Shown here: piece by piece, positions 1-43,315 of the stretch | How positions within the stretch are numbered: position 1 is the stretch's first letter | How the letters are laid out: the number at the start of each line of letters is the position of its first letter | From: Bacteroidales bacterium | Lineage (GTDB): Bacteria; Bacteroidota; Bacteroidia; Bacteroidales; UBA932 | Direction: 5' to 3' | Assembly (NCBI GenBank): GCA_017617715.1 | Contig: JAFZVQ010000059.1 | Coordinates: 1 to 43,315, forward strand | DNA: 43,315 nt | Notes under the pieces: model-generated | What the model saw: only the letters and a program-made list of their open reading frames with translations | What the model was told of the DNA's origin: nothing | The model's database searches: none | Translations under genes and position numbers: made by a program

Positions 1-115
1 CAACGCTGCAATGGTGGATCGATTTATTGCAATGTCCGCGAAACACGCGAACTTGCGATTAAATAACACTGATTTCAAAGAACTTTTATTCTACGGCGTT
101 CGCGCCGTGGCGTAA
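1..115 (+). CDS. 3' end of an unidentified gene, cut by the window edge
   Basis: Reading frame 2 is open from the window edge for 37 codons to a TAA at 113-115 and gives a coherent mixed helix-like tail with basic, aromatic and hydrophobic residues. It ends well before the next gene. The fragment is too short to assign to a family, and a chance open frame cannot be excluded in a stretch this short. The bases that follow (116-295) are AT-rich and hold no recognisable promoter or gene. Confidence 0.4.
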   Translation, partial: NAAMVDRFIAMSAKHANLRLNNTDFKELLFYGVRAVA

Positions 116-295
116 CTTTTATAAAACTAACGAACTATTGAAACAGCACGTATATTCAATATGTCATTTCAAATATTACCAGCTATCCATCTCAAACAGC
201 AATAGTTACTGGTACATTATTTAATGGTTCACTCAGAATCAGGAGTTTTTCTATTACCATAACGCATGGTATTCCGATTCAATAGTTTGTTACTT

Positions 296-634
296 ATGAG
301 AAAAGTAGTATTAATTTTATTTCTTGTTTCATGCTCTCCTCTTTCCGAGCTAATTATTCAAGAGCCGAAAGAAGAATTGGTTTCCGCTGAACCTTGGACA
401 AAATCCTCAGTCTATACTACAAGGTTAAATTATCATAAAGCTGTGCACTTTGCCCAATCAAACCACATTAATATGATTATCAAACACGTTCAGTTAAAAG
501 ATAGTCTTTATGTGCAAACTCTCAGCGCAGATGATTTCAATGCTTTAGGTTTTTCTCAGGAAGAGATTGATTTCAGTAATCAATATATCAATGTTATTAA
601 TGAGCAGTTAAAGCAGGACCTTTATGAGAAGTAA
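296..634 (+). CDS. small putative lipoprotein of unknown function
   Basis: I do not recognise this gene. The ATG at 296 is preferred over the in-frame ATG at 266 because it places a short lipoprotein signal at the very N-terminus (MRKVVLILFLVSC, with Cys13 as the likely lipidated residue). The mature part, about 100 residues, is soluble, charged and probably helical. Near its end is a stretch reading F-N-A-L-G-F-S-Q-E-E-I. The gene is strikingly AT-rich and uses codons unlike the GC-rich genes from 884 onward, which suggests separate ancestry. No partner gene lies close by. A role at the inner or outer membrane surface is only an inference from the signal. Confidence 0.6.
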   Translation: MRKVVLILFLVSCSPLSELIIQEPKEELVSAEPWTKSSVYTTRLNYHKAVHFAQSNHINMIIKHVQLKDSLYVQTLSADDFNALGFSQEEIDFSNQYINVINEQLKQDLYEK

Positions 635-740
635 AGCCTTGTATTGCTTTTTTTAATTTTCAGACTGTGTTTCTCTCATGTCGAAAAGATTGTTGCCAAG
701 TTGATGGGTTGAGCTGGGTTTTTGGGGGAATCATTCCTAT

Positions 741-767
741 TATTACAATTATTACAGTTATTACAAA
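741..767 (+). repeat. three tandem 9-bp units (TATTACAAT-like)
   Basis: TATTACAAT, TATTACAGT and TATTACAAA follow each other directly in the 249-bp gap between two plus-strand genes. The gap holds no other gene that I can see. The repeat could be simple slippage or a protein-binding array; nothing decides between them. Confidence 0.6.
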
Positions 768-883
768 AACACGACTCAATACGGGCAAGGTAGAGGCCAT
801 AGCGTTGTAAACCACATTTGTCCAATGGATCTATCTGAGTAATTATATCTGATTCACGTCAATAAAAGTGAAGGTTTTATAAA

Positions 884-2254
884 TTGAGACTATTATTGCT
901 ATCCAGTTTATGTTTGTTTGTTCTCGCCTGCGAGGAACCGTACGTCCCTCCTACACCCGGGGGCGGCGGGCAGTCCGTGAAGAGCCCGGAGACCGTGGGG
1001 CAACCGCTGTCCGCCTGGACGGAAGGCACGCTCGACATCCATTTCATCAACACCTCCACCGGCGAATGCACTTTCCTGATATTCCCGGACGGCACGCAGA
1101 TGCTGGTGGATGCGGCGGGCTCGCATGTTGCCACCGGTCCCGTGAACAGCACCACCAACACCGGCATCCGTTCACGCTGGGACCCCATGAAACAGAGCGG
1201 CTTCAGGGCGGGAAAGTTCATCGCAGATTACATCAGGGACTGCATGGCGTGGACCGGCAACAACACCCTGGACTACGTGCTCAACACCCACTTCCACGGC
1301 GACCATTTCGGCGGCACCACCGGCATGCCGGTGTCCGACCTGTCTTCCAGCTACGTCAAACAGAGCATGGCGGAGATTCTCGACCTGCTTCCGGCAGGGA
1401 CGCTGATGGACCGCGGCTGGCCGTCCTACGACTACCCCTTCGACGTGCAGACAAAGGCCTCCAACGCCACCATAGTCAAGAATTACGTGACCGCCGTCAA
1501 GTGGCACGTGGACAACACGGGGCTGAAGGTGGAGCGCTTCAAGGCCGGTTCAGCCGACCAGATAACCCTGAAGGCACGGCCCGGCGACTACCCGGACTTC
1601 TCCGTCCGCAACATAATGGTGAACGGCGAGGTCTGGGACGGCACGGCCGAAGGCGGCTCCAAGGCCACCTTCCCCGCCCTCAAGGACATAGTCGTCGCCA
1701 ACCCCAAGAGCGTCGGCAACGACGACTGCTGCCCGGAGGAGAACCACTGCACGACGGTGTTCAAGCTAAGTTACGGCAAATTCGATTTCTACCACGGCGG
1801 TGACGCCCAGTACGACGGCTGCTCCACTTTCGTATGGAAAGACATGGAGACTACCGCCGCCATGGCCGCCGGGCAGGTGGACGTGATGAAGGCCGACCAC
1901 CACGGCGTGGGCAACACCAACGGCTACGGCTACGTGGCCAAGAACGGCCACGTCTGCGACGCCATCAAGCATCTTAACCCGCGCTGCTGGATCGTGAACA
2001 GCTGGACCGACGGACACCCCCGCCAGCCTGTGTATGAAGGGGTTACGAACCTCCTGCCGACCATGGACATCTTCATCACCAACACCTGCGACGCCATGCG
2101 CGCCTACGCCCGTTTCGGCCAGGTGAAGGGCTCCGACGGCCACATCGTGGTCCGCGTCGAGAAAGGCGGCGCCCGCTACTTCATCTACACCCTCACCGAC
2201 TCCGACGGCCTCAAGACCGTCAGGCACATCGCCGGCCCCTACACCTCCAGGTAA
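884..2254 (+). CDS. secreted metallo-beta-lactamase-fold hydrolase, lipoprotein
   Basis: The predicted product has 456 residues. The N-terminus is a lipoprotein signal (hydrophobic core then LFVLAC, Cys16). The body is a metallo-beta-lactamase fold of the ComEC/Rec2 C-terminal type: a first strand ending LVDAAG, the metal motif T-H-F-H-G-D-H at residues 135-141 (His136, His138, Asp140, His141), a Y-H-G-G-D segment near 305, and D-H-H at 338-340. All expected metal ligands appear present, so it should be an active two-metal hydrolase, probably at the cell surface or in the periplasm. The substrate is unknown; phosphodiesters are plausible for this branch. The only start giving a signal peptide is a TTG at 884, as no in-frame ATG lies near it. 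Base composition switches sharply from AT-rich to GC-rich just inside this gene. Confidence 0.85.
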   Translation: MRLLLLSSLCLFVLACEEPYVPPTPGGGGQSVKSPETVGQPLSAWTEGTLDIHFINTSTGECTFLIFPDGTQMLVDAAGSHVATGPVNSTTNTGIRSRWDPMKQSGFRAGKFIADYIRDCMAWTGNNTLDYVLNTHFHGDHFGGTTGMPVSDLSSSYVKQSMAEILDLLPAGTLMDRGWPSYDYPFDVQTKASNATIVKNYVTAVKWHVDNTGLKVERFKAGSADQITLKARPGDYPDFSVRNIMVNGEVWDGTAEGGSKATFPALKDIVVANPKSVGNDDCCPEENHCTTVFKLSYGKFDFYHGGDAQYDGCSTFVWKDMETTAAMAAGQVDVMKADHHGVGNTNGYGYVAKNGHVCDAIKHLNPRCWIVNSWTDGHPRQPVYEGVTNLLPTMDIFITNTCDAMRAYARFGQVKGSDGHIVVRVEKGGARYFIYTLTDSDGLKTVRHIAGPYTSR

Positions 2255-2285
2255 CCCTCAGCCTGTTATTCCGAGCACAACCCTT

Positions 2286-2310
2286 TGTCATTGAGCGCAG
2301 CGAAGAATCT
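2286..2310 (+). repeat. interspersed repeat, copy 1 (TTCTTCGCT family, reverse orientation)
   Basis: This is one copy of a short repeat found at five places in the window. Its core reads TTCTTCGCTNCGCTCAGAA in one direction. This copy is slightly diverged (cattgagcgcagcgaagaat). It abuts the truncated Rpn gene copy. Confidence 0.7.
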
Positions 2311-2330
2311 CTCGCTCGACCTAGAGCGCC

Positions 2331-2413
2331 GAATATCAAACCACACTTCGACAGGTGTTTTCGCATTACCGGATTCTCCTGCAAAGCGAGGCAGCTCGCA
2401 CATGAATATGTTC
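2331..2413 (-). pseudogene. remnant of an Rpn/PDDEXK_2 nuclease gene, internally deleted
   Basis: On the minus strand this stretch encodes the segment F-M-C-E-L-P-R-F-A-G-E-S-G followed by K-T-P-V-E-V-W-F-D-I. It matches the intact gene at 13937-14884 (bases about 14491-14575) almost residue for residue. In front of it lies a copy of the intact gene's upstream region, but the first roughly 185 codons are missing. The join falls on a shared GAA: 13815-13817 and 14491-14493 in the intact locus, collapsed into one in this copy. Downstream of 2331 the similarity stops and interspersed-repeat sequence begins. No function is expected. Confidence 0.85.
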
Positions 2414-2578
2414 AGAATTCTTTTTATCTCATTTTTGAGGTGCGACGTGAACGGCTCGGGCTGTCTGTTCACGACACAGCCCTTATAAGGCCCACAGGAG
2501 CGAAATACCGCTTGTGACGTGAACAAATGGGGTGCGGCATTCACGTCACTGTTCGGGAAGGGAGATGCCCGATTAGGT
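2411..2578 (-). repeat. inverted copy of the Rpn gene 5' leader
   Basis: Read on the minus strand, this matches 13648-13817 with a handful of substitutions. It includes the GACGTGAA...TTCACGTC inverted repeat and the second GTGAAC...GTTCAC pair. Preservation of the leader alongside a broken gene shows that leader and gene moved as one unit. Confidence 0.85.
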
Positions 2579-2663
2579 CGGGGAAGGTCCCGAGCGACTT
2601 TGAAATTGCGAGCGAAGGCGAAGCAATTTTGTAGCAGGAGCGAGGGGCCTTCCCCGACCGGAG

Positions 2664-2720
2664 AGATTCTTCGCTGCAAGATTCTTCGCTTCGAGATTCT
2701 TCGCTTCGCTCAGAATGACA
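2664..2720 (+). repeat. interspersed repeat, copy 2, with triplicated AGATTCTTCGCT unit
   Basis: AGATTCTTCGCT occurs at 2664, 2679 and 2694. The last unit runs into the full core and the terminal CAGAATGACA. Local duplication inside a repeat suggests an element still subject to slippage or unequal exchange. It ends 8 bases before the stop codon of the M6 protease gene on the other strand. Confidence 0.8.
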
Positions 2721-2728
2721 GGCGGAGG

Positions 2729-5260
2729 CTAGTTTGCGGTGATGAGGAGCTGGAGGGTTTCGGTGGCGCCGGTGGAGAGGCGGGCTTGGGCGGTGATGAC
2801 GTGGGGGCCGGGGGTGAGGGTGACGGCGCTTGTGCCGGTCACGTCGGCGCTGTCAAAGGTCCAGGACTCTGAAAGGACGGACACGCCTGCTGGCAGGTTG
2901 AGCTGCAGGGGGAATGTAGCTCCGGCTGCGTAGGTGCCGTTGCCCGGATCATTTATGCACACGACTCCCATGTCGGCGAGCGAAGCGAATTCTGCAGCGC
3001 CCCCGCCGCCCGTATCGAAAATGGTTGCCGAGATGGCAATGGCAAAGCCTTCGATTTGTTTCCAATCACTATTCGTCCAACTGAGAGGGCTGAAACATGT
3101 GTTGCTTCCAGGTATCGTGCCCACAAAACCGTCATTAACCGGTTTGTTCACCATAGCGTAGCCTATATACAGGTCTTTTCCGGGAGGGAATACCACATTA
3201 AACTCTTTCAGGTCGACGGTGACCATTTCCAGTTTATGATTGGCTATAGTTACATTGGGAATTCTATGATTGAGCAGCCGGTCCTCGCCCGCATCGATAA
3301 TAATGTAATAAGCCTCGGCGGAGGTGTAGGGCATAATGGACACGTCCATTACCTGACCGCCATTCTTCGGCAGCTCCGAGGCGGGGATATGGATTGCCGC
3401 CATCTCGCTTTCCGAAGGATTTCCCATTGCAAGAAATAATGACCCGTCAGGATCATAATAGCAATAATCAGTGATGCTGTCCGGCTTCAGCGACATATCG
3501 GCGAATGTGGTCCGCGGGGACACACTTACATTCAGTCCGGATGTCCTGTATCCGGACTTTGAGAAGCTGACATATGCGTTCTCATTATCGTAACCGGGAA
3601 TTGGGATGGAGAAAGTGCCGTCGGCACCGGTCAGTGTCTCATAGACCTTCGGGCGCGCCTTGAACCTTTGAACCGTGTTCCCGGAAGCTTTGGAAGGCTC
3701 TCTCATGGCCACATAGACCCCGGAAAGCGGTTGTCCTTCAGTGTCGGTGACCGTGCCGCTGACTTTTTTCTCGACACTTGAGGCCATAAAAAACGACACC
3801 AGTCCGGATTCGTACTTAATGTCAGTCAGCAAGTAGCCGGTGTCGTTATTTTCCCAATCCACGGGCGAATATGTGTGTACGCCATTAGAACCGGGGAAAA
3901 CCATATTAAAGACAGATCCGTTGTAATTGACCACAGAGGGAGATGCCGCACAGACCACGTAGAAGCATGGGTGCTCCTCATAAGTATTGATCATTTCCCA
4001 CCACCACCAGTCATGCGGAGTCCGGCCGGCAACTTTGCGATTCATGGACTTGTCGACATGGTAGACCAACATACCCCTCGGCAGGGGATCGTCCCATTTG
4101 TTCCCGTCGCGGCACTCATAGACAAAGTACTCGCCCTCGGTGTCGGTGAAAGTCTTGTATGCTATGTCGTTGCGCACGGAGGGGAAACTCACTTCGCCCT
4201 CCGGCAGATACTTAATGTCATCCTCGGTCATCCACCCGAGTATAATACGTTCCTCGGCATTGAAATATGGCGGCGTACGACCATCGTTATTGTGGTTGCC
4301 GCCGCTCATGGTGGAGAAGGTTTTCAAGCCCGTGACCTGCCCGTTCTTTTCGTAATCGATGTCGTAGAAATCCGGAAGCCCCAGAGCGTGGCCGAATTCA
4401 TGACAGAATGTGCCTATTCCACAGATATCGGCTCCGGAGTTACCTTTCAATTCAGAAGCGCAAAAATAGTTGAAAAGCTTTTTTCCGTCATACTCCGTGT
4501 TATCCATCACACGCGAATAGTGCGGCCAAATCGAGTCCTCCGATCCTCCGGCATTTTCAGCATATCCGGCATATATGAAACATGCGATATCCACAAAGCC
4601 GTCGTTGTTGAAATCGTATTTCGAGAAATCTATCTGGTCATTCAGCAAACGTGCCGCATCAACCATTGCTTTATTAGGCAGCAGGTCATGCATTTCTTCA
4701 GAATGAGCCCCGTAATACGACATTGAATGTGGAAGGTCCACCGGACCGTACACATCGAAGACTGGAGTGAAGGCTCCGTTGGAATTGTCCGTGTAAAAAT
4801 CCCGTACGGAACCGGTGGCCCCGTTGTCTTTATAGCCCGGCTCATTGAGAAGCCTTGAGATTTGGCTGACCGGCGAAGCGATGGAAAACCTCACGTCGGT
4901 GAAATTTACCAGCAACACCGGAATATGGCGTTCTCCGTGGTTGAATTCCCAGGCGGCAGCGGCCTTGATTCCGTCTCTCTTCCTCTGATTCGACACCAGT
5001 TCACGCCTCATAGCTCCCTTCGCCTTGCGCACAGGGTCGACAGCCGCGTCGCGCCAGTAGCCGGCCACGTCCAGCTCCACGGCCTGGCTGGTGCCCGCCC
5101 TTGTGGTCCAGCTGAAAAACTCGTCGCCGTGGCGCTGCAGACGGACCACCGAGCCGTCGGGCTGCTTGTACAGGAAGACTCCCGGACAGGCAGGATCGGC
5201 GAGCGCGGCCGTGCCCAGGAGGAGAGCCGCAAAAGTGAGAATGATTACCCTGGCTTTCAT
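2729..5260 (-). CDS. secreted M6-family zinc metalloprotease
   Basis: The product is an 843-residue secreted peptidase. It has a Sec signal peptide (residues 1-21), a propeptide-like region, then an M6 (immune inhibitor A-like) catalytic domain. The zinc motif is H-E-F-G-H-A-L-G-L-P-D at 287-297: His287 and His291 bind zinc, Glu288 is catalytic and Asp297 is the likely third ligand. A carboxypeptidase-regulatory-like beta-sandwich starts near 496 (V-S-G-T-V-T-D-T-E-G-Q-P-L-S-G-V) and is followed by further beta-rich domains. The C-terminus is a plain beta-strand segment without the conserved features of a type IX secretion signal. It lies 2 bp downstream of the BACON lipoprotein gene and is probably the last gene of the 9413-2729 operon. 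The likely role is extracellular protein degradation; the substrate is unknown. Confidence 0.93.
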   Translation of the reverse strand: MKARVIILTFAALLLGTAALADPACPGVFLYKQPDGSVVRLQRHGDEFFSWTTRAGTSQAVELDVAGYWRDAAVDPVRKAKGAMRRELVSNQRKRDGIKAAAAWEFNHGERHIPVLLVNFTDVRFSIASPVSQISRLLNEPGYKDNGATGSVRDFYTDNSNGAFTPVFDVYGPVDLPHSMSYYGAHSEEMHDLLPNKAMVDAARLLNDQIDFSKYDFNNDGFVDIACFIYAGYAENAGGSEDSIWPHYSRVMDNTEYDGKKLFNYFCASELKGNSGADICGIGTFCHEFGHALGLPDFYDIDYEKNGQVTGLKTFSTMSGGNHNNDGRTPPYFNAEERIILGWMTEDDIKYLPEGEVSFPSVRNDIAYKTFTDTEGEYFVYECRDGNKWDDPLPRGMLVYHVDKSMNRKVAGRTPHDWWWWEMINTYEEHPCFYVVCAASPSVVNYNGSVFNMVFPGSNGVHTYSPVDWENNDTGYLLTDIKYESGLVSFFMASSVEKKVSGTVTDTEGQPLSGVYVAMREPSKASGNTVQRFKARPKVYETLTGADGTFSIPIPGYDNENAYVSFSKSGYRTSGLNVSVSPRTTFADMSLKPDSITDYCYYDPDGSLFLAMGNPSESEMAAIHIPASELPKNGGQVMDVSIMPYTSAEAYYIIIDAGEDRLLNHRIPNVTIANHKLEMVTVDLKEFNVVFPPGKDLYIGYAMVNKPVNDGFVGTIPGSNTCFSPLSWTNSDWKQIEGFAIAISATIFDTGGGGAAEFASLADMGVVCINDPGNGTYAAGATFPLQLNLPAGVSVLSESWTFDSADVTGTSAVTLTPGPHVITAQARLSTGATETLQLLITAN

Positions 5261-5262
5261 GG

Positions 5263-6474
5263 CTACCTCTGAATTATGAAATACACGCCGTCGGACGTCT
5301 TGAGCCAGAGCAGCTTATCGCTTGTGCCGATCACGGTCGACTGATAATCGCGGACCACCGTGACCGCATCCTTCTCCTGCCGGACCACGTGCACCTCGAA
5401 GGTGTCGCCCTCCACGGCGTTTTCGTCAAAACCTGCCATCTTGTACACGGAAAGGGCGGCCGGATTGGCCAGACGGTACTCGAAACAGCCGTCGGCATCG
5501 ACGACGCGGCTGCTCATGCGCCAGCCGTCACGCCCCAGGATGTAGTCCATGCCGTCCATTCCATAAATGCCGGGGGTGCTGACAGAAAGCATCTTGTCGA
5601 CGCTGGCCTGGAACACAAGCACGCGCAGGCTGGCGCCGGACGGAGAAATGAAGTCCACCGTGGCGCTGCGGCCTTCCGCGCCCGTGTTCTCATCCACGCT
5701 GAAGCGTTCCGTCGCTTCGATCAGGGCCTTGGTGCCGGGGATATGGTGTATCCATGGGACCGGGATCTGCACCTCATAACCTACGTTGGAATTGGTGCGC
5801 ACGGCAAACTCGCAGGCATGGTGATCCAGACGGATGTCCGCATCGTCGGAGAGGATGACGTCTTTCTGATCCTGCACGACCGGAAGCGAATATTCGTATT
5901 TACCGAGTTTGACGCGGAGGCTGCCCGTCCGCGAACCGATATCCTCATTGGGATCCAGCGCCCTTATGTACACGGCCACCGGGCCGGCCGGGCCACTTGT
6001 CACGTCAAGCGTCATCCATTTCGCCCCTTCGCTTATTTCAATGCTCCACTCGAGCGGGGTGTTGAACTTCAAGACGGAGGATGCGGTCCCGTAGAGGCGT
6101 ATCTCGGACGGCTGGAAGAAGCTGTCCATGCCCCCTTGCGTGACGGTGGTGCGCAGTTCCCGGGATCCGGAACGCACCACTACTTCCCCGCTGCGGTCTT
6201 CTTTGGCGGTGTTGTAGTCGAAAGCAAGCTTTATCGTGCCGCCGCCCTTTGAAGCGTTCTTTTCGGGGGCCTCGATCCTGGCCCAGTCCATGTGTTCAAG
6301 GGCTACGGTCCACTTGACGTCACAATCCACGGACAGCGTGAGGTTCTTGGTCATAGCGCCGCAGGTCGCATCGCCGGACACCTCGAGCACTTCGGGTTCC
6401 CGTTCGAACAGGGACGAGCAGCCCGGGCACAGAAGCAGCGCGACTACGGCGGATATGATTGTTCTTACGTTCAT
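5263..6474 (-). CDS. lipoprotein with three BACON-like Ig domains
   Basis: The product has 403 residues. It opens with a lipoprotein signal (MNVRTIISAVVALLLCPGC, Cys19). Three consecutive BACON-like beta-sandwich repeats follow at about residues 40-115, 135-210 and 215-290. Each has a W-[TS]-[VI] or equivalent strand, a W-[AM]-x-[IL] segment, an R-[ST]-G motif and a closing V-x-Q. A unique 110-residue tail follows, with no recognised domain. BACON domains are known from Bacteroidetes surface glycan-binding proteins, where they often act as spacers. The gene sits between the rRNA methyltransferase and the M6 protease with gaps of 13 and 2 bp, so co-expression with the protease is likely. It may hold or present the protease or its substrate at the surface; this is inference. 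Confidence 0.85.
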   Translation of the reverse strand: MNVRTIISAVVALLLCPGCSSLFEREPEVLEVSGDATCGAMTKNLTLSVDCDVKWTVALEHMDWARIEAPEKNASKGGGTIKLAFDYNTAKEDRSGEVVVRSGSRELRTTVTQGGMDSFFQPSEIRLYGTASSVLKFNTPLEWSIEISEGAKWMTLDVTSGPAGPVAVYIRALDPNEDIGSRTGSLRVKLGKYEYSLPVVQDQKDVILSDDADIRLDHHACEFAVRTNSNVGYEVQIPVPWIHHIPGTKALIEATERFSVDENTGAEGRSATVDFISPSGASLRVLVFQASVDKMLSVSTPGIYGMDGMDYILGRDGWRMSSRVVDADGCFEYRLANPAALSVYKMAGFDENAVEGDTFEVHVVRQEKDAVTVVRDYQSTVIGTSDKLLWLKTSDGVYFIIQR

Positions 6475-6487
6475 ATGCCGTACGCTG

Positions 6488-7375
6488 CTATCGCTCCAGG
6501 CGGACTACTATCGAGAGGGGAAGGACCTTGCCGAAAGAATCGTTGAGAGCCAGCTCGCCCGAAGTGATAGTGTCGGGAGCGCCGGCTTTTATGCCGAAGG
6601 CCTCGCGGACGAGGGTCTCGCCGAGGGCGGCGCTGTAGCCGTTGGAGTAGAGGTTGAGCACCATGAAGGAGCCGCGGGGCTTGAGGATGGCGCTGACGGT
6701 GCGGAGCATGTCGAAGAGGCACTCGTCGAGCTTCCATTTTTCGCCGTCGGGGCCGTGGCCGTAGGCGGGGGGATCGAGGATGATGCCGTCGTAGAGGTTG
6801 CCGCGGCGCGCTTCCCTGCGGGCGAATTTCATCGCATCCTCGATTATCCATTTTATGCCGTCCATGCCGCTGCGTTCCATGTTCTGGCGGGCCCAGGTGA
6901 CCACCTGGCGGACGGAATCGAGGTGCGTGACTTCCGCTCCGCCGGCCCTCGCCGCCAGCGACGCCGCCCCGGTGTAGGCAAAGAGGTTCAGCACCTTCGG
7001 CCGCTCCTTCTCCCGGCACTTCGCGAAGATAAACTCCCAGTTCGGCGCCTGCTCCGGGAACACCCCGACATGCTTAAAGGATGTTAATCCTAATCTTAAT
7101 GAAATATCTTTATACCTGATCCACCACTGATCGTCCATGCGGCGGAGGCGGTCCCAGGTGCCGCTGTCCTCCTTGCCGGCCTTGCCGAAGCCGGCGCCGG
7201 GGCGGAAGCGGGTGTGCGAGAGGCGGTCCCACTCGCTATGGGGCAACGACTTGCCCCAGAGCGCCTTGGGCTCGGGGCGCGCCAGCACGAATGCGCCGAA
7301 GCGCTCCAGCTTCTCGCCCGCGCCGCTGTCCAGCAGCTCATAATCTTTCCAGGAGGATGAAGGGAACTCTATCAT
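6488..7375 (-). CDS. class I SAM-dependent rRNA methyltransferase (RlmI-like, COG1092 type)
   Basis: This 295-residue cytosolic enzyme has no signal peptide. The Rossmann SAM-binding motif lies around residues 125-135 (N-L-F-A-Y-T-G-A-A-S), with the acidic strand end L-D-S some 20 residues on. The catalytic loop is L-D-P-P-A-Y-G, with Asp201, Pro202 and Pro203. This architecture fits the YccW/RlmI family that methylates C5 of a cytosine in 23S rRNA, in the shorter form common in Bacteroidetes without an N-terminal PUA domain. The exact target base is not deducible. It starts 1 nt after the stop of the upstream lipoprotein gene, so it is translationally linked into an operon otherwise made of surface proteins. 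Confidence 0.88.
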   Translation of the reverse strand: MIEFPSSSWKDYELLDSGAGEKLERFGAFVLARPEPKALWGKSLPHSEWDRLSHTRFRPGAGFGKAGKEDSGTWDRLRRMDDQWWIRYKDISLRLGLTSFKHVGVFPEQAPNWEFIFAKCREKERPKVLNLFAYTGAASLAARAGGAEVTHLDSVRQVVTWARQNMERSGMDGIKWIIEDAMKFARREARRGNLYDGIILDPPAYGHGPDGEKWKLDECLFDMLRTVSAILKPRGSFMVLNLYSNGYSAALGETLVREAFGIKAGAPDTITSGELALNDSFGKVLPLSIVVRLER

Positions 7376-7376
7376 A

Positions 7377-9266
7377 TCAATTCACTTCCGGTTCAACCTT
7401 GGTACCTATAGGCGCCATGCGGCTGTTGTCGTTGTACCACCACACTCTGTTACCACTGGTCCAATGGTCTGGCAGGACAAGTAAATTAAGATTCGGCGGC
7501 GTTCCGTAGGTATTCAAGACAAAGACAAACACGAACAGATTGTCACGGTTGTAGGTGTTTTTCAGCGTTCCGTTATAAGTAAACGAAGTTGTGGCGCCAT
7601 CGGACGGGATACTGAACGTTTCGTAATCATATAGACCGGAGGTAAACATGATACGCGCGATGTAATCGTGGTTGCCGCCGCCCGACTGGGGATACTGCTG
7701 TATACTCACGTTCCTTTCAACCAGCATCGCTACAATGCAGTAAGATCCGGCCATCGCACCGTATACATCCACGTCAACCTTGATGTTGTCGCCGTCAACC
7801 GTGGAAGCTACGCCGATAGAGGTAACGGGCCGGTAATAATCGTTGGTGTTGGAAATGGCAGACCTGATATCGGTCAGCATCTTTTCTGCGTCGCTTATAT
7901 TGTTCAGTATCTTTGTGCGTCCGTCGATAAAGCCATTGGGATGCGCGCTAACAGAGTAACATCCGCTCAAAACTGTGGGGAATGAGTAGAGCTTGCTGTC
8001 TTTCGCATGGATTACCGCATAGTTGAAAGAGTCGCCCATTTCCGTTTTTATAGCCTCGAAGGCATTAGTCATAGAGAAACTCTTTTGACAGGTCGTGGAT
8101 GTGAAAATGACGCCGGAATTATGCCTGACGGGGATAACAGCCCTTGAGCAGGCGGCCTGAGTGACGGTGAAAGTCTCGGTCTGGCCGTCAGAGGAGAAGG
8201 AAATGGTACCATTGCGCTCCGCCCCGTAATTAGCCTTTACAAGGAAAGTGTAAGTGCGGCCGAATTTGGTGTCGCCCTTGGAGTCGGAAAGGACAAGCCA
8301 ATCGCAGTCGGGCGTAACGTTGATGTCCGAGAAAGAAGTGGCGACGACATCGAAGGATTCGGCGTAATCCGAAGCATTGATACTCGTTGACGAAATGGAG
8401 AGCGCGTTATCCTCCCACTCAAGGCCTTTGTCTGCCTCCATGAGGGTGCGGAAGCATGCACGCTTGATTTCTACCTGCTTGTCTATCTTACGGCGGAGGA
8501 TTTTTCCGTCGGAGCGCTCGAACAGCAAATCGAAGCCTTCATAGGTGTGGGGGAGCATGACGAAATAATAGTCCGCCCCTGTTTCGAAGGTGCCGCCATC
8601 GGCCGGGACTAAATCTATGATAGATTCCTCCGGTTTATTCTGGCTGTTCCAGTAAGCGATTATTTTGCCGGCGCGGGAATCATAATCCAAACTGACTATT
8701 CCGGCGAGGCGGTCGTCATTGTAAGCCTTGACATAGGCTTTGGTGACGCCAGGGGTGGTCAGGGAGAATTTTATGCCTCCCAGAGGATGGTTGAACACCA
8801 GTTCGTCGGTCGTGGTTGTGGCAGCGGCTATGTAGAGTTTGTCCGGGAATGTACCGGCCACCGCAGTTTGGTGGAACGGCAGCACGGCACTTCCGCTGAA
8901 CTCATAATAGCTGTCCATTATGATATTTTCTTCATCGTAGGGATAAATAGCCCAAATCTGTGAGTACTCGGAATCCGGCATTATACCACGGAACTCTGCG
9001 GAAGCCGCAGGCTCATTATTGGTGGACACAAACTTGTTTCCGCCTTTTACCCACGATCCGGAACCGGTCTTTCTCACTACGCTGATAGCTTCTCCCGGCG
9101 ACCAGAACACCTTGCCGTCCGCCTGGCGGACAGTCTTTGAGGCATCGTCGCTGCAAACGGCACGCAGGATTACTTCCTCTCCATCGGGGGTCACGGAAAA
9201 CTCTGGTTTATCGACACTGCAGGCACACGCCACAAGCACAAGTGCAAAAATGTATAATTTTTTCAT
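7377..9266 (-). CDS. multidomain lipoprotein: fimbrillin-like module, BACON, Omp28-like C-terminus
   Basis: The product has 629 residues. It has a lipoprotein signal (MKKLYIFALVLVACAC). Residues about 30-285 form a fimbrillin-like module: K-T near 44, W-S-P-G-E, Y-P-Y, a P-x2-Q-T-A segment and a G-G-I-K-F strand. The same module begins the proteins at 10896 and 27189. A BACON domain follows at about 300-375 (C-D-W-L-V-L then F-T-V-T-Q). The last 240 residues resemble the Omp28-related outer membrane family by the pattern of an A-M-L-V-E-R strand, Y-P-Q, N-H-D-Y-I-A-R and a late F-V-F-V-F-V-L-N strand. The thioredoxin-like CxxC usual in that family is not visible. A 44-codon ORF ends 12 nt upstream. 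The Omp28 link is tentative. Confidence 0.8.
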   Translation of the reverse strand: MKKLYIFALVLVACACSVDKPEFSVTPDGEEVILRAVCSDDASKTVRQADGKVFWSPGEAISVVRKTGSGSWVKGGNKFVSTNNEPAASAEFRGIMPDSEYSQIWAIYPYDEENIIMDSYYEFSGSAVLPFHQTAVAGTFPDKLYIAAATTTTDELVFNHPLGGIKFSLTTPGVTKAYVKAYNDDRLAGIVSLDYDSRAGKIIAYWNSQNKPEESIIDLVPADGGTFETGADYYFVMLPHTYEGFDLLFERSDGKILRRKIDKQVEIKRACFRTLMEADKGLEWEDNALSISSTSINASDYAESFDVVATSFSDINVTPDCDWLVLSDSKGDTKFGRTYTFLVKANYGAERNGTISFSSDGQTETFTVTQAACSRAVIPVRHNSGVIFTSTTCQKSFSMTNAFEAIKTEMGDSFNYAVIHAKDSKLYSFPTVLSGCYSVSAHPNGFIDGRTKILNNISDAEKMLTDIRSAISNTNDYYRPVTSIGVASTVDGDNIKVDVDVYGAMAGSYCIVAMLVERNVSIQQYPQSGGGNHDYIARIMFTSGLYDYETFSIPSDGATTSFTYNGTLKNTYNRDNLFVFVFVLNTYGTPPNLNLLVLPDHWTSGNRVWWYNDNSRMAPIGTKVEPEVN

Positions 9267-9278
9267 CGTCCGGTCCTC

Positions 9279-9413
9279 CTAGAAAATCAGTTCATCATAA
9301 GTATCCTCGAGGCTTCCCGGGATGCCTGTGCTCTGGCACAGCAAAAAAACCGGCAATAATTCTTCTGACGAAAAATCCGGCTTGTCGTAAGGCATTTTCA
9401 TTGTATGATTCAT
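9279..9413 (-). CDS. small ORF (44 aa) of the Y-x2-P-x11-[IL]-L-C-x-S group
   Basis: This short gene starts at ATG 9413 (alternatives ATG 9401 or 9395) and ends with TAG at 9279-9281, 12 nt before the downstream lipoprotein ATG. The peptide contains Y-D-K-P and, exactly 11 residues later, L-L-C-Q-S, and ends in an acidic and hydrophobic tail. The same residues at the same spacing occur in the small ORFs at 10739 and 27051, each also directly ahead of a lipoprotein with the shared fimbrillin-like module. There is no signal peptide or membrane segment. A candidate promoter box (TATCTTTG, minus) lies at 9421-9428, which would put the transcript start close to this ATG and may favour 9401 as the true start. 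Function unknown. Confidence 0.65.
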   Translation of the reverse strand: MNHTMKMPYDKPDFSSEELLPVFLLCQSTGIPGSLEDTYDELIF

Positions 9414-9420
9414 CTCAGGA

Positions 9421-9428
9421 CAAAGATA
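9421..9428 (-). promoter_or_regulatory. candidate -7 box for the 9413-2729 operon
   Basis: Read on the minus strand this is TATCTTTG, a perfect TAnnTTTG Bacteroidetes -7 element. No good -33 TTTG is visible at the usual distance. It faces away from the pgk promoter region, so the 67-bp gap appears to carry divergent promoters. Confidence 0.45.
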
Positions 9429-9441
9429 TGGATATTTTTGC

Positions 9442-9449
9442 TAAATTTG
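9442..9449 (+). promoter_or_regulatory. candidate -7 box for pgk
   Basis: TAAATTTG matches TAnnTTTG and lies 31 bases before the pgk ATG. A second match (TATTTTTG) sits at 9433-9440. No convincing -33 element was found for either. Confidence 0.45.
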
Positions 9450-9480
9450 CGCCGGAAAAAAGATAAACCTATTATATATT

Positions 9481-10734
9481 ATGCAACAGCACATTGATTC
9501 CTACGATTTCACCGGCAAAAAGGCGATCGTACGCGTGGACTTCAACGTCCCCCTCAACGAGAATTTCGAAATCACCGACGACACCCGCATCCGTGCGGCA
9601 ATGCCCACCCTCAAGAAGGTGCTCGCAGGCGGTGGTGCCCTCATAATCATGTCCCACCTCGGACGTCCGAAGGGAGTGGCCGACAAGTTCTCCCTCCGCC
9701 ACATTCTCGCCCACGTGTCCGAATGCCTCGGAGTGCCCGTGAAGTTCGCCCCTGACTGCCAGAAGGCACAGGCCGAAGTCGCGGCCCTGAAGCCCGGCGA
9801 GGCCCTCCTGCTCGAGAACCTCCGCTTCTACGCCGAGGAGGAAGGCAAGCCCCGCGGACTCGCCGAAGATGCCTCCGACGAGGAAAAGAAGGCCGCGAAG
9901 GCTGCCGTCAAGGCTTCCCAGAAGGAGTTCGTCAAGACCCTCGCCTCCTACGCCGACTGCTACATCAACGACGCTTTCGGCACCGCCCACCGCGCCCACG
10001 CCTCCACCGCCCTCATCGCCGACTACTTCCCTGAGGACAAGATGTTCGGCTACCTGATGGAAGGCGAAATCAAGGCTATCGACAACGTGCTCAAGAACGC
10101 CCAGCACCCCTTCACCGCTATCATCGGCGGCAGCAAGGTGTCCAGCAAGCTCGCAGTGCTCGAGAACATGCTCGAGAAAGTGGACAACCTCATCATCGGC
10201 GGCGGCATGGGCTACACCTTCATCAAGGCCGAAGGCGGCAAGATCGGCAACTCCCTGCATGAGGACGAGCTCATCCCCCAGGCACAAGAAATCATGGCAA
10301 AGGCAAAGGAGAAAGGCGTCAACATCTACCTTTCCGTCCAGACCCTCGTGGCCGACGACTTCAGCGCCGACGCCCACACCCAGATCGTTCCGTCCCATGA
10401 GATTCCCGAGGGCTGGGAAGGCGTCGATGCCGGTCCCGCTTCCCTCGAGCGCTGGGGCAAGGTGATCCTCGACTCCAAGACCGTCCTCTGGAACGGCCCC
10501 GTGGGAGTGTTTGAAATCGCTCCTTTCGCAGGCGGCACCCTCAAGATCGCCGAATTCCTCGCCAAGGCCACCGAAAAGGGCGCCTACACCCTCGTGGGCG
10601 GCGGTGACTCCGTCGCAGCCGTGACCCAGATGGGCTTCGCAAAGAAGGTCAGCTACGTGAGCACCGGCGGCGGCGCCATGCTCGAAGCCCTCGAAGGCAA
10701 AGAACTCCCCGGTATCGCAGCAATCAACAAATAA
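9481..10734 (+). CDS. pgk: phosphoglycerate kinase
   Basis: The product is a 417-residue cytosolic glycolytic enzyme that transfers phosphate from 1,3-bisphosphoglycerate to ADP. Diagnostic motifs are all present: V-D-F-N-V-P-L-N near residue 20, S-H-L-G-R-P-K-G near 60, I-G-G-S-K-V-S-S-K in the middle, G-G-G-D-S near 375, and the C-terminal S-T-G-G-G-A-M-L-E signature. Length is normal for the bacterial enzyme. Codon use is strongly biased, as expected for a highly expressed gene, and this bias also creates long non-coding open frames on the opposite strand. The gene is divergent from the lipoprotein operon. The next small ORF starts 4 nt after its stop, so a pgk transcript may read into the micropeptide and lipoprotein genes. 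Confidence 0.98.
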
Positions 10735-10738
10735 TACC

Positions 10739-10882
10739 ATGATAAAAAAGACAATGCGCTACAGCGCACCTGAATCGGAAGTCCTCGTAATAGGGTTCGG
10801 GGACATTCTGTGCCAAAGCCCGCAAAACGGCGAAGACATCAATGACCCTGTCAACTGGTCCGGTCGCGATGGCTGGAGTTAA
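10739..10882 (+). CDS. small ORF (47 aa) of the Y-x2-P-x11-[IL]-L-C-x-S group
   Basis: ATG at 10739-10741, TAA at 10880-10882, 47 codons. The peptide has a basic start (MIKKTMR), then Y-S-A-P, 11 residues, I-L-C-Q-S, and a polar tail rich in Gly, Asp, Asn and Trp. It lies 4 nt after pgk and ends 13 nt before the preferred ATG of the large lipoprotein (1 nt before an alternative ATG at 10884), an arrangement suited to translational coupling. The same motif and layout recur at 9413-9279 and 27051-27182. No signal peptide is visible; the hydrophobic stretch before the Cys is too short and interrupted for a lipobox. I do not know a named family or function for it. Confidence 0.75.
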   Translation: MIKKTMRYSAPESEVLVIGFGDILCQSPQNGEDINDPVNWSGRDGWS

Positions 10883-10895
10883 TATGGACACGACC

Positions 10896-13529
10896 ATGAA
10901 AAAGATCAGCATCATCGCATTGCTCGCCATGGCAGCCATGGCCGCATTCTCCTGCAAGCAGGAAGCCGCAATCGAAGAGGCCACTGCCACCAAGGTGGTG
11001 ACCGCCTTCACCGACCAGGACGTCACCCCCGACACCAAGACCACCCTCAGCGGTGTCACGGTGCTCTGGTGCTCTACCGACGAGGTGGTGGCCAGCGACG
11101 GCAACAACAACCTCTACACTTCCACCGGCACCACGGTCAACGAGTCCGGCAAGAAGGCTGAATTCACCTTCAGAGGCTTCCCCGCCACGGCCGGCATCGG
11201 CATCCTGGCCTATCCCGCCGCTTCAGTGACCGCGATCGACGACAAGGCTATGGTCGTCAGCGCCTCCATTCCCACCGTCCAGACCGCAAAGGCCGACAGT
11301 TTCGCCGAAGGCGCCAACCTCTCAGTAGCCACAGGTGATGTCGAGACGCCCATATTCAGGAATGCCGGCGGCCTGCTCAGCCTCAAGATCAAGAACGACA
11401 ACATCAAGTCCGTGAAGCTTGTCGCCAACGAGCCCATGACCGGCGGCACCGCCCAGGTGTCCGCTGTGGCCCCCTACGGCACGCAAGTGTCCGGCGGCGA
11501 GTGCGAAGTCGAGCTGGCCGGCGGCCTCAGGAACGGCGTGACCTACTACGCAGTAGTGTATCCCGGCACCTACACCGGCCTGACCATATTCATCAACGAC
11601 AACGACGGCCGCACCGCCACCTACACCAACCCCAACGCCCTCACCGTGGAGCGCAACGCCAACCTCTTCATCGCCGAACTGACCGTTCCCGACAGCAAGT
11701 GGGAGAAGGTTGAAAAGGGCGACACATGGGCGTACACCTTCACCAGCAAAGCCATCACCGCCACCGGCGACGTAGTGCTTTCCGGCACCACCGACCAGAC
11801 CTGGACAGTGGCCGGCGACGGCGACTACTTCGGCTATGACGGCACCAAGGGCCAGCAGCTCGGCTCCGGCAGCGCTCCGTTCACCACCCTGTCGCTCAGC
11901 ACCAACTTCGGCAAGACCTTCGGCGTCACCGACGTGATCCTGAACACCTCCGGCGCTTCCAGCATCGCAGCCACCCTGTCCGTCTCCGTTGGCGGCACCG
12001 ACTTCGTGTATGACGGAGATCCCACGGCGCCCGTGACATCCGTCGCCCTGACCAACGTCGCCACCGAATACAGGTTCGTGGCAGCCGACGGCGGCCTCCA
12101 CACCGGCGACATCGTGGTCTCGTACGAGCAGACCTCATCCAAGGCCATCTACTTGAAGAGCATCACCGTGAACCCCGACACCCGCGAGCAGGTTGCGACT
12201 CCTACGTTCACCCCTGGAGCAGGCGTGGTCAGCGCCGGCACCGTGGTGACCATTTCCACCACCACCTCAGGTGCGACCATCTACTACACCACCGACGGCT
12301 CCACCCCGACAGCGAACAGCACCTCCGGCACCAGCGTCACCGTAAGCGACGGCATGACCATCAAGGCCTTCGCGGTCAAGGACGGCATGCGTGATTCCGA
12401 AGTCGCGAGCGCGACCTACACCGTGGGCACGTCCAACGGCGACGGCACCTTCGAGCACCCGTTCAACATCGCCGGCGCCAAGGGTTACATCGACAGCGGC
12501 AAGACCGATGCGGTGTACGTGGCCGGCATCGTCTCGAGCATAGTGAAGCAGTACAACGCCGAATTCGGCAACGCCCAGTTCTGGATTTCCGACGACGGCA
12601 AGACCGACGATTTCGAGGCCTACAACGCCTACTTCCTCGGCAACAAGTCCTGGACCACGGCCAACAACGTGATCAAGGTCGGCGACGCCGTGGTTCTCTA
12701 CGGCAAGCTCACCAAGTACAACACCACCTACGAGACGTCCAACAAGAACGCCTATCTCTACTCCCTGAACGGATCCACTGTCGATGACGTTCCGGTGGTC
12801 ACGAAGACCGACATCACCGGCGTGTCCGCCGACGGAGTGTCGAACCAGACTACCACCGTGACCATTGATGGCGGCACCGGCTGGACCGCATCCGTCGCCG
12901 CCGACGGCACCGTCGTGACCGCCGCCTCCATCTCCGGCACCACGATCACCTATTCGGTGGCGCAGAACACCGGCTCCGCCCGTTCCGGCGCCATCACCTT
13001 GACGCTCACCAACAACGCCGATGCCACGCGAGTCCTGACCGAAACTATCACCGTGTCCCAGCTTGGCTCCGGCTCCGCCGCCCACGCGTACGTCAAGGTG
13101 ACGGACACCAAGGATATCACCGACGGTGATTACCTGATAGTCAACGAGACTGCCGGTGTGGCATTCAACGGAGAATTGTCGAGCTTCGACTCGGCCGGAA
13201 ACGTGATTTCCGTCAAGATTTCTTCCGGAAGCATCGAGGCCACCGACGCCGTGAATAAAGCCAGGTTCACCATCAACAGCATGTCTGGCGGCTATTCTAT
13301 TTGCGGCACCAGCGGCAAGTACATCGGAGTGGATGGCTATAGCAATGGCCTGAAGACCAAGAATGACGCAGTTGCTAATGCCATATCCATAAGCTCAGGC
13401 AACGTTCTCATCTCCATCACCTTCTCCGAAGGCACGATGACGCTGAAGTACAACAAGTCCAGCGACCAGAACCGCTTCCGCTACTACAAGTCCGGCCAGC
13501 AGAACATCCAGCTCTACAAGTACCAGTAG
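10896..13529 (+). CDS. multidomain lipoprotein: fimbrillin-like module, CHB_HEX_C-like, OB-fold-like, BACON-like
   Basis: The product has 877 residues from the ATG at 10896, which gives a clean lipoprotein signal (MKKISIIALLAMAAMAAFSC, Cys20). In-frame ATGs at 10842 and 10884 would only add an untypical leader. Domains in order: a fimbrillin-like module at about 30-260 (K-T-T, V-L-W, Y-P-A, V-Q-T-A-K-A-D-S-F-A, G-G-L-L-S-L-K-I); an insert of beta structure; a chitobiase/hexosaminidase C-terminal-like repeat (Y-Y-T-T-D-G-S-T-P-T); an OB-fold-like domain (V-A-G-I-V-S-S-I, later G-K-L-T-K-Y); a BACON-like domain (G-W-T-A-S-V, then I-T-V-S-Q-L-G-S); and a final beta-rich domain with G-K-Y-I-G-V. 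No catalytic motif was seen, so adhesion or ligand binding at the surface is likely. Confidence 0.85.
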   Translation: MKKISIIALLAMAAMAAFSCKQEAAIEEATATKVVTAFTDQDVTPDTKTTLSGVTVLWCSTDEVVASDGNNNLYTSTGTTVNESGKKAEFTFRGFPATAGIGILAYPAASVTAIDDKAMVVSASIPTVQTAKADSFAEGANLSVATGDVETPIFRNAGGLLSLKIKNDNIKSVKLVANEPMTGGTAQVSAVAPYGTQVSGGECEVELAGGLRNGVTYYAVVYPGTYTGLTIFINDNDGRTATYTNPNALTVERNANLFIAELTVPDSKWEKVEKGDTWAYTFTSKAITATGDVVLSGTTDQTWTVAGDGDYFGYDGTKGQQLGSGSAPFTTLSLSTNFGKTFGVTDVILNTSGASSIAATLSVSVGGTDFVYDGDPTAPVTSVALTNVATEYRFVAADGGLHTGDIVVSYEQTSSKAIYLKSITVNPDTREQVATPTFTPGAGVVSAGTVVTISTTTSGATIYYTTDGSTPTANSTSGTSVTVSDGMTIKAFAVKDGMRDSEVASATYTVGTSNGDGTFEHPFNIAGAKGYIDSGKTDAVYVAGIVSSIVKQYNAEFGNAQFWISDDGKTDDFEAYNAYFLGNKSWTTANNVIKVGDAVVLYGKLTKYNTTYETSNKNAYLYSLNGSTVDDVPVVTKTDITGVSADGVSNQTTTVTIDGGTGWTASVAADGTVVTAASISGTTITYSVAQNTGSARSGAITLTLTNNADATRVLTETITVSQLGSGSAAHAYVKVTDTKDITDGDYLIVNETAGVAFNGELSSFDSAGNVISVKISSGSIEATDAVNKARFTINSMSGGYSICGTSGKYIGVDGYSNGLKTKNDAVANAISISSGNVLISITFSEGTMTLKYNKSSDQNRFRYYKSGQQNIQLYKYQ

Positions 13530-13552
13530 CAGCAAGGTCCTCCAGCCTGTAA

Positions 13553-13591
13553 AAGTCCGTGAGTCTTTTCCGCCTCACGGACTTTTTTTTT
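13553..13591 (+). terminator. intrinsic terminator after the 10896 lipoprotein gene
   Basis: AAGTCCGTGAG (13553-13563) pairs perfectly with CTCACGGACTT (13574-13584) around a 10-nt loop and is followed by a run of T to 13591. It closes the pgk-side transcript 24 nt after the stop codon. Confidence 0.92.
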
Positions 13592-13632
13592 GTCATTCTG
13601 AGCGAAGCGAAGAATCTTACAGCGAAGAATCT
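13591..13632 (+). repeat. interspersed repeat, copy 3, with an extra half unit
   Basis: TGTCATTCTGAGCGAAGCGA and the following AGAATCT form one full reverse copy. A second AGCGAAGAATCT half unit follows directly. The repeat starts on the last T of the terminator, so insertion or growth occurred exactly downstream of a transcription end. Confidence 0.8.
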
Positions 13633-13642
13633 CTCCCTCGTC

Positions 13643-13663
13643 ATGCCCGACCTGGTCGGGCAT
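13643..13663 (+). repeat. perfect hairpin ATGCCCGAC-ctg-GTCGGGCAT
   Basis: A 9-bp perfect stem with a 3-nt loop. A diverged form of the same sequence occurs at the far end of the Rpn leader copy near 2563-2580, so it marks or lies beside the outer boundary of the duplicated Rpn unit. Confidence 0.75.
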
Positions 13664-13817
13664 CTCCCTTCTCCGACAGCGACGTGAATGCCGCACCCCA
13701 TTTGTTCACGTCGCAAGCGGTTTTTCGCTCATGAAGGCCTTAAAAGGGCTGTGTCGTGAACAGACAGCCCGAGCCGTTCACGTCGCACCTCAAAAATGAG
13801 ATAAAAAGAATTCTGAA
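13648..13817 (+). repeat. structured 5' leader of the Rpn nuclease unit, duplicated at 2411-2578
   Basis: This stretch is repeated in inverted orientation at 2411-2578. It holds two inverted pairs: GACGTGAA (13681-13688) with TTCACGTC (13705-13712), and a GTGAAC...GTTCAC pair around 13756-13790. The region has no ORF of its own. Its conservation with the gene points to a functional leader or a terminal structure of a mobile unit. Confidence 0.75.
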
Positions 13818-13879
13818 TGCGATTCTTTCGAAAGATACTTTTTACCTCCTTTAAAAATTCACAAAATCTGCATCCTGCT

Positions 13880-13911
13880 ATTGCCCGAGCCGATTTCTTT
13901 TCATAGTTTTG
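13880..13911 (+). promoter_or_regulatory. candidate promoter of the Rpn-family gene
   Basis: ATTG (13880-13883), a 20-nt spacer, then TAGTTTTG (13904-13911), which fits TAnnTTTG. The start codon follows 25 nt downstream of the -7 box. This places the conserved leader at 13648-13817 upstream of the transcript rather than inside it. Confidence 0.6.
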
Positions 13912-13936
13912 CAGAAAACACATAAACAGTTTTACT

Positions 13937-14884
13937 ATGGAAAACAACAATCTTACTCCAGAGCAATTCGCTCAGTACGAAGCCATCGTCAATGAGTACG
14001 ACCGCTATCGCAAACTCTCCCAGGAGGAGAAAGAAGACCTCATCATCCGTATCGCCACCAGCACCTACATCGACCTGTTGAGTGACTGGGCATTCAAACA
14101 TGTCTTCGGGCATAACGAGAAAAACCTTATGCTGCTGCTCAATGACATTCTCCCTGAAGAGATTGTCCATATTGAATACGACACCAATGAAATCGACATG
14201 TGGAAGGGGGATGACAAGAAGGTCATCATGGACGTCCTGTGCCACACGAAGGATGGCAGGAAGATTATCGTCGAGATGCAGCGCGGGGACAAGGCATTCA
14301 TCCGGAACAGGCTCCTATACTACTCTGCTGCGATGATTCACACTCAACTGTCAACGGGTGATTCTTATGGAAAACTGAAGCCGGTATATGTGATCTGCTT
14401 CATGAACTTCCGCACCAGACATGAAAAGGACAAACTGATTTATCGTTTTGGAAGCCGTGAAGAAGAGGGAGAACTGTATAACAATATTCAGAACATATTC
14501 ATGTGCGAGCTGCCTCGTTTTGCAGGAGAGTCGGGGAAAGCGAAAACACCTGTCGAAGTATGGTTTGATATTCTGCAAAATATGAGTAATTTTGCCACAA
14601 GACCGGAGTCGTATGGCAAGAAGTATGATTCGATATTCGAGTCCAGCCTTCAGTCTCCGATACCTGAAAAAGAAAAGCTACAATACTTTCGCTCTATGTT
14701 CGACGACGATATACGTTCATACCTCACCGATGAGGACCGTCAGGAAATCTTCGCCAAGGGGGTTGAAGAGGGGAAAACTGAAAGGTCTGCAGAGATGGCC
14801 AAGGCGCTTAAAGAGCTTGGTGATCCCGATGACAAGATTGCTCAAGTTTCCGGATTAAGCCTTGAGGAGATTTCGGCTCTCTAG
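13937..14884 (+). CDS. Rpn-family recombination-promoting nuclease / PDDEXK_2 putative transposase
   Basis: The product is a 315-residue cytosolic protein. The N-terminal third contains D-W-A-F-K-H-V-F-G, followed by the nuclease core V-I-M-D-V-L-C-H-T-K-D-G-R-K-I-I-V-E-M-Q, in which the Asp and the E-x-Q form the PD-(D/E)XK active site. These features place it in the PDDEXK_2 (PF12784) Rpn group, whose studied members promote RecA-independent recombination. The C-terminus is a charged helix with an F-A-K-G-V-E-E-G-K motif usual in this group. The active-site residues look intact and the frame is unbroken. A deleted inverted copy lies at 2331-2578. Read-through into the convergent fimbrial operon would be limited only by the hairpins at 15075-15141. 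Confidence 0.92.
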   Translation: MENNNLTPEQFAQYEAIVNEYDRYRKLSQEEKEDLIIRIATSTYIDLLSDWAFKHVFGHNEKNLMLLLNDILPEEIVHIEYDTNEIDMWKGDDKKVIMDVLCHTKDGRKIIVEMQRGDKAFIRNRLLYYSAAMIHTQLSTGDSYGKLKPVYVICFMNFRTRHEKDKLIYRFGSREEEGELYNNIQNIFMCELPRFAGESGKAKTPVEVWFDILQNMSNFATRPESYGKKYDSIFESSLQSPIPEKEKLQYFRSMFDDDIRSYLTDEDRQEIFAKGVEEGKTERSAEMAKALKELGDPDDKIAQVSGLSLEEISAL

Positions 14885-15074
14885 CCCACATTGCAGCGAG
14901 TAGCGCGCTAACCGCCTGATTTTGAAGGTGGGTGTTTTTCGGGAGGTTGCTCCCGGAGCCACACAGATTTTATCGAACAGACCGGATGCGGGGTTATGCC
15001 GAGGGTCTCCTGGATTATCCAAGAGGCCCTCTGCGGTAATCTCGGGGCCATCCGGGAGCGGATGCAGTGAAAGC

Positions 15075-15089
15075 CCTCCAGTTTGGAGG
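15075..15089 (+). repeat. small hairpin CCTCC-AGTTT-GGAGG
   Basis: A 5-bp stem with a 5-nt loop between the convergent Rpn and fimbrial genes. It closely resembles the hairpin 50 bp further on, with GGGAGCGAATTCGG between them. The pair may act as a bidirectional transcription end, but neither has a proper T-run. Confidence 0.55.
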
Positions 15090-15124
15090 AAAAAGTTGCC
15101 ATTCGGGAGCGAATTCGGTGAGAA

Positions 15125-15141
15125 CCCTCCCGTTTGGAGGG
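15125..15141 (+). repeat. small hairpin CCCTCC-CGTTT-GGAGGG
   Basis: A 6-bp stem with a 5-nt loop, 7 bases beyond the stop codon of the DUF4906 gene. It is a candidate weak terminator for the fimbrial operon, lacking a T-run. The rest of 14885-15147 holds GGGAGC motifs and no gene. Confidence 0.5.
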
Positions 15142-15147
15142 CAGGGG

Positions 15148-18100
15148 CTAAATGTCTCGGACGCAGCGGGGCGTTGTCACAGTGTGGGAGGAGTTGGGAT
15201 TGGCCATGAGGAGTTTCTGCGTACTCATGCCCCAACCCCATCGATTATTCACCTTACGGGTGCCATCCGAGCCAAAAGACCAGTGCGTGCGGGAAGGGAA
15301 GAAATTGCCTTTGATGAATGTCTTATCACTCTTACTGTCATTAGCGCCTACATACAGTCTGGGAATAATAGTCCATAATAGTGCCAATTCACGGACATTA
15401 GGAAGACGGTAGCCAGTTGGACAAACATGGAACTCGGAATCAAGGCCGTCAAAATTCATATCCAAATAGTCATTTAACGGTTTGGCCCACTTAATTTCGT
15501 ATGTGGTTCCATTAAAGGTATGACTTTCAGGAATGGCTGAAGTCGTGGACACAGGAGCTGTTTCGAAACCGCGCGAAAGACATGCCATCTTGCTGTTCTC
15601 ATCATGTCCGACCAATTCATGAATGACAGGCTCCCGCAAGGATGTAGTATTAATGCGAGAACAATCAAACCTGAAAAAAACGTTAGCAGTATAGTCCCCG
15701 GTATAATCAGTCGTAATGGAACCATCAGTGTTGAGTAACATACGATGAGGGACAACAAAGGATTCAGGTATCACATCAGCAGGCGCAAAAGAAATATCCT
15801 TAATTGTTCCGTTATCATTATAATAGCCCAAGTTGCGCACACAGCGGGTGCTGAAAACTCTCGTCTGTTCCTTATTATTATCCCAATAACTGTAGTGGCT
15901 ACCGTTGATGCCCTCTTCGGCCCATACAGTACGTACAAAGGCATTGCTGTTGCCTGCGCCGTATGTGGAGATATCATCGGCTTTAATTTCACCCTGGAAT
16001 TGATTGCTGGCCAGGATGTGCTGACGCCAAACATCCGTAACATTGCTTGACTGCTGCTCAGCAGACCTTTGATATAAACGCGCATCACCTTCAATACCGT
16101 AAGAGCCCATGAAGATTCCCATCAACTGGATATCTGAGGCCATATACCAGCGGATTTCCTCCGGATCGATTATGCCGTCGCCATCGTTATCACGGTTACG
16201 GGACAAGCAACTATATCGAAGATAATTATAATCCTCTCCATGGGGGCCGGGGCTGGTGCTGCTCCACAGTCTGGATGTTGTATTTTCCGCTCTCAGATTG
16301 AGATAGTGATCCCACCGGCTCTCCTCATAGGAGCGATGCCCAGGGCCATCACCGACAGGGATTTCCACCCCATCTGGATCATATATTTTCCAGATTTTTA
16401 ACGTATTCAGACGTCCGTTTTCCAAACTGGTATTGCCATTGTTTTCATAGTCCTTGTTTTTCCAATAGGTCGATTCTCCTGTTTCCAAATCATCATCCTC
16501 AAACTCAAGGCCCCATGCGGATGCCAAACCAGCAGCCTCTTGAATGGCATAGATACTCTGGATAGAGCGCTGCTGCAAAGTAAAGGACGAGCCAATCTTC
16601 ATGCTCTCTCCATCTGCAGACTTGCTCTGGGAAGAAAGAATATGCATACGACGCATAGGCTGGTTGACCATGTGTGTCTTCCAAAGGGTTGGAATGTATA
16701 CATTGGTGAGTGGATGCTTCTCATAGTAAAACTCGCTGACAAAGGCCGTCACTGAAATCTTAGGTCCTGAAGGATCATTGTCAAAATCGTTGTTAGGCTC
16801 AAAATCCGGGTCATAGCCAGGGTCGCCCGGCTGCAAAGCCGCTTTCGCCTTGTCAATATCATATTGCTGCTTCTGGTGCCTCAGGTAATCCACCAACTCA
16901 TCGACATACATGGTCCGTGTCTTGTCCGTGCGGTCTAATCCATAATAATCCGGATGGTCATGCGGTTTATAAACAAAGCGCTGATTAGCATAATAATTAT
17001 TGTTCGACGGATCAATGTCATTGACGTGAAACTCCACCCATTTATAGTCAAGCTTTGTAATACTTGTGGGCGGGCCATCACCATCCGGATTGAATGGTGT
17101 TTCCACATACCAGCTGATACCGTCGGGGTCAGCCATATAATCGGCATGAAAAGAAATAACCTGAGTACAGTAATGGCAATCGCAGTCGAATACCTCCTCC
17201 ATAGCCACAACTACCTTTCCAGTTGCACCAGGCTCATTCTCTGCCAGGCTTCCGGAGCCACCATCATTAGCTTCCACTTCCGCACGGATGTCCGAAGCGC
17301 CGTTGATAAAAATATTGTAAATGTATTTATGATTGCGGAGAATGCTGAAATCTCCGAAACTGCCACCGTGGGCAACATCAAAATTACCAAGATGGATGAC
17401 ATACCTGACATTGGCATCCAATGTGGCATTATCGTTCGTCACCTCATTAGCTTCTCCGGCATTGAGGGTATTACTGATGTTCATCACTATCTTGCCCGTG
17501 ATGACTACGTATGTGGAACGAGCGTCGGCATATTCAAAAGCTCCGTTACTGAATAGATAATACGTCCCTCCATGACTATCCAAACTGCCAATATCAGGTT
17601 TTACCTGCCTGTCCCTGAATGGATAGGGATTATAATCACCCGGATCATCCAAACTCCCGTTACTATTTGCATCGTTAGCTACCCAGCCATTGGTCGGGGT
17701 TTTGATTGGAGCCTTTCGGTTCTCCATCATATAAAAGGAGAAACTATGTGTGGATACTTTGGTCACACCGTCAGCATAAACGTCTCCAGGTTTGGATGTG
17801 AGCGTTTCTTTCTCAAAACCGACAGCGTCCGTCGAGAAAAATTGATCGGGGAGAACAGTCGCAGCGTCATCGTAGGGATCTGATGAAGACGCCGGGGTCC
17901 TTTCCAGCAGGTAACTACAGAGCGGTACGTTGACCACCTGCCACCTGTCCGGAGTAAACGATCTGATAGAAGCCCCTTCCGTAATACGAACATTGAATGT
18001 GACTTTTGCGTACAAGCGGTGAAGAATCAACGTTTTGCCATTGATATGATTGGCCGCAGAAGGATTACTTGAAATTGTAACACCATCCACCAGTCCGGTC

Positions 18101-18654
18101 ATCATGAAATAACCCGAATTGGCGGCAACCTCACTTCGCACCTGCGCCGCCACCATATTTTCTACTTCGGAAAGGGTTTTTACAGTGGAGAGCAATTCGG
18201 GCGAAACATCAAGATCTTCCGGATTCATATTAGCGACAGCAACCACGGTGCAACCTGTTGCGCTGGATGTCTTGATATGAATGGTACCATTAGTGGTAGG
18301 AGAGGTATCAGTTGCCATATTGGCAACCGTCCAATAATTGGAAATGCCCGCAGAGGCCAAGCTGCCATCCTGATCCAGATTGGAGCCCTCAAAATAATGC
18401 CCGTAAATCTTTTTATTCGAACTGTCGAAAACTAACAAATAAATATTGTAGACATTAGATTCCTGAGCCATTGTCAGCTGGCCGCGGGTCATAACGCTCA
18501 CGTCGGGACTAGGAGTGCCGAAAGGGATAACGACATCAACCATGCCGTCTTCATCGGCGGAATTATCATTTTCCCATCCTATTTCTTTAGTACATGCGCA
18601 CACGCATACGAATGCGGCCAGAATAAAGACGATATTTATCAGAATCCTTTTCAT
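15148..18654 (-). CDS. DUF4906-type large fimbrial-locus lipoprotein
   Basis: The product has 1168 residues from the ATG at 18654, chosen because it gives a lipoprotein signal (MKRILINIVFILAAFVCVCAC). The longer open frame to 18762 lies within the upstream gene. After the signal comes a fimbrillin-like N-terminal region (V-Y-N-I-Y-L-L-V-F-D), then long beta-rich and Asp/Asn-rich regions. The C-terminal part carries C-P-T-G-Y-R-L-P-N-V-R-E-L and two T-x-x-C-V-R repeats, which are typical of DUF4906 proteins of Bacteroidales fimbrial loci. By position and size it may be a tip or adhesin component; this is inference. It is the last gene of the operon, 7 nt after the preceding stop. Its codon use is visibly more AT-rich than pgk or rpsP. 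Confidence 0.82.
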   Translation of the reverse strand: MKRILINIVFILAAFVCVCACTKEIGWENDNSADEDGMVDVVIPFGTPSPDVSVMTRGQLTMAQESNVYNIYLLVFDSSNKKIYGHYFEGSNLDQDGSLASAGISNYWTVANMATDTSPTTNGTIHIKTSSATGCTVVAVANMNPEDLDVSPELLSTVKTLSEVENMVAAQVRSEVAANSGYFMMTGLVDGVTISSNPSAANHINGKTLILHRLYAKVTFNVRITEGASIRSFTPDRWQVVNVPLCSYLLERTPASSSDPYDDAATVLPDQFFSTDAVGFEKETLTSKPGDVYADGVTKVSTHSFSFYMMENRKAPIKTPTNGWVANDANSNGSLDDPGDYNPYPFRDRQVKPDIGSLDSHGGTYYLFSNGAFEYADARSTYVVITGKIVMNISNTLNAGEANEVTNDNATLDANVRYVIHLGNFDVAHGGSFGDFSILRNHKYIYNIFINGASDIRAEVEANDGGSGSLAENEPGATGKVVVAMEEVFDCDCHYCTQVISFHADYMADPDGISWYVETPFNPDGDGPPTSITKLDYKWVEFHVNDIDPSNNNYYANQRFVYKPHDHPDYYGLDRTDKTRTMYVDELVDYLRHQKQQYDIDKAKAALQPGDPGYDPDFEPNNDFDNDPSGPKISVTAFVSEFYYEKHPLTNVYIPTLWKTHMVNQPMRRMHILSSQSKSADGESMKIGSSFTLQQRSIQSIYAIQEAAGLASAWGLEFEDDDLETGESTYWKNKDYENNGNTSLENGRLNTLKIWKIYDPDGVEIPVGDGPGHRSYEESRWDHYLNLRAENTTSRLWSSTSPGPHGEDYNYLRYSCLSRNRDNDGDGIIDPEEIRWYMASDIQLMGIFMGSYGIEGDARLYQRSAEQQSSNVTDVWRQHILASNQFQGEIKADDISTYGAGNSNAFVRTVWAEEGINGSHYSYWDNNKEQTRVFSTRCVRNLGYYNDNGTIKDISFAPADVIPESFVVPHRMLLNTDGSITTDYTGDYTANVFFRFDCSRINTTSLREPVIHELVGHDENSKMACLSRGFETAPVSTTSAIPESHTFNGTTYEIKWAKPLNDYLDMNFDGLDSEFHVCPTGYRLPNVRELALLWTIIPRLYVGANDSKSDKTFIKGNFFPSRTHWSFGSDGTRKVNNRWGWGMSTQKLLMANPNSSHTVTTPRCVRDI

Positions 18655-18661
18655 GCCGAAA

Positions 18662-20446
18662 TCATTTAAATGTATGGGTTGGCGAGGCGTTTGCAGCTGC
18701 CCAGGCGTCAGTCCATGTGGAATTATCCACCTGGAAACTAAGAGTTCCGTCAATTGCGGCATAATAGACGTTAATTACAACGTTAATGCTTTCATTTCGT
18801 GTCATGTGCACGAGAGGCACCGCCTTGTGGCTATCACTCTCCAGGCGGCTGAGAAGGCCGCCGAAATCTTTCAATTCTCCGAAGAAAAGATACTGACGGT
18901 CTTGTTTTGGACCATCAGAAGCTGGACTATTTGTCGTTCTCAAAAATGACTTTTTAGCGTCATCAGCGTTCGATTGAATATATCTCTTGTTTCCACTCAC
19001 AATCTGATACATACGGACAAGGTTTTCCCCATTCAAATCTGACGGAAACTTCGTTTTATCGTTAATCGCTCCCTTTTCAAAATAAAGGCCAGTTATACTC
19101 GATCCAGAAACCGGGTTGTTGGCGGAAGTACTTAGGGCAAGGCCGTCTATTTTATAATTCCCGCCGGCTAACTTACTCAGCCTTCTGAAATAAGTTGATC
19201 TGGCACCGGTGTAATCAAATGTTGCACTCTGGGAAGCATTTGAATCAATGCCATTCCATGCAGAATAACCGGAATTGGAGGTGCCCGTACCAGTATATGA
19301 ATAATCTACATAGGTGAAAGGATTCGTTTCCTCGTATATGGCTTCCATACGAGAAAAGAGAGGCGCATATGTGGCATACCCCGTACTTTCCCATGCCAGG
19401 TTCGTGCCCCCGATAGCATAATATAGACGCCCGTATCGAGTGTTTTTTTGCGGGTTGACCAAGAGAATGTCCACTCCTTCCCCTTCGTCTATTGCACACA
19501 ACGTCGAATAGTTCAGTACGCCGAAAGGCCTGTTACCAAGACTGAGTTCCAAGTTGGACAAGCCCTCAGAAGAACGGTCCAGAGTAAGCTTGGCATATAC
19601 CTTATAAACGTTGGTTGAGACCCCTTCGTACATGTATTGGGAATAAACTACACTTTCGGTATTTGCACTAACCGTCACAGAATTCTGCGCATAAGCCGGC
19701 ATTGTCCTATATGTTACACCGGCAGGGACAACAGGAAGGCCGTCACCGTCTTTACGTTCAATCAAATATGCCTTGTCCGGATTAATGTGGCTGAAGGACA
19801 GCTCTTTCACTTTTACCGGATACGAGGTGCTGTTGTTGACTATTACGTTGAATTGTACAACCGGACGATGCAGGTCAATGGTTGCCGATGCCGTGGAAAT
19901 GCCTAATGGAATCTCCACATGTCCGGTCAACAACATTGAACTGGAAGGGCTTCCGGGCACATTTGTGCCCGTCATAGTCTTCAATTGTTTATCGATAAAG
20001 CCTGAAAAAGAATCGCCGACCGAAACTTTGGCTTCTTCACCAGTCGAGCCAATTTGATGAGATCCATCCTGCCACGTCGTATCGTCATAATTGGCATAGG
20101 CGTAGGCATGGTAATTGCCGGGAAGCAAGCTGCTGAAGGATATGACATCATTGGTTTGTGGGCTATTGGAATAATCATCCGCCAACGCTTTAGTGACTAT
20201 ACCTACTACTTTACCGGTATTATCTGTCAAGACGACAAGAAGGTTATTGAATTGTCCGCCGTTGAGCGTGGTTGGAGTGTAAGCTTTTGTCTCCAGGCTG
20301 ATTTCATCCCGCGAATCGACAAAGAGGATGATACTGCTTCGCTCCGACGCAGAAGACTTATCAGTGGAATCCAGCTCTTTCTGACAGGATTCCACCGCAA
20401 GGAGTGCGGCGCCAAGCGTCAATATTATCATCCATTTTCTCATCAT
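18662..20446 (-). CDS. FimB/Mfa2-like fimbrial subunit lipoprotein
   Basis: The product has 594 residues. It has a lipoprotein signal (MMRKWMIILTLGAALLAVESC). The N-terminal domain reads F-N-N-L-L-V-V-L-T-D and L-L-P-G-N-Y-H-A-Y-A-Y-A-N, the usual pattern of FimB/Mfa2-type anchor or accessory subunits. A second domain starts near residue 170 with H-V-E-I-P-L-G. The start ATGATG overlaps the TGA of the upstream fimbrillin gene by 4 nt, so the two are translationally coupled. In characterised type V pili such subunits anchor the fibre or limit its length. Which of these applies here cannot be read from sequence. Confidence 0.75.
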   Translation of the reverse strand: MMRKWMIILTLGAALLAVESCQKELDSTDKSSASERSSIILFVDSRDEISLETKAYTPTTLNGGQFNNLLVVLTDNTGKVVGIVTKALADDYSNSPQTNDVISFSSLLPGNYHAYAYANYDDTTWQDGSHQIGSTGEEAKVSVGDSFSGFIDKQLKTMTGTNVPGSPSSSMLLTGHVEIPLGISTASATIDLHRPVVQFNVIVNNSTSYPVKVKELSFSHINPDKAYLIERKDGDGLPVVPAGVTYRTMPAYAQNSVTVSANTESVVYSQYMYEGVSTNVYKVYAKLTLDRSSEGLSNLELSLGNRPFGVLNYSTLCAIDEGEGVDILLVNPQKNTRYGRLYYAIGGTNLAWESTGYATYAPLFSRMEAIYEETNPFTYVDYSYTGTGTSNSGYSAWNGIDSNASQSATFDYTGARSTYFRRLSKLAGGNYKIDGLALSTSANNPVSGSSITGLYFEKGAINDKTKFPSDLNGENLVRMYQIVSGNKRYIQSNADDAKKSFLRTTNSPASDGPKQDRQYLFFGELKDFGGLLSRLESDSHKAVPLVHMTRNESINVVINVYYAAIDGTLSFQVDNSTWTDAWAAANASPTHTFK

Positions 20447-21531
20447 TCGAAAATGATATCGTCCGTAGTTACCTGAACCTCATCCCAGGGGACAGTCCGC
20501 ACAGTAATATTCACGCCACTACGGCTCAAATCAACATAATAATTATACACATAGTTAGGGTTCCATGATACTCCCGCCACATCCAACTGATTCAAAACGC
20601 CATAGAAATTCACCTCTGAAGTAATGGGCGCTTCATCGTTGTATGCAACAGAGTACCGCAGGGTCACATCAGTAGATAAATTCTGCGGAATCATGTAATA
20701 CCACCCCATCTGAAGATAATCATCGGGGTCGCTGGTGTTCGCAGGATACGGAACCTCCTTCCTTGTGGTCGGATCCGACGAATCGGCACTCCAGGAATGG
20801 ACGGTGGTGACCACGCCATCCGTCCATTGTCCTAACGTTATCGCCGGATTATCTCCCACGAGATGTGCATCCACCCTTAAGCTACCATTGGCCACCACAT
20901 TATCCAAGCTAAAACTCGTCAGGTAATAGTGGTCAGAAGCATCGGAAGAGGCCTTGGAGAACAGGAAACGAACTGCAGCTGTCGCATGATTAAAATATAA
21001 TGGAACCGGATTCTTACCCTGGTCTGCAGGCTTTCGGGATGCACGCGCCACCATAAGGTCACAGTTTTTGCTTGCCTGATGAACAACAGTGAGATGGTAC
21101 ATGTCATCTTTGTATATTTCCGCCGATGATGGGTTGTATGGGAAAACAGCCGCAAAACAGTAAATACCATTATCCTTCCAATACTTCAGCGGGGTATAAT
21201 TCCACACACTGTGGTTATGATCCAGATTCCCATCATTATCTATATCAAGGACATCATCGCAAGTCAGTTCTTCGTTGGTAAAAATAGAAATCGGATTCAA
21301 GTTAATAACTTCTTCCCAAATTCCGAAAACACTCACATGTTTATTGAAATCCACAAGAACGGTGGAATCTGCAGGAACTTCCGATCCTGTCTTTGTGTGT
21401 ACCGAAACATCGGGAGCTGAGAACAGAATGGGACTCCCGGTTCCTTCGCCCGCCGAAGAAGACAGAGGCTCCCTCTCACATCCGGCAAGCAGTGCGAGCA
21501 CAACAGGCAGTATGTACGGGAAAACTCTCAT
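20443..21531 (-). CDS. fimbrillin-family lipoprotein (third pilin-like gene)
   Basis: The product has 362 residues with a lipoprotein signal (MRVFPYILPVVLALLAGC, Cys18). The fimbrillin hallmarks are a T-K-T-G-S turn after the signal, F-G-I-W, W-N-Y-T-P-L-K-Y-W followed by a C-F-A-A-V-F-P-Y strand, then H-A-T-A-A-V-R-F in the second domain, and a terminal T-V-P-W-D strand. It lies 2 bp after the previous fimbrillin gene and overlaps the next by 4 nt. It has diverged considerably from its two upstream paralogues (N-Y-T-P-L rather than Y-S-P-[IL]), suggesting a minor or accessory pilin. Confidence 0.82.
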   Translation of the reverse strand: MRVFPYILPVVLALLAGCEREPLSSSAGEGTGSPILFSAPDVSVHTKTGSEVPADSTVLVDFNKHVSVFGIWEEVINLNPISIFTNEELTCDDVLDIDNDGNLDHNHSVWNYTPLKYWKDNGIYCFAAVFPYNPSSAEIYKDDMYHLTVVHQASKNCDLMVARASRKPADQGKNPVPLYFNHATAAVRFLFSKASSDASDHYYLTSFSLDNVVANGSLRVDAHLVGDNPAITLGQWTDGVVTTVHSWSADSSDPTTRKEVPYPANTSDPDDYLQMGWYYMIPQNLSTDVTLRYSVAYNDEAPITSEVNFYGVLNQLDVAGVSWNPNYVYNYYVDLSRSGVNITVRTVPWDEVQVTTDDIIFE

Positions 21532-21533
21532 GT

Positions 21534-22601
21534 TTACAGGTGGTAATTATTCGGCGAGCCCCACGAAGTCCATTGAACCTGGAAAATAATAGGATCGTCT
21601 GGCTTAATGGTGATGGAATATGTATAGTGGTGATTCTCCTCCCATTCCGCCGTGGCAGGTGAGAAGATATCAGACATTTTGATAGTATAAATATTTGTCA
21701 GGGGCGAAGTCAAGCCCGAGAACATGATAGTGTATTCAATCCTGAGTTTTGAATCCTCAAGGGTCTGGGGCATAGGCATGATACCCGGAAGGGTCTGATA
21801 AGATGTCGTGAGAACCAGGTCTCCAGAGTATGCGTTCATATTACCGGGGGCTCCGGTGGGAGCGGTCCAACCGGTACTTTGGTTGTGGACTGCAGTATAC
21901 TTAACGTTGTTGAGAGTTATGGATTTGAGCTTGACAGTATACTTAGGATGATCCGCATCCTCACCTTCTCCATACAGTTTTTTAACCTTGAATTCAATCA
22001 GGCTCAAGGTGTGGTGGAATGTGAAACTAACCGCTTCGTCCAGATCCTGCTTGGACTCGCTTTCCACCAGGTCGGACACTAGTAGATCTGTTTGTCCGTC
22101 AGTTACAGTGAAACGGATATCGGGAATCCCGACAGATTCGTTTGTGTAGCTTGAACTTAATCCGCTATCACGAAGAGTCAGGTTCGAATCATTATATGGA
22201 CTATACGCCCAGAAGGAGATGGTATTTTCGATATTGTTGGGCCAGTATTTTAGTGGAGAATAGGAATAGCTATCGCTCAAAGCGGTATAGGTAACATCCT
22301 CGTTGAACATAAAGTTCGGAGTACAGGTCGAAGCATTCCAAGCTCCATGTGTCCCGTTGATGATTCCTGGCTGATAGAAAGCAAAGACGCCGAAGGTCGT
22401 ACCGTTAGGCAATGCGGTGCCGGTCTTGGTGGCAGGGGCGGCGATTGTGGTGGTGAAGCGGATGGGCACGTCGCCGGAAAGATCGTTCCAGACGTCGTCG
22501 TCCGGCCCCTGGATTTCCACGCAGGAGCCGAGCGACAGCGCCGCCAGGACGAGCACGGGGATGGCCCCCAGGAGTGCCCTCCTGAGCGCCACCGCTGTCA
22601 T
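21534..22601 (-). CDS. fimbrillin-family lipoprotein (second pilin-like gene)
   Basis: The product has 355 residues from the ATG at 22601. That start gives an ideal lipoprotein signal (MTAVALRRALLGAIPVLVL then a Cys27 lipobox). An upstream in-frame ATG (22643) and a GTG (22652) would add residues translated from an interspersed repeat and part of a hairpin. Hallmarks are F-G-V-F-A-F-Y, Y-S-P-L-K-Y-W-P-N, I-S-F-W-A-Y-S-P-Y, a H-H-T-L-S-L-I-E-F strand in the second domain and a final W-T-S-W segment. It follows the first fimbrillin gene after a hairpin-containing gap and is 2 nt from the next. It is probably a pilus subunit displayed on the surface after lipid-mediated export and proteolytic maturation, as known for type V pili. 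Confidence 0.85.
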   Translation of the reverse strand: MTAVALRRALLGAIPVLVLAALSLGSCVEIQGPDDDVWNDLSGDVPIRFTTTIAAPATKTGTALPNGTTFGVFAFYQPGIINGTHGAWNASTCTPNFMFNEDVTYTALSDSYSYSPLKYWPNNIENTISFWAYSPYNDSNLTLRDSGLSSSYTNESVGIPDIRFTVTDGQTDLLVSDLVESESKQDLDEAVSFTFHHTLSLIEFKVKKLYGEGEDADHPKYTVKLKSITLNNVKYTAVHNQSTGWTAPTGAPGNMNAYSGDLVLTTSYQTLPGIMPMPQTLEDSKLRIEYTIMFSGLTSPLTNIYTIKMSDIFSPATAEWEENHHYTYSITIKPDDPIIFQVQWTSWGSPNNYHL

Positions 22602-22620
22602 TCTGAGCGCAGCGAAGAAT
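22596..22620 (-). repeat. interspersed repeat, copy 4, overlapping a fimbrillin start codon
   Basis: On the minus strand this is the standard repeat (ATTCTTCGCTGCGCTCAGAA then TGACA). The terminal AATGACA contains the ATG at 22601 that begins the best lipoprotein signal of the second fimbrillin. In the longer reading frame the repeat is translated as F-F-A-A-L-R-M-T. Confidence 0.85.
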
Positions 22621-22650
22621 CCGTATGCCTTTTCCGTCTTCATACTTGGC

Positions 22651-22680
22651 ACCCAGGCGGGCGGTCAGGCCCGCTTGGGT
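22651..22680 (-). promoter_or_regulatory. strong hairpin between first and second fimbrillin genes
   Basis: ACCCAGGCGGGC (22651-22662) pairs with GCCCGCTTGGGT (22669-22680), a 12-bp stem with one wobble pair and a 6-nt loop. It begins 14 nt after the stop of the first fimbrillin gene in transcription order. No T-run follows, so it is more likely an mRNA-stabilising or attenuating structure than a full terminator. This would raise the yield of the first pilin over downstream subunits. Confidence 0.75.
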
Positions 22681-22693
22681 AAAAGAACATAAC

Positions 22694-23938
22694 CTATGAG
22701 AGGTTCACAGGGAGATCGATATCAACATTGGAAGGATCTGCCCAGTCCTCAACGGTAGCCTCAAGTTTCACGGTGGTCATACCGAGAACGATGTTCAGGT
22801 TGTAGTTGAGACCGCAGGCAAAGCTTGCAAAAGTAATGTCCTTGTCAATGACATTCTTCACGCAACTGATGCCGCCATCCAGTTTTGTATCCTTAGTGGT
22901 CACATAATAAGTGATCTTGACATTGAGGGTGGCTCCGTCACTCTTCGGTATGAAGGTGTAGTAAGTGGCATCTGTCTTTGCAGGAGCAGCACCGGTGAAG
23001 ATGTTGACATTGGTCTTGGTCACGCCGGTTTTACTTTCAGGGAAAGTGGTCTCTACTCCGTCGTTTGTTGCCCTTAGAGACTCAGCAATATTAGAACGAG
23101 GAATTGTGAGTGTGGTTTCGGCAGCGGAAGTGGAAGTCCATTTTGCAACATTAGCCTGATCATTGTTCAGATTCAGTACGCCGGAGGGATAGAAAGAGCC
23201 CTTGATTTCGACCTTCTCAATCGTAATCCTGGTGTTGGCATCGACATCCACGTTATTCGTACTCATTTCTCCATCTATAGTACGAACTCCATCAAAGAAG
23301 CCGCGAACATTCACATTGAAGCGGGCAAGAGCATGCTTAAAGATGAATGGAATAGTTCCGGTGACAGCCTGCTTGGTCTGGTTTTTCCAAGGATAACCAT
23401 CGGTTTTCACACCCCAGCAAAGGTCAACTGCAGTGGCAGGAGTAGGATCAACAACATAGGTGATGGTCGGATCACCGGTTGCAGTGTTGGCGCTCATTGC
23501 GGTAATGTTGTAAGATCCGGATGCAGTCTCAACATAAGGGGCATAAGCAAAGAAGCTGACGTAATCAGTAGCGGCACTGTGAGCGCCTGAGCCATACTCG
23601 TTAGGCCAGTACTTGATAGGGCTGTACTCCCACGGGCCATTATTCGTGGTATTCCAGAACACTCCCTGGTTGTACATGAAGTTAGGCTTGGTTGTGCCGG
23701 CATAGGTTGCGTCATCAGTGTAGTAGGCGAAAACGCCAAAACCACCTTCATCGCCCGCAGCTAACTTGATAGTTGCAGTAGTAGTCTGACCGGCCTTACC
23801 AGCCTTGGTCTGAGGCACATACACACCAAACTTGACAGGAGTGCCAGGCTCGGCGATCTTCTGGGTGTTCTCCACCTTGGCGCATGCGACAAGGAGGACG
23901 GCTGCGGAAGCAGCGAAAATTAAAACTTTTTTCATCAT
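22694..23938 (-). CDS. fimbrillin-family lipoprotein (first pilin-like gene, probable major subunit)
   Basis: The product has 414 residues. It has a lipoprotein signal (MMKKVLIFAASAAVLLVAC). Fimbrillin hallmarks: P-V-K-F-G-V-Y, G-F-G-V-F-A-Y-Y, P-N-F-M-Y-N-Q, W-E-Y-S-P-I-K-Y-W-P-N, V-S-F-F-A-Y-A-P-Y, then in the second domain I-P-F-I-F-K-H-A-L-A-R-F. The C-terminal strand carries V-E-D-W. It is the first of three fimbrillins in the operon, preceded by a 51-nt gap and followed by a 12-bp hairpin, the arrangement expected for the most abundant subunit. The major-subunit role is inferred from position. No protease cleavage site can be fixed from sequence alone. Confidence 0.87.
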   Translation of the reverse strand: MMKKVLIFAASAAVLLVACAKVENTQKIAEPGTPVKFGVYVPQTKAGKAGQTTTATIKLAAGDEGGFGVFAYYTDDATYAGTTKPNFMYNQGVFWNTTNNGPWEYSPIKYWPNEYGSGAHSAATDYVSFFAYAPYVETASGSYNITAMSANTATGDPTITYVVDPTPATAVDLCWGVKTDGYPWKNQTKQAVTGTIPFIFKHALARFNVNVRGFFDGVRTIDGEMSTNNVDVDANTRITIEKVEIKGSFYPSGVLNLNNDQANVAKWTSTSAAETTLTIPRSNIAESLRATNDGVETTFPESKTGVTKTNVNIFTGAAPAKTDATYYTFIPKSDGATLNVKITYYVTTKDTKLDGGISCVKNVIDKDITFASFACGLNYNLNIVLGMTTVKLEATVEDWADPSNVDIDLPVNLS

Positions 23939-23989
23939 AATAAATGGGTTAAAAGATTAATAAATAGTTGTTTATATGTTGTTTTGGTT

Positions 23990-25054
23990 TTACATTTCAA
24001 TATCTAAGGACGCTCCGTCTTCCCACTCTTCAACCATAGCGTCAAATCCACCTAGCTGCTCCCCTTCCGGCGGCTGGACGTCTTTGGGCGTGATGGCAGG
24101 CTCGTGGATGCTGCCGAGAACGAGGTGGTAGAGAAGGCGATGGCCTTGCGGGATGGGCTCCTCAAGGACGATCTTGTCGCCGACGAGGAACACGTAGTCT
24201 TCCACGGTCTCGTTGTCGACCAGGAGGGTGGACACGTTGAGCCGCGGGTCGCGGTCCGGGCTCGGGAGCTCGCCGCGGGGGAAGCCGAAGGTGGTCACGT
24301 AGCCGTCCAGGTGCCCGATGCGGGTGTCGGAATCGTCCATCGTGAGCTTCCAGTCGGTGATGAGCTGCGTGCCTTCTTCGTCGCCGGTGCGGTCTTTGGT
24401 GAGCATCCACGTCCTTGCCATGCCGCTGGTGCTGGAGCGCACCGCCTTGAGCACGTCGGCGTTGGATGAGTAAATCGTGACCCAGTAGCGCGACACGATG
24501 CTCTGCGGGTGCACGGGCACGCGGATCGTGTAGGTGAGCACGCCGCTGTCGGTGCCGTTCATCTTGGCATCGTGGACACGGCGGTAGATCTCTTCGATCA
24601 TGTCTTCGGAGACCTCGAATTCGTCAGACACGCCGGCAGTCATCAGTTCGGGGTTGTTGATGAGGATCTCCCCTTCCGCACGCGTGTACCAGCGGCTCTT
24701 GGTCTCGACCACGCTGACGCGGGCCTTGTCGAAATCGGTCATGTCGCTGAACTCCATGGTGCCGTACTCCTCCGGACTCTGGGAAATCATGTACACCCGG
24801 TAGCGGCCGGGGGAAAGGTTCACGACGCAGGAATCCACCTGCGCTGTGGTGTACTGCTGGACGTATTCGCCGTCCCTGAAGAAGTAGAACGTCACGCCGC
24901 CGGGCTTGACGCCTTCGGGGTAGACCTCGATCTTCCACATGAGCTTCACGACCACCTCGGCGGTCTGGCGCAGTTGCAGCGGCGGATCGATGGTGCATGC
25001 CGCCACGAACGCCGTGACGACCGCAAGTGCCGATATGAACCAGCCGCATTTCAT
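23990..25054 (-). CDS. DUF5119 lipoprotein of the fimbrial operon
   Basis: The product has 354 residues with a lipoprotein signal (MKCGWFISALAVVTAFVAAC, Cys20). The first domain has V-V-V-K-L-M-W, Y-P-E-G and a L-S-P-G-R-Y-R-V-Y strand, matching the N-terminal fold shared by FimB-like and DUF5119 proteins. The C-terminus carries F-D-A-M-V-E-E-W. DUF5119 genes regularly pair with DUF3575 genes at the head of Bacteroidales fimbrial operons, as here. Its start overlaps the DUF3575 stop by 4 nt (ATGA), so the two are coupled. Function unproven; an anchor or assembly role is inferred. Confidence 0.87.
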   Translation of the reverse strand: MKCGWFISALAVVTAFVAACTIDPPLQLRQTAEVVVKLMWKIEVYPEGVKPGGVTFYFFRDGEYVQQYTTAQVDSCVVNLSPGRYRVYMISQSPEEYGTMEFSDMTDFDKARVSVVETKSRWYTRAEGEILINNPELMTAGVSDEFEVSEDMIEEIYRRVHDAKMNGTDSGVLTYTIRVPVHPQSIVSRYWVTIYSSNADVLKAVRSSTSGMARTWMLTKDRTGDEEGTQLITDWKLTMDDSDTRIGHLDGYVTTFGFPRGELPSPDRDPRLNVSTLLVDNETVEDYVFLVGDKIVLEEPIPQGHRLLYHLVLGSIHEPAITPKDVQPPEGEQLGGFDAMVEEWEDGASLDIEM

Positions 25055-25713
25055 TTCTTACGCCTGAAAAAGTCCAAGCCCACTGAAATGTACACCCTTG
25101 TGGGGTAGAACATCCAGTGGAGTTCCATACGCCGGGGGACGAAATTTACGGGGTCCCCTTGGAAGTCGTAGTAGTACCAGCCGGTGCCGTCGTTGCCAAA
25201 GACGAACGGGTCGTAGCGGGAGTAGAAGTAGCCGAGCGCCAGGCCGGTGTCGATGAAGAGACGCTTGCCCAGCAGCCATTTGTAGCCGAAGCCAAGCGAG
25301 GCTCCGACGCCCTCCCCCTGCCAGCCGTGCATGTCGAAGCCGATGCTGTAGCGGGCGGCGTTGACATTGGCGAACAGGTACGGGCCCCGGAACCTGTCGG
25401 CGGACTCGCGCGCGTGCGCAAAAAAATAACGCCGGGCCCAGAAGGTCAAGTTGTTGATCTGCATGAAGCGGTGCGTGTCCCAGTTTTTCCACATAGGGAA
25501 CTCAACATCGGCGCCCAGCGTGACGCGCCGCCACTGCGTGGGGTAGAACTCCATGCTGACGCTGGGGATGGACGTGACGCCGTAGCCGGGGACCCAGGTG
25601 ATGTCGTAGGGGATGTTGGTGCTGATCCCCACGGCAGGCACCTGTTTTTCCGGCTCCTCTCCGGTGTAGAGAGGGAGCGCCAGCATCGCCGATATGAGAG
25701 CCACTAAAAACAT
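25051..25713 (-). CDS. DUF3575 outer-membrane-like protein, first gene of the fimbrial operon
   Basis: The product has 220 residues from the ATG at 25713, chosen to begin a signal sequence (MFLVALISAMLALPLY). The open frame to 25776 would add an untypical leader. The body is rich in alternating aromatic strands: T-N-I-P-Y-D near the start, P-S-V-S-M-E-F-Y-P, G-P-Y-L-F-A-N, G-Y-K-W-L-L-G-K-R-L-F-I-D-T-G, and a C-terminal strand with V-Y-I-S-V-G-L-D-F-F-R-R-K-K. This is the DUF3575 pattern and suggests a small beta-barrel. It heads the operon and could form part of the outer-membrane assembly platform, which is inference. It is divergent from rpsP. Confidence 0.85.
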   Translation of the reverse strand: MFLVALISAMLALPLYTGEEPEKQVPAVGISTNIPYDITWVPGYGVTSIPSVSMEFYPTQWRRVTLGADVEFPMWKNWDTHRFMQINNLTFWARRYFFAHARESADRFRGPYLFANVNAARYSIGFDMHGWQGEGVGASLGFGYKWLLGKRLFIDTGLALGYFYSRYDPFVFGNDGTGWYYYDFQGDPVNFVPRRMELHWMFYPTRVYISVGLDFFRRKK

Positions 25714-25833
25714 CGCGCTTCTATGCAATTTGTAAATATAAACATAGACACACAAAAAAACAACGTTTTGGGGCAAAAAAGTGCATTTAAACTATGCCAG
25801 AGGCCGATTCGGGCAAAAACCGGGATGATTTAT

Positions 25834-25864
25834 TTTGCGGAATAACAAAGATTTACTACCTTTG
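25834..25864 (+). promoter_or_regulatory. rpsP promoter, textbook Bacteroidetes form
   Basis: TTTG at 25834-25837, a 19-nt spacer, and TACCTTTG at 25857-25864 match the -33/-7 consensus exactly. The predicted leader is about 55 nt. Confidence 0.85.
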
Positions 25865-25924
25865 CAGTCCGCTCTCGGGTAGGGCGGTTAGGATTTATTA
25901 ATTTTTTAAACAAACAGATTCACA

Positions 25925-26485
25925 ATGGCTGTTAAGATTCGTTTACAGCGCCACGGAAAGAAGAATTTCGCATTCTTCCACATTGTTGTGGCAGACGCAC
26001 GCGCCCCGCGTGACGGTCGTTACATCGAGCAGATCGGCTCCTACAACCCCAACACCAACCCCGCCACCATCCAGCTCAATTTCGAGCGCGCACTGGCGTG
26101 GATCAAGGTCGGTGCAGAGCCCACTCTGACCGCTCGCCGCATCCTCTCCTATGAAGGTGTCCTCCTTCGCCACCACCTCGACGGCGGTGTCGCCAAAGGT
26201 GCTCTCACCCAGGAAGTTGCAGACAAGAAGTGGAACGACTGGAAGGCTGGCAGGGATGCCAAGATCGATGCCAAGAAGACCGGTCTGAAGAACGCCGCCA
26301 TCGAGGCCCGCAAGGCCGCCAAGGCGGAAGAGGCCAAGGTCAACGAGGCCCGCGCCGAGGCTCTGGCCAAGAAGGCCGCTGAGCTCGCCGCCAAGGAAGC
26401 CGCCGAGAAGGCTGCCGCCGAGGCTCCCGCTGAAGAAGCTGCCGAAGCCCCTGCAGAGGAGCCCGCTCCCGCAGAAGAGGCATAA
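25925..26485 (+). CDS. rpsP: 30S ribosomal protein S16 with Ala/Glu/Lys-rich tail
   Basis: The product has 186 residues. The first 80 or so are a standard S16 ([26 protein letters not shown]). The remainder is a low-complexity tail of Ala, Glu and Lys, ending in repeated A-P-A-E-E-A units, that more than doubles the protein. Long S16 tails are common in Bacteroidetes. S16 is an early assembly protein of the 30S body. Its TAA overlaps the rimM ATG by one base, the usual rpsP-rimM coupling. Confidence 0.98.
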
Positions 26486-26967
26486 TGCTTCCGATAGCCA
26501 AAATCCTGAAATCCAACGGCATCGAAGGGGACGTCCTGATAGGGCTGACCGGCATCGATGCCGAGGAAATCAAAACTACGGAACCGGTGTTCGTCGAATT
26601 CGACGGGCTTCCGGTTCCTTTTTTCATTGAGAGTCTTACCCAGAAAGGCAGCACCCGCGCCATAATCCACCTCACCGACGTGGACAATCTCCAGGACGCC
26701 GAGGAACTGGTCGGGCGCGAAATACTCCTTGACGCAGAGGACGAGGAAGACGAGGGCGAGGACTTCACCGGCTGGACCGTCTTCGACGGCCCCCGCCTCG
26801 TCGGCACCGTGACCGGTCTCGAGGACATCCCCGGGAATCCATGCCTCTGCGTGGACCCGGCGGCGGGCTCCGGCGAGGTCCTCATCCCCCTCCACGAAGA
26901 CTTCATCCTCTCCGCCGACCCCTCCACCCGAACCCTCGTCATGTCCCTCCCCGAGGGGCTGGTCTAG
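26485..26967 (+). CDS. rimM: ribosome maturation factor RimM
   Basis: The product has 160 residues, within the usual range. The N-terminal beta-barrel domain contains G-D-V-L-I-G-L and P-V-F-V-E-F-D-G-L-P-V-P-F. The middle has L-V-G-R-E-I-L-L followed by an acidic insert, and the C-terminal PRC-barrel ends with I-P-L-H-E-D-F-I. RimM assists late assembly of the 30S head around S19. It is translationally coupled to rpsP. The 83 bp after it lead into the promoter of the next transcription unit without a clear terminator. Confidence 0.95.
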   Translation: MLPIAKILKSNGIEGDVLIGLTGIDAEEIKTTEPVFVEFDGLPVPFFIESLTQKGSTRAIIHLTDVDNLQDAEELVGREILLDAEDEEDEGEDFTGWTVFDGPRLVGTVTGLEDIPGNPCLCVDPAAGSGEVLIPLHEDFILSADPSTRTLVMSLPEGLV

Positions 26968-26991
26968 CGGCCGAAACGCTCCCGATATATT

Positions 26992-27023
26992 TTTGCATAA
27001 TTGTTGAAAATAGAGTAAGTTTG
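26992..27023 (+). promoter_or_regulatory. promoter of the 27051 small ORF and metallophosphoesterase operon
   Basis: TTTG at 26992-26995, a 20-nt spacer, and TAAGTTTG at 27016-27023. The -7 box lies 27 nt upstream of the small ORF start, which supports the small ORF, rather than the lipoprotein, as the first translated gene. Confidence 0.8.
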
Positions 27024-27050
27024 TCAACTTAATTTACTCACCTTATCATT

Positions 27051-27182
27051 ATGAATACCACTTCACAGTATTTCGCCCCGTCGCTCAAAATTACTTATGT
27101 GACCACCCGCTCCATACTCTGCGATTCTGAAACATATCGGCCCCAGAATGAAGGAACCACTCTCCACGAGAACGAATTATAA
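27051..27182 (+). CDS. small ORF (43 aa) of the Y-x2-P-x11-[IL]-L-C-x-S group
   Basis: ATG at 27051, TAA at 27180-27182, ending 6 nt before the ATG of the 1407-residue lipoprotein. The peptide reads Y-F-A-P, 11 residues, I-L-C-D-S, then a polar and acidic tail. Spacing between the Pro and the I-L-C is identical to that in the small ORFs at 10739 and 9413. A strong promoter lies directly upstream, so it should be transcribed. It has no signal peptide or transmembrane segment. Function unknown; a leader peptide, a secreted peptide or a cytosolic partner of the lipoprotein are all possible. Confidence 0.75.
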   Translation: MNTTSQYFAPSLKITYVTTRSILCDSETYRPQNEGTTLHENEL

Positions 27183-27188
27183 GCGACC

Positions 27189-30100
27189 ATGAGAAATTTC
27201 AGGCTCTGCGCAGGCGTCTTACTGGCCTGTGCTATCAGTGCTTGCGTGCACGAAGAACCTGCGGAAGTTGATAATCCGCAGACTCCCGCCGAAGGAGTTG
27301 AAATCACCATAACCGCCAGCGTGGACCCTACGCTCGGAGGCTCCAAGACCATAAGGGACGAGGCCACCGGAGACATTCTCTGGACGCCAGGCGACCGCAT
27401 CAGCGTCTTCTCCGGCAGCGGCAGCGGCGGCGGTGCTGAATTCATCTCCAGCGCCACAGAAAACGCCGCCGTCACGGATTTCACCGGCACCATTGCCCGT
27501 GACCCCTCCAGCTGGCTCTGGGGCTTATACCCCTACTCTGCATCCAACGCATGCGAAGGCGATGTGGTCACGATGACCCTCCCGGACACCCAGACCGCCC
27601 AGGCCGGTTCGTTCGCTCCCGGCTACTTCCTGTCGGTGGGCCGGACCATGGACGACGACATGACCTTCCGCAACATCTGCGGCGGCCTGCGCATCCAGGT
27701 TATGACGGAAGGGGTGAAAAGGGTCACCCTACGCAGCCAGGACGGCCCTATCGCAGGCGAGGCCCTGATAGCACTGGACGCAGACGGAGTGCCGTATGTG
27801 TCTGAATTCACCGACGGGAAATCTGAAATCGTGCTCGCGGCGCCGGACGGGCAGTCGCTTGCAACGGACCGCTATTACTACTTCGCCGTCTTCCCGCACC
27901 ACTTCGCCGAAAAGTGCTTCTCGCTGACTTTCGAGACCGACACCCAGATAGGCACCTACGAAAGGAATTCCACTTTCGACATCACCCGCTCCGTCATAGA
28001 AGGATTCCGGGTGGCGGTGGATTCAAGCACTGAATACAAGACCATCAGCGGCCGTATAAGCACGGCCGAGCAGTTCATACAGTTCATCACGGGCACCCCG
28101 TCATCTCCCGGCAGCGCGCCTGCAATGGAGACGGCCGGCATCAAAGCGGCCGACGTCGTAGACCTGTACGTCATCGATGCCGACATCGACCTCACCGGTT
28201 GGACGGCAACGGCCGCCGCCAGCTTCGACGGCACACTCGACGGCTGCGGCCACACCATTTCCGGCCTGCAGAGCGGCGTGCCGCTGTTCACCACCCTGAC
28301 CGGATGCGTGAAGAACCTTACCTTCGACAGCAGCTGCAGCTTCACGGCTTCGGTGAAGCATTTCGGAACCGTTGCCGGGACCAACAACGGCACTATTTCC
28401 AATGTGAAGAATTATGCTCCGATATCGCGTGTGGATGACGGTAATGTAAAGGAATACAAACTGGTGGCCGGTATTGCCGGTTGTTCCACCGGCACGATCA
28501 CGGGCTGCCAGAACCACGGCAACATCAGTTCCCAGGTCGGCGGAGGCTCCGTGGCCATAGGCGTGGCCGGTGTTGCCGGCTACTCAGCAGGGCCGATGAG
28601 GAACTGCGACAACTACGGGCAGGTGAGTTTTTCCGCTTCCTATATCTATGGAATGGTTCAAATGCTGGATATCACCACCAATACCGCTCTTCCAAGCATT
28701 GGCGGAGTCGTGGCTTATGGCGCTCCCGGATTCAGCATGGACAACTGCGACAATCACGGCAAAGTCAGATTCTCGCTGACAGCAGCAGACTCCCATACAA
28801 CTAAGTTGAACCGCAGTCAAGTCGGAGGAGTTGTCGGATCTCCCTGCGGCCCTGTGTCCAACTGTGATAATGAAGGAGAAGTCAATGTTTCCGTCAAGCA
28901 CAGCACCCCGGGAACGCCACTTTCACAAGAAACGATTTTCCACGTGGGTGGCATAGGTGGTGGAGATTATAATTTCACAAGTAAGGATGACATAATTTCC
29001 AACACCAGCTACACCAATTGCACTAACCGCGGAAAAGTTATCGTCGATTCCGATGCCTCCGCATCAAACACCGCAATAGGAGGCATAGTTGGCTGGCCGG
29101 GACAAGAGGTCGCCAATCCAGGCACATCTGTCAGCGGCTGCGTCAACCACGGAGAAATCATTGGACGCGGTGCAATGAAATGCCGTATCGGAGGTATTGA
29201 AGGAGGCACAGGAGTCATTTTGAATTCCCATAACTATGGAACAGTGAAAGTCGAATCTGCAAACACTGAGTCCGCAGTAGGCTCTCTTTGTGGATTCCAC
29301 AGTCAAAACCATTCCATAGTAGGTAGCACAGCAGGAGGGAAGGTTATTACCAATGTCAGCCTGACAGGAGGCGTAGGGGGGCTGATAGGCAACATAGGGA
29401 ACGCCGGCCATACTACTGCATTTGACTGTGAAGTCACTTGCGCGATTACAGTCACGGACTATGATATCAACACGATGGGACTGGTAATCGGCAAGTTCAG
29501 CGGCGCTAGTTACTTCATCTGGCTCGGATCGCACGATTCTCCCATACGGGTGAGCGGAAGTATCAATGGAACCGCTGCAAATACAGGCAATATTTACGGC
29601 ATCGGTAATTACAACAGCAACGTCCACGTCATCCGCACTAATCTGGATCCTGGCTCTGTAGAGCCGCAGCCAACTCCCGCACCTGCGCTAACCGAATCAT
29701 CAATCAACGGTACCACTATACTGGGAAGCTCCGACACTGCCGGACTCATTACCGACTCCACTACCGGTCTGGGAATTCCCGGAGTCCCCGTCAGCGACGG
29801 CTACAGTTTCACGGTCACGGACGCCAATGGCGTGTACCAGATGCAGCGCAATCCTCTCAGCCGCAAGATTTACTACACCACTCCCGCGGCCTACGAAATC
29901 AACCTGGACAGCACCAACCATTATCCGGAGTTCTTCACCCCAGGGATCATCAACTCCGAGACCGGCCGCATACGCGCCGACTTTACGCTGACTCCGCTCG
30001 CCACGCCTGAAACCCAGTTCACGCTTCTATGTGTGGGTGATCCCCAGTGCTACCGGGATTCGGAAGCCTCCCGATATGAAGCAGAGACTATAGTAGATAT

Positions 30101-31412
30101 CCAGGAAACGGCCAACAAGCCGCAGTATTCCAATGTGTATGTGATGACTCTTGGCGACATCACCTTCGACAGCTACAATATGTGGGACAGGATGAAGACC
30201 ACCATGTCTAACGTCACCGAATCCAACGGGCGCTATATTCCTTTCTTCCAGACCATCGGAAACCATGATCACGATTCTACGGTCAATCCGGCTTCCAACA
30301 GGTATGAAAGCGACTACAATGCCACGATGAAATACACCAAGACCTTCGGCCCCACCGACTATTCCTTCGACAGGGGAAACGCGCATATCGTTTCCATGGA
30401 CAACGTTATGGTAAAGAGTCTGAAAACGACCACCAAACCCAACGGCCGTTCCTGGGAATATGACGGAGGCTTGACCAACGAACAATACAATTGGCTCTTG
30501 GATGACTTGAGCCACGTGGATAACATATCTGAAAAGATTGGAATTTTCTGTTTCCATATTCCATTTCGTGGTAGCGGAAAACTAGGTGGTGCTTCTGTAT
30601 ATAAGAATTATAATTATGCCAATGTCCTGCAACAGATGTCCCGATTCAAAGAGGCGCACCTGATGATAGGTCACACCCATTATCAGCAAAATTGGATACA
30701 TAACTCCAAAGACAGTAACGGCAATTACAAATACGCTGGTACAGGTGGCCTGCCACATTATGAGCATATCCACGGCGCCGCCTGCGGAGCATGGTGGCAA
30801 GCCAGTTGCAGTTCCACCAAGACAGGAGAGCCGTCAGGGTACACAATCTATGAGATCGACGGTGCCCATATCAAAGACTGGCTCTTCAAAGGCACCCGAA
30901 GGGATCCGGATTTCCAATTACGCGTATATGACGGAAATGATATCTATTATGCCACCAAGTCATATTCTCTGAATTGGTACACTATCTCTCAATCTGCCGG
31001 CGCGGACGTTATCACAGTATATGGAGCCACCGAACTTCAATACTGCTTCGTGGCCCAGCTGTTCGACGACAGCCAGGGCGGAGACTGGACAGTGAAAATG
31101 TACAGAAAAAGCACTGGAGAGGAGATTGGTACTTTCGAACATCTTCCCGACAAGAGCTGTACTAACGTGGCAATAGTATCGTATTGGTTCAATGTAAAGG
31201 GAAAAAACTCAGACGCCTGGTCCAACAATACTGCCAGCCACTACTGGTATTATAAACCTGATGGAGTAGAAACATACGATCCGTCTTCTGAAACCGACTG
31301 GGAGGTAAGGGCCACCCATAACATCCCAGGAGGCAACGTATCCCACACCTTCACCTGCTCTGAAATCACCAGGGAAGCCGATTTCGCCAAGGAGTTCTAT
31401 TTTGGTAAGTGA
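27189..31412 (+). CDS. giant lipoprotein: fimbrillin-like module, beta-repeat domain, MetallophosN/C calcineurin-like phosphoesterase
   Basis: The product has 1407 residues. Lipoprotein signal MRNFRLCAGVLLACAISAC. Residues about 50-290 form the shared fimbrillin-like module (K-T-I-R, W-T-P-G-D-R-I, L-Y-P-Y, D-T-Q-T-A-Q-A-G-S-F-A-P-G, C-G-G-L-R-I-Q). About 310-820 is a repeat region in which C-x-N-x-G-x-[VI] and G-G-[IV]-x-G units alternate, GLUG-like and probably a beta-helix. A MetallophosN-like linker (G-I-P-G-V-P-V-S-D-G) precedes the phosphoesterase: G950-D951, G989-D990, G-N-H-D at 1024-1027, His1123 and G-H-T-H at 1161-1164, so all five metal motifs are present. The last 170 residues match MetallophosC. 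It probably acts at the cell surface on a phosphoester of unknown nature; the repeat region may bind glycan or another surface. Confidence 0.9.
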   Translation: MRNFRLCAGVLLACAISACVHEEPAEVDNPQTPAEGVEITITASVDPTLGGSKTIRDEATGDILWTPGDRISVFSGSGSGGGAEFISSATENAAVTDFTGTIARDPSSWLWGLYPYSASNACEGDVVTMTLPDTQTAQAGSFAPGYFLSVGRTMDDDMTFRNICGGLRIQVMTEGVKRVTLRSQDGPIAGEALIALDADGVPYVSEFTDGKSEIVLAAPDGQSLATDRYYYFAVFPHHFAEKCFSLTFETDTQIGTYERNSTFDITRSVIEGFRVAVDSSTEYKTISGRISTAEQFIQFITGTPSSPGSAPAMETAGIKAADVVDLYVIDADIDLTGWTATAAASFDGTLDGCGHTISGLQSGVPLFTTLTGCVKNLTFDSSCSFTASVKHFGTVAGTNNGTISNVKNYAPISRVDDGNVKEYKLVAGIAGCSTGTITGCQNHGNISSQVGGGSVAIGVAGVAGYSAGPMRNCDNYGQVSFSASYIYGMVQMLDITTNTALPSIGGVVAYGAPGFSMDNCDNHGKVRFSLTAADSHTTKLNRSQVGGVVGSPCGPVSNCDNEGEVNVSVKHSTPGTPLSQETIFHVGGIGGGDYNFTSKDDIISNTSYTNCTNRGKVIVDSDASASNTAIGGIVGWPGQEVANPGTSVSGCVNHGEIIGRGAMKCRIGGIEGGTGVILNSHNYGTVKVESANTESAVGSLCGFHSQNHSIVGSTAGGKVITNVSLTGGVGGLIGNIGNAGHTTAFDCEVTCAITVTDYDINTMGLVIGKFSGASYFIWLGSHDSPIRVSGSINGTAANTGNIYGIGNYNSNVHVIRTNLDPGSVEPQPTPAPALTESSINGTTILGSSDTAGLITDSTTGLGIPGVPVSDGYSFTVTDANGVYQMQRNPLSRKIYYTTPAAYEINLDSTNHYPEFFTPGIINSETGRIRADFTLTPLATPETQFTLLCVGDPQCYRDSEASRYEAETIVDIQETANKPQYSNVYVMTLGDITFDSYNMWDRMKTTMSNVTESNGRYIPFFQTIGNHDHDSTVNPASNRYESDYNATMKYTKTFGPTDYSFDRGNAHIVSMDNVMVKSLKTTTKPNGRSWEYDGGLTNEQYNWLLDDLSHVDNISEKIGIFCFHIPFRGSGKLGGASVYKNYNYANVLQQMSRFKEAHLMIGHTHYQQNWIHNSKDSNGNYKYAGTGGLPHYEHIHGAACGAWWQASCSSTKTGEPSGYTIYEIDGAHIKDWLFKGTRRDPDFQLRVYDGNDIYYATKSYSLNWYTISQSAGADVITVYGATELQYCFVAQLFDDSQGGDWTVKMYRKSTGEEIGTFEHLPDKSCTNVAIVSYWFNVKGKNSDAWSNNTASHYWYYKPDGVETYDPSSETDWEVRATHNIPGGNVSHTFTCSEITREADFAKEFYFGK

Positions 31413-31419
31413 GCCGAGG

Positions 31420-32016
31420 ATGAAAAAGTTTTTGACACTTGTTTTGATTCTGGCGGTGTCGGGGCCATGCTTTGCGCAGAGCGGGGGCCTGAAGCCGGTG
31501 TATAAAGGGGTTTGCTTGTCGCCGGGGATACAGACCACGTCGGCTGCGATGTTCGCGCACAACGGCGACAGGCCGTTCCCCACTTTCAATGCGGAGGCGG
31601 GGATGGTGTATCTGGTCAAGCTGGGCGAGTCCCGTTTCTATTTCGAGACCGGAGCGTATCTGGGCCTCATCAACATGGGATTCGATTACTACCACGACGG
31701 CCCTCTGGAGAGGGTGATAAGCCGCCATGTCCGGCTGAAGCTGCCGGTCAATTTCGACTACATGATCCCCCTGGGACGTGGTTTCGAGCTGGTGCCGTCG
31801 CTGGGCCTGGGTTTCACCGCTTCATACGTCACGAACATTTCGAACGGCACCGTGGAGGACAGTGATCCTGGGTTCGGAATAGTGTTCCCGCACGTCGGCG
31901 TGTCCATCATGAAGGACCACTTCATGGCCGGCGTCTCCCATGATTTCTTCGCCTCGATCCAATCGGAAATCCCGGTGAGCGGAATCCTCCAGCTCAACCT
32001 TGCCTACCTGTTTTAG
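31420..32016 (+). CDS. small outer-membrane beta-barrel protein
   Basis: The product has 198 residues from the ATG at 31420, 7 nt after the preceding stop. That start gives a Sec signal (MKKFLTLVLILAVSGPCFA). The mature protein alternates hydrophobic and polar residues with glycine and aromatic residues: F-Y-F-E-T-G-A-Y-L-G-L, L-K-L-P-V-N-F-D-Y, L-V-P-S-L-G-L-G-F, and a final strand I-L-Q-L-N-L-A-Y-L-F ending in Phe, as expected for an OMP with a terminal aromatic. The family is the broad porin-like or PorT-like outer-membrane beta-barrel group. It is probably co-transcribed with the giant lipoprotein and could be its membrane partner. Its 3' end overlaps the convergent gene by 4 nt. Confidence 0.8.
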   Translation: MKKFLTLVLILAVSGPCFAQSGGLKPVYKGVCLSPGIQTTSAAMFAHNGDRPFPTFNAEAGMVYLVKLGESRFYFETGAYLGLINMGFDYYHDGPLERVISRHVRLKLPVNFDYMIPLGRGFELVPSLGLGFTASYVTNISNGTVEDSDPGFGIVFPHVGVSIMKDHFMAGVSHDFFASIQSEIPVSGILQLNLAYLF

Positions 32017-33473
32017 AACATAAGTACCGCTTCGATCGGGTAGTGGTCGGAGATGTAGGGCTTGCCGGCGAAGGTGGCGTCGACCACTTTGAATTCGTCG
32101 GCGGAGGTGAAGCCGCGGTAGTAGATGTAGTCGATTATCTTGCTCTCCATCAGGCCGAAGCCGTTGAAGGAAGGCTTATCCGTGGTCACGGGCGCGTCGG
32201 TGCGGGCGTCGTGGAGCATGAGGTTCACGCCGGCAAGGCACTCGTCGTCGGGGAAGACATTGAAGTCGCCGGTCAGCACCAGAGGGGCTCCGGGACTCAT
32301 TTCACCGATGCGGGCCACTATCATCTCAAGCCCTTTGCGGCGGGCCTCGACGCCTCTGTGGTCGAGGTGGGTGTTCACGAAGAAGAAGTCGCGGCCGGTG
32401 GCTTTATGGCGCAGGTGGGCCCAGGTGGCGGTGCGGGGGTACTTGGCATCCCAGCCCACAGAGGGCACGTCGGGGGTCTCTGAAAGCCACCAGGTGCCGC
32501 CGGCAAGCAGCTCCAGGGCATCGCGCCGGTAGAACACCGACATCCGTTCACCTTTGTCGGCGCCGTCGTCGCGCCCCACTCCGAAGCCGCCGTATTCAGG
32601 GCAGCGCCTGAGGATGAACGACTCCTGCTCGGGGTAGGCTTCCTGTATGCCGAACACGTCCGGCTGCTCGGTGCGGAGCATTTCCACGGTGGCGGCGCGG
32701 CGCTTCTTCCAGGCGTTGGCGCCGTCCTTGGCGCCGGCGTTGCGTATGTTGTAGGACATCACGCGCACGGGCACGCCGGCGGCCTTTATGTCCGCGAACA
32801 CGCCTTCAAGCACTGCCTCCATGGCCTTGTAGCCTTCAAGGTTCGGATGGACTGCATCCTTCTGGAACTCGGGCCGCATAGCCCCGTCGGGGGTCTTCAT
32901 GGCGGTGTGGTAGTCGGCCACGGGGATGCCGTTCAGGGCTGCGTAGCCGGTGATCATGGCGTTGAGCGAGTCGATGAGGGGACGGGGGTCGCCGATGCTC
33001 TTGCGCCAGCCGATTTCGTGGGCGGGGACAAGCGTGCAGAGGATGGGGCGTATGCCGTTGTGCCGGGCGAGCTCGACCATCGACACTATGTTCCTGAAGG
33101 TGTTTTCGACTTTGATGTAGCCGTTGTTGCGGCCGATATCGTTGATGCCGGCAAGGATCACCACATAGTCGGGGCAAAGCTCCAGCACGTCGGAGCGATA
33201 GCGGACGAGCATCTCCATGGTGGTCTGGCCGCTGATGCCCCTGCCGAGGAAGCCGTGGCTCTCAAGCCAGGCCGGGTCCTGCTTCGCCCAGCCGCGGGTG
33301 ATGGAGTCGCCGAAGAGCACGGCGGCGGGCTTCCTTGCGACCTTTTCGTTCTGGCCGGCATAGTAGGAGAAACGGGCCCAGTCCTTCTCCTCATCCTTTT
33401 GCTGGGCAAGTGCGAGTCCCGGCAGCAGCGCCAGGAGCGAGATGGTGAGCAGAAAACGAATATTCCGGTTCAT
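32013..33473 (-). CDS. secreted fusion: SGNH/GDSL hydrolase plus endonuclease/exonuclease/phosphatase domain
   Basis: The product has 486 residues with a Sec signal ending L-A-L-A (residue 23). The N-terminal SGNH hydrolase has all four blocks: G-D-S at 55-57 (Ser57 nucleophile), G-I-S-G near 79-82, G-x-N-D at 109-112, and D-x-x-H at 206-209. The C-terminal domain from about 235 is an EEP fold: N242, Glu278 in G-I-Q-E, N-T-H-L-D-H at 367-372, G-D-F-N at 402-405, Asp448, and S-D-H at 475-477, with the expected metal and catalytic residues present. SGNH enzymes cleave esters; EEP enzymes cleave phosphodiesters. It starts 14 nt after the nucleoside hydrolase fusion gene, so the two form an operon. 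The substrate is unknown. Confidence 0.92.
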   Translation of the reverse strand: MNRNIRFLLTISLLALLPGLALAQQKDEEKDWARFSYYAGQNEKVARKPAAVLFGDSITRGWAKQDPAWLESHGFLGRGISGQTTMEMLVRYRSDVLELCPDYVVILAGINDIGRNNGYIKVENTFRNIVSMVELARHNGIRPILCTLVPAHEIGWRKSIGDPRPLIDSLNAMITGYAALNGIPVADYHTAMKTPDGAMRPEFQKDAVHPNLEGYKAMEAVLEGVFADIKAAGVPVRVMSYNIRNAGAKDGANAWKKRRAATVEMLRTEQPDVFGIQEAYPEQESFILRRCPEYGGFGVGRDDGADKGERMSVFYRRDALELLAGGTWWLSETPDVPSVGWDAKYPRTATWAHLRHKATGRDFFFVNTHLDHRGVEARRKGLEMIVARIGEMSPGAPLVLTGDFNVFPDDECLAGVNLMLHDARTDAPVTTDKPSFNGFGLMESKIIDYIYYRGFTSADEFKVVDATFAGKPYISDHYPIEAVLMF

Positions 33474-33487
33474 AATCAGGCAGTTAG

Positions 33488-35395
33488 TTATCGTTGTACG
33501 TATTCTTTCAGGATTTCATCGACGCGATTGTTGATTTCGTCGGCAATGGCCCGGCCCTTGGCATTGATGCCGGGGATGGAGTAGAGGTCTCCGCATGCGG
33601 CGCGCAGGGAGCCCATGCCGATTTCGACGTTGCCGACGGCTTCGAGCAGGGAGGTGAGCAACTTGTTGATGTCGGCGTCGCTAACCTTGTAGCTCCAGCG
33701 CTGCGCCTTGGCATAGCTTGCCGGGCGGACGACCTTGTCGGCGGAGCAGTCGACCGGGCTGATGGTCACGTCGGGGAACTCTTTGTGGATATCCGCCAGG
33801 CGGCCGTCATAGCTCCTGTAGGCCTCTATGAGCTGGGGCAGGCCGTTGTAGCGGTTGGTCTCCCGGCCAGCCTTCAGTCCGTTCCGCAGGCAGTTGTGGA
33901 CGGTGTTGTAGACGGGTACGACGGTGATTTTCCGCATCCCTTTAGCCTTTGCCCCGCGGATGACGGCCTGGAGCGCCCCTTCGCCGGAGGGGATGCCGTC
34001 GCAGATGAGTCCGGAATCTTTCAGGTCGAGGTAGCGGACGGCGGTGCTTTTGCCGGAAGACGGGGGCCCCATGACTATGGTGAGGTCGTCCTTGCCTTCG
34101 CGTAGGGCCTTGCCGACCATCTTTTCGAAGATGTCGCTATAGAGCAGCTGCTCCGCAGCCTCATAGTCGGAGGCGTTGGTGCCGGTGTAGCCGATAGGGC
34201 GGAAGAGCTGGCGCATGTCGTTGGGATCCAGGGTGTTGCCGGCGGCGCCGAGGTATTTGTCGGCTAGCTGGCCGATGCGCTGGCGCACCCATTCAGCAGC
34301 GGCGTCCCCGGTCAGATAGGGCTGCGGCGCCTCTATCGAGCAGGACGCCGGACGGCGGTTCATCCTGGTGTGGCGCCGTATGTCCATGACCTTTTCTTCG
34401 GCAAAATAGGTGTCGCCCGGGAGCTGGTAGCGGGCGTTGCCGGCGGGGTCGGGGGTGAATATCATCTGCGACGCCTGCCCCCTGTCGAGGTACTGCACCC
34501 ATCCGCGCGGGGACAGGTTATATTCGCCGTCGCCGAGGACGGCGTTGACCACGCAGTTGGTGTCCCACATGCGCTGGCCCACCTCGCAATCGAACTGCGT
34601 GTAGACGGTCTTGATGGGGTTCAGGTCGGTGTAGGAAAGGTCGATGAGTATGTCCCTGGAGGTGTAGTCCATCATTTCGCCCACGTTGGTCGGGGACAGG
34701 ATGAGCTCCACGTTGCGGGGCAGCTTGTCGTAGAACACGGCGGCCGCTTCGGAAGCGGTGCGCATGTTGTAGCCGCTGAGGTTGTCGTTGCCGTCGAAGT
34801 GGCCGGCCTGCACATAGACGGACTTCACTTTGCGCCCGAACAGCTCCACGCCGCCAAGCGGAGAATATTCATCGGCGCCCGATTCGAACAGCTGCGAGAG
34901 GCAGGTCATCATGCCGATGGCCACCACGACTACGGAGTGGTCGTCCGCCTCGCTGAGCAGCTTGCGGTAGAACTTGTAGCCTTCGGGGAGCGCCGTGGGG
35001 TCAATGGAACGGGGATAGAGCCAGCTGCCGTCGGCATTCTTGAACTCCACCAGGCGGCTGTAGGGAATGAAGTCGTAGGGATTCTTGACGCCGTTGTGCT
35101 CAAGGGCGATGGGGATGTCGGGATGCCCGTAGTATTGGTTGAAAACGTCCACCAGCACGGCGTTGCGGTCGCCTTCACGGTCCACTATGACGCCTTTCAG
35201 GTCCACCAGGCCGTCCTCAATGTAGTGGTAGAGCATCAGGATGGAGAAGAGGTCGTCGGTGCAGCTGCCGAAATCTGTGTCGAGGATCACGGGGATGGGC
35301 TGCCTGAGCTGATGGTAGTTGCCGTAGCTTATCTGCGCGCGGCCGAAGGAGAGGGCAGCGGCGGCAAGAAGAAGGGTGAGGAAGAGCTTTTTCAT
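33488..35395 (-). CDS. secreted fusion: nucleoside hydrolase-like domain plus P-loop kinase-like domain
   Basis: The product has 635 residues with a Sec signal (MKKLFLTLLLAAAALSFGRA). The N-terminal part is an inosine-uridine nucleoside hydrolase-type domain. The metal loop D-T-D-F-G-S-C-T-D-D at 39-48 keeps Asp39, Asp41, Asp47 and Asp48 but has Cys45 where secreted members often have Asp. The C-terminal part carries a Walker A motif, G-P-P-S-S-G-K-S-T at 443-451, within a zeta-toxin or small-kinase-like fold (V-M-G-P-P-S-S-G-K-S-T, later V-V-P-V-Y-N-T). A secreted ATP-using kinase is puzzling, since the periplasm lacks ATP. It is the first gene of the operon with the SGNH-EEP fusion. Assignment of each half is firm at fold level only. 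Confidence 0.82.
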   Translation of the reverse strand: MKKLFLTLLLAAAALSFGRAQISYGNYHQLRQPIPVILDTDFGSCTDDLFSILMLYHYIEDGLVDLKGVIVDREGDRNAVLVDVFNQYYGHPDIPIALEHNGVKNPYDFIPYSRLVEFKNADGSWLYPRSIDPTALPEGYKFYRKLLSEADDHSVVVVAIGMMTCLSQLFESGADEYSPLGGVELFGRKVKSVYVQAGHFDGNDNLSGYNMRTASEAAAVFYDKLPRNVELILSPTNVGEMMDYTSRDILIDLSYTDLNPIKTVYTQFDCEVGQRMWDTNCVVNAVLGDGEYNLSPRGWVQYLDRGQASQMIFTPDPAGNARYQLPGDTYFAEEKVMDIRRHTRMNRRPASCSIEAPQPYLTGDAAAEWVRQRIGQLADKYLGAAGNTLDPNDMRQLFRPIGYTGTNASDYEAAEQLLYSDIFEKMVGKALREGKDDLTIVMGPPSSGKSTAVRYLDLKDSGLICDGIPSGEGALQAVIRGAKAKGMRKITVVPVYNTVHNCLRNGLKAGRETNRYNGLPQLIEAYRSYDGRLADIHKEFPDVTISPVDCSADKVVRPASYAKAQRWSYKVSDADINKLLTSLLEAVGNVEIGMGSLRAACGDLYSIPGINAKGRAIADEINNRVDEILKEYVQR

Positions 35396-35402
35396 AATTG
35401 CT

Positions 35403-35410
35403 CAAATATA
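35403..35410 (-). promoter_or_regulatory. candidate -7 box for the secreted-fusion operon
   Basis: Minus-strand TATATTTG matches TAnnTTTG exactly and lies 7 nt before the ATG, which would give a nearly leaderless transcript. No -33 box was found at the usual distance. Confidence 0.4.
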
Positions 35411-35445
35411 GCAAAATTTCTGCTATAATATGGGGATTGTCGGGA

Positions 35446-35592
35446 TCCGGGAGCAAATCCGCCATCCTTGCTCCCGATTTGCCTCATTGGCCTCCGATCG
35501 GGAGTGCAATGTCTGCATTCGCTCCCAAACGAACGTTTTTTCTTCGGATCGGGAGCGTTACGGCTGCATTCGCTCCCGATTACGTCTCCAGC
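35446..35592 (+). repeat. cluster of GGGAGC/GCTCCC repeats
   Basis: CCGGGAGCAAATCCGCCATC followed by a GCTCCCG end, then further ATCGGGAG and GCTCCCRA copies. The first unit resembles the one at 41963, which has the same ends and the same GCATCC-like centre. Short GGGAGC elements also occur at 15051-15110. This part of 35396-35767 holds no gene. Confidence 0.6.
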
Positions 35593-35597
35593 CTTGC

Positions 35598-35625
35598 CCG
35601 AAGGTGCCGGCGGATGTACCTTCGG
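35598..35625 (+). repeat. hairpin unit 1 CCGAAGGT...ACCTTCGG
   Basis: An 8-bp perfect stem around a 12-nt loop (GCCGGCGGATGT). The same hairpin with one loop difference lies 52 bp downstream. The direct repetition of a hairpin in an intergenic region is typical of small REP-like elements. Confidence 0.75.
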
Positions 35626-35649
35626 TGAAGAAATTGGCGATTTTTAAGG

Positions 35650-35677
35650 CCGAAGGTGCCGGCGGATGGACCTTCGG
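35650..35677 (+). repeat. hairpin unit 2 CCGAAGGT...ACCTTCGG
   Basis: The second copy of the unit at 35598, with the same stem and the loop GCCGGCGGATGG. On the minus strand it lies beyond the 3' end of the aldehyde dehydrogenase gene, so it could also end that transcript. Confidence 0.75.
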
Positions 35678-35724
35678 GCGGGGCCACGGGCGGGAAAGGC
35701 CCTGAAAGACGCCGCTAAATAATC

Positions 35725-35751
35725 AGATTCTTCGCTGCGCTCAGAATGACA
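35725..35751 (+). repeat. interspersed repeat, copy 5
   Basis: A full-length, standard copy of the TTCTTCGCTNCGCTCAGAA repeat, 17 bp from the stop of the aldehyde dehydrogenase gene. As at 2664-2720, it sits just past the 3' end of a gene. Confidence 0.85.
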
Positions 35752-35767
35752 ATGGGGGCGCGGGGGA

Positions 35768-37147
35768 TTATTTCAGCAGCTTCCGGACGAGGTTGATCAG
35801 GCGGTAGGGCATGTAGCGGAACTTGGGGTCGAGGACGGTGGGGGTGCGGAGGACGGAGCGTTCGTGGCTGAATGCCAGGAAGCTGCGCTCGCTGTGGTAG
35901 GAGCCCATGCCGGAGTTGCCGACGCCGCCGAAGGGGACGTTGCTGTTGGCGACGTGCATGATGACGTCGTTGATGCAGGCGCCGCCGGAAGTGGTGCGGC
36001 CGAGGATGTCCCAGGCGTCGGAGCACTTGCCGAAGTAGTAGAACGCGAGCGGCTTCTCCCTGCCGCTGACGAAGCGCACCACCTCGTCTCGCTCCCGGAA
36101 GGTCATTATCGGGAATATGGGGCCGAAAATCTCCTCCTGCATCACGGGCGCATCGGGGCTCACACCGTCCAGCAGGGTGGGCTCGAACCAGCGCGTGGCA
36201 GGGTCGGAGTGCCCGCCGGCTATCACGGTGCCGTCCTTAAGGTAGCCCTGCAGCCGCTGGAACGCGCGGTCGTGGACCACATGCACGAAGAAGCGCGAGT
36301 CCTGCGTGCCGTCGGGGTAGAGGCCCGCCAGCTCCTTCCGGAACGCTTCCACGAAGGCGTCCTTGATGCTTTCGTGCAGGAACAGGTAGTCGGGCGCGAT
36401 GCACGTCTGCCCGCTGTTGAGGCACTTCCCCCATGCGATACGGCGCGCGGCCACGGCAAGGTCGGCGTCCTTGTCCACGATGCACGGACTCTTGCCGCCG
36501 AGCTCCAGCACCAGCGGCGTGAGATACCTGGCCTGAGCCTGCATTACCACCTTCCCCAGGGCCGGACTGCCGGTGAAGAACACCAGGTCGTAGCGGTGCC
36601 TGAGGAGCTCAGCGTTCACGTCCCTGTTGCCCTGCACCACTGCCACGTACTCTGGAGAGAAGGCTTCCCCGATCATCGATTCGATGGCGGCGGACACGTT
36701 CGGCACATACGGCGACGGCTTCAGGATGGCGGTGCAGCCGGCGGCGATCGCGCCCACGAGCGGGCTGAGCAGCAGCTGCACGGGATAGTTCCACGGGCTC
36801 ACGATGAGCGTGCACCCCAGCGGCTCCCGGATGATGTAGCTCGAAGACGGCAGGCACGTAAGGGGCGTAGTCACACGGCGCCGGCGCGCCCACCTGTCCA
36901 GATGCTTCAAGGCATCCGAAATCTCCCCGTACACGAGGCCGACCTCCGTCATGTAAGCCTCTTCGGCCGACTTGTGCAGGTCGGTCCAAAGGGCGTCGCA
37001 AAGGGGCTTCTCCCATTTCTGCAGGGCGGCCCGGAGGGCCTTGAGCTGACGTTTTCTCCACTGCACGTCACGGGTGATGCAGGTGGCATTAAAAGAACGC
37101 TGGGCCTTCACAAGAGCCTCTATGCGTTCGGGGGCGGTGTTTGTCAT
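35768..37147 (-). CDS. class 3-type NAD(P)-dependent aldehyde dehydrogenase
   Basis: The product is a 459-residue cytosolic enzyme, the usual length of the ALDH3/fatty aldehyde group. Key motifs: S-P-W-N-Y-P-V-Q-L near residue 115, F-T-G-S-P-A-L-G-K near 190, L-E-L-G-G-K-S with Glu215, G-Q-T-C with the catalytic Cys249, and E-E-I-F-G-P near 325. All catalytic residues are present. It oxidises an aldehyde to the carboxylate; substrate specificity cannot be fixed. It starts 10 nt after the histidine kinase stop, so the two are probably co-transcribed, which suggests the kinase and the aldehyde response could be linked. The minus-strand product is clearly real; a long open frame on the other strand is a shadow. 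Confidence 0.95.
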   Translation of the reverse strand: MTNTAPERIEALVKAQRSFNATCITRDVQWRKRQLKALRAALQKWEKPLCDALWTDLHKSAEEAYMTEVGLVYGEISDALKHLDRWARRRRVTTPLTCLPSSSYIIREPLGCTLIVSPWNYPVQLLLSPLVGAIAAGCTAILKPSPYVPNVSAAIESMIGEAFSPEYVAVVQGNRDVNAELLRHRYDLVFFTGSPALGKVVMQAQARYLTPLVLELGGKSPCIVDKDADLAVAARRIAWGKCLNSGQTCIAPDYLFLHESIKDAFVEAFRKELAGLYPDGTQDSRFFVHVVHDRAFQRLQGYLKDGTVIAGGHSDPATRWFEPTLLDGVSPDAPVMQEEIFGPIFPIMTFRERDEVVRFVSGREKPLAFYYFGKCSDAWDILGRTTSGGACINDVIMHVANSNVPFGGVGNSGMGSYHSERSFLAFSHERSVLRTPTVLDPKFRYMPYRLINLVRKLLK

Positions 37148-37157
37148 ATCGGGGTGT

Positions 37158-39167
37158 CTAACTGTTATCCCGGGGAAGGGAGAAGGCGAAACGGGCGCCG
37201 AAGCTGTAGGAAGTGTCCAGCACCACGTCGCCGCCGAGACGCCGGGCGAGGCTGCGGGCCACGGTGAGGCCTATGCCCGTGCCTTCGCGGTACTCGTCGA
37301 GCTGGACGAACTGCTCGAAAATGTGCTCGGCTTCCTCCGCCGGGACACCGATGCCGGTGTCTTCAACGAAGAAGTACACGGACTTCTGCTTGAGCACCAC
37401 GCGCAGGCAGACGGAGCCCTTTCCGGTGAACTTGACGGCGTTCTCCAGCAGCAGCGCAAGCACATGCGCCGCCGCCCGCTTGTTGGTGGTCAGATCTGTG
37501 AACTCCATGTCTCCTGCACCCCGGATTTCGAAGTCGATATCCGGCGCCCTGGTGATTCCGCTGGTCTCGGCGGCCTCTTCGGCAATCTGCTTGGGAGTCG
37601 CTCTGTCGTTCGCCGCCAAATCAGTCATACTCAACAGGTTACTCAACTCCAGCATCTTGTTCACCAGGCCCGTGATGCGACCGGTGTTGTCTATGATGCC
37701 CTTGTTGATTTCCTCTCTGCTGGCATCGTCCAGGTCCACGCCAGGAGTGGTGAGCACCTGCGCGAAACCGGAGATCAGGTTCAGCGGAGTGCCGACTTCG
37801 TGGGAAATCTGCTGCAGGAAGGCCGTCTTCACCTGGGAAGCCTCTTCTGCCCGGGCCCTGGCGGCTTCCAGCTCCCTGTTAGCCTCCTCCAGGCGCATGG
37901 AAGAGCGCCGGCGGAGCAGGGTGAAAATGACGAAACCTATGATGAGCAACACTATGACTCCCACCAGCGAAATGAGGCGCAGGCGGTCCAGCCGGGCCTT
38001 CTGGTCCACTATTTCCTGTTTGATTTCCTGGGTATGGTATATGGTGGCCAGTTCGGCGGCTTTGTCCCGGCGCTCCCACACTATGGCGGAATCAAGCGCC
38101 TCGCAGAGCTTGATTCCGGCGGCCAGCGCATCGTCGTTGCGGCGGGCGTTGAAATTGGCCCTGAACTTGGGCAGGAGGTACAGCTGTATGTTGTTCAGGG
38201 TGAGCCCGGCCCCGAAGACAGTAGCCACGCCGTTAAGCTGCTTGTAGCTCTCGGCGGCTTCGTCCCAGCGCTTGGCCAGCATCAGGTACCTGGTTGTCTC
38301 CACCCTGCCCTGCGGGGAGGAGCAGAACTCGTGTTTCAAGGCCTCGTCGTAAGCGGCTGCGGCAGCCTCGCTGCTTCCCAGGCCCTCGAGCGCGGTGGCC
38401 CTGAATATGCAGGCAAGCGTCTGGCGGCGGTCCACGCTTTCGGGAAGGGTCTCAGGCTGGCGCTTGTAGTCTTCCAGCACGGTCTCCAGACGGTCCACCC
38501 ATTTGAGCGCGTCGGAATAGTATTTCTTGTCGAGGTAATGCCTGGCGGTGGTGGTGAAGCCGGCCACGGTGGTCTTCAGGTTGTCTTCACGGGAAACGCC
38601 CCCGGCAGGGCCCTGTACGGCGATCAGACGCATGAATATCTTGTAGGCCTCGTCGAAATAGGGGTCGGCGGTAGTCTTGCTCCGGTTGTCGAGCTCGCAG
38701 CATCCGACCACTATCAGGAGGTGCCCGAAATCGCGGCACTCACACATGTCTTCGGCACGCATCTTTTCAATGGCGGGCAGCGCCACGCGGAGGGCGGCCT
38801 CATAGTCGCCCCTGGTCAGCAAGCCGTCCGTGAGGCGGTTGGCGGCGCGGCCGTAGAATGCCACGTCTTCCTTGTCGCGGGTCTCGAGCGTCACGGCCTC
38901 GTACCAGTACTGATGGGCCATGTGGTTGTTCCACTGGCAGAAATAGCCGTAGCCGCGCCAGTAGTCGGCCTTGATCCTGGAGAAGGCGCCGGAGGCTTCG
39001 AGCGAGTCGGCCAGGGAGATTATCCAGGCGCCGTCGTGGGCAAGGTGGGCGGCTTCAATTAGCGCGTCCGCCCTGGAGGTGTCGGGGGCGGGAGCGGCAG
39101 GCTGCATCCTTCCGCAAGAGCAGAGGACGGCCGCCGCAAAAAAAGCTATGAGGACACGTGTGTTCAT
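37158..39167 (-). CDS. TPR-containing sensor histidine kinase
   Basis: The product has 669 residues from the ATG at 39167, which gives a signal or lipoprotein-like N-terminus (MNTRVLIAFFAAAVLCSC). A helical TPR-like region (about 30-390) should be periplasmic, then a transmembrane helix at about 398-420, a short coiled-coil, the phospho-acceptor box S-H-E-V-G-T-P-L with His456, and a HATPase domain with the N box near 574 (L-L-L-E-N-A-V-K-F-T), D-T-G-I-G near 600 and G-T-G-I-G-L near 632. The box has Gly where nearly all kinases have Arg (HE[IV]RTPL). No response regulator is fused or adjacent. It senses an unknown signal and probably phosphorylates a distant regulator. Confidence 0.92.
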   Translation of the reverse strand: MNTRVLIAFFAAAVLCSCGRMQPAAPAPDTSRADALIEAAHLAHDGAWIISLADSLEASGAFSRIKADYWRGYGYFCQWNNHMAHQYWYEAVTLETRDKEDVAFYGRAANRLTDGLLTRGDYEAALRVALPAIEKMRAEDMCECRDFGHLLIVVGCCELDNRSKTTADPYFDEAYKIFMRLIAVQGPAGGVSREDNLKTTVAGFTTTARHYLDKKYYSDALKWVDRLETVLEDYKRQPETLPESVDRRQTLACIFRATALEGLGSSEAAAAAYDEALKHEFCSSPQGRVETTRYLMLAKRWDEAAESYKQLNGVATVFGAGLTLNNIQLYLLPKFRANFNARRNDDALAAGIKLCEALDSAIVWERRDKAAELATIYHTQEIKQEIVDQKARLDRLRLISLVGVIVLLIIGFVIFTLLRRRSSMRLEEANRELEAARARAEEASQVKTAFLQQISHEVGTPLNLISGFAQVLTTPGVDLDDASREEINKGIIDNTGRITGLVNKMLELSNLLSMTDLAANDRATPKQIAEEAAETSGITRAPDIDFEIRGAGDMEFTDLTTNKRAAAHVLALLLENAVKFTGKGSVCLRVVLKQKSVYFFVEDTGIGVPAEEAEHIFEQFVQLDEYREGTGIGLTVARSLARRLGGDVVLDTSYSFGARFAFSLPRDNS

Positions 39168-39188
39168 GCTTCTCAGTTCATTGAGTTC

Positions 39189-39196
39189 CAAATGTA
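39189..39196 (-). promoter_or_regulatory. candidate -7 box of the histidine kinase operon
   Basis: Minus-strand TACATTTG matches TAnnTTTG, 21 nt before the preferred ATG at 39167. This supports that start over the one at 39191. No -33 box was found. Confidence 0.5.
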
Positions 39197-39286
39197 AGTA
39201 TTTTTTTTGGAAGGAGGTCCGAGAACTCCATACGCTCCTGGATAAAAAACTGATTCCGGGGGCGTGGCACCATATTCAGATTTTAG

Positions 39287-39294
39287 TATATTTG
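39287..39294 (+). promoter_or_regulatory. candidate -7 box for the 39313 lipoprotein
   Basis: TATATTTG, an exact TAnnTTTG match, 18 nt before the ATG. No clear -33 element. Confidence 0.55.
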
Positions 39295-39312
39295 CGAAAA
39301 ATAACTGTACAG

Positions 39313-39726
39313 ATGAAGAAATTATTCGCCGTTCTCGTCGCCGTGTGCGCAATGCTTGGGGCTTCGATGCTCAACACCTCCTGTCAGCCTTATGAGCATG
39401 GATTTATCCTGTTTAAAGTTGAACTTGGCAATTATGAAGACCCCCATCTCGAGCTGGCCTATGCCATAGCTGACGGGCTTGCCCTGGCTGGCCTGGAGCC
39501 GGAATCAGCTCCGTATTATTGGAAGCTTGACGGCGAGAAAAACGCCATGCTCAAAAAGGCTGGGAATGCATTCACCAGCCGTTGCGCCACTATCGACAAA
39601 GACCGCACCATTCTGTATCATCCTGATGCCCCCCTCAAGGGCGTGACTGTCAAGCTCCACTATTCCTTCGGGAACGTGGACGAAGGCTACTGCGCCACCT
39701 ACACCTTCAAGGAAGCGAACAAGTAG
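39313..39726 (+). CDS. small putative lipoprotein of unknown function
   Basis: The product has 137 residues from the ATG at 39313. The open frame continues upstream to 38971, but this start has a promoter box in front and begins a lipoprotein signal (MKKLFAVLVAVCAMLGASM, then L-N-T-S-C). The mature part is about 110 residues of mixed alpha/beta character with a single later Cys pair (S-R-C near 95, Y-C-A near 128), perhaps a disulfide. No family recognised. It is monocistronic, convergent with the gene at 39740. Confidence 0.75.
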   Translation: MKKLFAVLVAVCAMLGASMLNTSCQPYEHGFILFKVELGNYEDPHLELAYAIADGLALAGLEPESAPYYWKLDGEKNAMLKKAGNAFTSRCATIDKDRTILYHPDAPLKGVTVKLHYSFGNVDEGYCATYTFKEANK

Positions 39727-39739
39727 ACCGGCAGTCCTG

Positions 39740-40024
39740 TCATAGCAGACGGCTCCAGCCCTCAAGCAGGACCGGATGCCCGTCCACATATTTTTTCCGG
39801 AAGTCGAGGCCGTCCTCGCTGCTGCCCACTATCTGCCTGGGGTACTCCTTCTCTATACGGTGGAACTCCTCCTCACTGATTTCGACATTGGTGAAGTAGT
39901 CGTCGTTCCTGTCGGGGAAGCCGTGGAAGGCGAAGTACTGAATCCGCCCGTCCACCGTGCGCCGGCCGTAGCCGAAGCGCACGTTGTTGGATATCAGGCG
40001 GAAAATGTAAGAATCATCAGCCAT
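39740..40024 (-). CDS. conserved-looking small cytosolic protein, function unknown
   Basis: The product has 94 residues without a signal peptide. It is charged and aromatic (F-R-L-I-S-N-N-V-R-F-G-Y-G-R-R, F-H-G-F-P-D-R-N-D-D-Y-F). The frame has coding-like composition and sits 8 nt after the DUF3667-like gene on the same strand, so it is the third gene of a PPC/DUF3667/small-protein operon. I do not recognise a family. Confidence 0.7.
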   Translation of the reverse strand: MADDSYIFRLISNNVRFGYGRRTVDGRIQYFAFHGFPDRNDDYFTNVEISEEEFHRIEKEYPRQIVGSSEDGLDFRKKYVDGHPVLLEGWSRLL

Positions 40025-40032
40025 GTGGTTTC

Positions 40033-40941
40033 TTATTTAAAGTAGGCCAGGATCAGCACCAGGGCGCTGGTGGCCAGGATAATCATCAAATATGTCGCCC
40101 CGTAGAAAATACCCGTGGACAGGGCCTGCCTGATGCTTTTCCGCCAGGGCAGGTCAAGCCACTGGCGGTAATCGACCACCAGTAGCAGCAGCATCAGGCC
40201 GGCGCTGATGGATGTGCTCTTGCCCCAGGAGAGGACGACCGCAAACAGCATGAAAAAGCTGAACTGGCACAGCACGTATGCCGATGCGGCTGCGCATGCG
40301 GACATGCTCAGCCGGCGCCGCTTGAGCGTCATGCTCATGGCCAGCCAGAGGATGATGAAATCCCCTATGAACAGGGGGATGCCCTGGCTGCGGAGGGCGC
40401 CTTCAAGCGCTGCCAGAGAGGCCTGCGCCTGCGTATGGACTTCTTCCGGATACTGGTCGAGGTGCAGGTATATGTACCCTCGCTGGACAATATGGACAGT
40501 ATTATTTGTGAGCCGGTTCATTTCCGTAGAATCGCGTTCTGACTCCAGGCTTATCGAGTTGTCGTCAATAAGGATCTTGGAATCGGACAGACTTATCGGA
40601 AGGTGGCTTTCGTGCTGCATCGGCTGCAGGACCGACGAGACAAGGGCAAAAAAGGCGTAAAAGATGATCAATGCGGTGAGGGGTGCAAGATAGCTATCGT
40701 GATCGCCCTTGATATAGTCACGGATCATATACCCCGGCCTCAGCAGCAGGTGCGCAAAAGTGCGCTTGGCGTCGTCGTTCAGAAACGGGATGCCGGAGAA
40801 AGCGCCCTTGTAGAAGTCTCCGGACCCTTTTTTGCCCCTGTTCTCTTTCGGCTTCGCCCAGGGAAAGACCCCGAGCTTCTGCCAAATCCTGAAAGCCCGG
40901 AGACGCACCTTGAAGGGATGTTGTTTATGGCTGGAACTCAT
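40033..40941 (-). CDS. DUF3667-like polytopic membrane protein
   Basis: The product has 302 residues from the ATG at 40941. The longer open frame to 41160 is rejected because it runs antisense-like through the PPC gene with unnatural composition. The N-terminal 60 residues are basic, followed by T-F-A-H-L-L-L-R-P-G-Y-M-I-R-D-Y-I-K-G, the hallmark of DUF3667, and L-A-P-L-T-A-L. Four or five hydrophobic helices follow, with a soluble loop of about 95 residues between the first and second. The zinc-ribbon often found at the start of this family is absent. It overlaps the PPC gene by 17 nt. Confidence 0.75.
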   Translation of the reverse strand: MSSSHKQHPFKVRLRAFRIWQKLGVFPWAKPKENRGKKGSGDFYKGAFSGIPFLNDDAKRTFAHLLLRPGYMIRDYIKGDHDSYLAPLTALIIFYAFFALVSSVLQPMQHESHLPISLSDSKILIDDNSISLESERDSTEMNRLTNNTVHIVQRGYIYLHLDQYPEEVHTQAQASLAALEGALRSQGIPLFIGDFIILWLAMSMTLKRRRLSMSACAAASAYVLCQFSFFMLFAVVLSWGKSTSISAGLMLLLLVVDYRQWLDLPWRKSIRQALSTGIFYGATYLMIILATSALVLILAYFK

Positions 40942-41356
40942 ACAGGTTGAGGCCGGTTTCTTCATCGGGACGGCGGCCGATCTGCGCATCGTAGGCTTCG
41001 ACCAGCAACTCGCAGGCTCCGTTGATGCGGGCGCAGAGCAGGTGCCCGCCGATGCAGCTGTAGTCGCTGCGGCTCGCCGTGATGTGCAGGTGCAGATAAG
41101 GTTTGCCGTCTTTCCGGGAAATGTTACCGGTGAGGTTGGTGATTTCCATCTGCTCGGCAAAGGTCTTGTCTACATAGCGTCTGGTGGCAGGATTGAGGAA
41201 ACGGAAAGTGGCTTCGCCTATGGCGCCCAGGCCGGCTATGGTGCCGGACTTGATGTCTTTTTCCAGACAAAAAGCCGAGAGGGCCTCGGAAATCTCCACA
41301 TGATTGTCCAGGCTCAGCACATAGCAGGAGGGTTTGACTTCTTTGTACTGGTACAT
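40925..41356 (-). CDS. PPC/DUF296 domain protein
   Basis: The product has 143 residues, all one PPC (DUF296) domain: G-L-G-A-I-G-E-A-T-F in the middle, L-H-L-H-I-T-A-S-R, I-G-G-H-L, and I-N-G-A-C-E at the end. Bacterial members form trimers with conserved His residues that may bind zinc. The DNA-binding role is established mainly for plant AT-hook versions, and no AT-hook is present here. Heads the operon 41356-39740, divergent from the 41418 lipoprotein with 61 bp between. Confidence 0.9.
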   Translation of the reverse strand: MYQYKEVKPSCYVLSLDNHVEISEALSAFCLEKDIKSGTIAGLGAIGEATFRFLNPATRRYVDKTFAEQMEITNLTGNISRKDGKPYLHLHITASRSDYSCIGGHLLCARINGACELLVEAYDAQIGRRPDEETGLNLYEFQP

Positions 41357-41362
41357 ATTTTT

Positions 41363-41395
41363 TTTGTAAAGATACGCTTTTTTACGTTATATTTG
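41363..41395 (+). promoter_or_regulatory. promoter of the 41418 lipoprotein gene
   Basis: TTTG at 41363-41366, a 21-nt spacer, and TATATTTG at 41388-41395. On the opposite strand TATCTTTA at 41367-41374 could drive the PPC operon, so the two promoters would overlap. Confidence 0.65.
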
Positions 41396-41417
41396 TCCGA
41401 ATCAAAACTCCATCATC

Positions 41418-41915
41418 ATGAAAATCAAACCCAGTTTGCTCGCGACAGCCGCATTGATTGTCGTCACCTGCAGTTCCTGTATAGCCTCATTGTTCGGCGG
41501 CAAAAGCCAGAGAGCCGAGATCTCCGGCATCCTGTGGAAAATCGACTCATATAATCTTCGCATAGACGGGGAGTACAACCAGTCCAAAGGATTTCTCATC
41601 GACGGAATGATCACAAGCCAGGAGTGGGAACCCGGAGAACTGACGGTCAATTATATATGGAACGAACTGGCGGACGACTCGTTCACCAAACTGCTCCTGG
41701 GCGACACGGAAGACGTCAGCGTCAGCTCAAAGAAAACCGTCCTGTTCATGAATTCCCACCTGGGCGGCCCCTGGAATGTGGAGTACAATCCCGACAAGAA
41801 CAAGAATGAGGTCAAACTGACCATGTCCTACACCAGAGACTTCGGCCAGGTCAATGAATTCATCCTCCTGAAGCGCGTCCGCAACGTCTCCTCCGGAGAA
41901 CGCATCAAATTGTAG
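41418..41915 (+). CDS. putative lipoprotein of unknown function
   Basis: The product has 165 residues with a lipoprotein signal (MKIKPSLLATAALIVVTCSSC; Cys21 or Cys18). The mature domain is beta-rich: I-S-G-I-L-W-K-I-D-S-Y, L-T-V-N-Y-I-W-N-E-L, F-M-N-S-H-L-G-G-P-W-N-V-E-Y-N, and a C-terminal Y-T-R-D-F-G-Q-V-N-E-F-I-L. No family recognised. Single gene with its own promoter, convergent with the SDR gene. Confidence 0.75.
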   Translation: MKIKPSLLATAALIVVTCSSCIASLFGGKSQRAEISGILWKIDSYNLRIDGEYNQSKGFLIDGMITSQEWEPGELTVNYIWNELADDSFTKLLLGDTEDVSVSSKKTVLFMNSHLGGPWNVEYNPDKNKNEVKLTMSYTRDFGQVNEFILLKRVRNVSSGERIKL

Positions 41916-41962
41916 GACAGCCACTTGCGCCTGCAATACCGTAAACTCTGTCGGGTCCCAGC

Positions 41963-42056
41963 CCCGGGAGCGAATCGCCGCATCCTGCTCCCGTTGCGGT
42001 AGAATAATGGCAGAATTGGAGCGATCTTCCATTTTTCGCTCCCGGATAATCGTGTT
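41963..42056 (+). repeat. GGGAGC/GCTCCC repeat, second locus
   Basis: CCGGGAGCGAATCGCCGCAT followed by a GCTCCCG end, then GGAGCGATC and a final TTCGCTCCCGG. The outer GGGAGCGAA and TTCGCTCCC form an inverted pair. It lies between two convergent genes, so it may serve as their shared transcription end. Confidence 0.6.
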
Positions 42057-42067
42057 TTGCCTTCTCC

Positions 42068-42841
42068 CTATAGCATAATCCACTTTAAGCCCAGGCGGTC
42101 AATCATCCGCGAAGGCAGGATGGCGACCAGGGCAGGCACTATTGCGTTCGTTATTCCAGGGCTGATGGTACGGCGGCCGCGGAAAAGTGCCCGCACAGCG
42201 CGGCGCACGAGCCAGCGGGGACTGCGTATGATGCCAATACTGCGCAGGGTGCGCCTGAGTGCCGGGCTGATTGGATAAAGACCGGTATCTATGGCTGCCG
42301 GGCATACGGTCGTAACCTTGACCCCGAAAGGACGCATTTCATACGAAAAGCTTTTGCTGAAACTCTTCAGATAAGCCTTGGATGCGGAATAAACGCCAAT
42401 TCCGGGAGCCGGAATGCGGGCGGTCATCGAAGACATATTGAGAATATACCCCCGTCCCCGTTCTTTCATCCTGGCGCCGAACAGTATGCACATCTTTGTG
42501 GGCGTACACACATGCAGCCCCATCATGGTATCCGCCTTCCCAAGATTCGCCGGACTGAGATACTCCATAAAGAACATGCCGGCATTGTTCACGAGCACTT
42601 CTACCTCAAGCCCGAGGGAATCGCACCAGGCCATAACCTTTTCGGCACCGTCCGATGCCGCCAGATCAGCACAAAGAGTATGGACAGGCACGCCGCATTC
42701 TTTATTCAGCGACTGTTTTGCACCCGCCAGCTCCTCCTCCCTGTTGCTGACCAGCGCGAGCTGGTACCCCCGGGAAGCAAACTCCCTGGAATACTCAAGC
42801 CCGATGCCGGAACTTCCCCCTGTAATGAGTGCCGTCTTCAT
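42068..42841 (-). CDS. short-chain dehydrogenase/reductase (SDR), NAD(P)-dependent
   Basis: The product is a 257-residue classical SDR from the ATG at 42841. The longer open frame to 42979 runs through the Sel1 relic in another frame and is rejected. Motifs: T-G-G-S-S-G-I-G at 7-14 (cofactor), N-N-A-G at 85-88, catalytic Ser138 region N-M-S-S, and Y-S-A-S-K with Tyr151 and Lys155, then P-A-A-I-D-T-G. An extended C-terminal helix of about 55 residues with basic residues ends in a hydrophobic patch, like the SDRs of lipid or ketone reduction that sit at membranes. The substrate is unknown. A promoter box lies 8 bases upstream. Confidence 0.93.
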   Translation of the reverse strand: MKTALITGGSSGIGLEYSREFASRGYQLALVSNREEELAGAKQSLNKECGVPVHTLCADLAASDGAEKVMAWCDSLGLEVEVLVNNAGMFFMEYLSPANLGKADTMMGLHVCTPTKMCILFGARMKERGRGYILNMSSMTARIPAPGIGVYSASKAYLKSFSKSFSYEMRPFGVKVTTVCPAAIDTGLYPISPALRRTLRSIGIIRSPRWLVRRAVRALFRGRRTISPGITNAIVPALVAILPSRMIDRLGLKWIML

Positions 42842-42848
42842 CTCACTG

Positions 42849-42856
42849 CAAAGATA
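42849..42856 (-). promoter_or_regulatory. candidate -7 box of the SDR gene
   Basis: Minus-strand TATCTTTG matches TAnnTTTG. An ATTG lies 20 nt further upstream as a possible -33 element. The start codon would follow within a few nucleotides of the transcript start. Confidence 0.5.
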
Positions 42857-42863
42857 ACTGTTT

Positions 42864-42986
42864 TCACACAACACCACAATGGAAGCAACGCAAGTCCCTC
42901 GGGTGCAGGAAGGATTGGCCGCTCTCATCGGCATTCCGGTAATGATACATGGCTTGTTTGATGTCCTTTTTGACACCATCGCCGGT
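42864..42986 (-). pseudogene. relic of a Sel1-like repeat protein gene
   Basis: On the minus strand one frame reads G-D-G-V-K-K-D-I-K-Q-A-M-Y-H-Y-R-N-A-D-E-S-G and continues about 15 residues to a stop at 42864-42866. This fits a single Sel1-like repeat (G-x-G-V-x-x-D-x-x-x-A-x-x-[WY]-Y-x-x-A-x-E-x-G). Such repeats normally come in arrays, and nothing repeat-like continues upstream, so this is probably the tail of a decayed gene. It is not the in-frame extension of the SDR. Confidence 0.5.
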
Positions 42987-43000
42987 TCTGAAGGTCAATA

Positions 43001-43030
43001 TGCAAATATTAGCAAATATTCATCAAATAT
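43001..43030 (+). repeat. three 10-bp AT-rich units (GCAAATATT-like)
   Basis: TGCAAATATT, AGCAAATATT and CATCAAATAT follow one another. The spacing of one DNA helical turn fits a protein-binding array or a bent segment. It lies in the gene-free stretch 42987-43272, in which I see no intact gene. Confidence 0.5.
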
Positions 43031-43183
43031 GATAACTAATCGCACACGTGCCGTAGCGCATCGCGGATGATTTGTAGTGCCTGTTTGCGCTCAAATTCGC
43101 CGGGGTACTCCCTGGACTATTTGCCAATACCAAAAAACAAGAACTGGGGAAGGTCTAATTATTTGCCGGGGACTTGTCATTTC

Positions 43184-43264
43184 CTGATTTAGGTTGACTC
43201 CGGTTGGAGCCTTTCCCTGATAGAAGTTGACTCTGGTTTAACTTATAACTGGTGTAGGTTGACT
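43184..43264 (+). repeat. three direct repeats at 32-33 bp spacing (CTGRTNNARGTTGACT)
   Basis: CTGATTTAGGTTGACT at 43184, CTGATAGAAGTTGACT at 43217 and CTGGTGTAGGTTGACT at 43249. The spacing is three helical turns. Regular repeats next to a gene end at the window edge are what transposase binding sites at an IS21-like end look like. Confidence 0.7.
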
Positions 43265-43272
43265 TGTTGTCG

Positions 43273-43315
43273 CTATTCCTGCTTTTTCTTGTCTTTCCAG
43301 GTCTTATCCCGTTCA
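43273..43315 (-). CDS. 3' end of a gene entering from beyond the window, possibly a transposase
   Basis: A minus-strand frame is open from the window edge for 13 codons to a TAG at 43273-43275. The tail is strongly basic (R-D-K-T-W-K-D-K-K-K-Q-E), like many transposase C-termini. The three direct repeats lie just past its stop. The fragment is too short for a firm call. Confidence 0.3.
   Translation of the reverse strand, partial: ERDKTWKDKKKQE

Follow-up and report, generated by a model that had tools for sequence, protein, structure and literature searches.

Short peptides encoded beside fimbrillin-like lipoproteins of Bacteroidales: candidate precursors of a lasso-like export system

Lasso peptide clusters are described, in parts of PMC10368454 and PMC7533575, as having leaders with a YxxPxL motif and a PqqD-like B1 protein and, in some cases, a kinase (K), a nucleotidyltransferase (N) and an ABC exporter (D) besides the precursor (A); the abstract of PMC7533575 reports that, among rumen genomes, such clusters were confined to Firmicutes. 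The short peptides considered here share YxxP with these leaders, the stand-alone PqqD that occurs with them is closest to lasso B1 proteins, and kinase, nucleotidyltransferase and ABC exporter genes are likewise present in its cassette loci. Unlike the lasso clusters, this cassette contains a Ser–His signal-peptidase-like protease instead, and a genome may have up to tens of precursors, each of them encoded next to a lipoprotein. Moreover, neither a transglutaminase-like B2 nor an asparagine-synthetase-like C cyclase was recognised by eye in the gene maps of 10 cassette loci, and the lasso core pattern (Gly1 plus D/E at 7–9) occurs in only 6 of 114 tails when the tail is counted from after CxS, for which reasons the peptides do not qualify as lasso peptides. 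RRE-guided RiPP-like pathways, with their generic leader and variable core, are matched by the head and tail architecture of the peptides and by the putative leader protease and ABC exporter genes of the cassette.

Two further systems invite comparison. The partner lipoproteins have an N-terminal module distantly like that of type V pili fimbrillin or Mfa_like_1 (PF13149) lipoproteins, though here with other C-terminal domains and with the YxxP peptide ahead. Bacteroidia ribosomes mostly fail to recognise Shine-Dalgarno (SD) sites, and rpsU and rpsR are genes of this class with strong SD-like sites all the same (part of PMC9976891); in our case the site stands on the second gene of a bicistron after a short gap, and we saw no link between the bicistron sites and ribosomal proteins. 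The pairing of peptide and lipoprotein was not found described in the literature searched, judged by title and abstract, and the terms S24, lipoprotein and YxxP are absent from the main text of a survey of Bacteroidales RiPPs (PMC10352776). Our preferred reading, to which we assign a probability of about 0.6, is that a lasso-like export system lacking the ring handles these peptides as its precursors, the exported tail pairing with a surface lipoprotein.

Three bicistrons and a large peptide family

The window, by which we mean the whole 43,315-nt stretch analysed, is one contig of a 2.32-Mb genome that is 77% complete. An earlier note on this DNA had claimed three short ORFs sharing Y-x2-P-x11-[IL]LC-x-S with identical spacing, each close ahead of a large lipoprotein gene. 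All three are present, at 10739-10882 (+, 47 aa), 27051-27182 (+, 43 aa) and 9413-9279 (-, 44 aa), and in a scan of all six frames they are the only matches of the motif in the window. That this is hard to explain by chance is borne out by an expectation of about 0.005 matches per window (first-order Markov model, 200 shuffles with never more than 1 match each) against the 3 observed. The gaps to the lipoprotein starts are 13, 6 and 12 nt for peptides 1, 2 and 3, respectively, and the three lipoproteins do have a common N-terminal module, of about 285 aa. The parts are as follows.

10739..10819, +: head of peptide 1, a putative leader, MIKKTMRYSAPESEVLVIGFGDILCQS (ORF, motif, statistics of the collected peptides)
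10820..10882, +: acidic and aromatic tail of peptide 1, the putative exported part, with stop codon
10896..13529, +: lipoprotein 1, starting MKKISIIALLAM...SC (fimbrillin-like N-module, CHB_HEX_C_1 domain)
9330..9413, -: head of peptide 3, MNHTMKMPYDKPDFSSEELLPVFLLCQS (ORF, motif; relatives beside phosphoglycerate kinase genes in L040 and L049)
9279..9329, -: tail of peptide 3, TGIPGSLEDTYDELIF, with stop codon
9267..9281, -: stop codon and 12-nt gap, TAGGAGGACCGGACG, with an SD-like GGAGG ahead of lipoprotein 3
7377..9266, -: lipoprotein 3 (fimbrillin-like N-module, BACON, Omp28)
27051..27128, +: head of peptide 2, MNTTSQYFAPSLKITYVTTRSILCDS (ORF, motif)
27129..27182, +: tail of peptide 2, with stop codon
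27189..31412, +: lipoprotein 2 (fimbrillin-like N-module, calcineurin-like phosphoesterase)
9481..10734, +: phosphoglycerate kinase gene (PF00162, E 1.3e-147), between bicistrons 1 and 3

Lipoprotein 1 begins at ATG 10896 (MKKIS...), the longest ORF beginning at 10842, within the peptide gene. Peptide 1 starts 5 nt behind the phosphoglycerate kinase (PGK) gene, and bicistron 3 diverges from the opposite end of the same gene, which we used as an anchor for finding related loci.

The window peptides are three members of a large gut-bacterial family of about 45 residues. A profile built from eight peptides found 27 in the source genome, all preceding a lipoprotein with the fimbrillin-like module; one lipoprotein has a tandem pair ahead of it, leaving 26 lipoproteins, each of which is in the module alignment or matches the module profile. 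Across the genus, the peptide profile matched 153 of 200 genomes at E 0.05, with 1 to 30 matches per genome. When 29 genus loci were fetched, our script read 23 peptides, one of them in a locus cut off behind it and the other 22 followed by a lipoprotein, a 22/22 that refers to the readable loci, as six peptides in clipped loci were missed. For the next 60 matches by E-value in the genus list (source genome excluded, one match at a contig edge skipped) the motif is present in all, and a lipoprotein follows in 60/60 by the script's test, a similar test being passed by 179 of 951 ordinary genes. Among these 60, the lipoprotein start in L300 is doubtful, and the lipoprotein of L343 is without the fimbrillin module. 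Enrichment ahead of lipoproteins elsewhere, for which the earlier note had proposed to test, is thus seen both in the source genome and in the genus; the micropeptide–lipoprotein bicistron is strongly supported as real, and the family is far larger than had been stated.

The relatives of the PGK locus (the best 80 of 179 loci) come from Bacteroidales or Bacteroidia, many from the rumen and a few from Candidatus Cryptobacteroides, and contain 11 peptides against 0.33 expected. An ORF follows in all 11, which we read as a lipoprotein in 10 cases and the script's own test accepted in 8. At the PGK spot of the first 18 of these 80 loci, peptides come and go. Pfam and NCBIfam gave no match for the 31 family members scanned. 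Since the peptides were collected by profile and pattern, they resemble the seed; the Cys, for instance, is a mark of the source genus, with A, G or other residues elsewhere.

Counts beyond the genus are lower bounds, as the general peptide profile used there is weak and short. It matched 20 of 393 genomes of the order, three of which (G008, G412, G419) had no YxxP peptide upon reading, and among 296 genomes of the phylum it matched only G593 besides the source genome. The peptide stands ahead of a lipoprotein in family f55, where the gap often contains GGAGGA, in families f101 and f113, and in G593, which lies outside the order. A different arrangement is found in a Prevotella-like family (f111), where the peptide is usually just behind a secreted-type protein and not ahead of it. 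In G111 from this family, 8 of 9 peptides read are behind their partner and one is before it, the upstream proteins mostly ending like YNLAGQRV..KGLYIVNGKKVIVK; all four peptides of G492 and G410 are also behind. Fifteen further stretches from the family gave ten peptides behind a gene, four without a clear partner or with a distant one, and one stretch without a peptide, while two peptides of the family lie ahead of a lipoprotein (G111 C30 and G556 C5).

Head, tail and partner lipoprotein

Each peptide consists of a generic head, running to CxS, and an acidic, aromatic tail. YxxP is found in all 114 distinct collected peptides, being part of a collecting pattern that was open to further residues at these positions (F, H or W in place of Y); the Y is kept in 114/114, the Cys in 110, the Ser in 113 and the spacing in 111, and the extension to xL is not general. 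The tails have a mean net charge of -4.2, with an aromatic residue within the last six positions in 104/114.

Similarity between tails follows similarity between the mature modules of the partner lipoproteins (r=0.59), whereas head and module are hardly correlated (r=0.14; both over 105 distinct pairs, with kinship ignored), and head and tail vary independently of one another (r=0.02, 105 distinct pairs). The permutation test of the tail–module correlation used 107 of 110 pairs, leaving out a tandem copy (L007), a locus cut off (L154) and a doubtful one (L300); shared descent alone could give the correlation. Mere closeness does not account for the link, as the correlation of the tail with the signal peptide, given the module, is 0.06. 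In two pairs of loci (L162/L304 and L339/L340) the head is common to both while tail and lipoprotein are different.

Purifying selection, the absence of which the earlier note would have taken as refuting its claim, is seen in both head and tail. Over 35 pairs of distinct peptides, pN is 0.21 against a pS of 0.55 in the head and 0.62 in the tail, the pairs having been picked at ≥55% amino-acid identity, which lowers pN; a first run of 40 pairs included five repeats of the same sequences, which were removed. The PGK-side pairs are a fairer sample, and there pN/pS is 0.11/0.65 in the head and 0.16/0.61 in the tail for peptide 1 and L033, 0.22/0.36 and 0.13/0.64 for peptide 3 and L040, and 0.05/0.44 and 0.10/0.41 for L038 and L050. 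We also considered six cases in which a tail seemed appended to the C-terminus of the previous lipoprotein; one matched the downstream partner well and one weakly, and with a pattern clear in one of six this was not used as evidence.

A profile of the partner module gave 91 matches in the source genome. Of 80 read by eye, diverged peptides included, 47 have a peptide directly upstream; the other 11 matches were second fragments of a gene or came from genes whose peptides had been read before. Together with eight genes covered previously, this amounts to about 55 of 88 module genes. Many module genes without a peptide stand close behind another gene. Aligned with PF13149 homologues, the module reached an hhalign probability of 96.6% over 208 columns, and judged from this comparison it is a distant fimbrillin relative. 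Only one partner, on C17, was seen above the Pfam cut-off for PF13149 (Mfa_like_1). The relation was hinted at in one of ten Pfam scans and absent from a PDB sequence search with the module, and no relation was seen between the module and a FimD-like protein of the window. Canonical PF13149 lipoproteins had no YxxP peptide ahead in any of 30 loci (three starts being ambiguous), one of them locus L377 of the source genome.

A PqqD cassette accompanies the peptides

Ten loci were picked by PqqD, in nine genomes that carry the peptides and belong to four families. Near PqqD, every one of them has an ABC exporter, together with a signal-peptidase-like protease in 9/10, an HprK-like kinase in 8/10 and a nucleotidyltransferase in 3/10. 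The PqqD protein matches PF05402 (E 1.3e-14), and the best PDB match of its profile is the lasso B1 protein TfuB1 (E 6.5e-6), with TbiB1 and another lasso chaperone among the four matches. Ser35 and His73 of the protease are invariant in 15/15, and its best PDB relative, a weak one, is SEC11 (E 0.0045). The kinase-like protein keeps its P-loop in 10/10; its assignment to HprK is based on weak family matches and motifs, and its profile found no convincing relative in the PDB. The exporter has ABC_membrane and ABC_tran domains. Export of double-glycine peptides by a C39 transporter was rejected for the genus, as C39 occurs in 0/8 peptide-rich genomes; elsewhere a C39 peptidase exporter was absent from G111, G525 and G593, with one in G055.

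The cassette and the peptides occur together. With the plain Pfam model, PqqD was found in 18 of 20 genomes irrespective of whether they were rich or poor in peptides, whereas a profile of the PqqD subtype separated the two groups. In the order (kinship ignored) the subtype profile matched 64 of 393 genomes, comprising 18 of the 20 peptide-positive genomes compared to 46 of the remaining 373; leaving out the four genomes used as seeds of the profile, the figure is 14/16, and for genomes with peptides confirmed upon reading it is 16/17. In the genus the subtype was found in 140 of 153 peptide-positive and 30 of 47 peptide-negative genomes (kinship again ignored), and in all 63 genomes with at least five peptides. 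The 13 peptide-bearing genus genomes without a match have no more than four peptides each, and 12 of them are less than 90% complete. G492 has 6 peptide matches and no subtype match, and in 30 genus genomes and 46 order genomes the PqqD is present while no peptide was detected. The two PqqD loci read in the source genome showed no YxxP peptide. Cassette and peptide adjoin in three other families: the gene order is kinase, protease, PqqD, nucleotidyltransferase, peptide, lipoprotein in G548; kinase-like, protease, peptide, lipoprotein, then PqqD and ABC in G586; and PqqD, peptide, kinase-like in G090.

In the pathway that we favour, the head (Y-x2-P ... CxS) would be a leader bound by the stand-alone PqqD-type recognition protein, and the signal-peptidase-like serine protease would probably remove it. 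The kinase-like and nucleotidyltransferase genes hint at post-translational modification of the tail, such that the HprK-like kinase and, in some families, the nucleotidyltransferase may act on the peptide. The ABC exporter would then move the tail across the inner membrane, with one or two cassette loci per genome serving up to tens of scattered precursors. Once exported, the tail would pair with the surface lipoprotein of the adjacent gene, most likely by binding the fimbrillin-like module. Among the four roles suggested by the earlier note, a secreted peptide and a partner of the fimbrillin-like module jointly fit best. The PqqD cassette and the split into head and tail were absent from that note.

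Translation of the bicistron and other readings

The gap between peptide and lipoprotein has its mode at 12–15 nt. An SD-like site precedes 44 of 107 lipoprotein starts compared to 1 of 107 peptide starts, and it is similarly rare in the controls, which were ordinary close gene pairs (5 of 215) and first genes (20 of 550); within the source genome it is present in 12 of 47 module genes with a peptide versus 0 of 33 without. A Bacteroides-type -7 box lies ≤150 nt upstream of the peptide in 21 of 50 cases, and is found in 0/50 both in the 135 nt directly preceding the lipoprotein and in a control stretch inside the lipoprotein gene. This pattern marks the lipoprotein start as special, and the two genes are probably coupled in translation through re-initiation at the lipoprotein, which would take place mostly 12–18 nt downstream and often at an SD-like site.

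The gap, the SD-like sites and the position of the -7 box are also in keeping with a peptide that is merely a translated leader, its termination permitting re-initiation at the lipoprotein, perhaps with nascent-chain control. We consider this reading unlikely, and the "coupling leader" of the earlier note, though in keeping with the SD-like sites, is unlikely to suffice as an explanation, because the residues of the peptide are selected in both head and tail, the tail tracks the partner module, and most peptides read in the Prevotella-like family come after their partner; the link with the PqqD cassette argues against it too. Slightly less likely again is a cytosolic adaptor or chaperone, whose head would dock on a general export factor while the tail holds the cognate lipoprotein before secretion. 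By eye, the three window peptides have no hydrophobic signal sequence, and a generic head joined to a partner-matched tail, encoded just ahead of the lipoprotein, would suit such a role; however, it leaves the PqqD–protease–exporter cassette, the co-occurrence and the linkage unexplained, and the "export adaptor" of the earlier note is a poorer fit to that cassette.

A bacteriocin-type system, with the tail exported as a toxin or signal and the lipoprotein next to it providing immunity or acting as receptor, would follow the same export logic, with a precursor beside its lipoprotein and variable tails matched to it, but seems improbable given up to 30 matches per genome, the acidity of the tails (mean net charge -4.2) and partners that are large and contain enzyme-like domains. 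Chance ORFs are refuted by the counts, 3 against 0.005 in the window and 11 against 0.33 in the 80 PGK loci.

Returning to the lasso-like export of a tail that pairs with its lipoprotein, a wider proposal, which we hold only tentatively and think rather doubtful, is that a ring-less lasso-related pathway has turned into a general surface-assembly system. One cassette would export dozens of peptides, each of which would dock on, cap or be tethered to its own fimbrillin-like lipoprotein in the manner of a detached donor strand, with the surface then carrying peptide-decorated two-part complexes. The preferred reading offers a testable function for a Bacteroidales peptide family with up to 30 matches per genome, and it would connect the way in which lasso leaders are recognised with surface lipoprotein assembly. 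The bicistrons also provide a gene set for asking what role is played by SD sites, which the ribosomes of this class mostly disregard.

Pilus-like genes of the window

A type V pilus-like cluster occupies 15148-25776 on the minus strand, and includes:

15148-18762, minus strand, FimD-like protein (1204 aa)
20485-21216, minus strand, PF13149 fimbrillin
21561-22424, minus strand, PF13149 fimbrillin

Our six-frame protein scan of the window found no strict peptide motif (Y-x2-P-x11-[IL]LC-x-S) within this cluster.

Peptide arrangements, tail-like ends and exporter loci

In a Prevotella-like family, a YxxP peptide (a putative precursor) comes after secreted-type proteins with a C-terminus like YNLAGQRV..KGLYIVNGKKVIVK (loci L252-L258 of genome G111, and L389-L402), and many of these peptides end in W-x-D-D-E-like residues. 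Some lipoproteins whose next gene encodes another lipoprotein carry an acidic, aromatic C-terminal extension similar to the peptide tails:

L351:1-5001
L354:1641-5289, minus strand

At locus L274 (genome G444) a YxxP peptide is in frame with a downstream lipoprotein-like signal sequence, either a natural fusion or an assembly error. The window's own genome has two PqqD-ABC loci, L415 (contig C27) and L416 (contig C64), only one of which is adjoined by protease and kinase-like genes.

Lipoprotein expansion

A module-profile search of this 2.3-Mb genome (G000) identified about 88 lipoprotein genes with one common fimbrillin-like N-module and differing C-terminal parts, which is a striking expansion.
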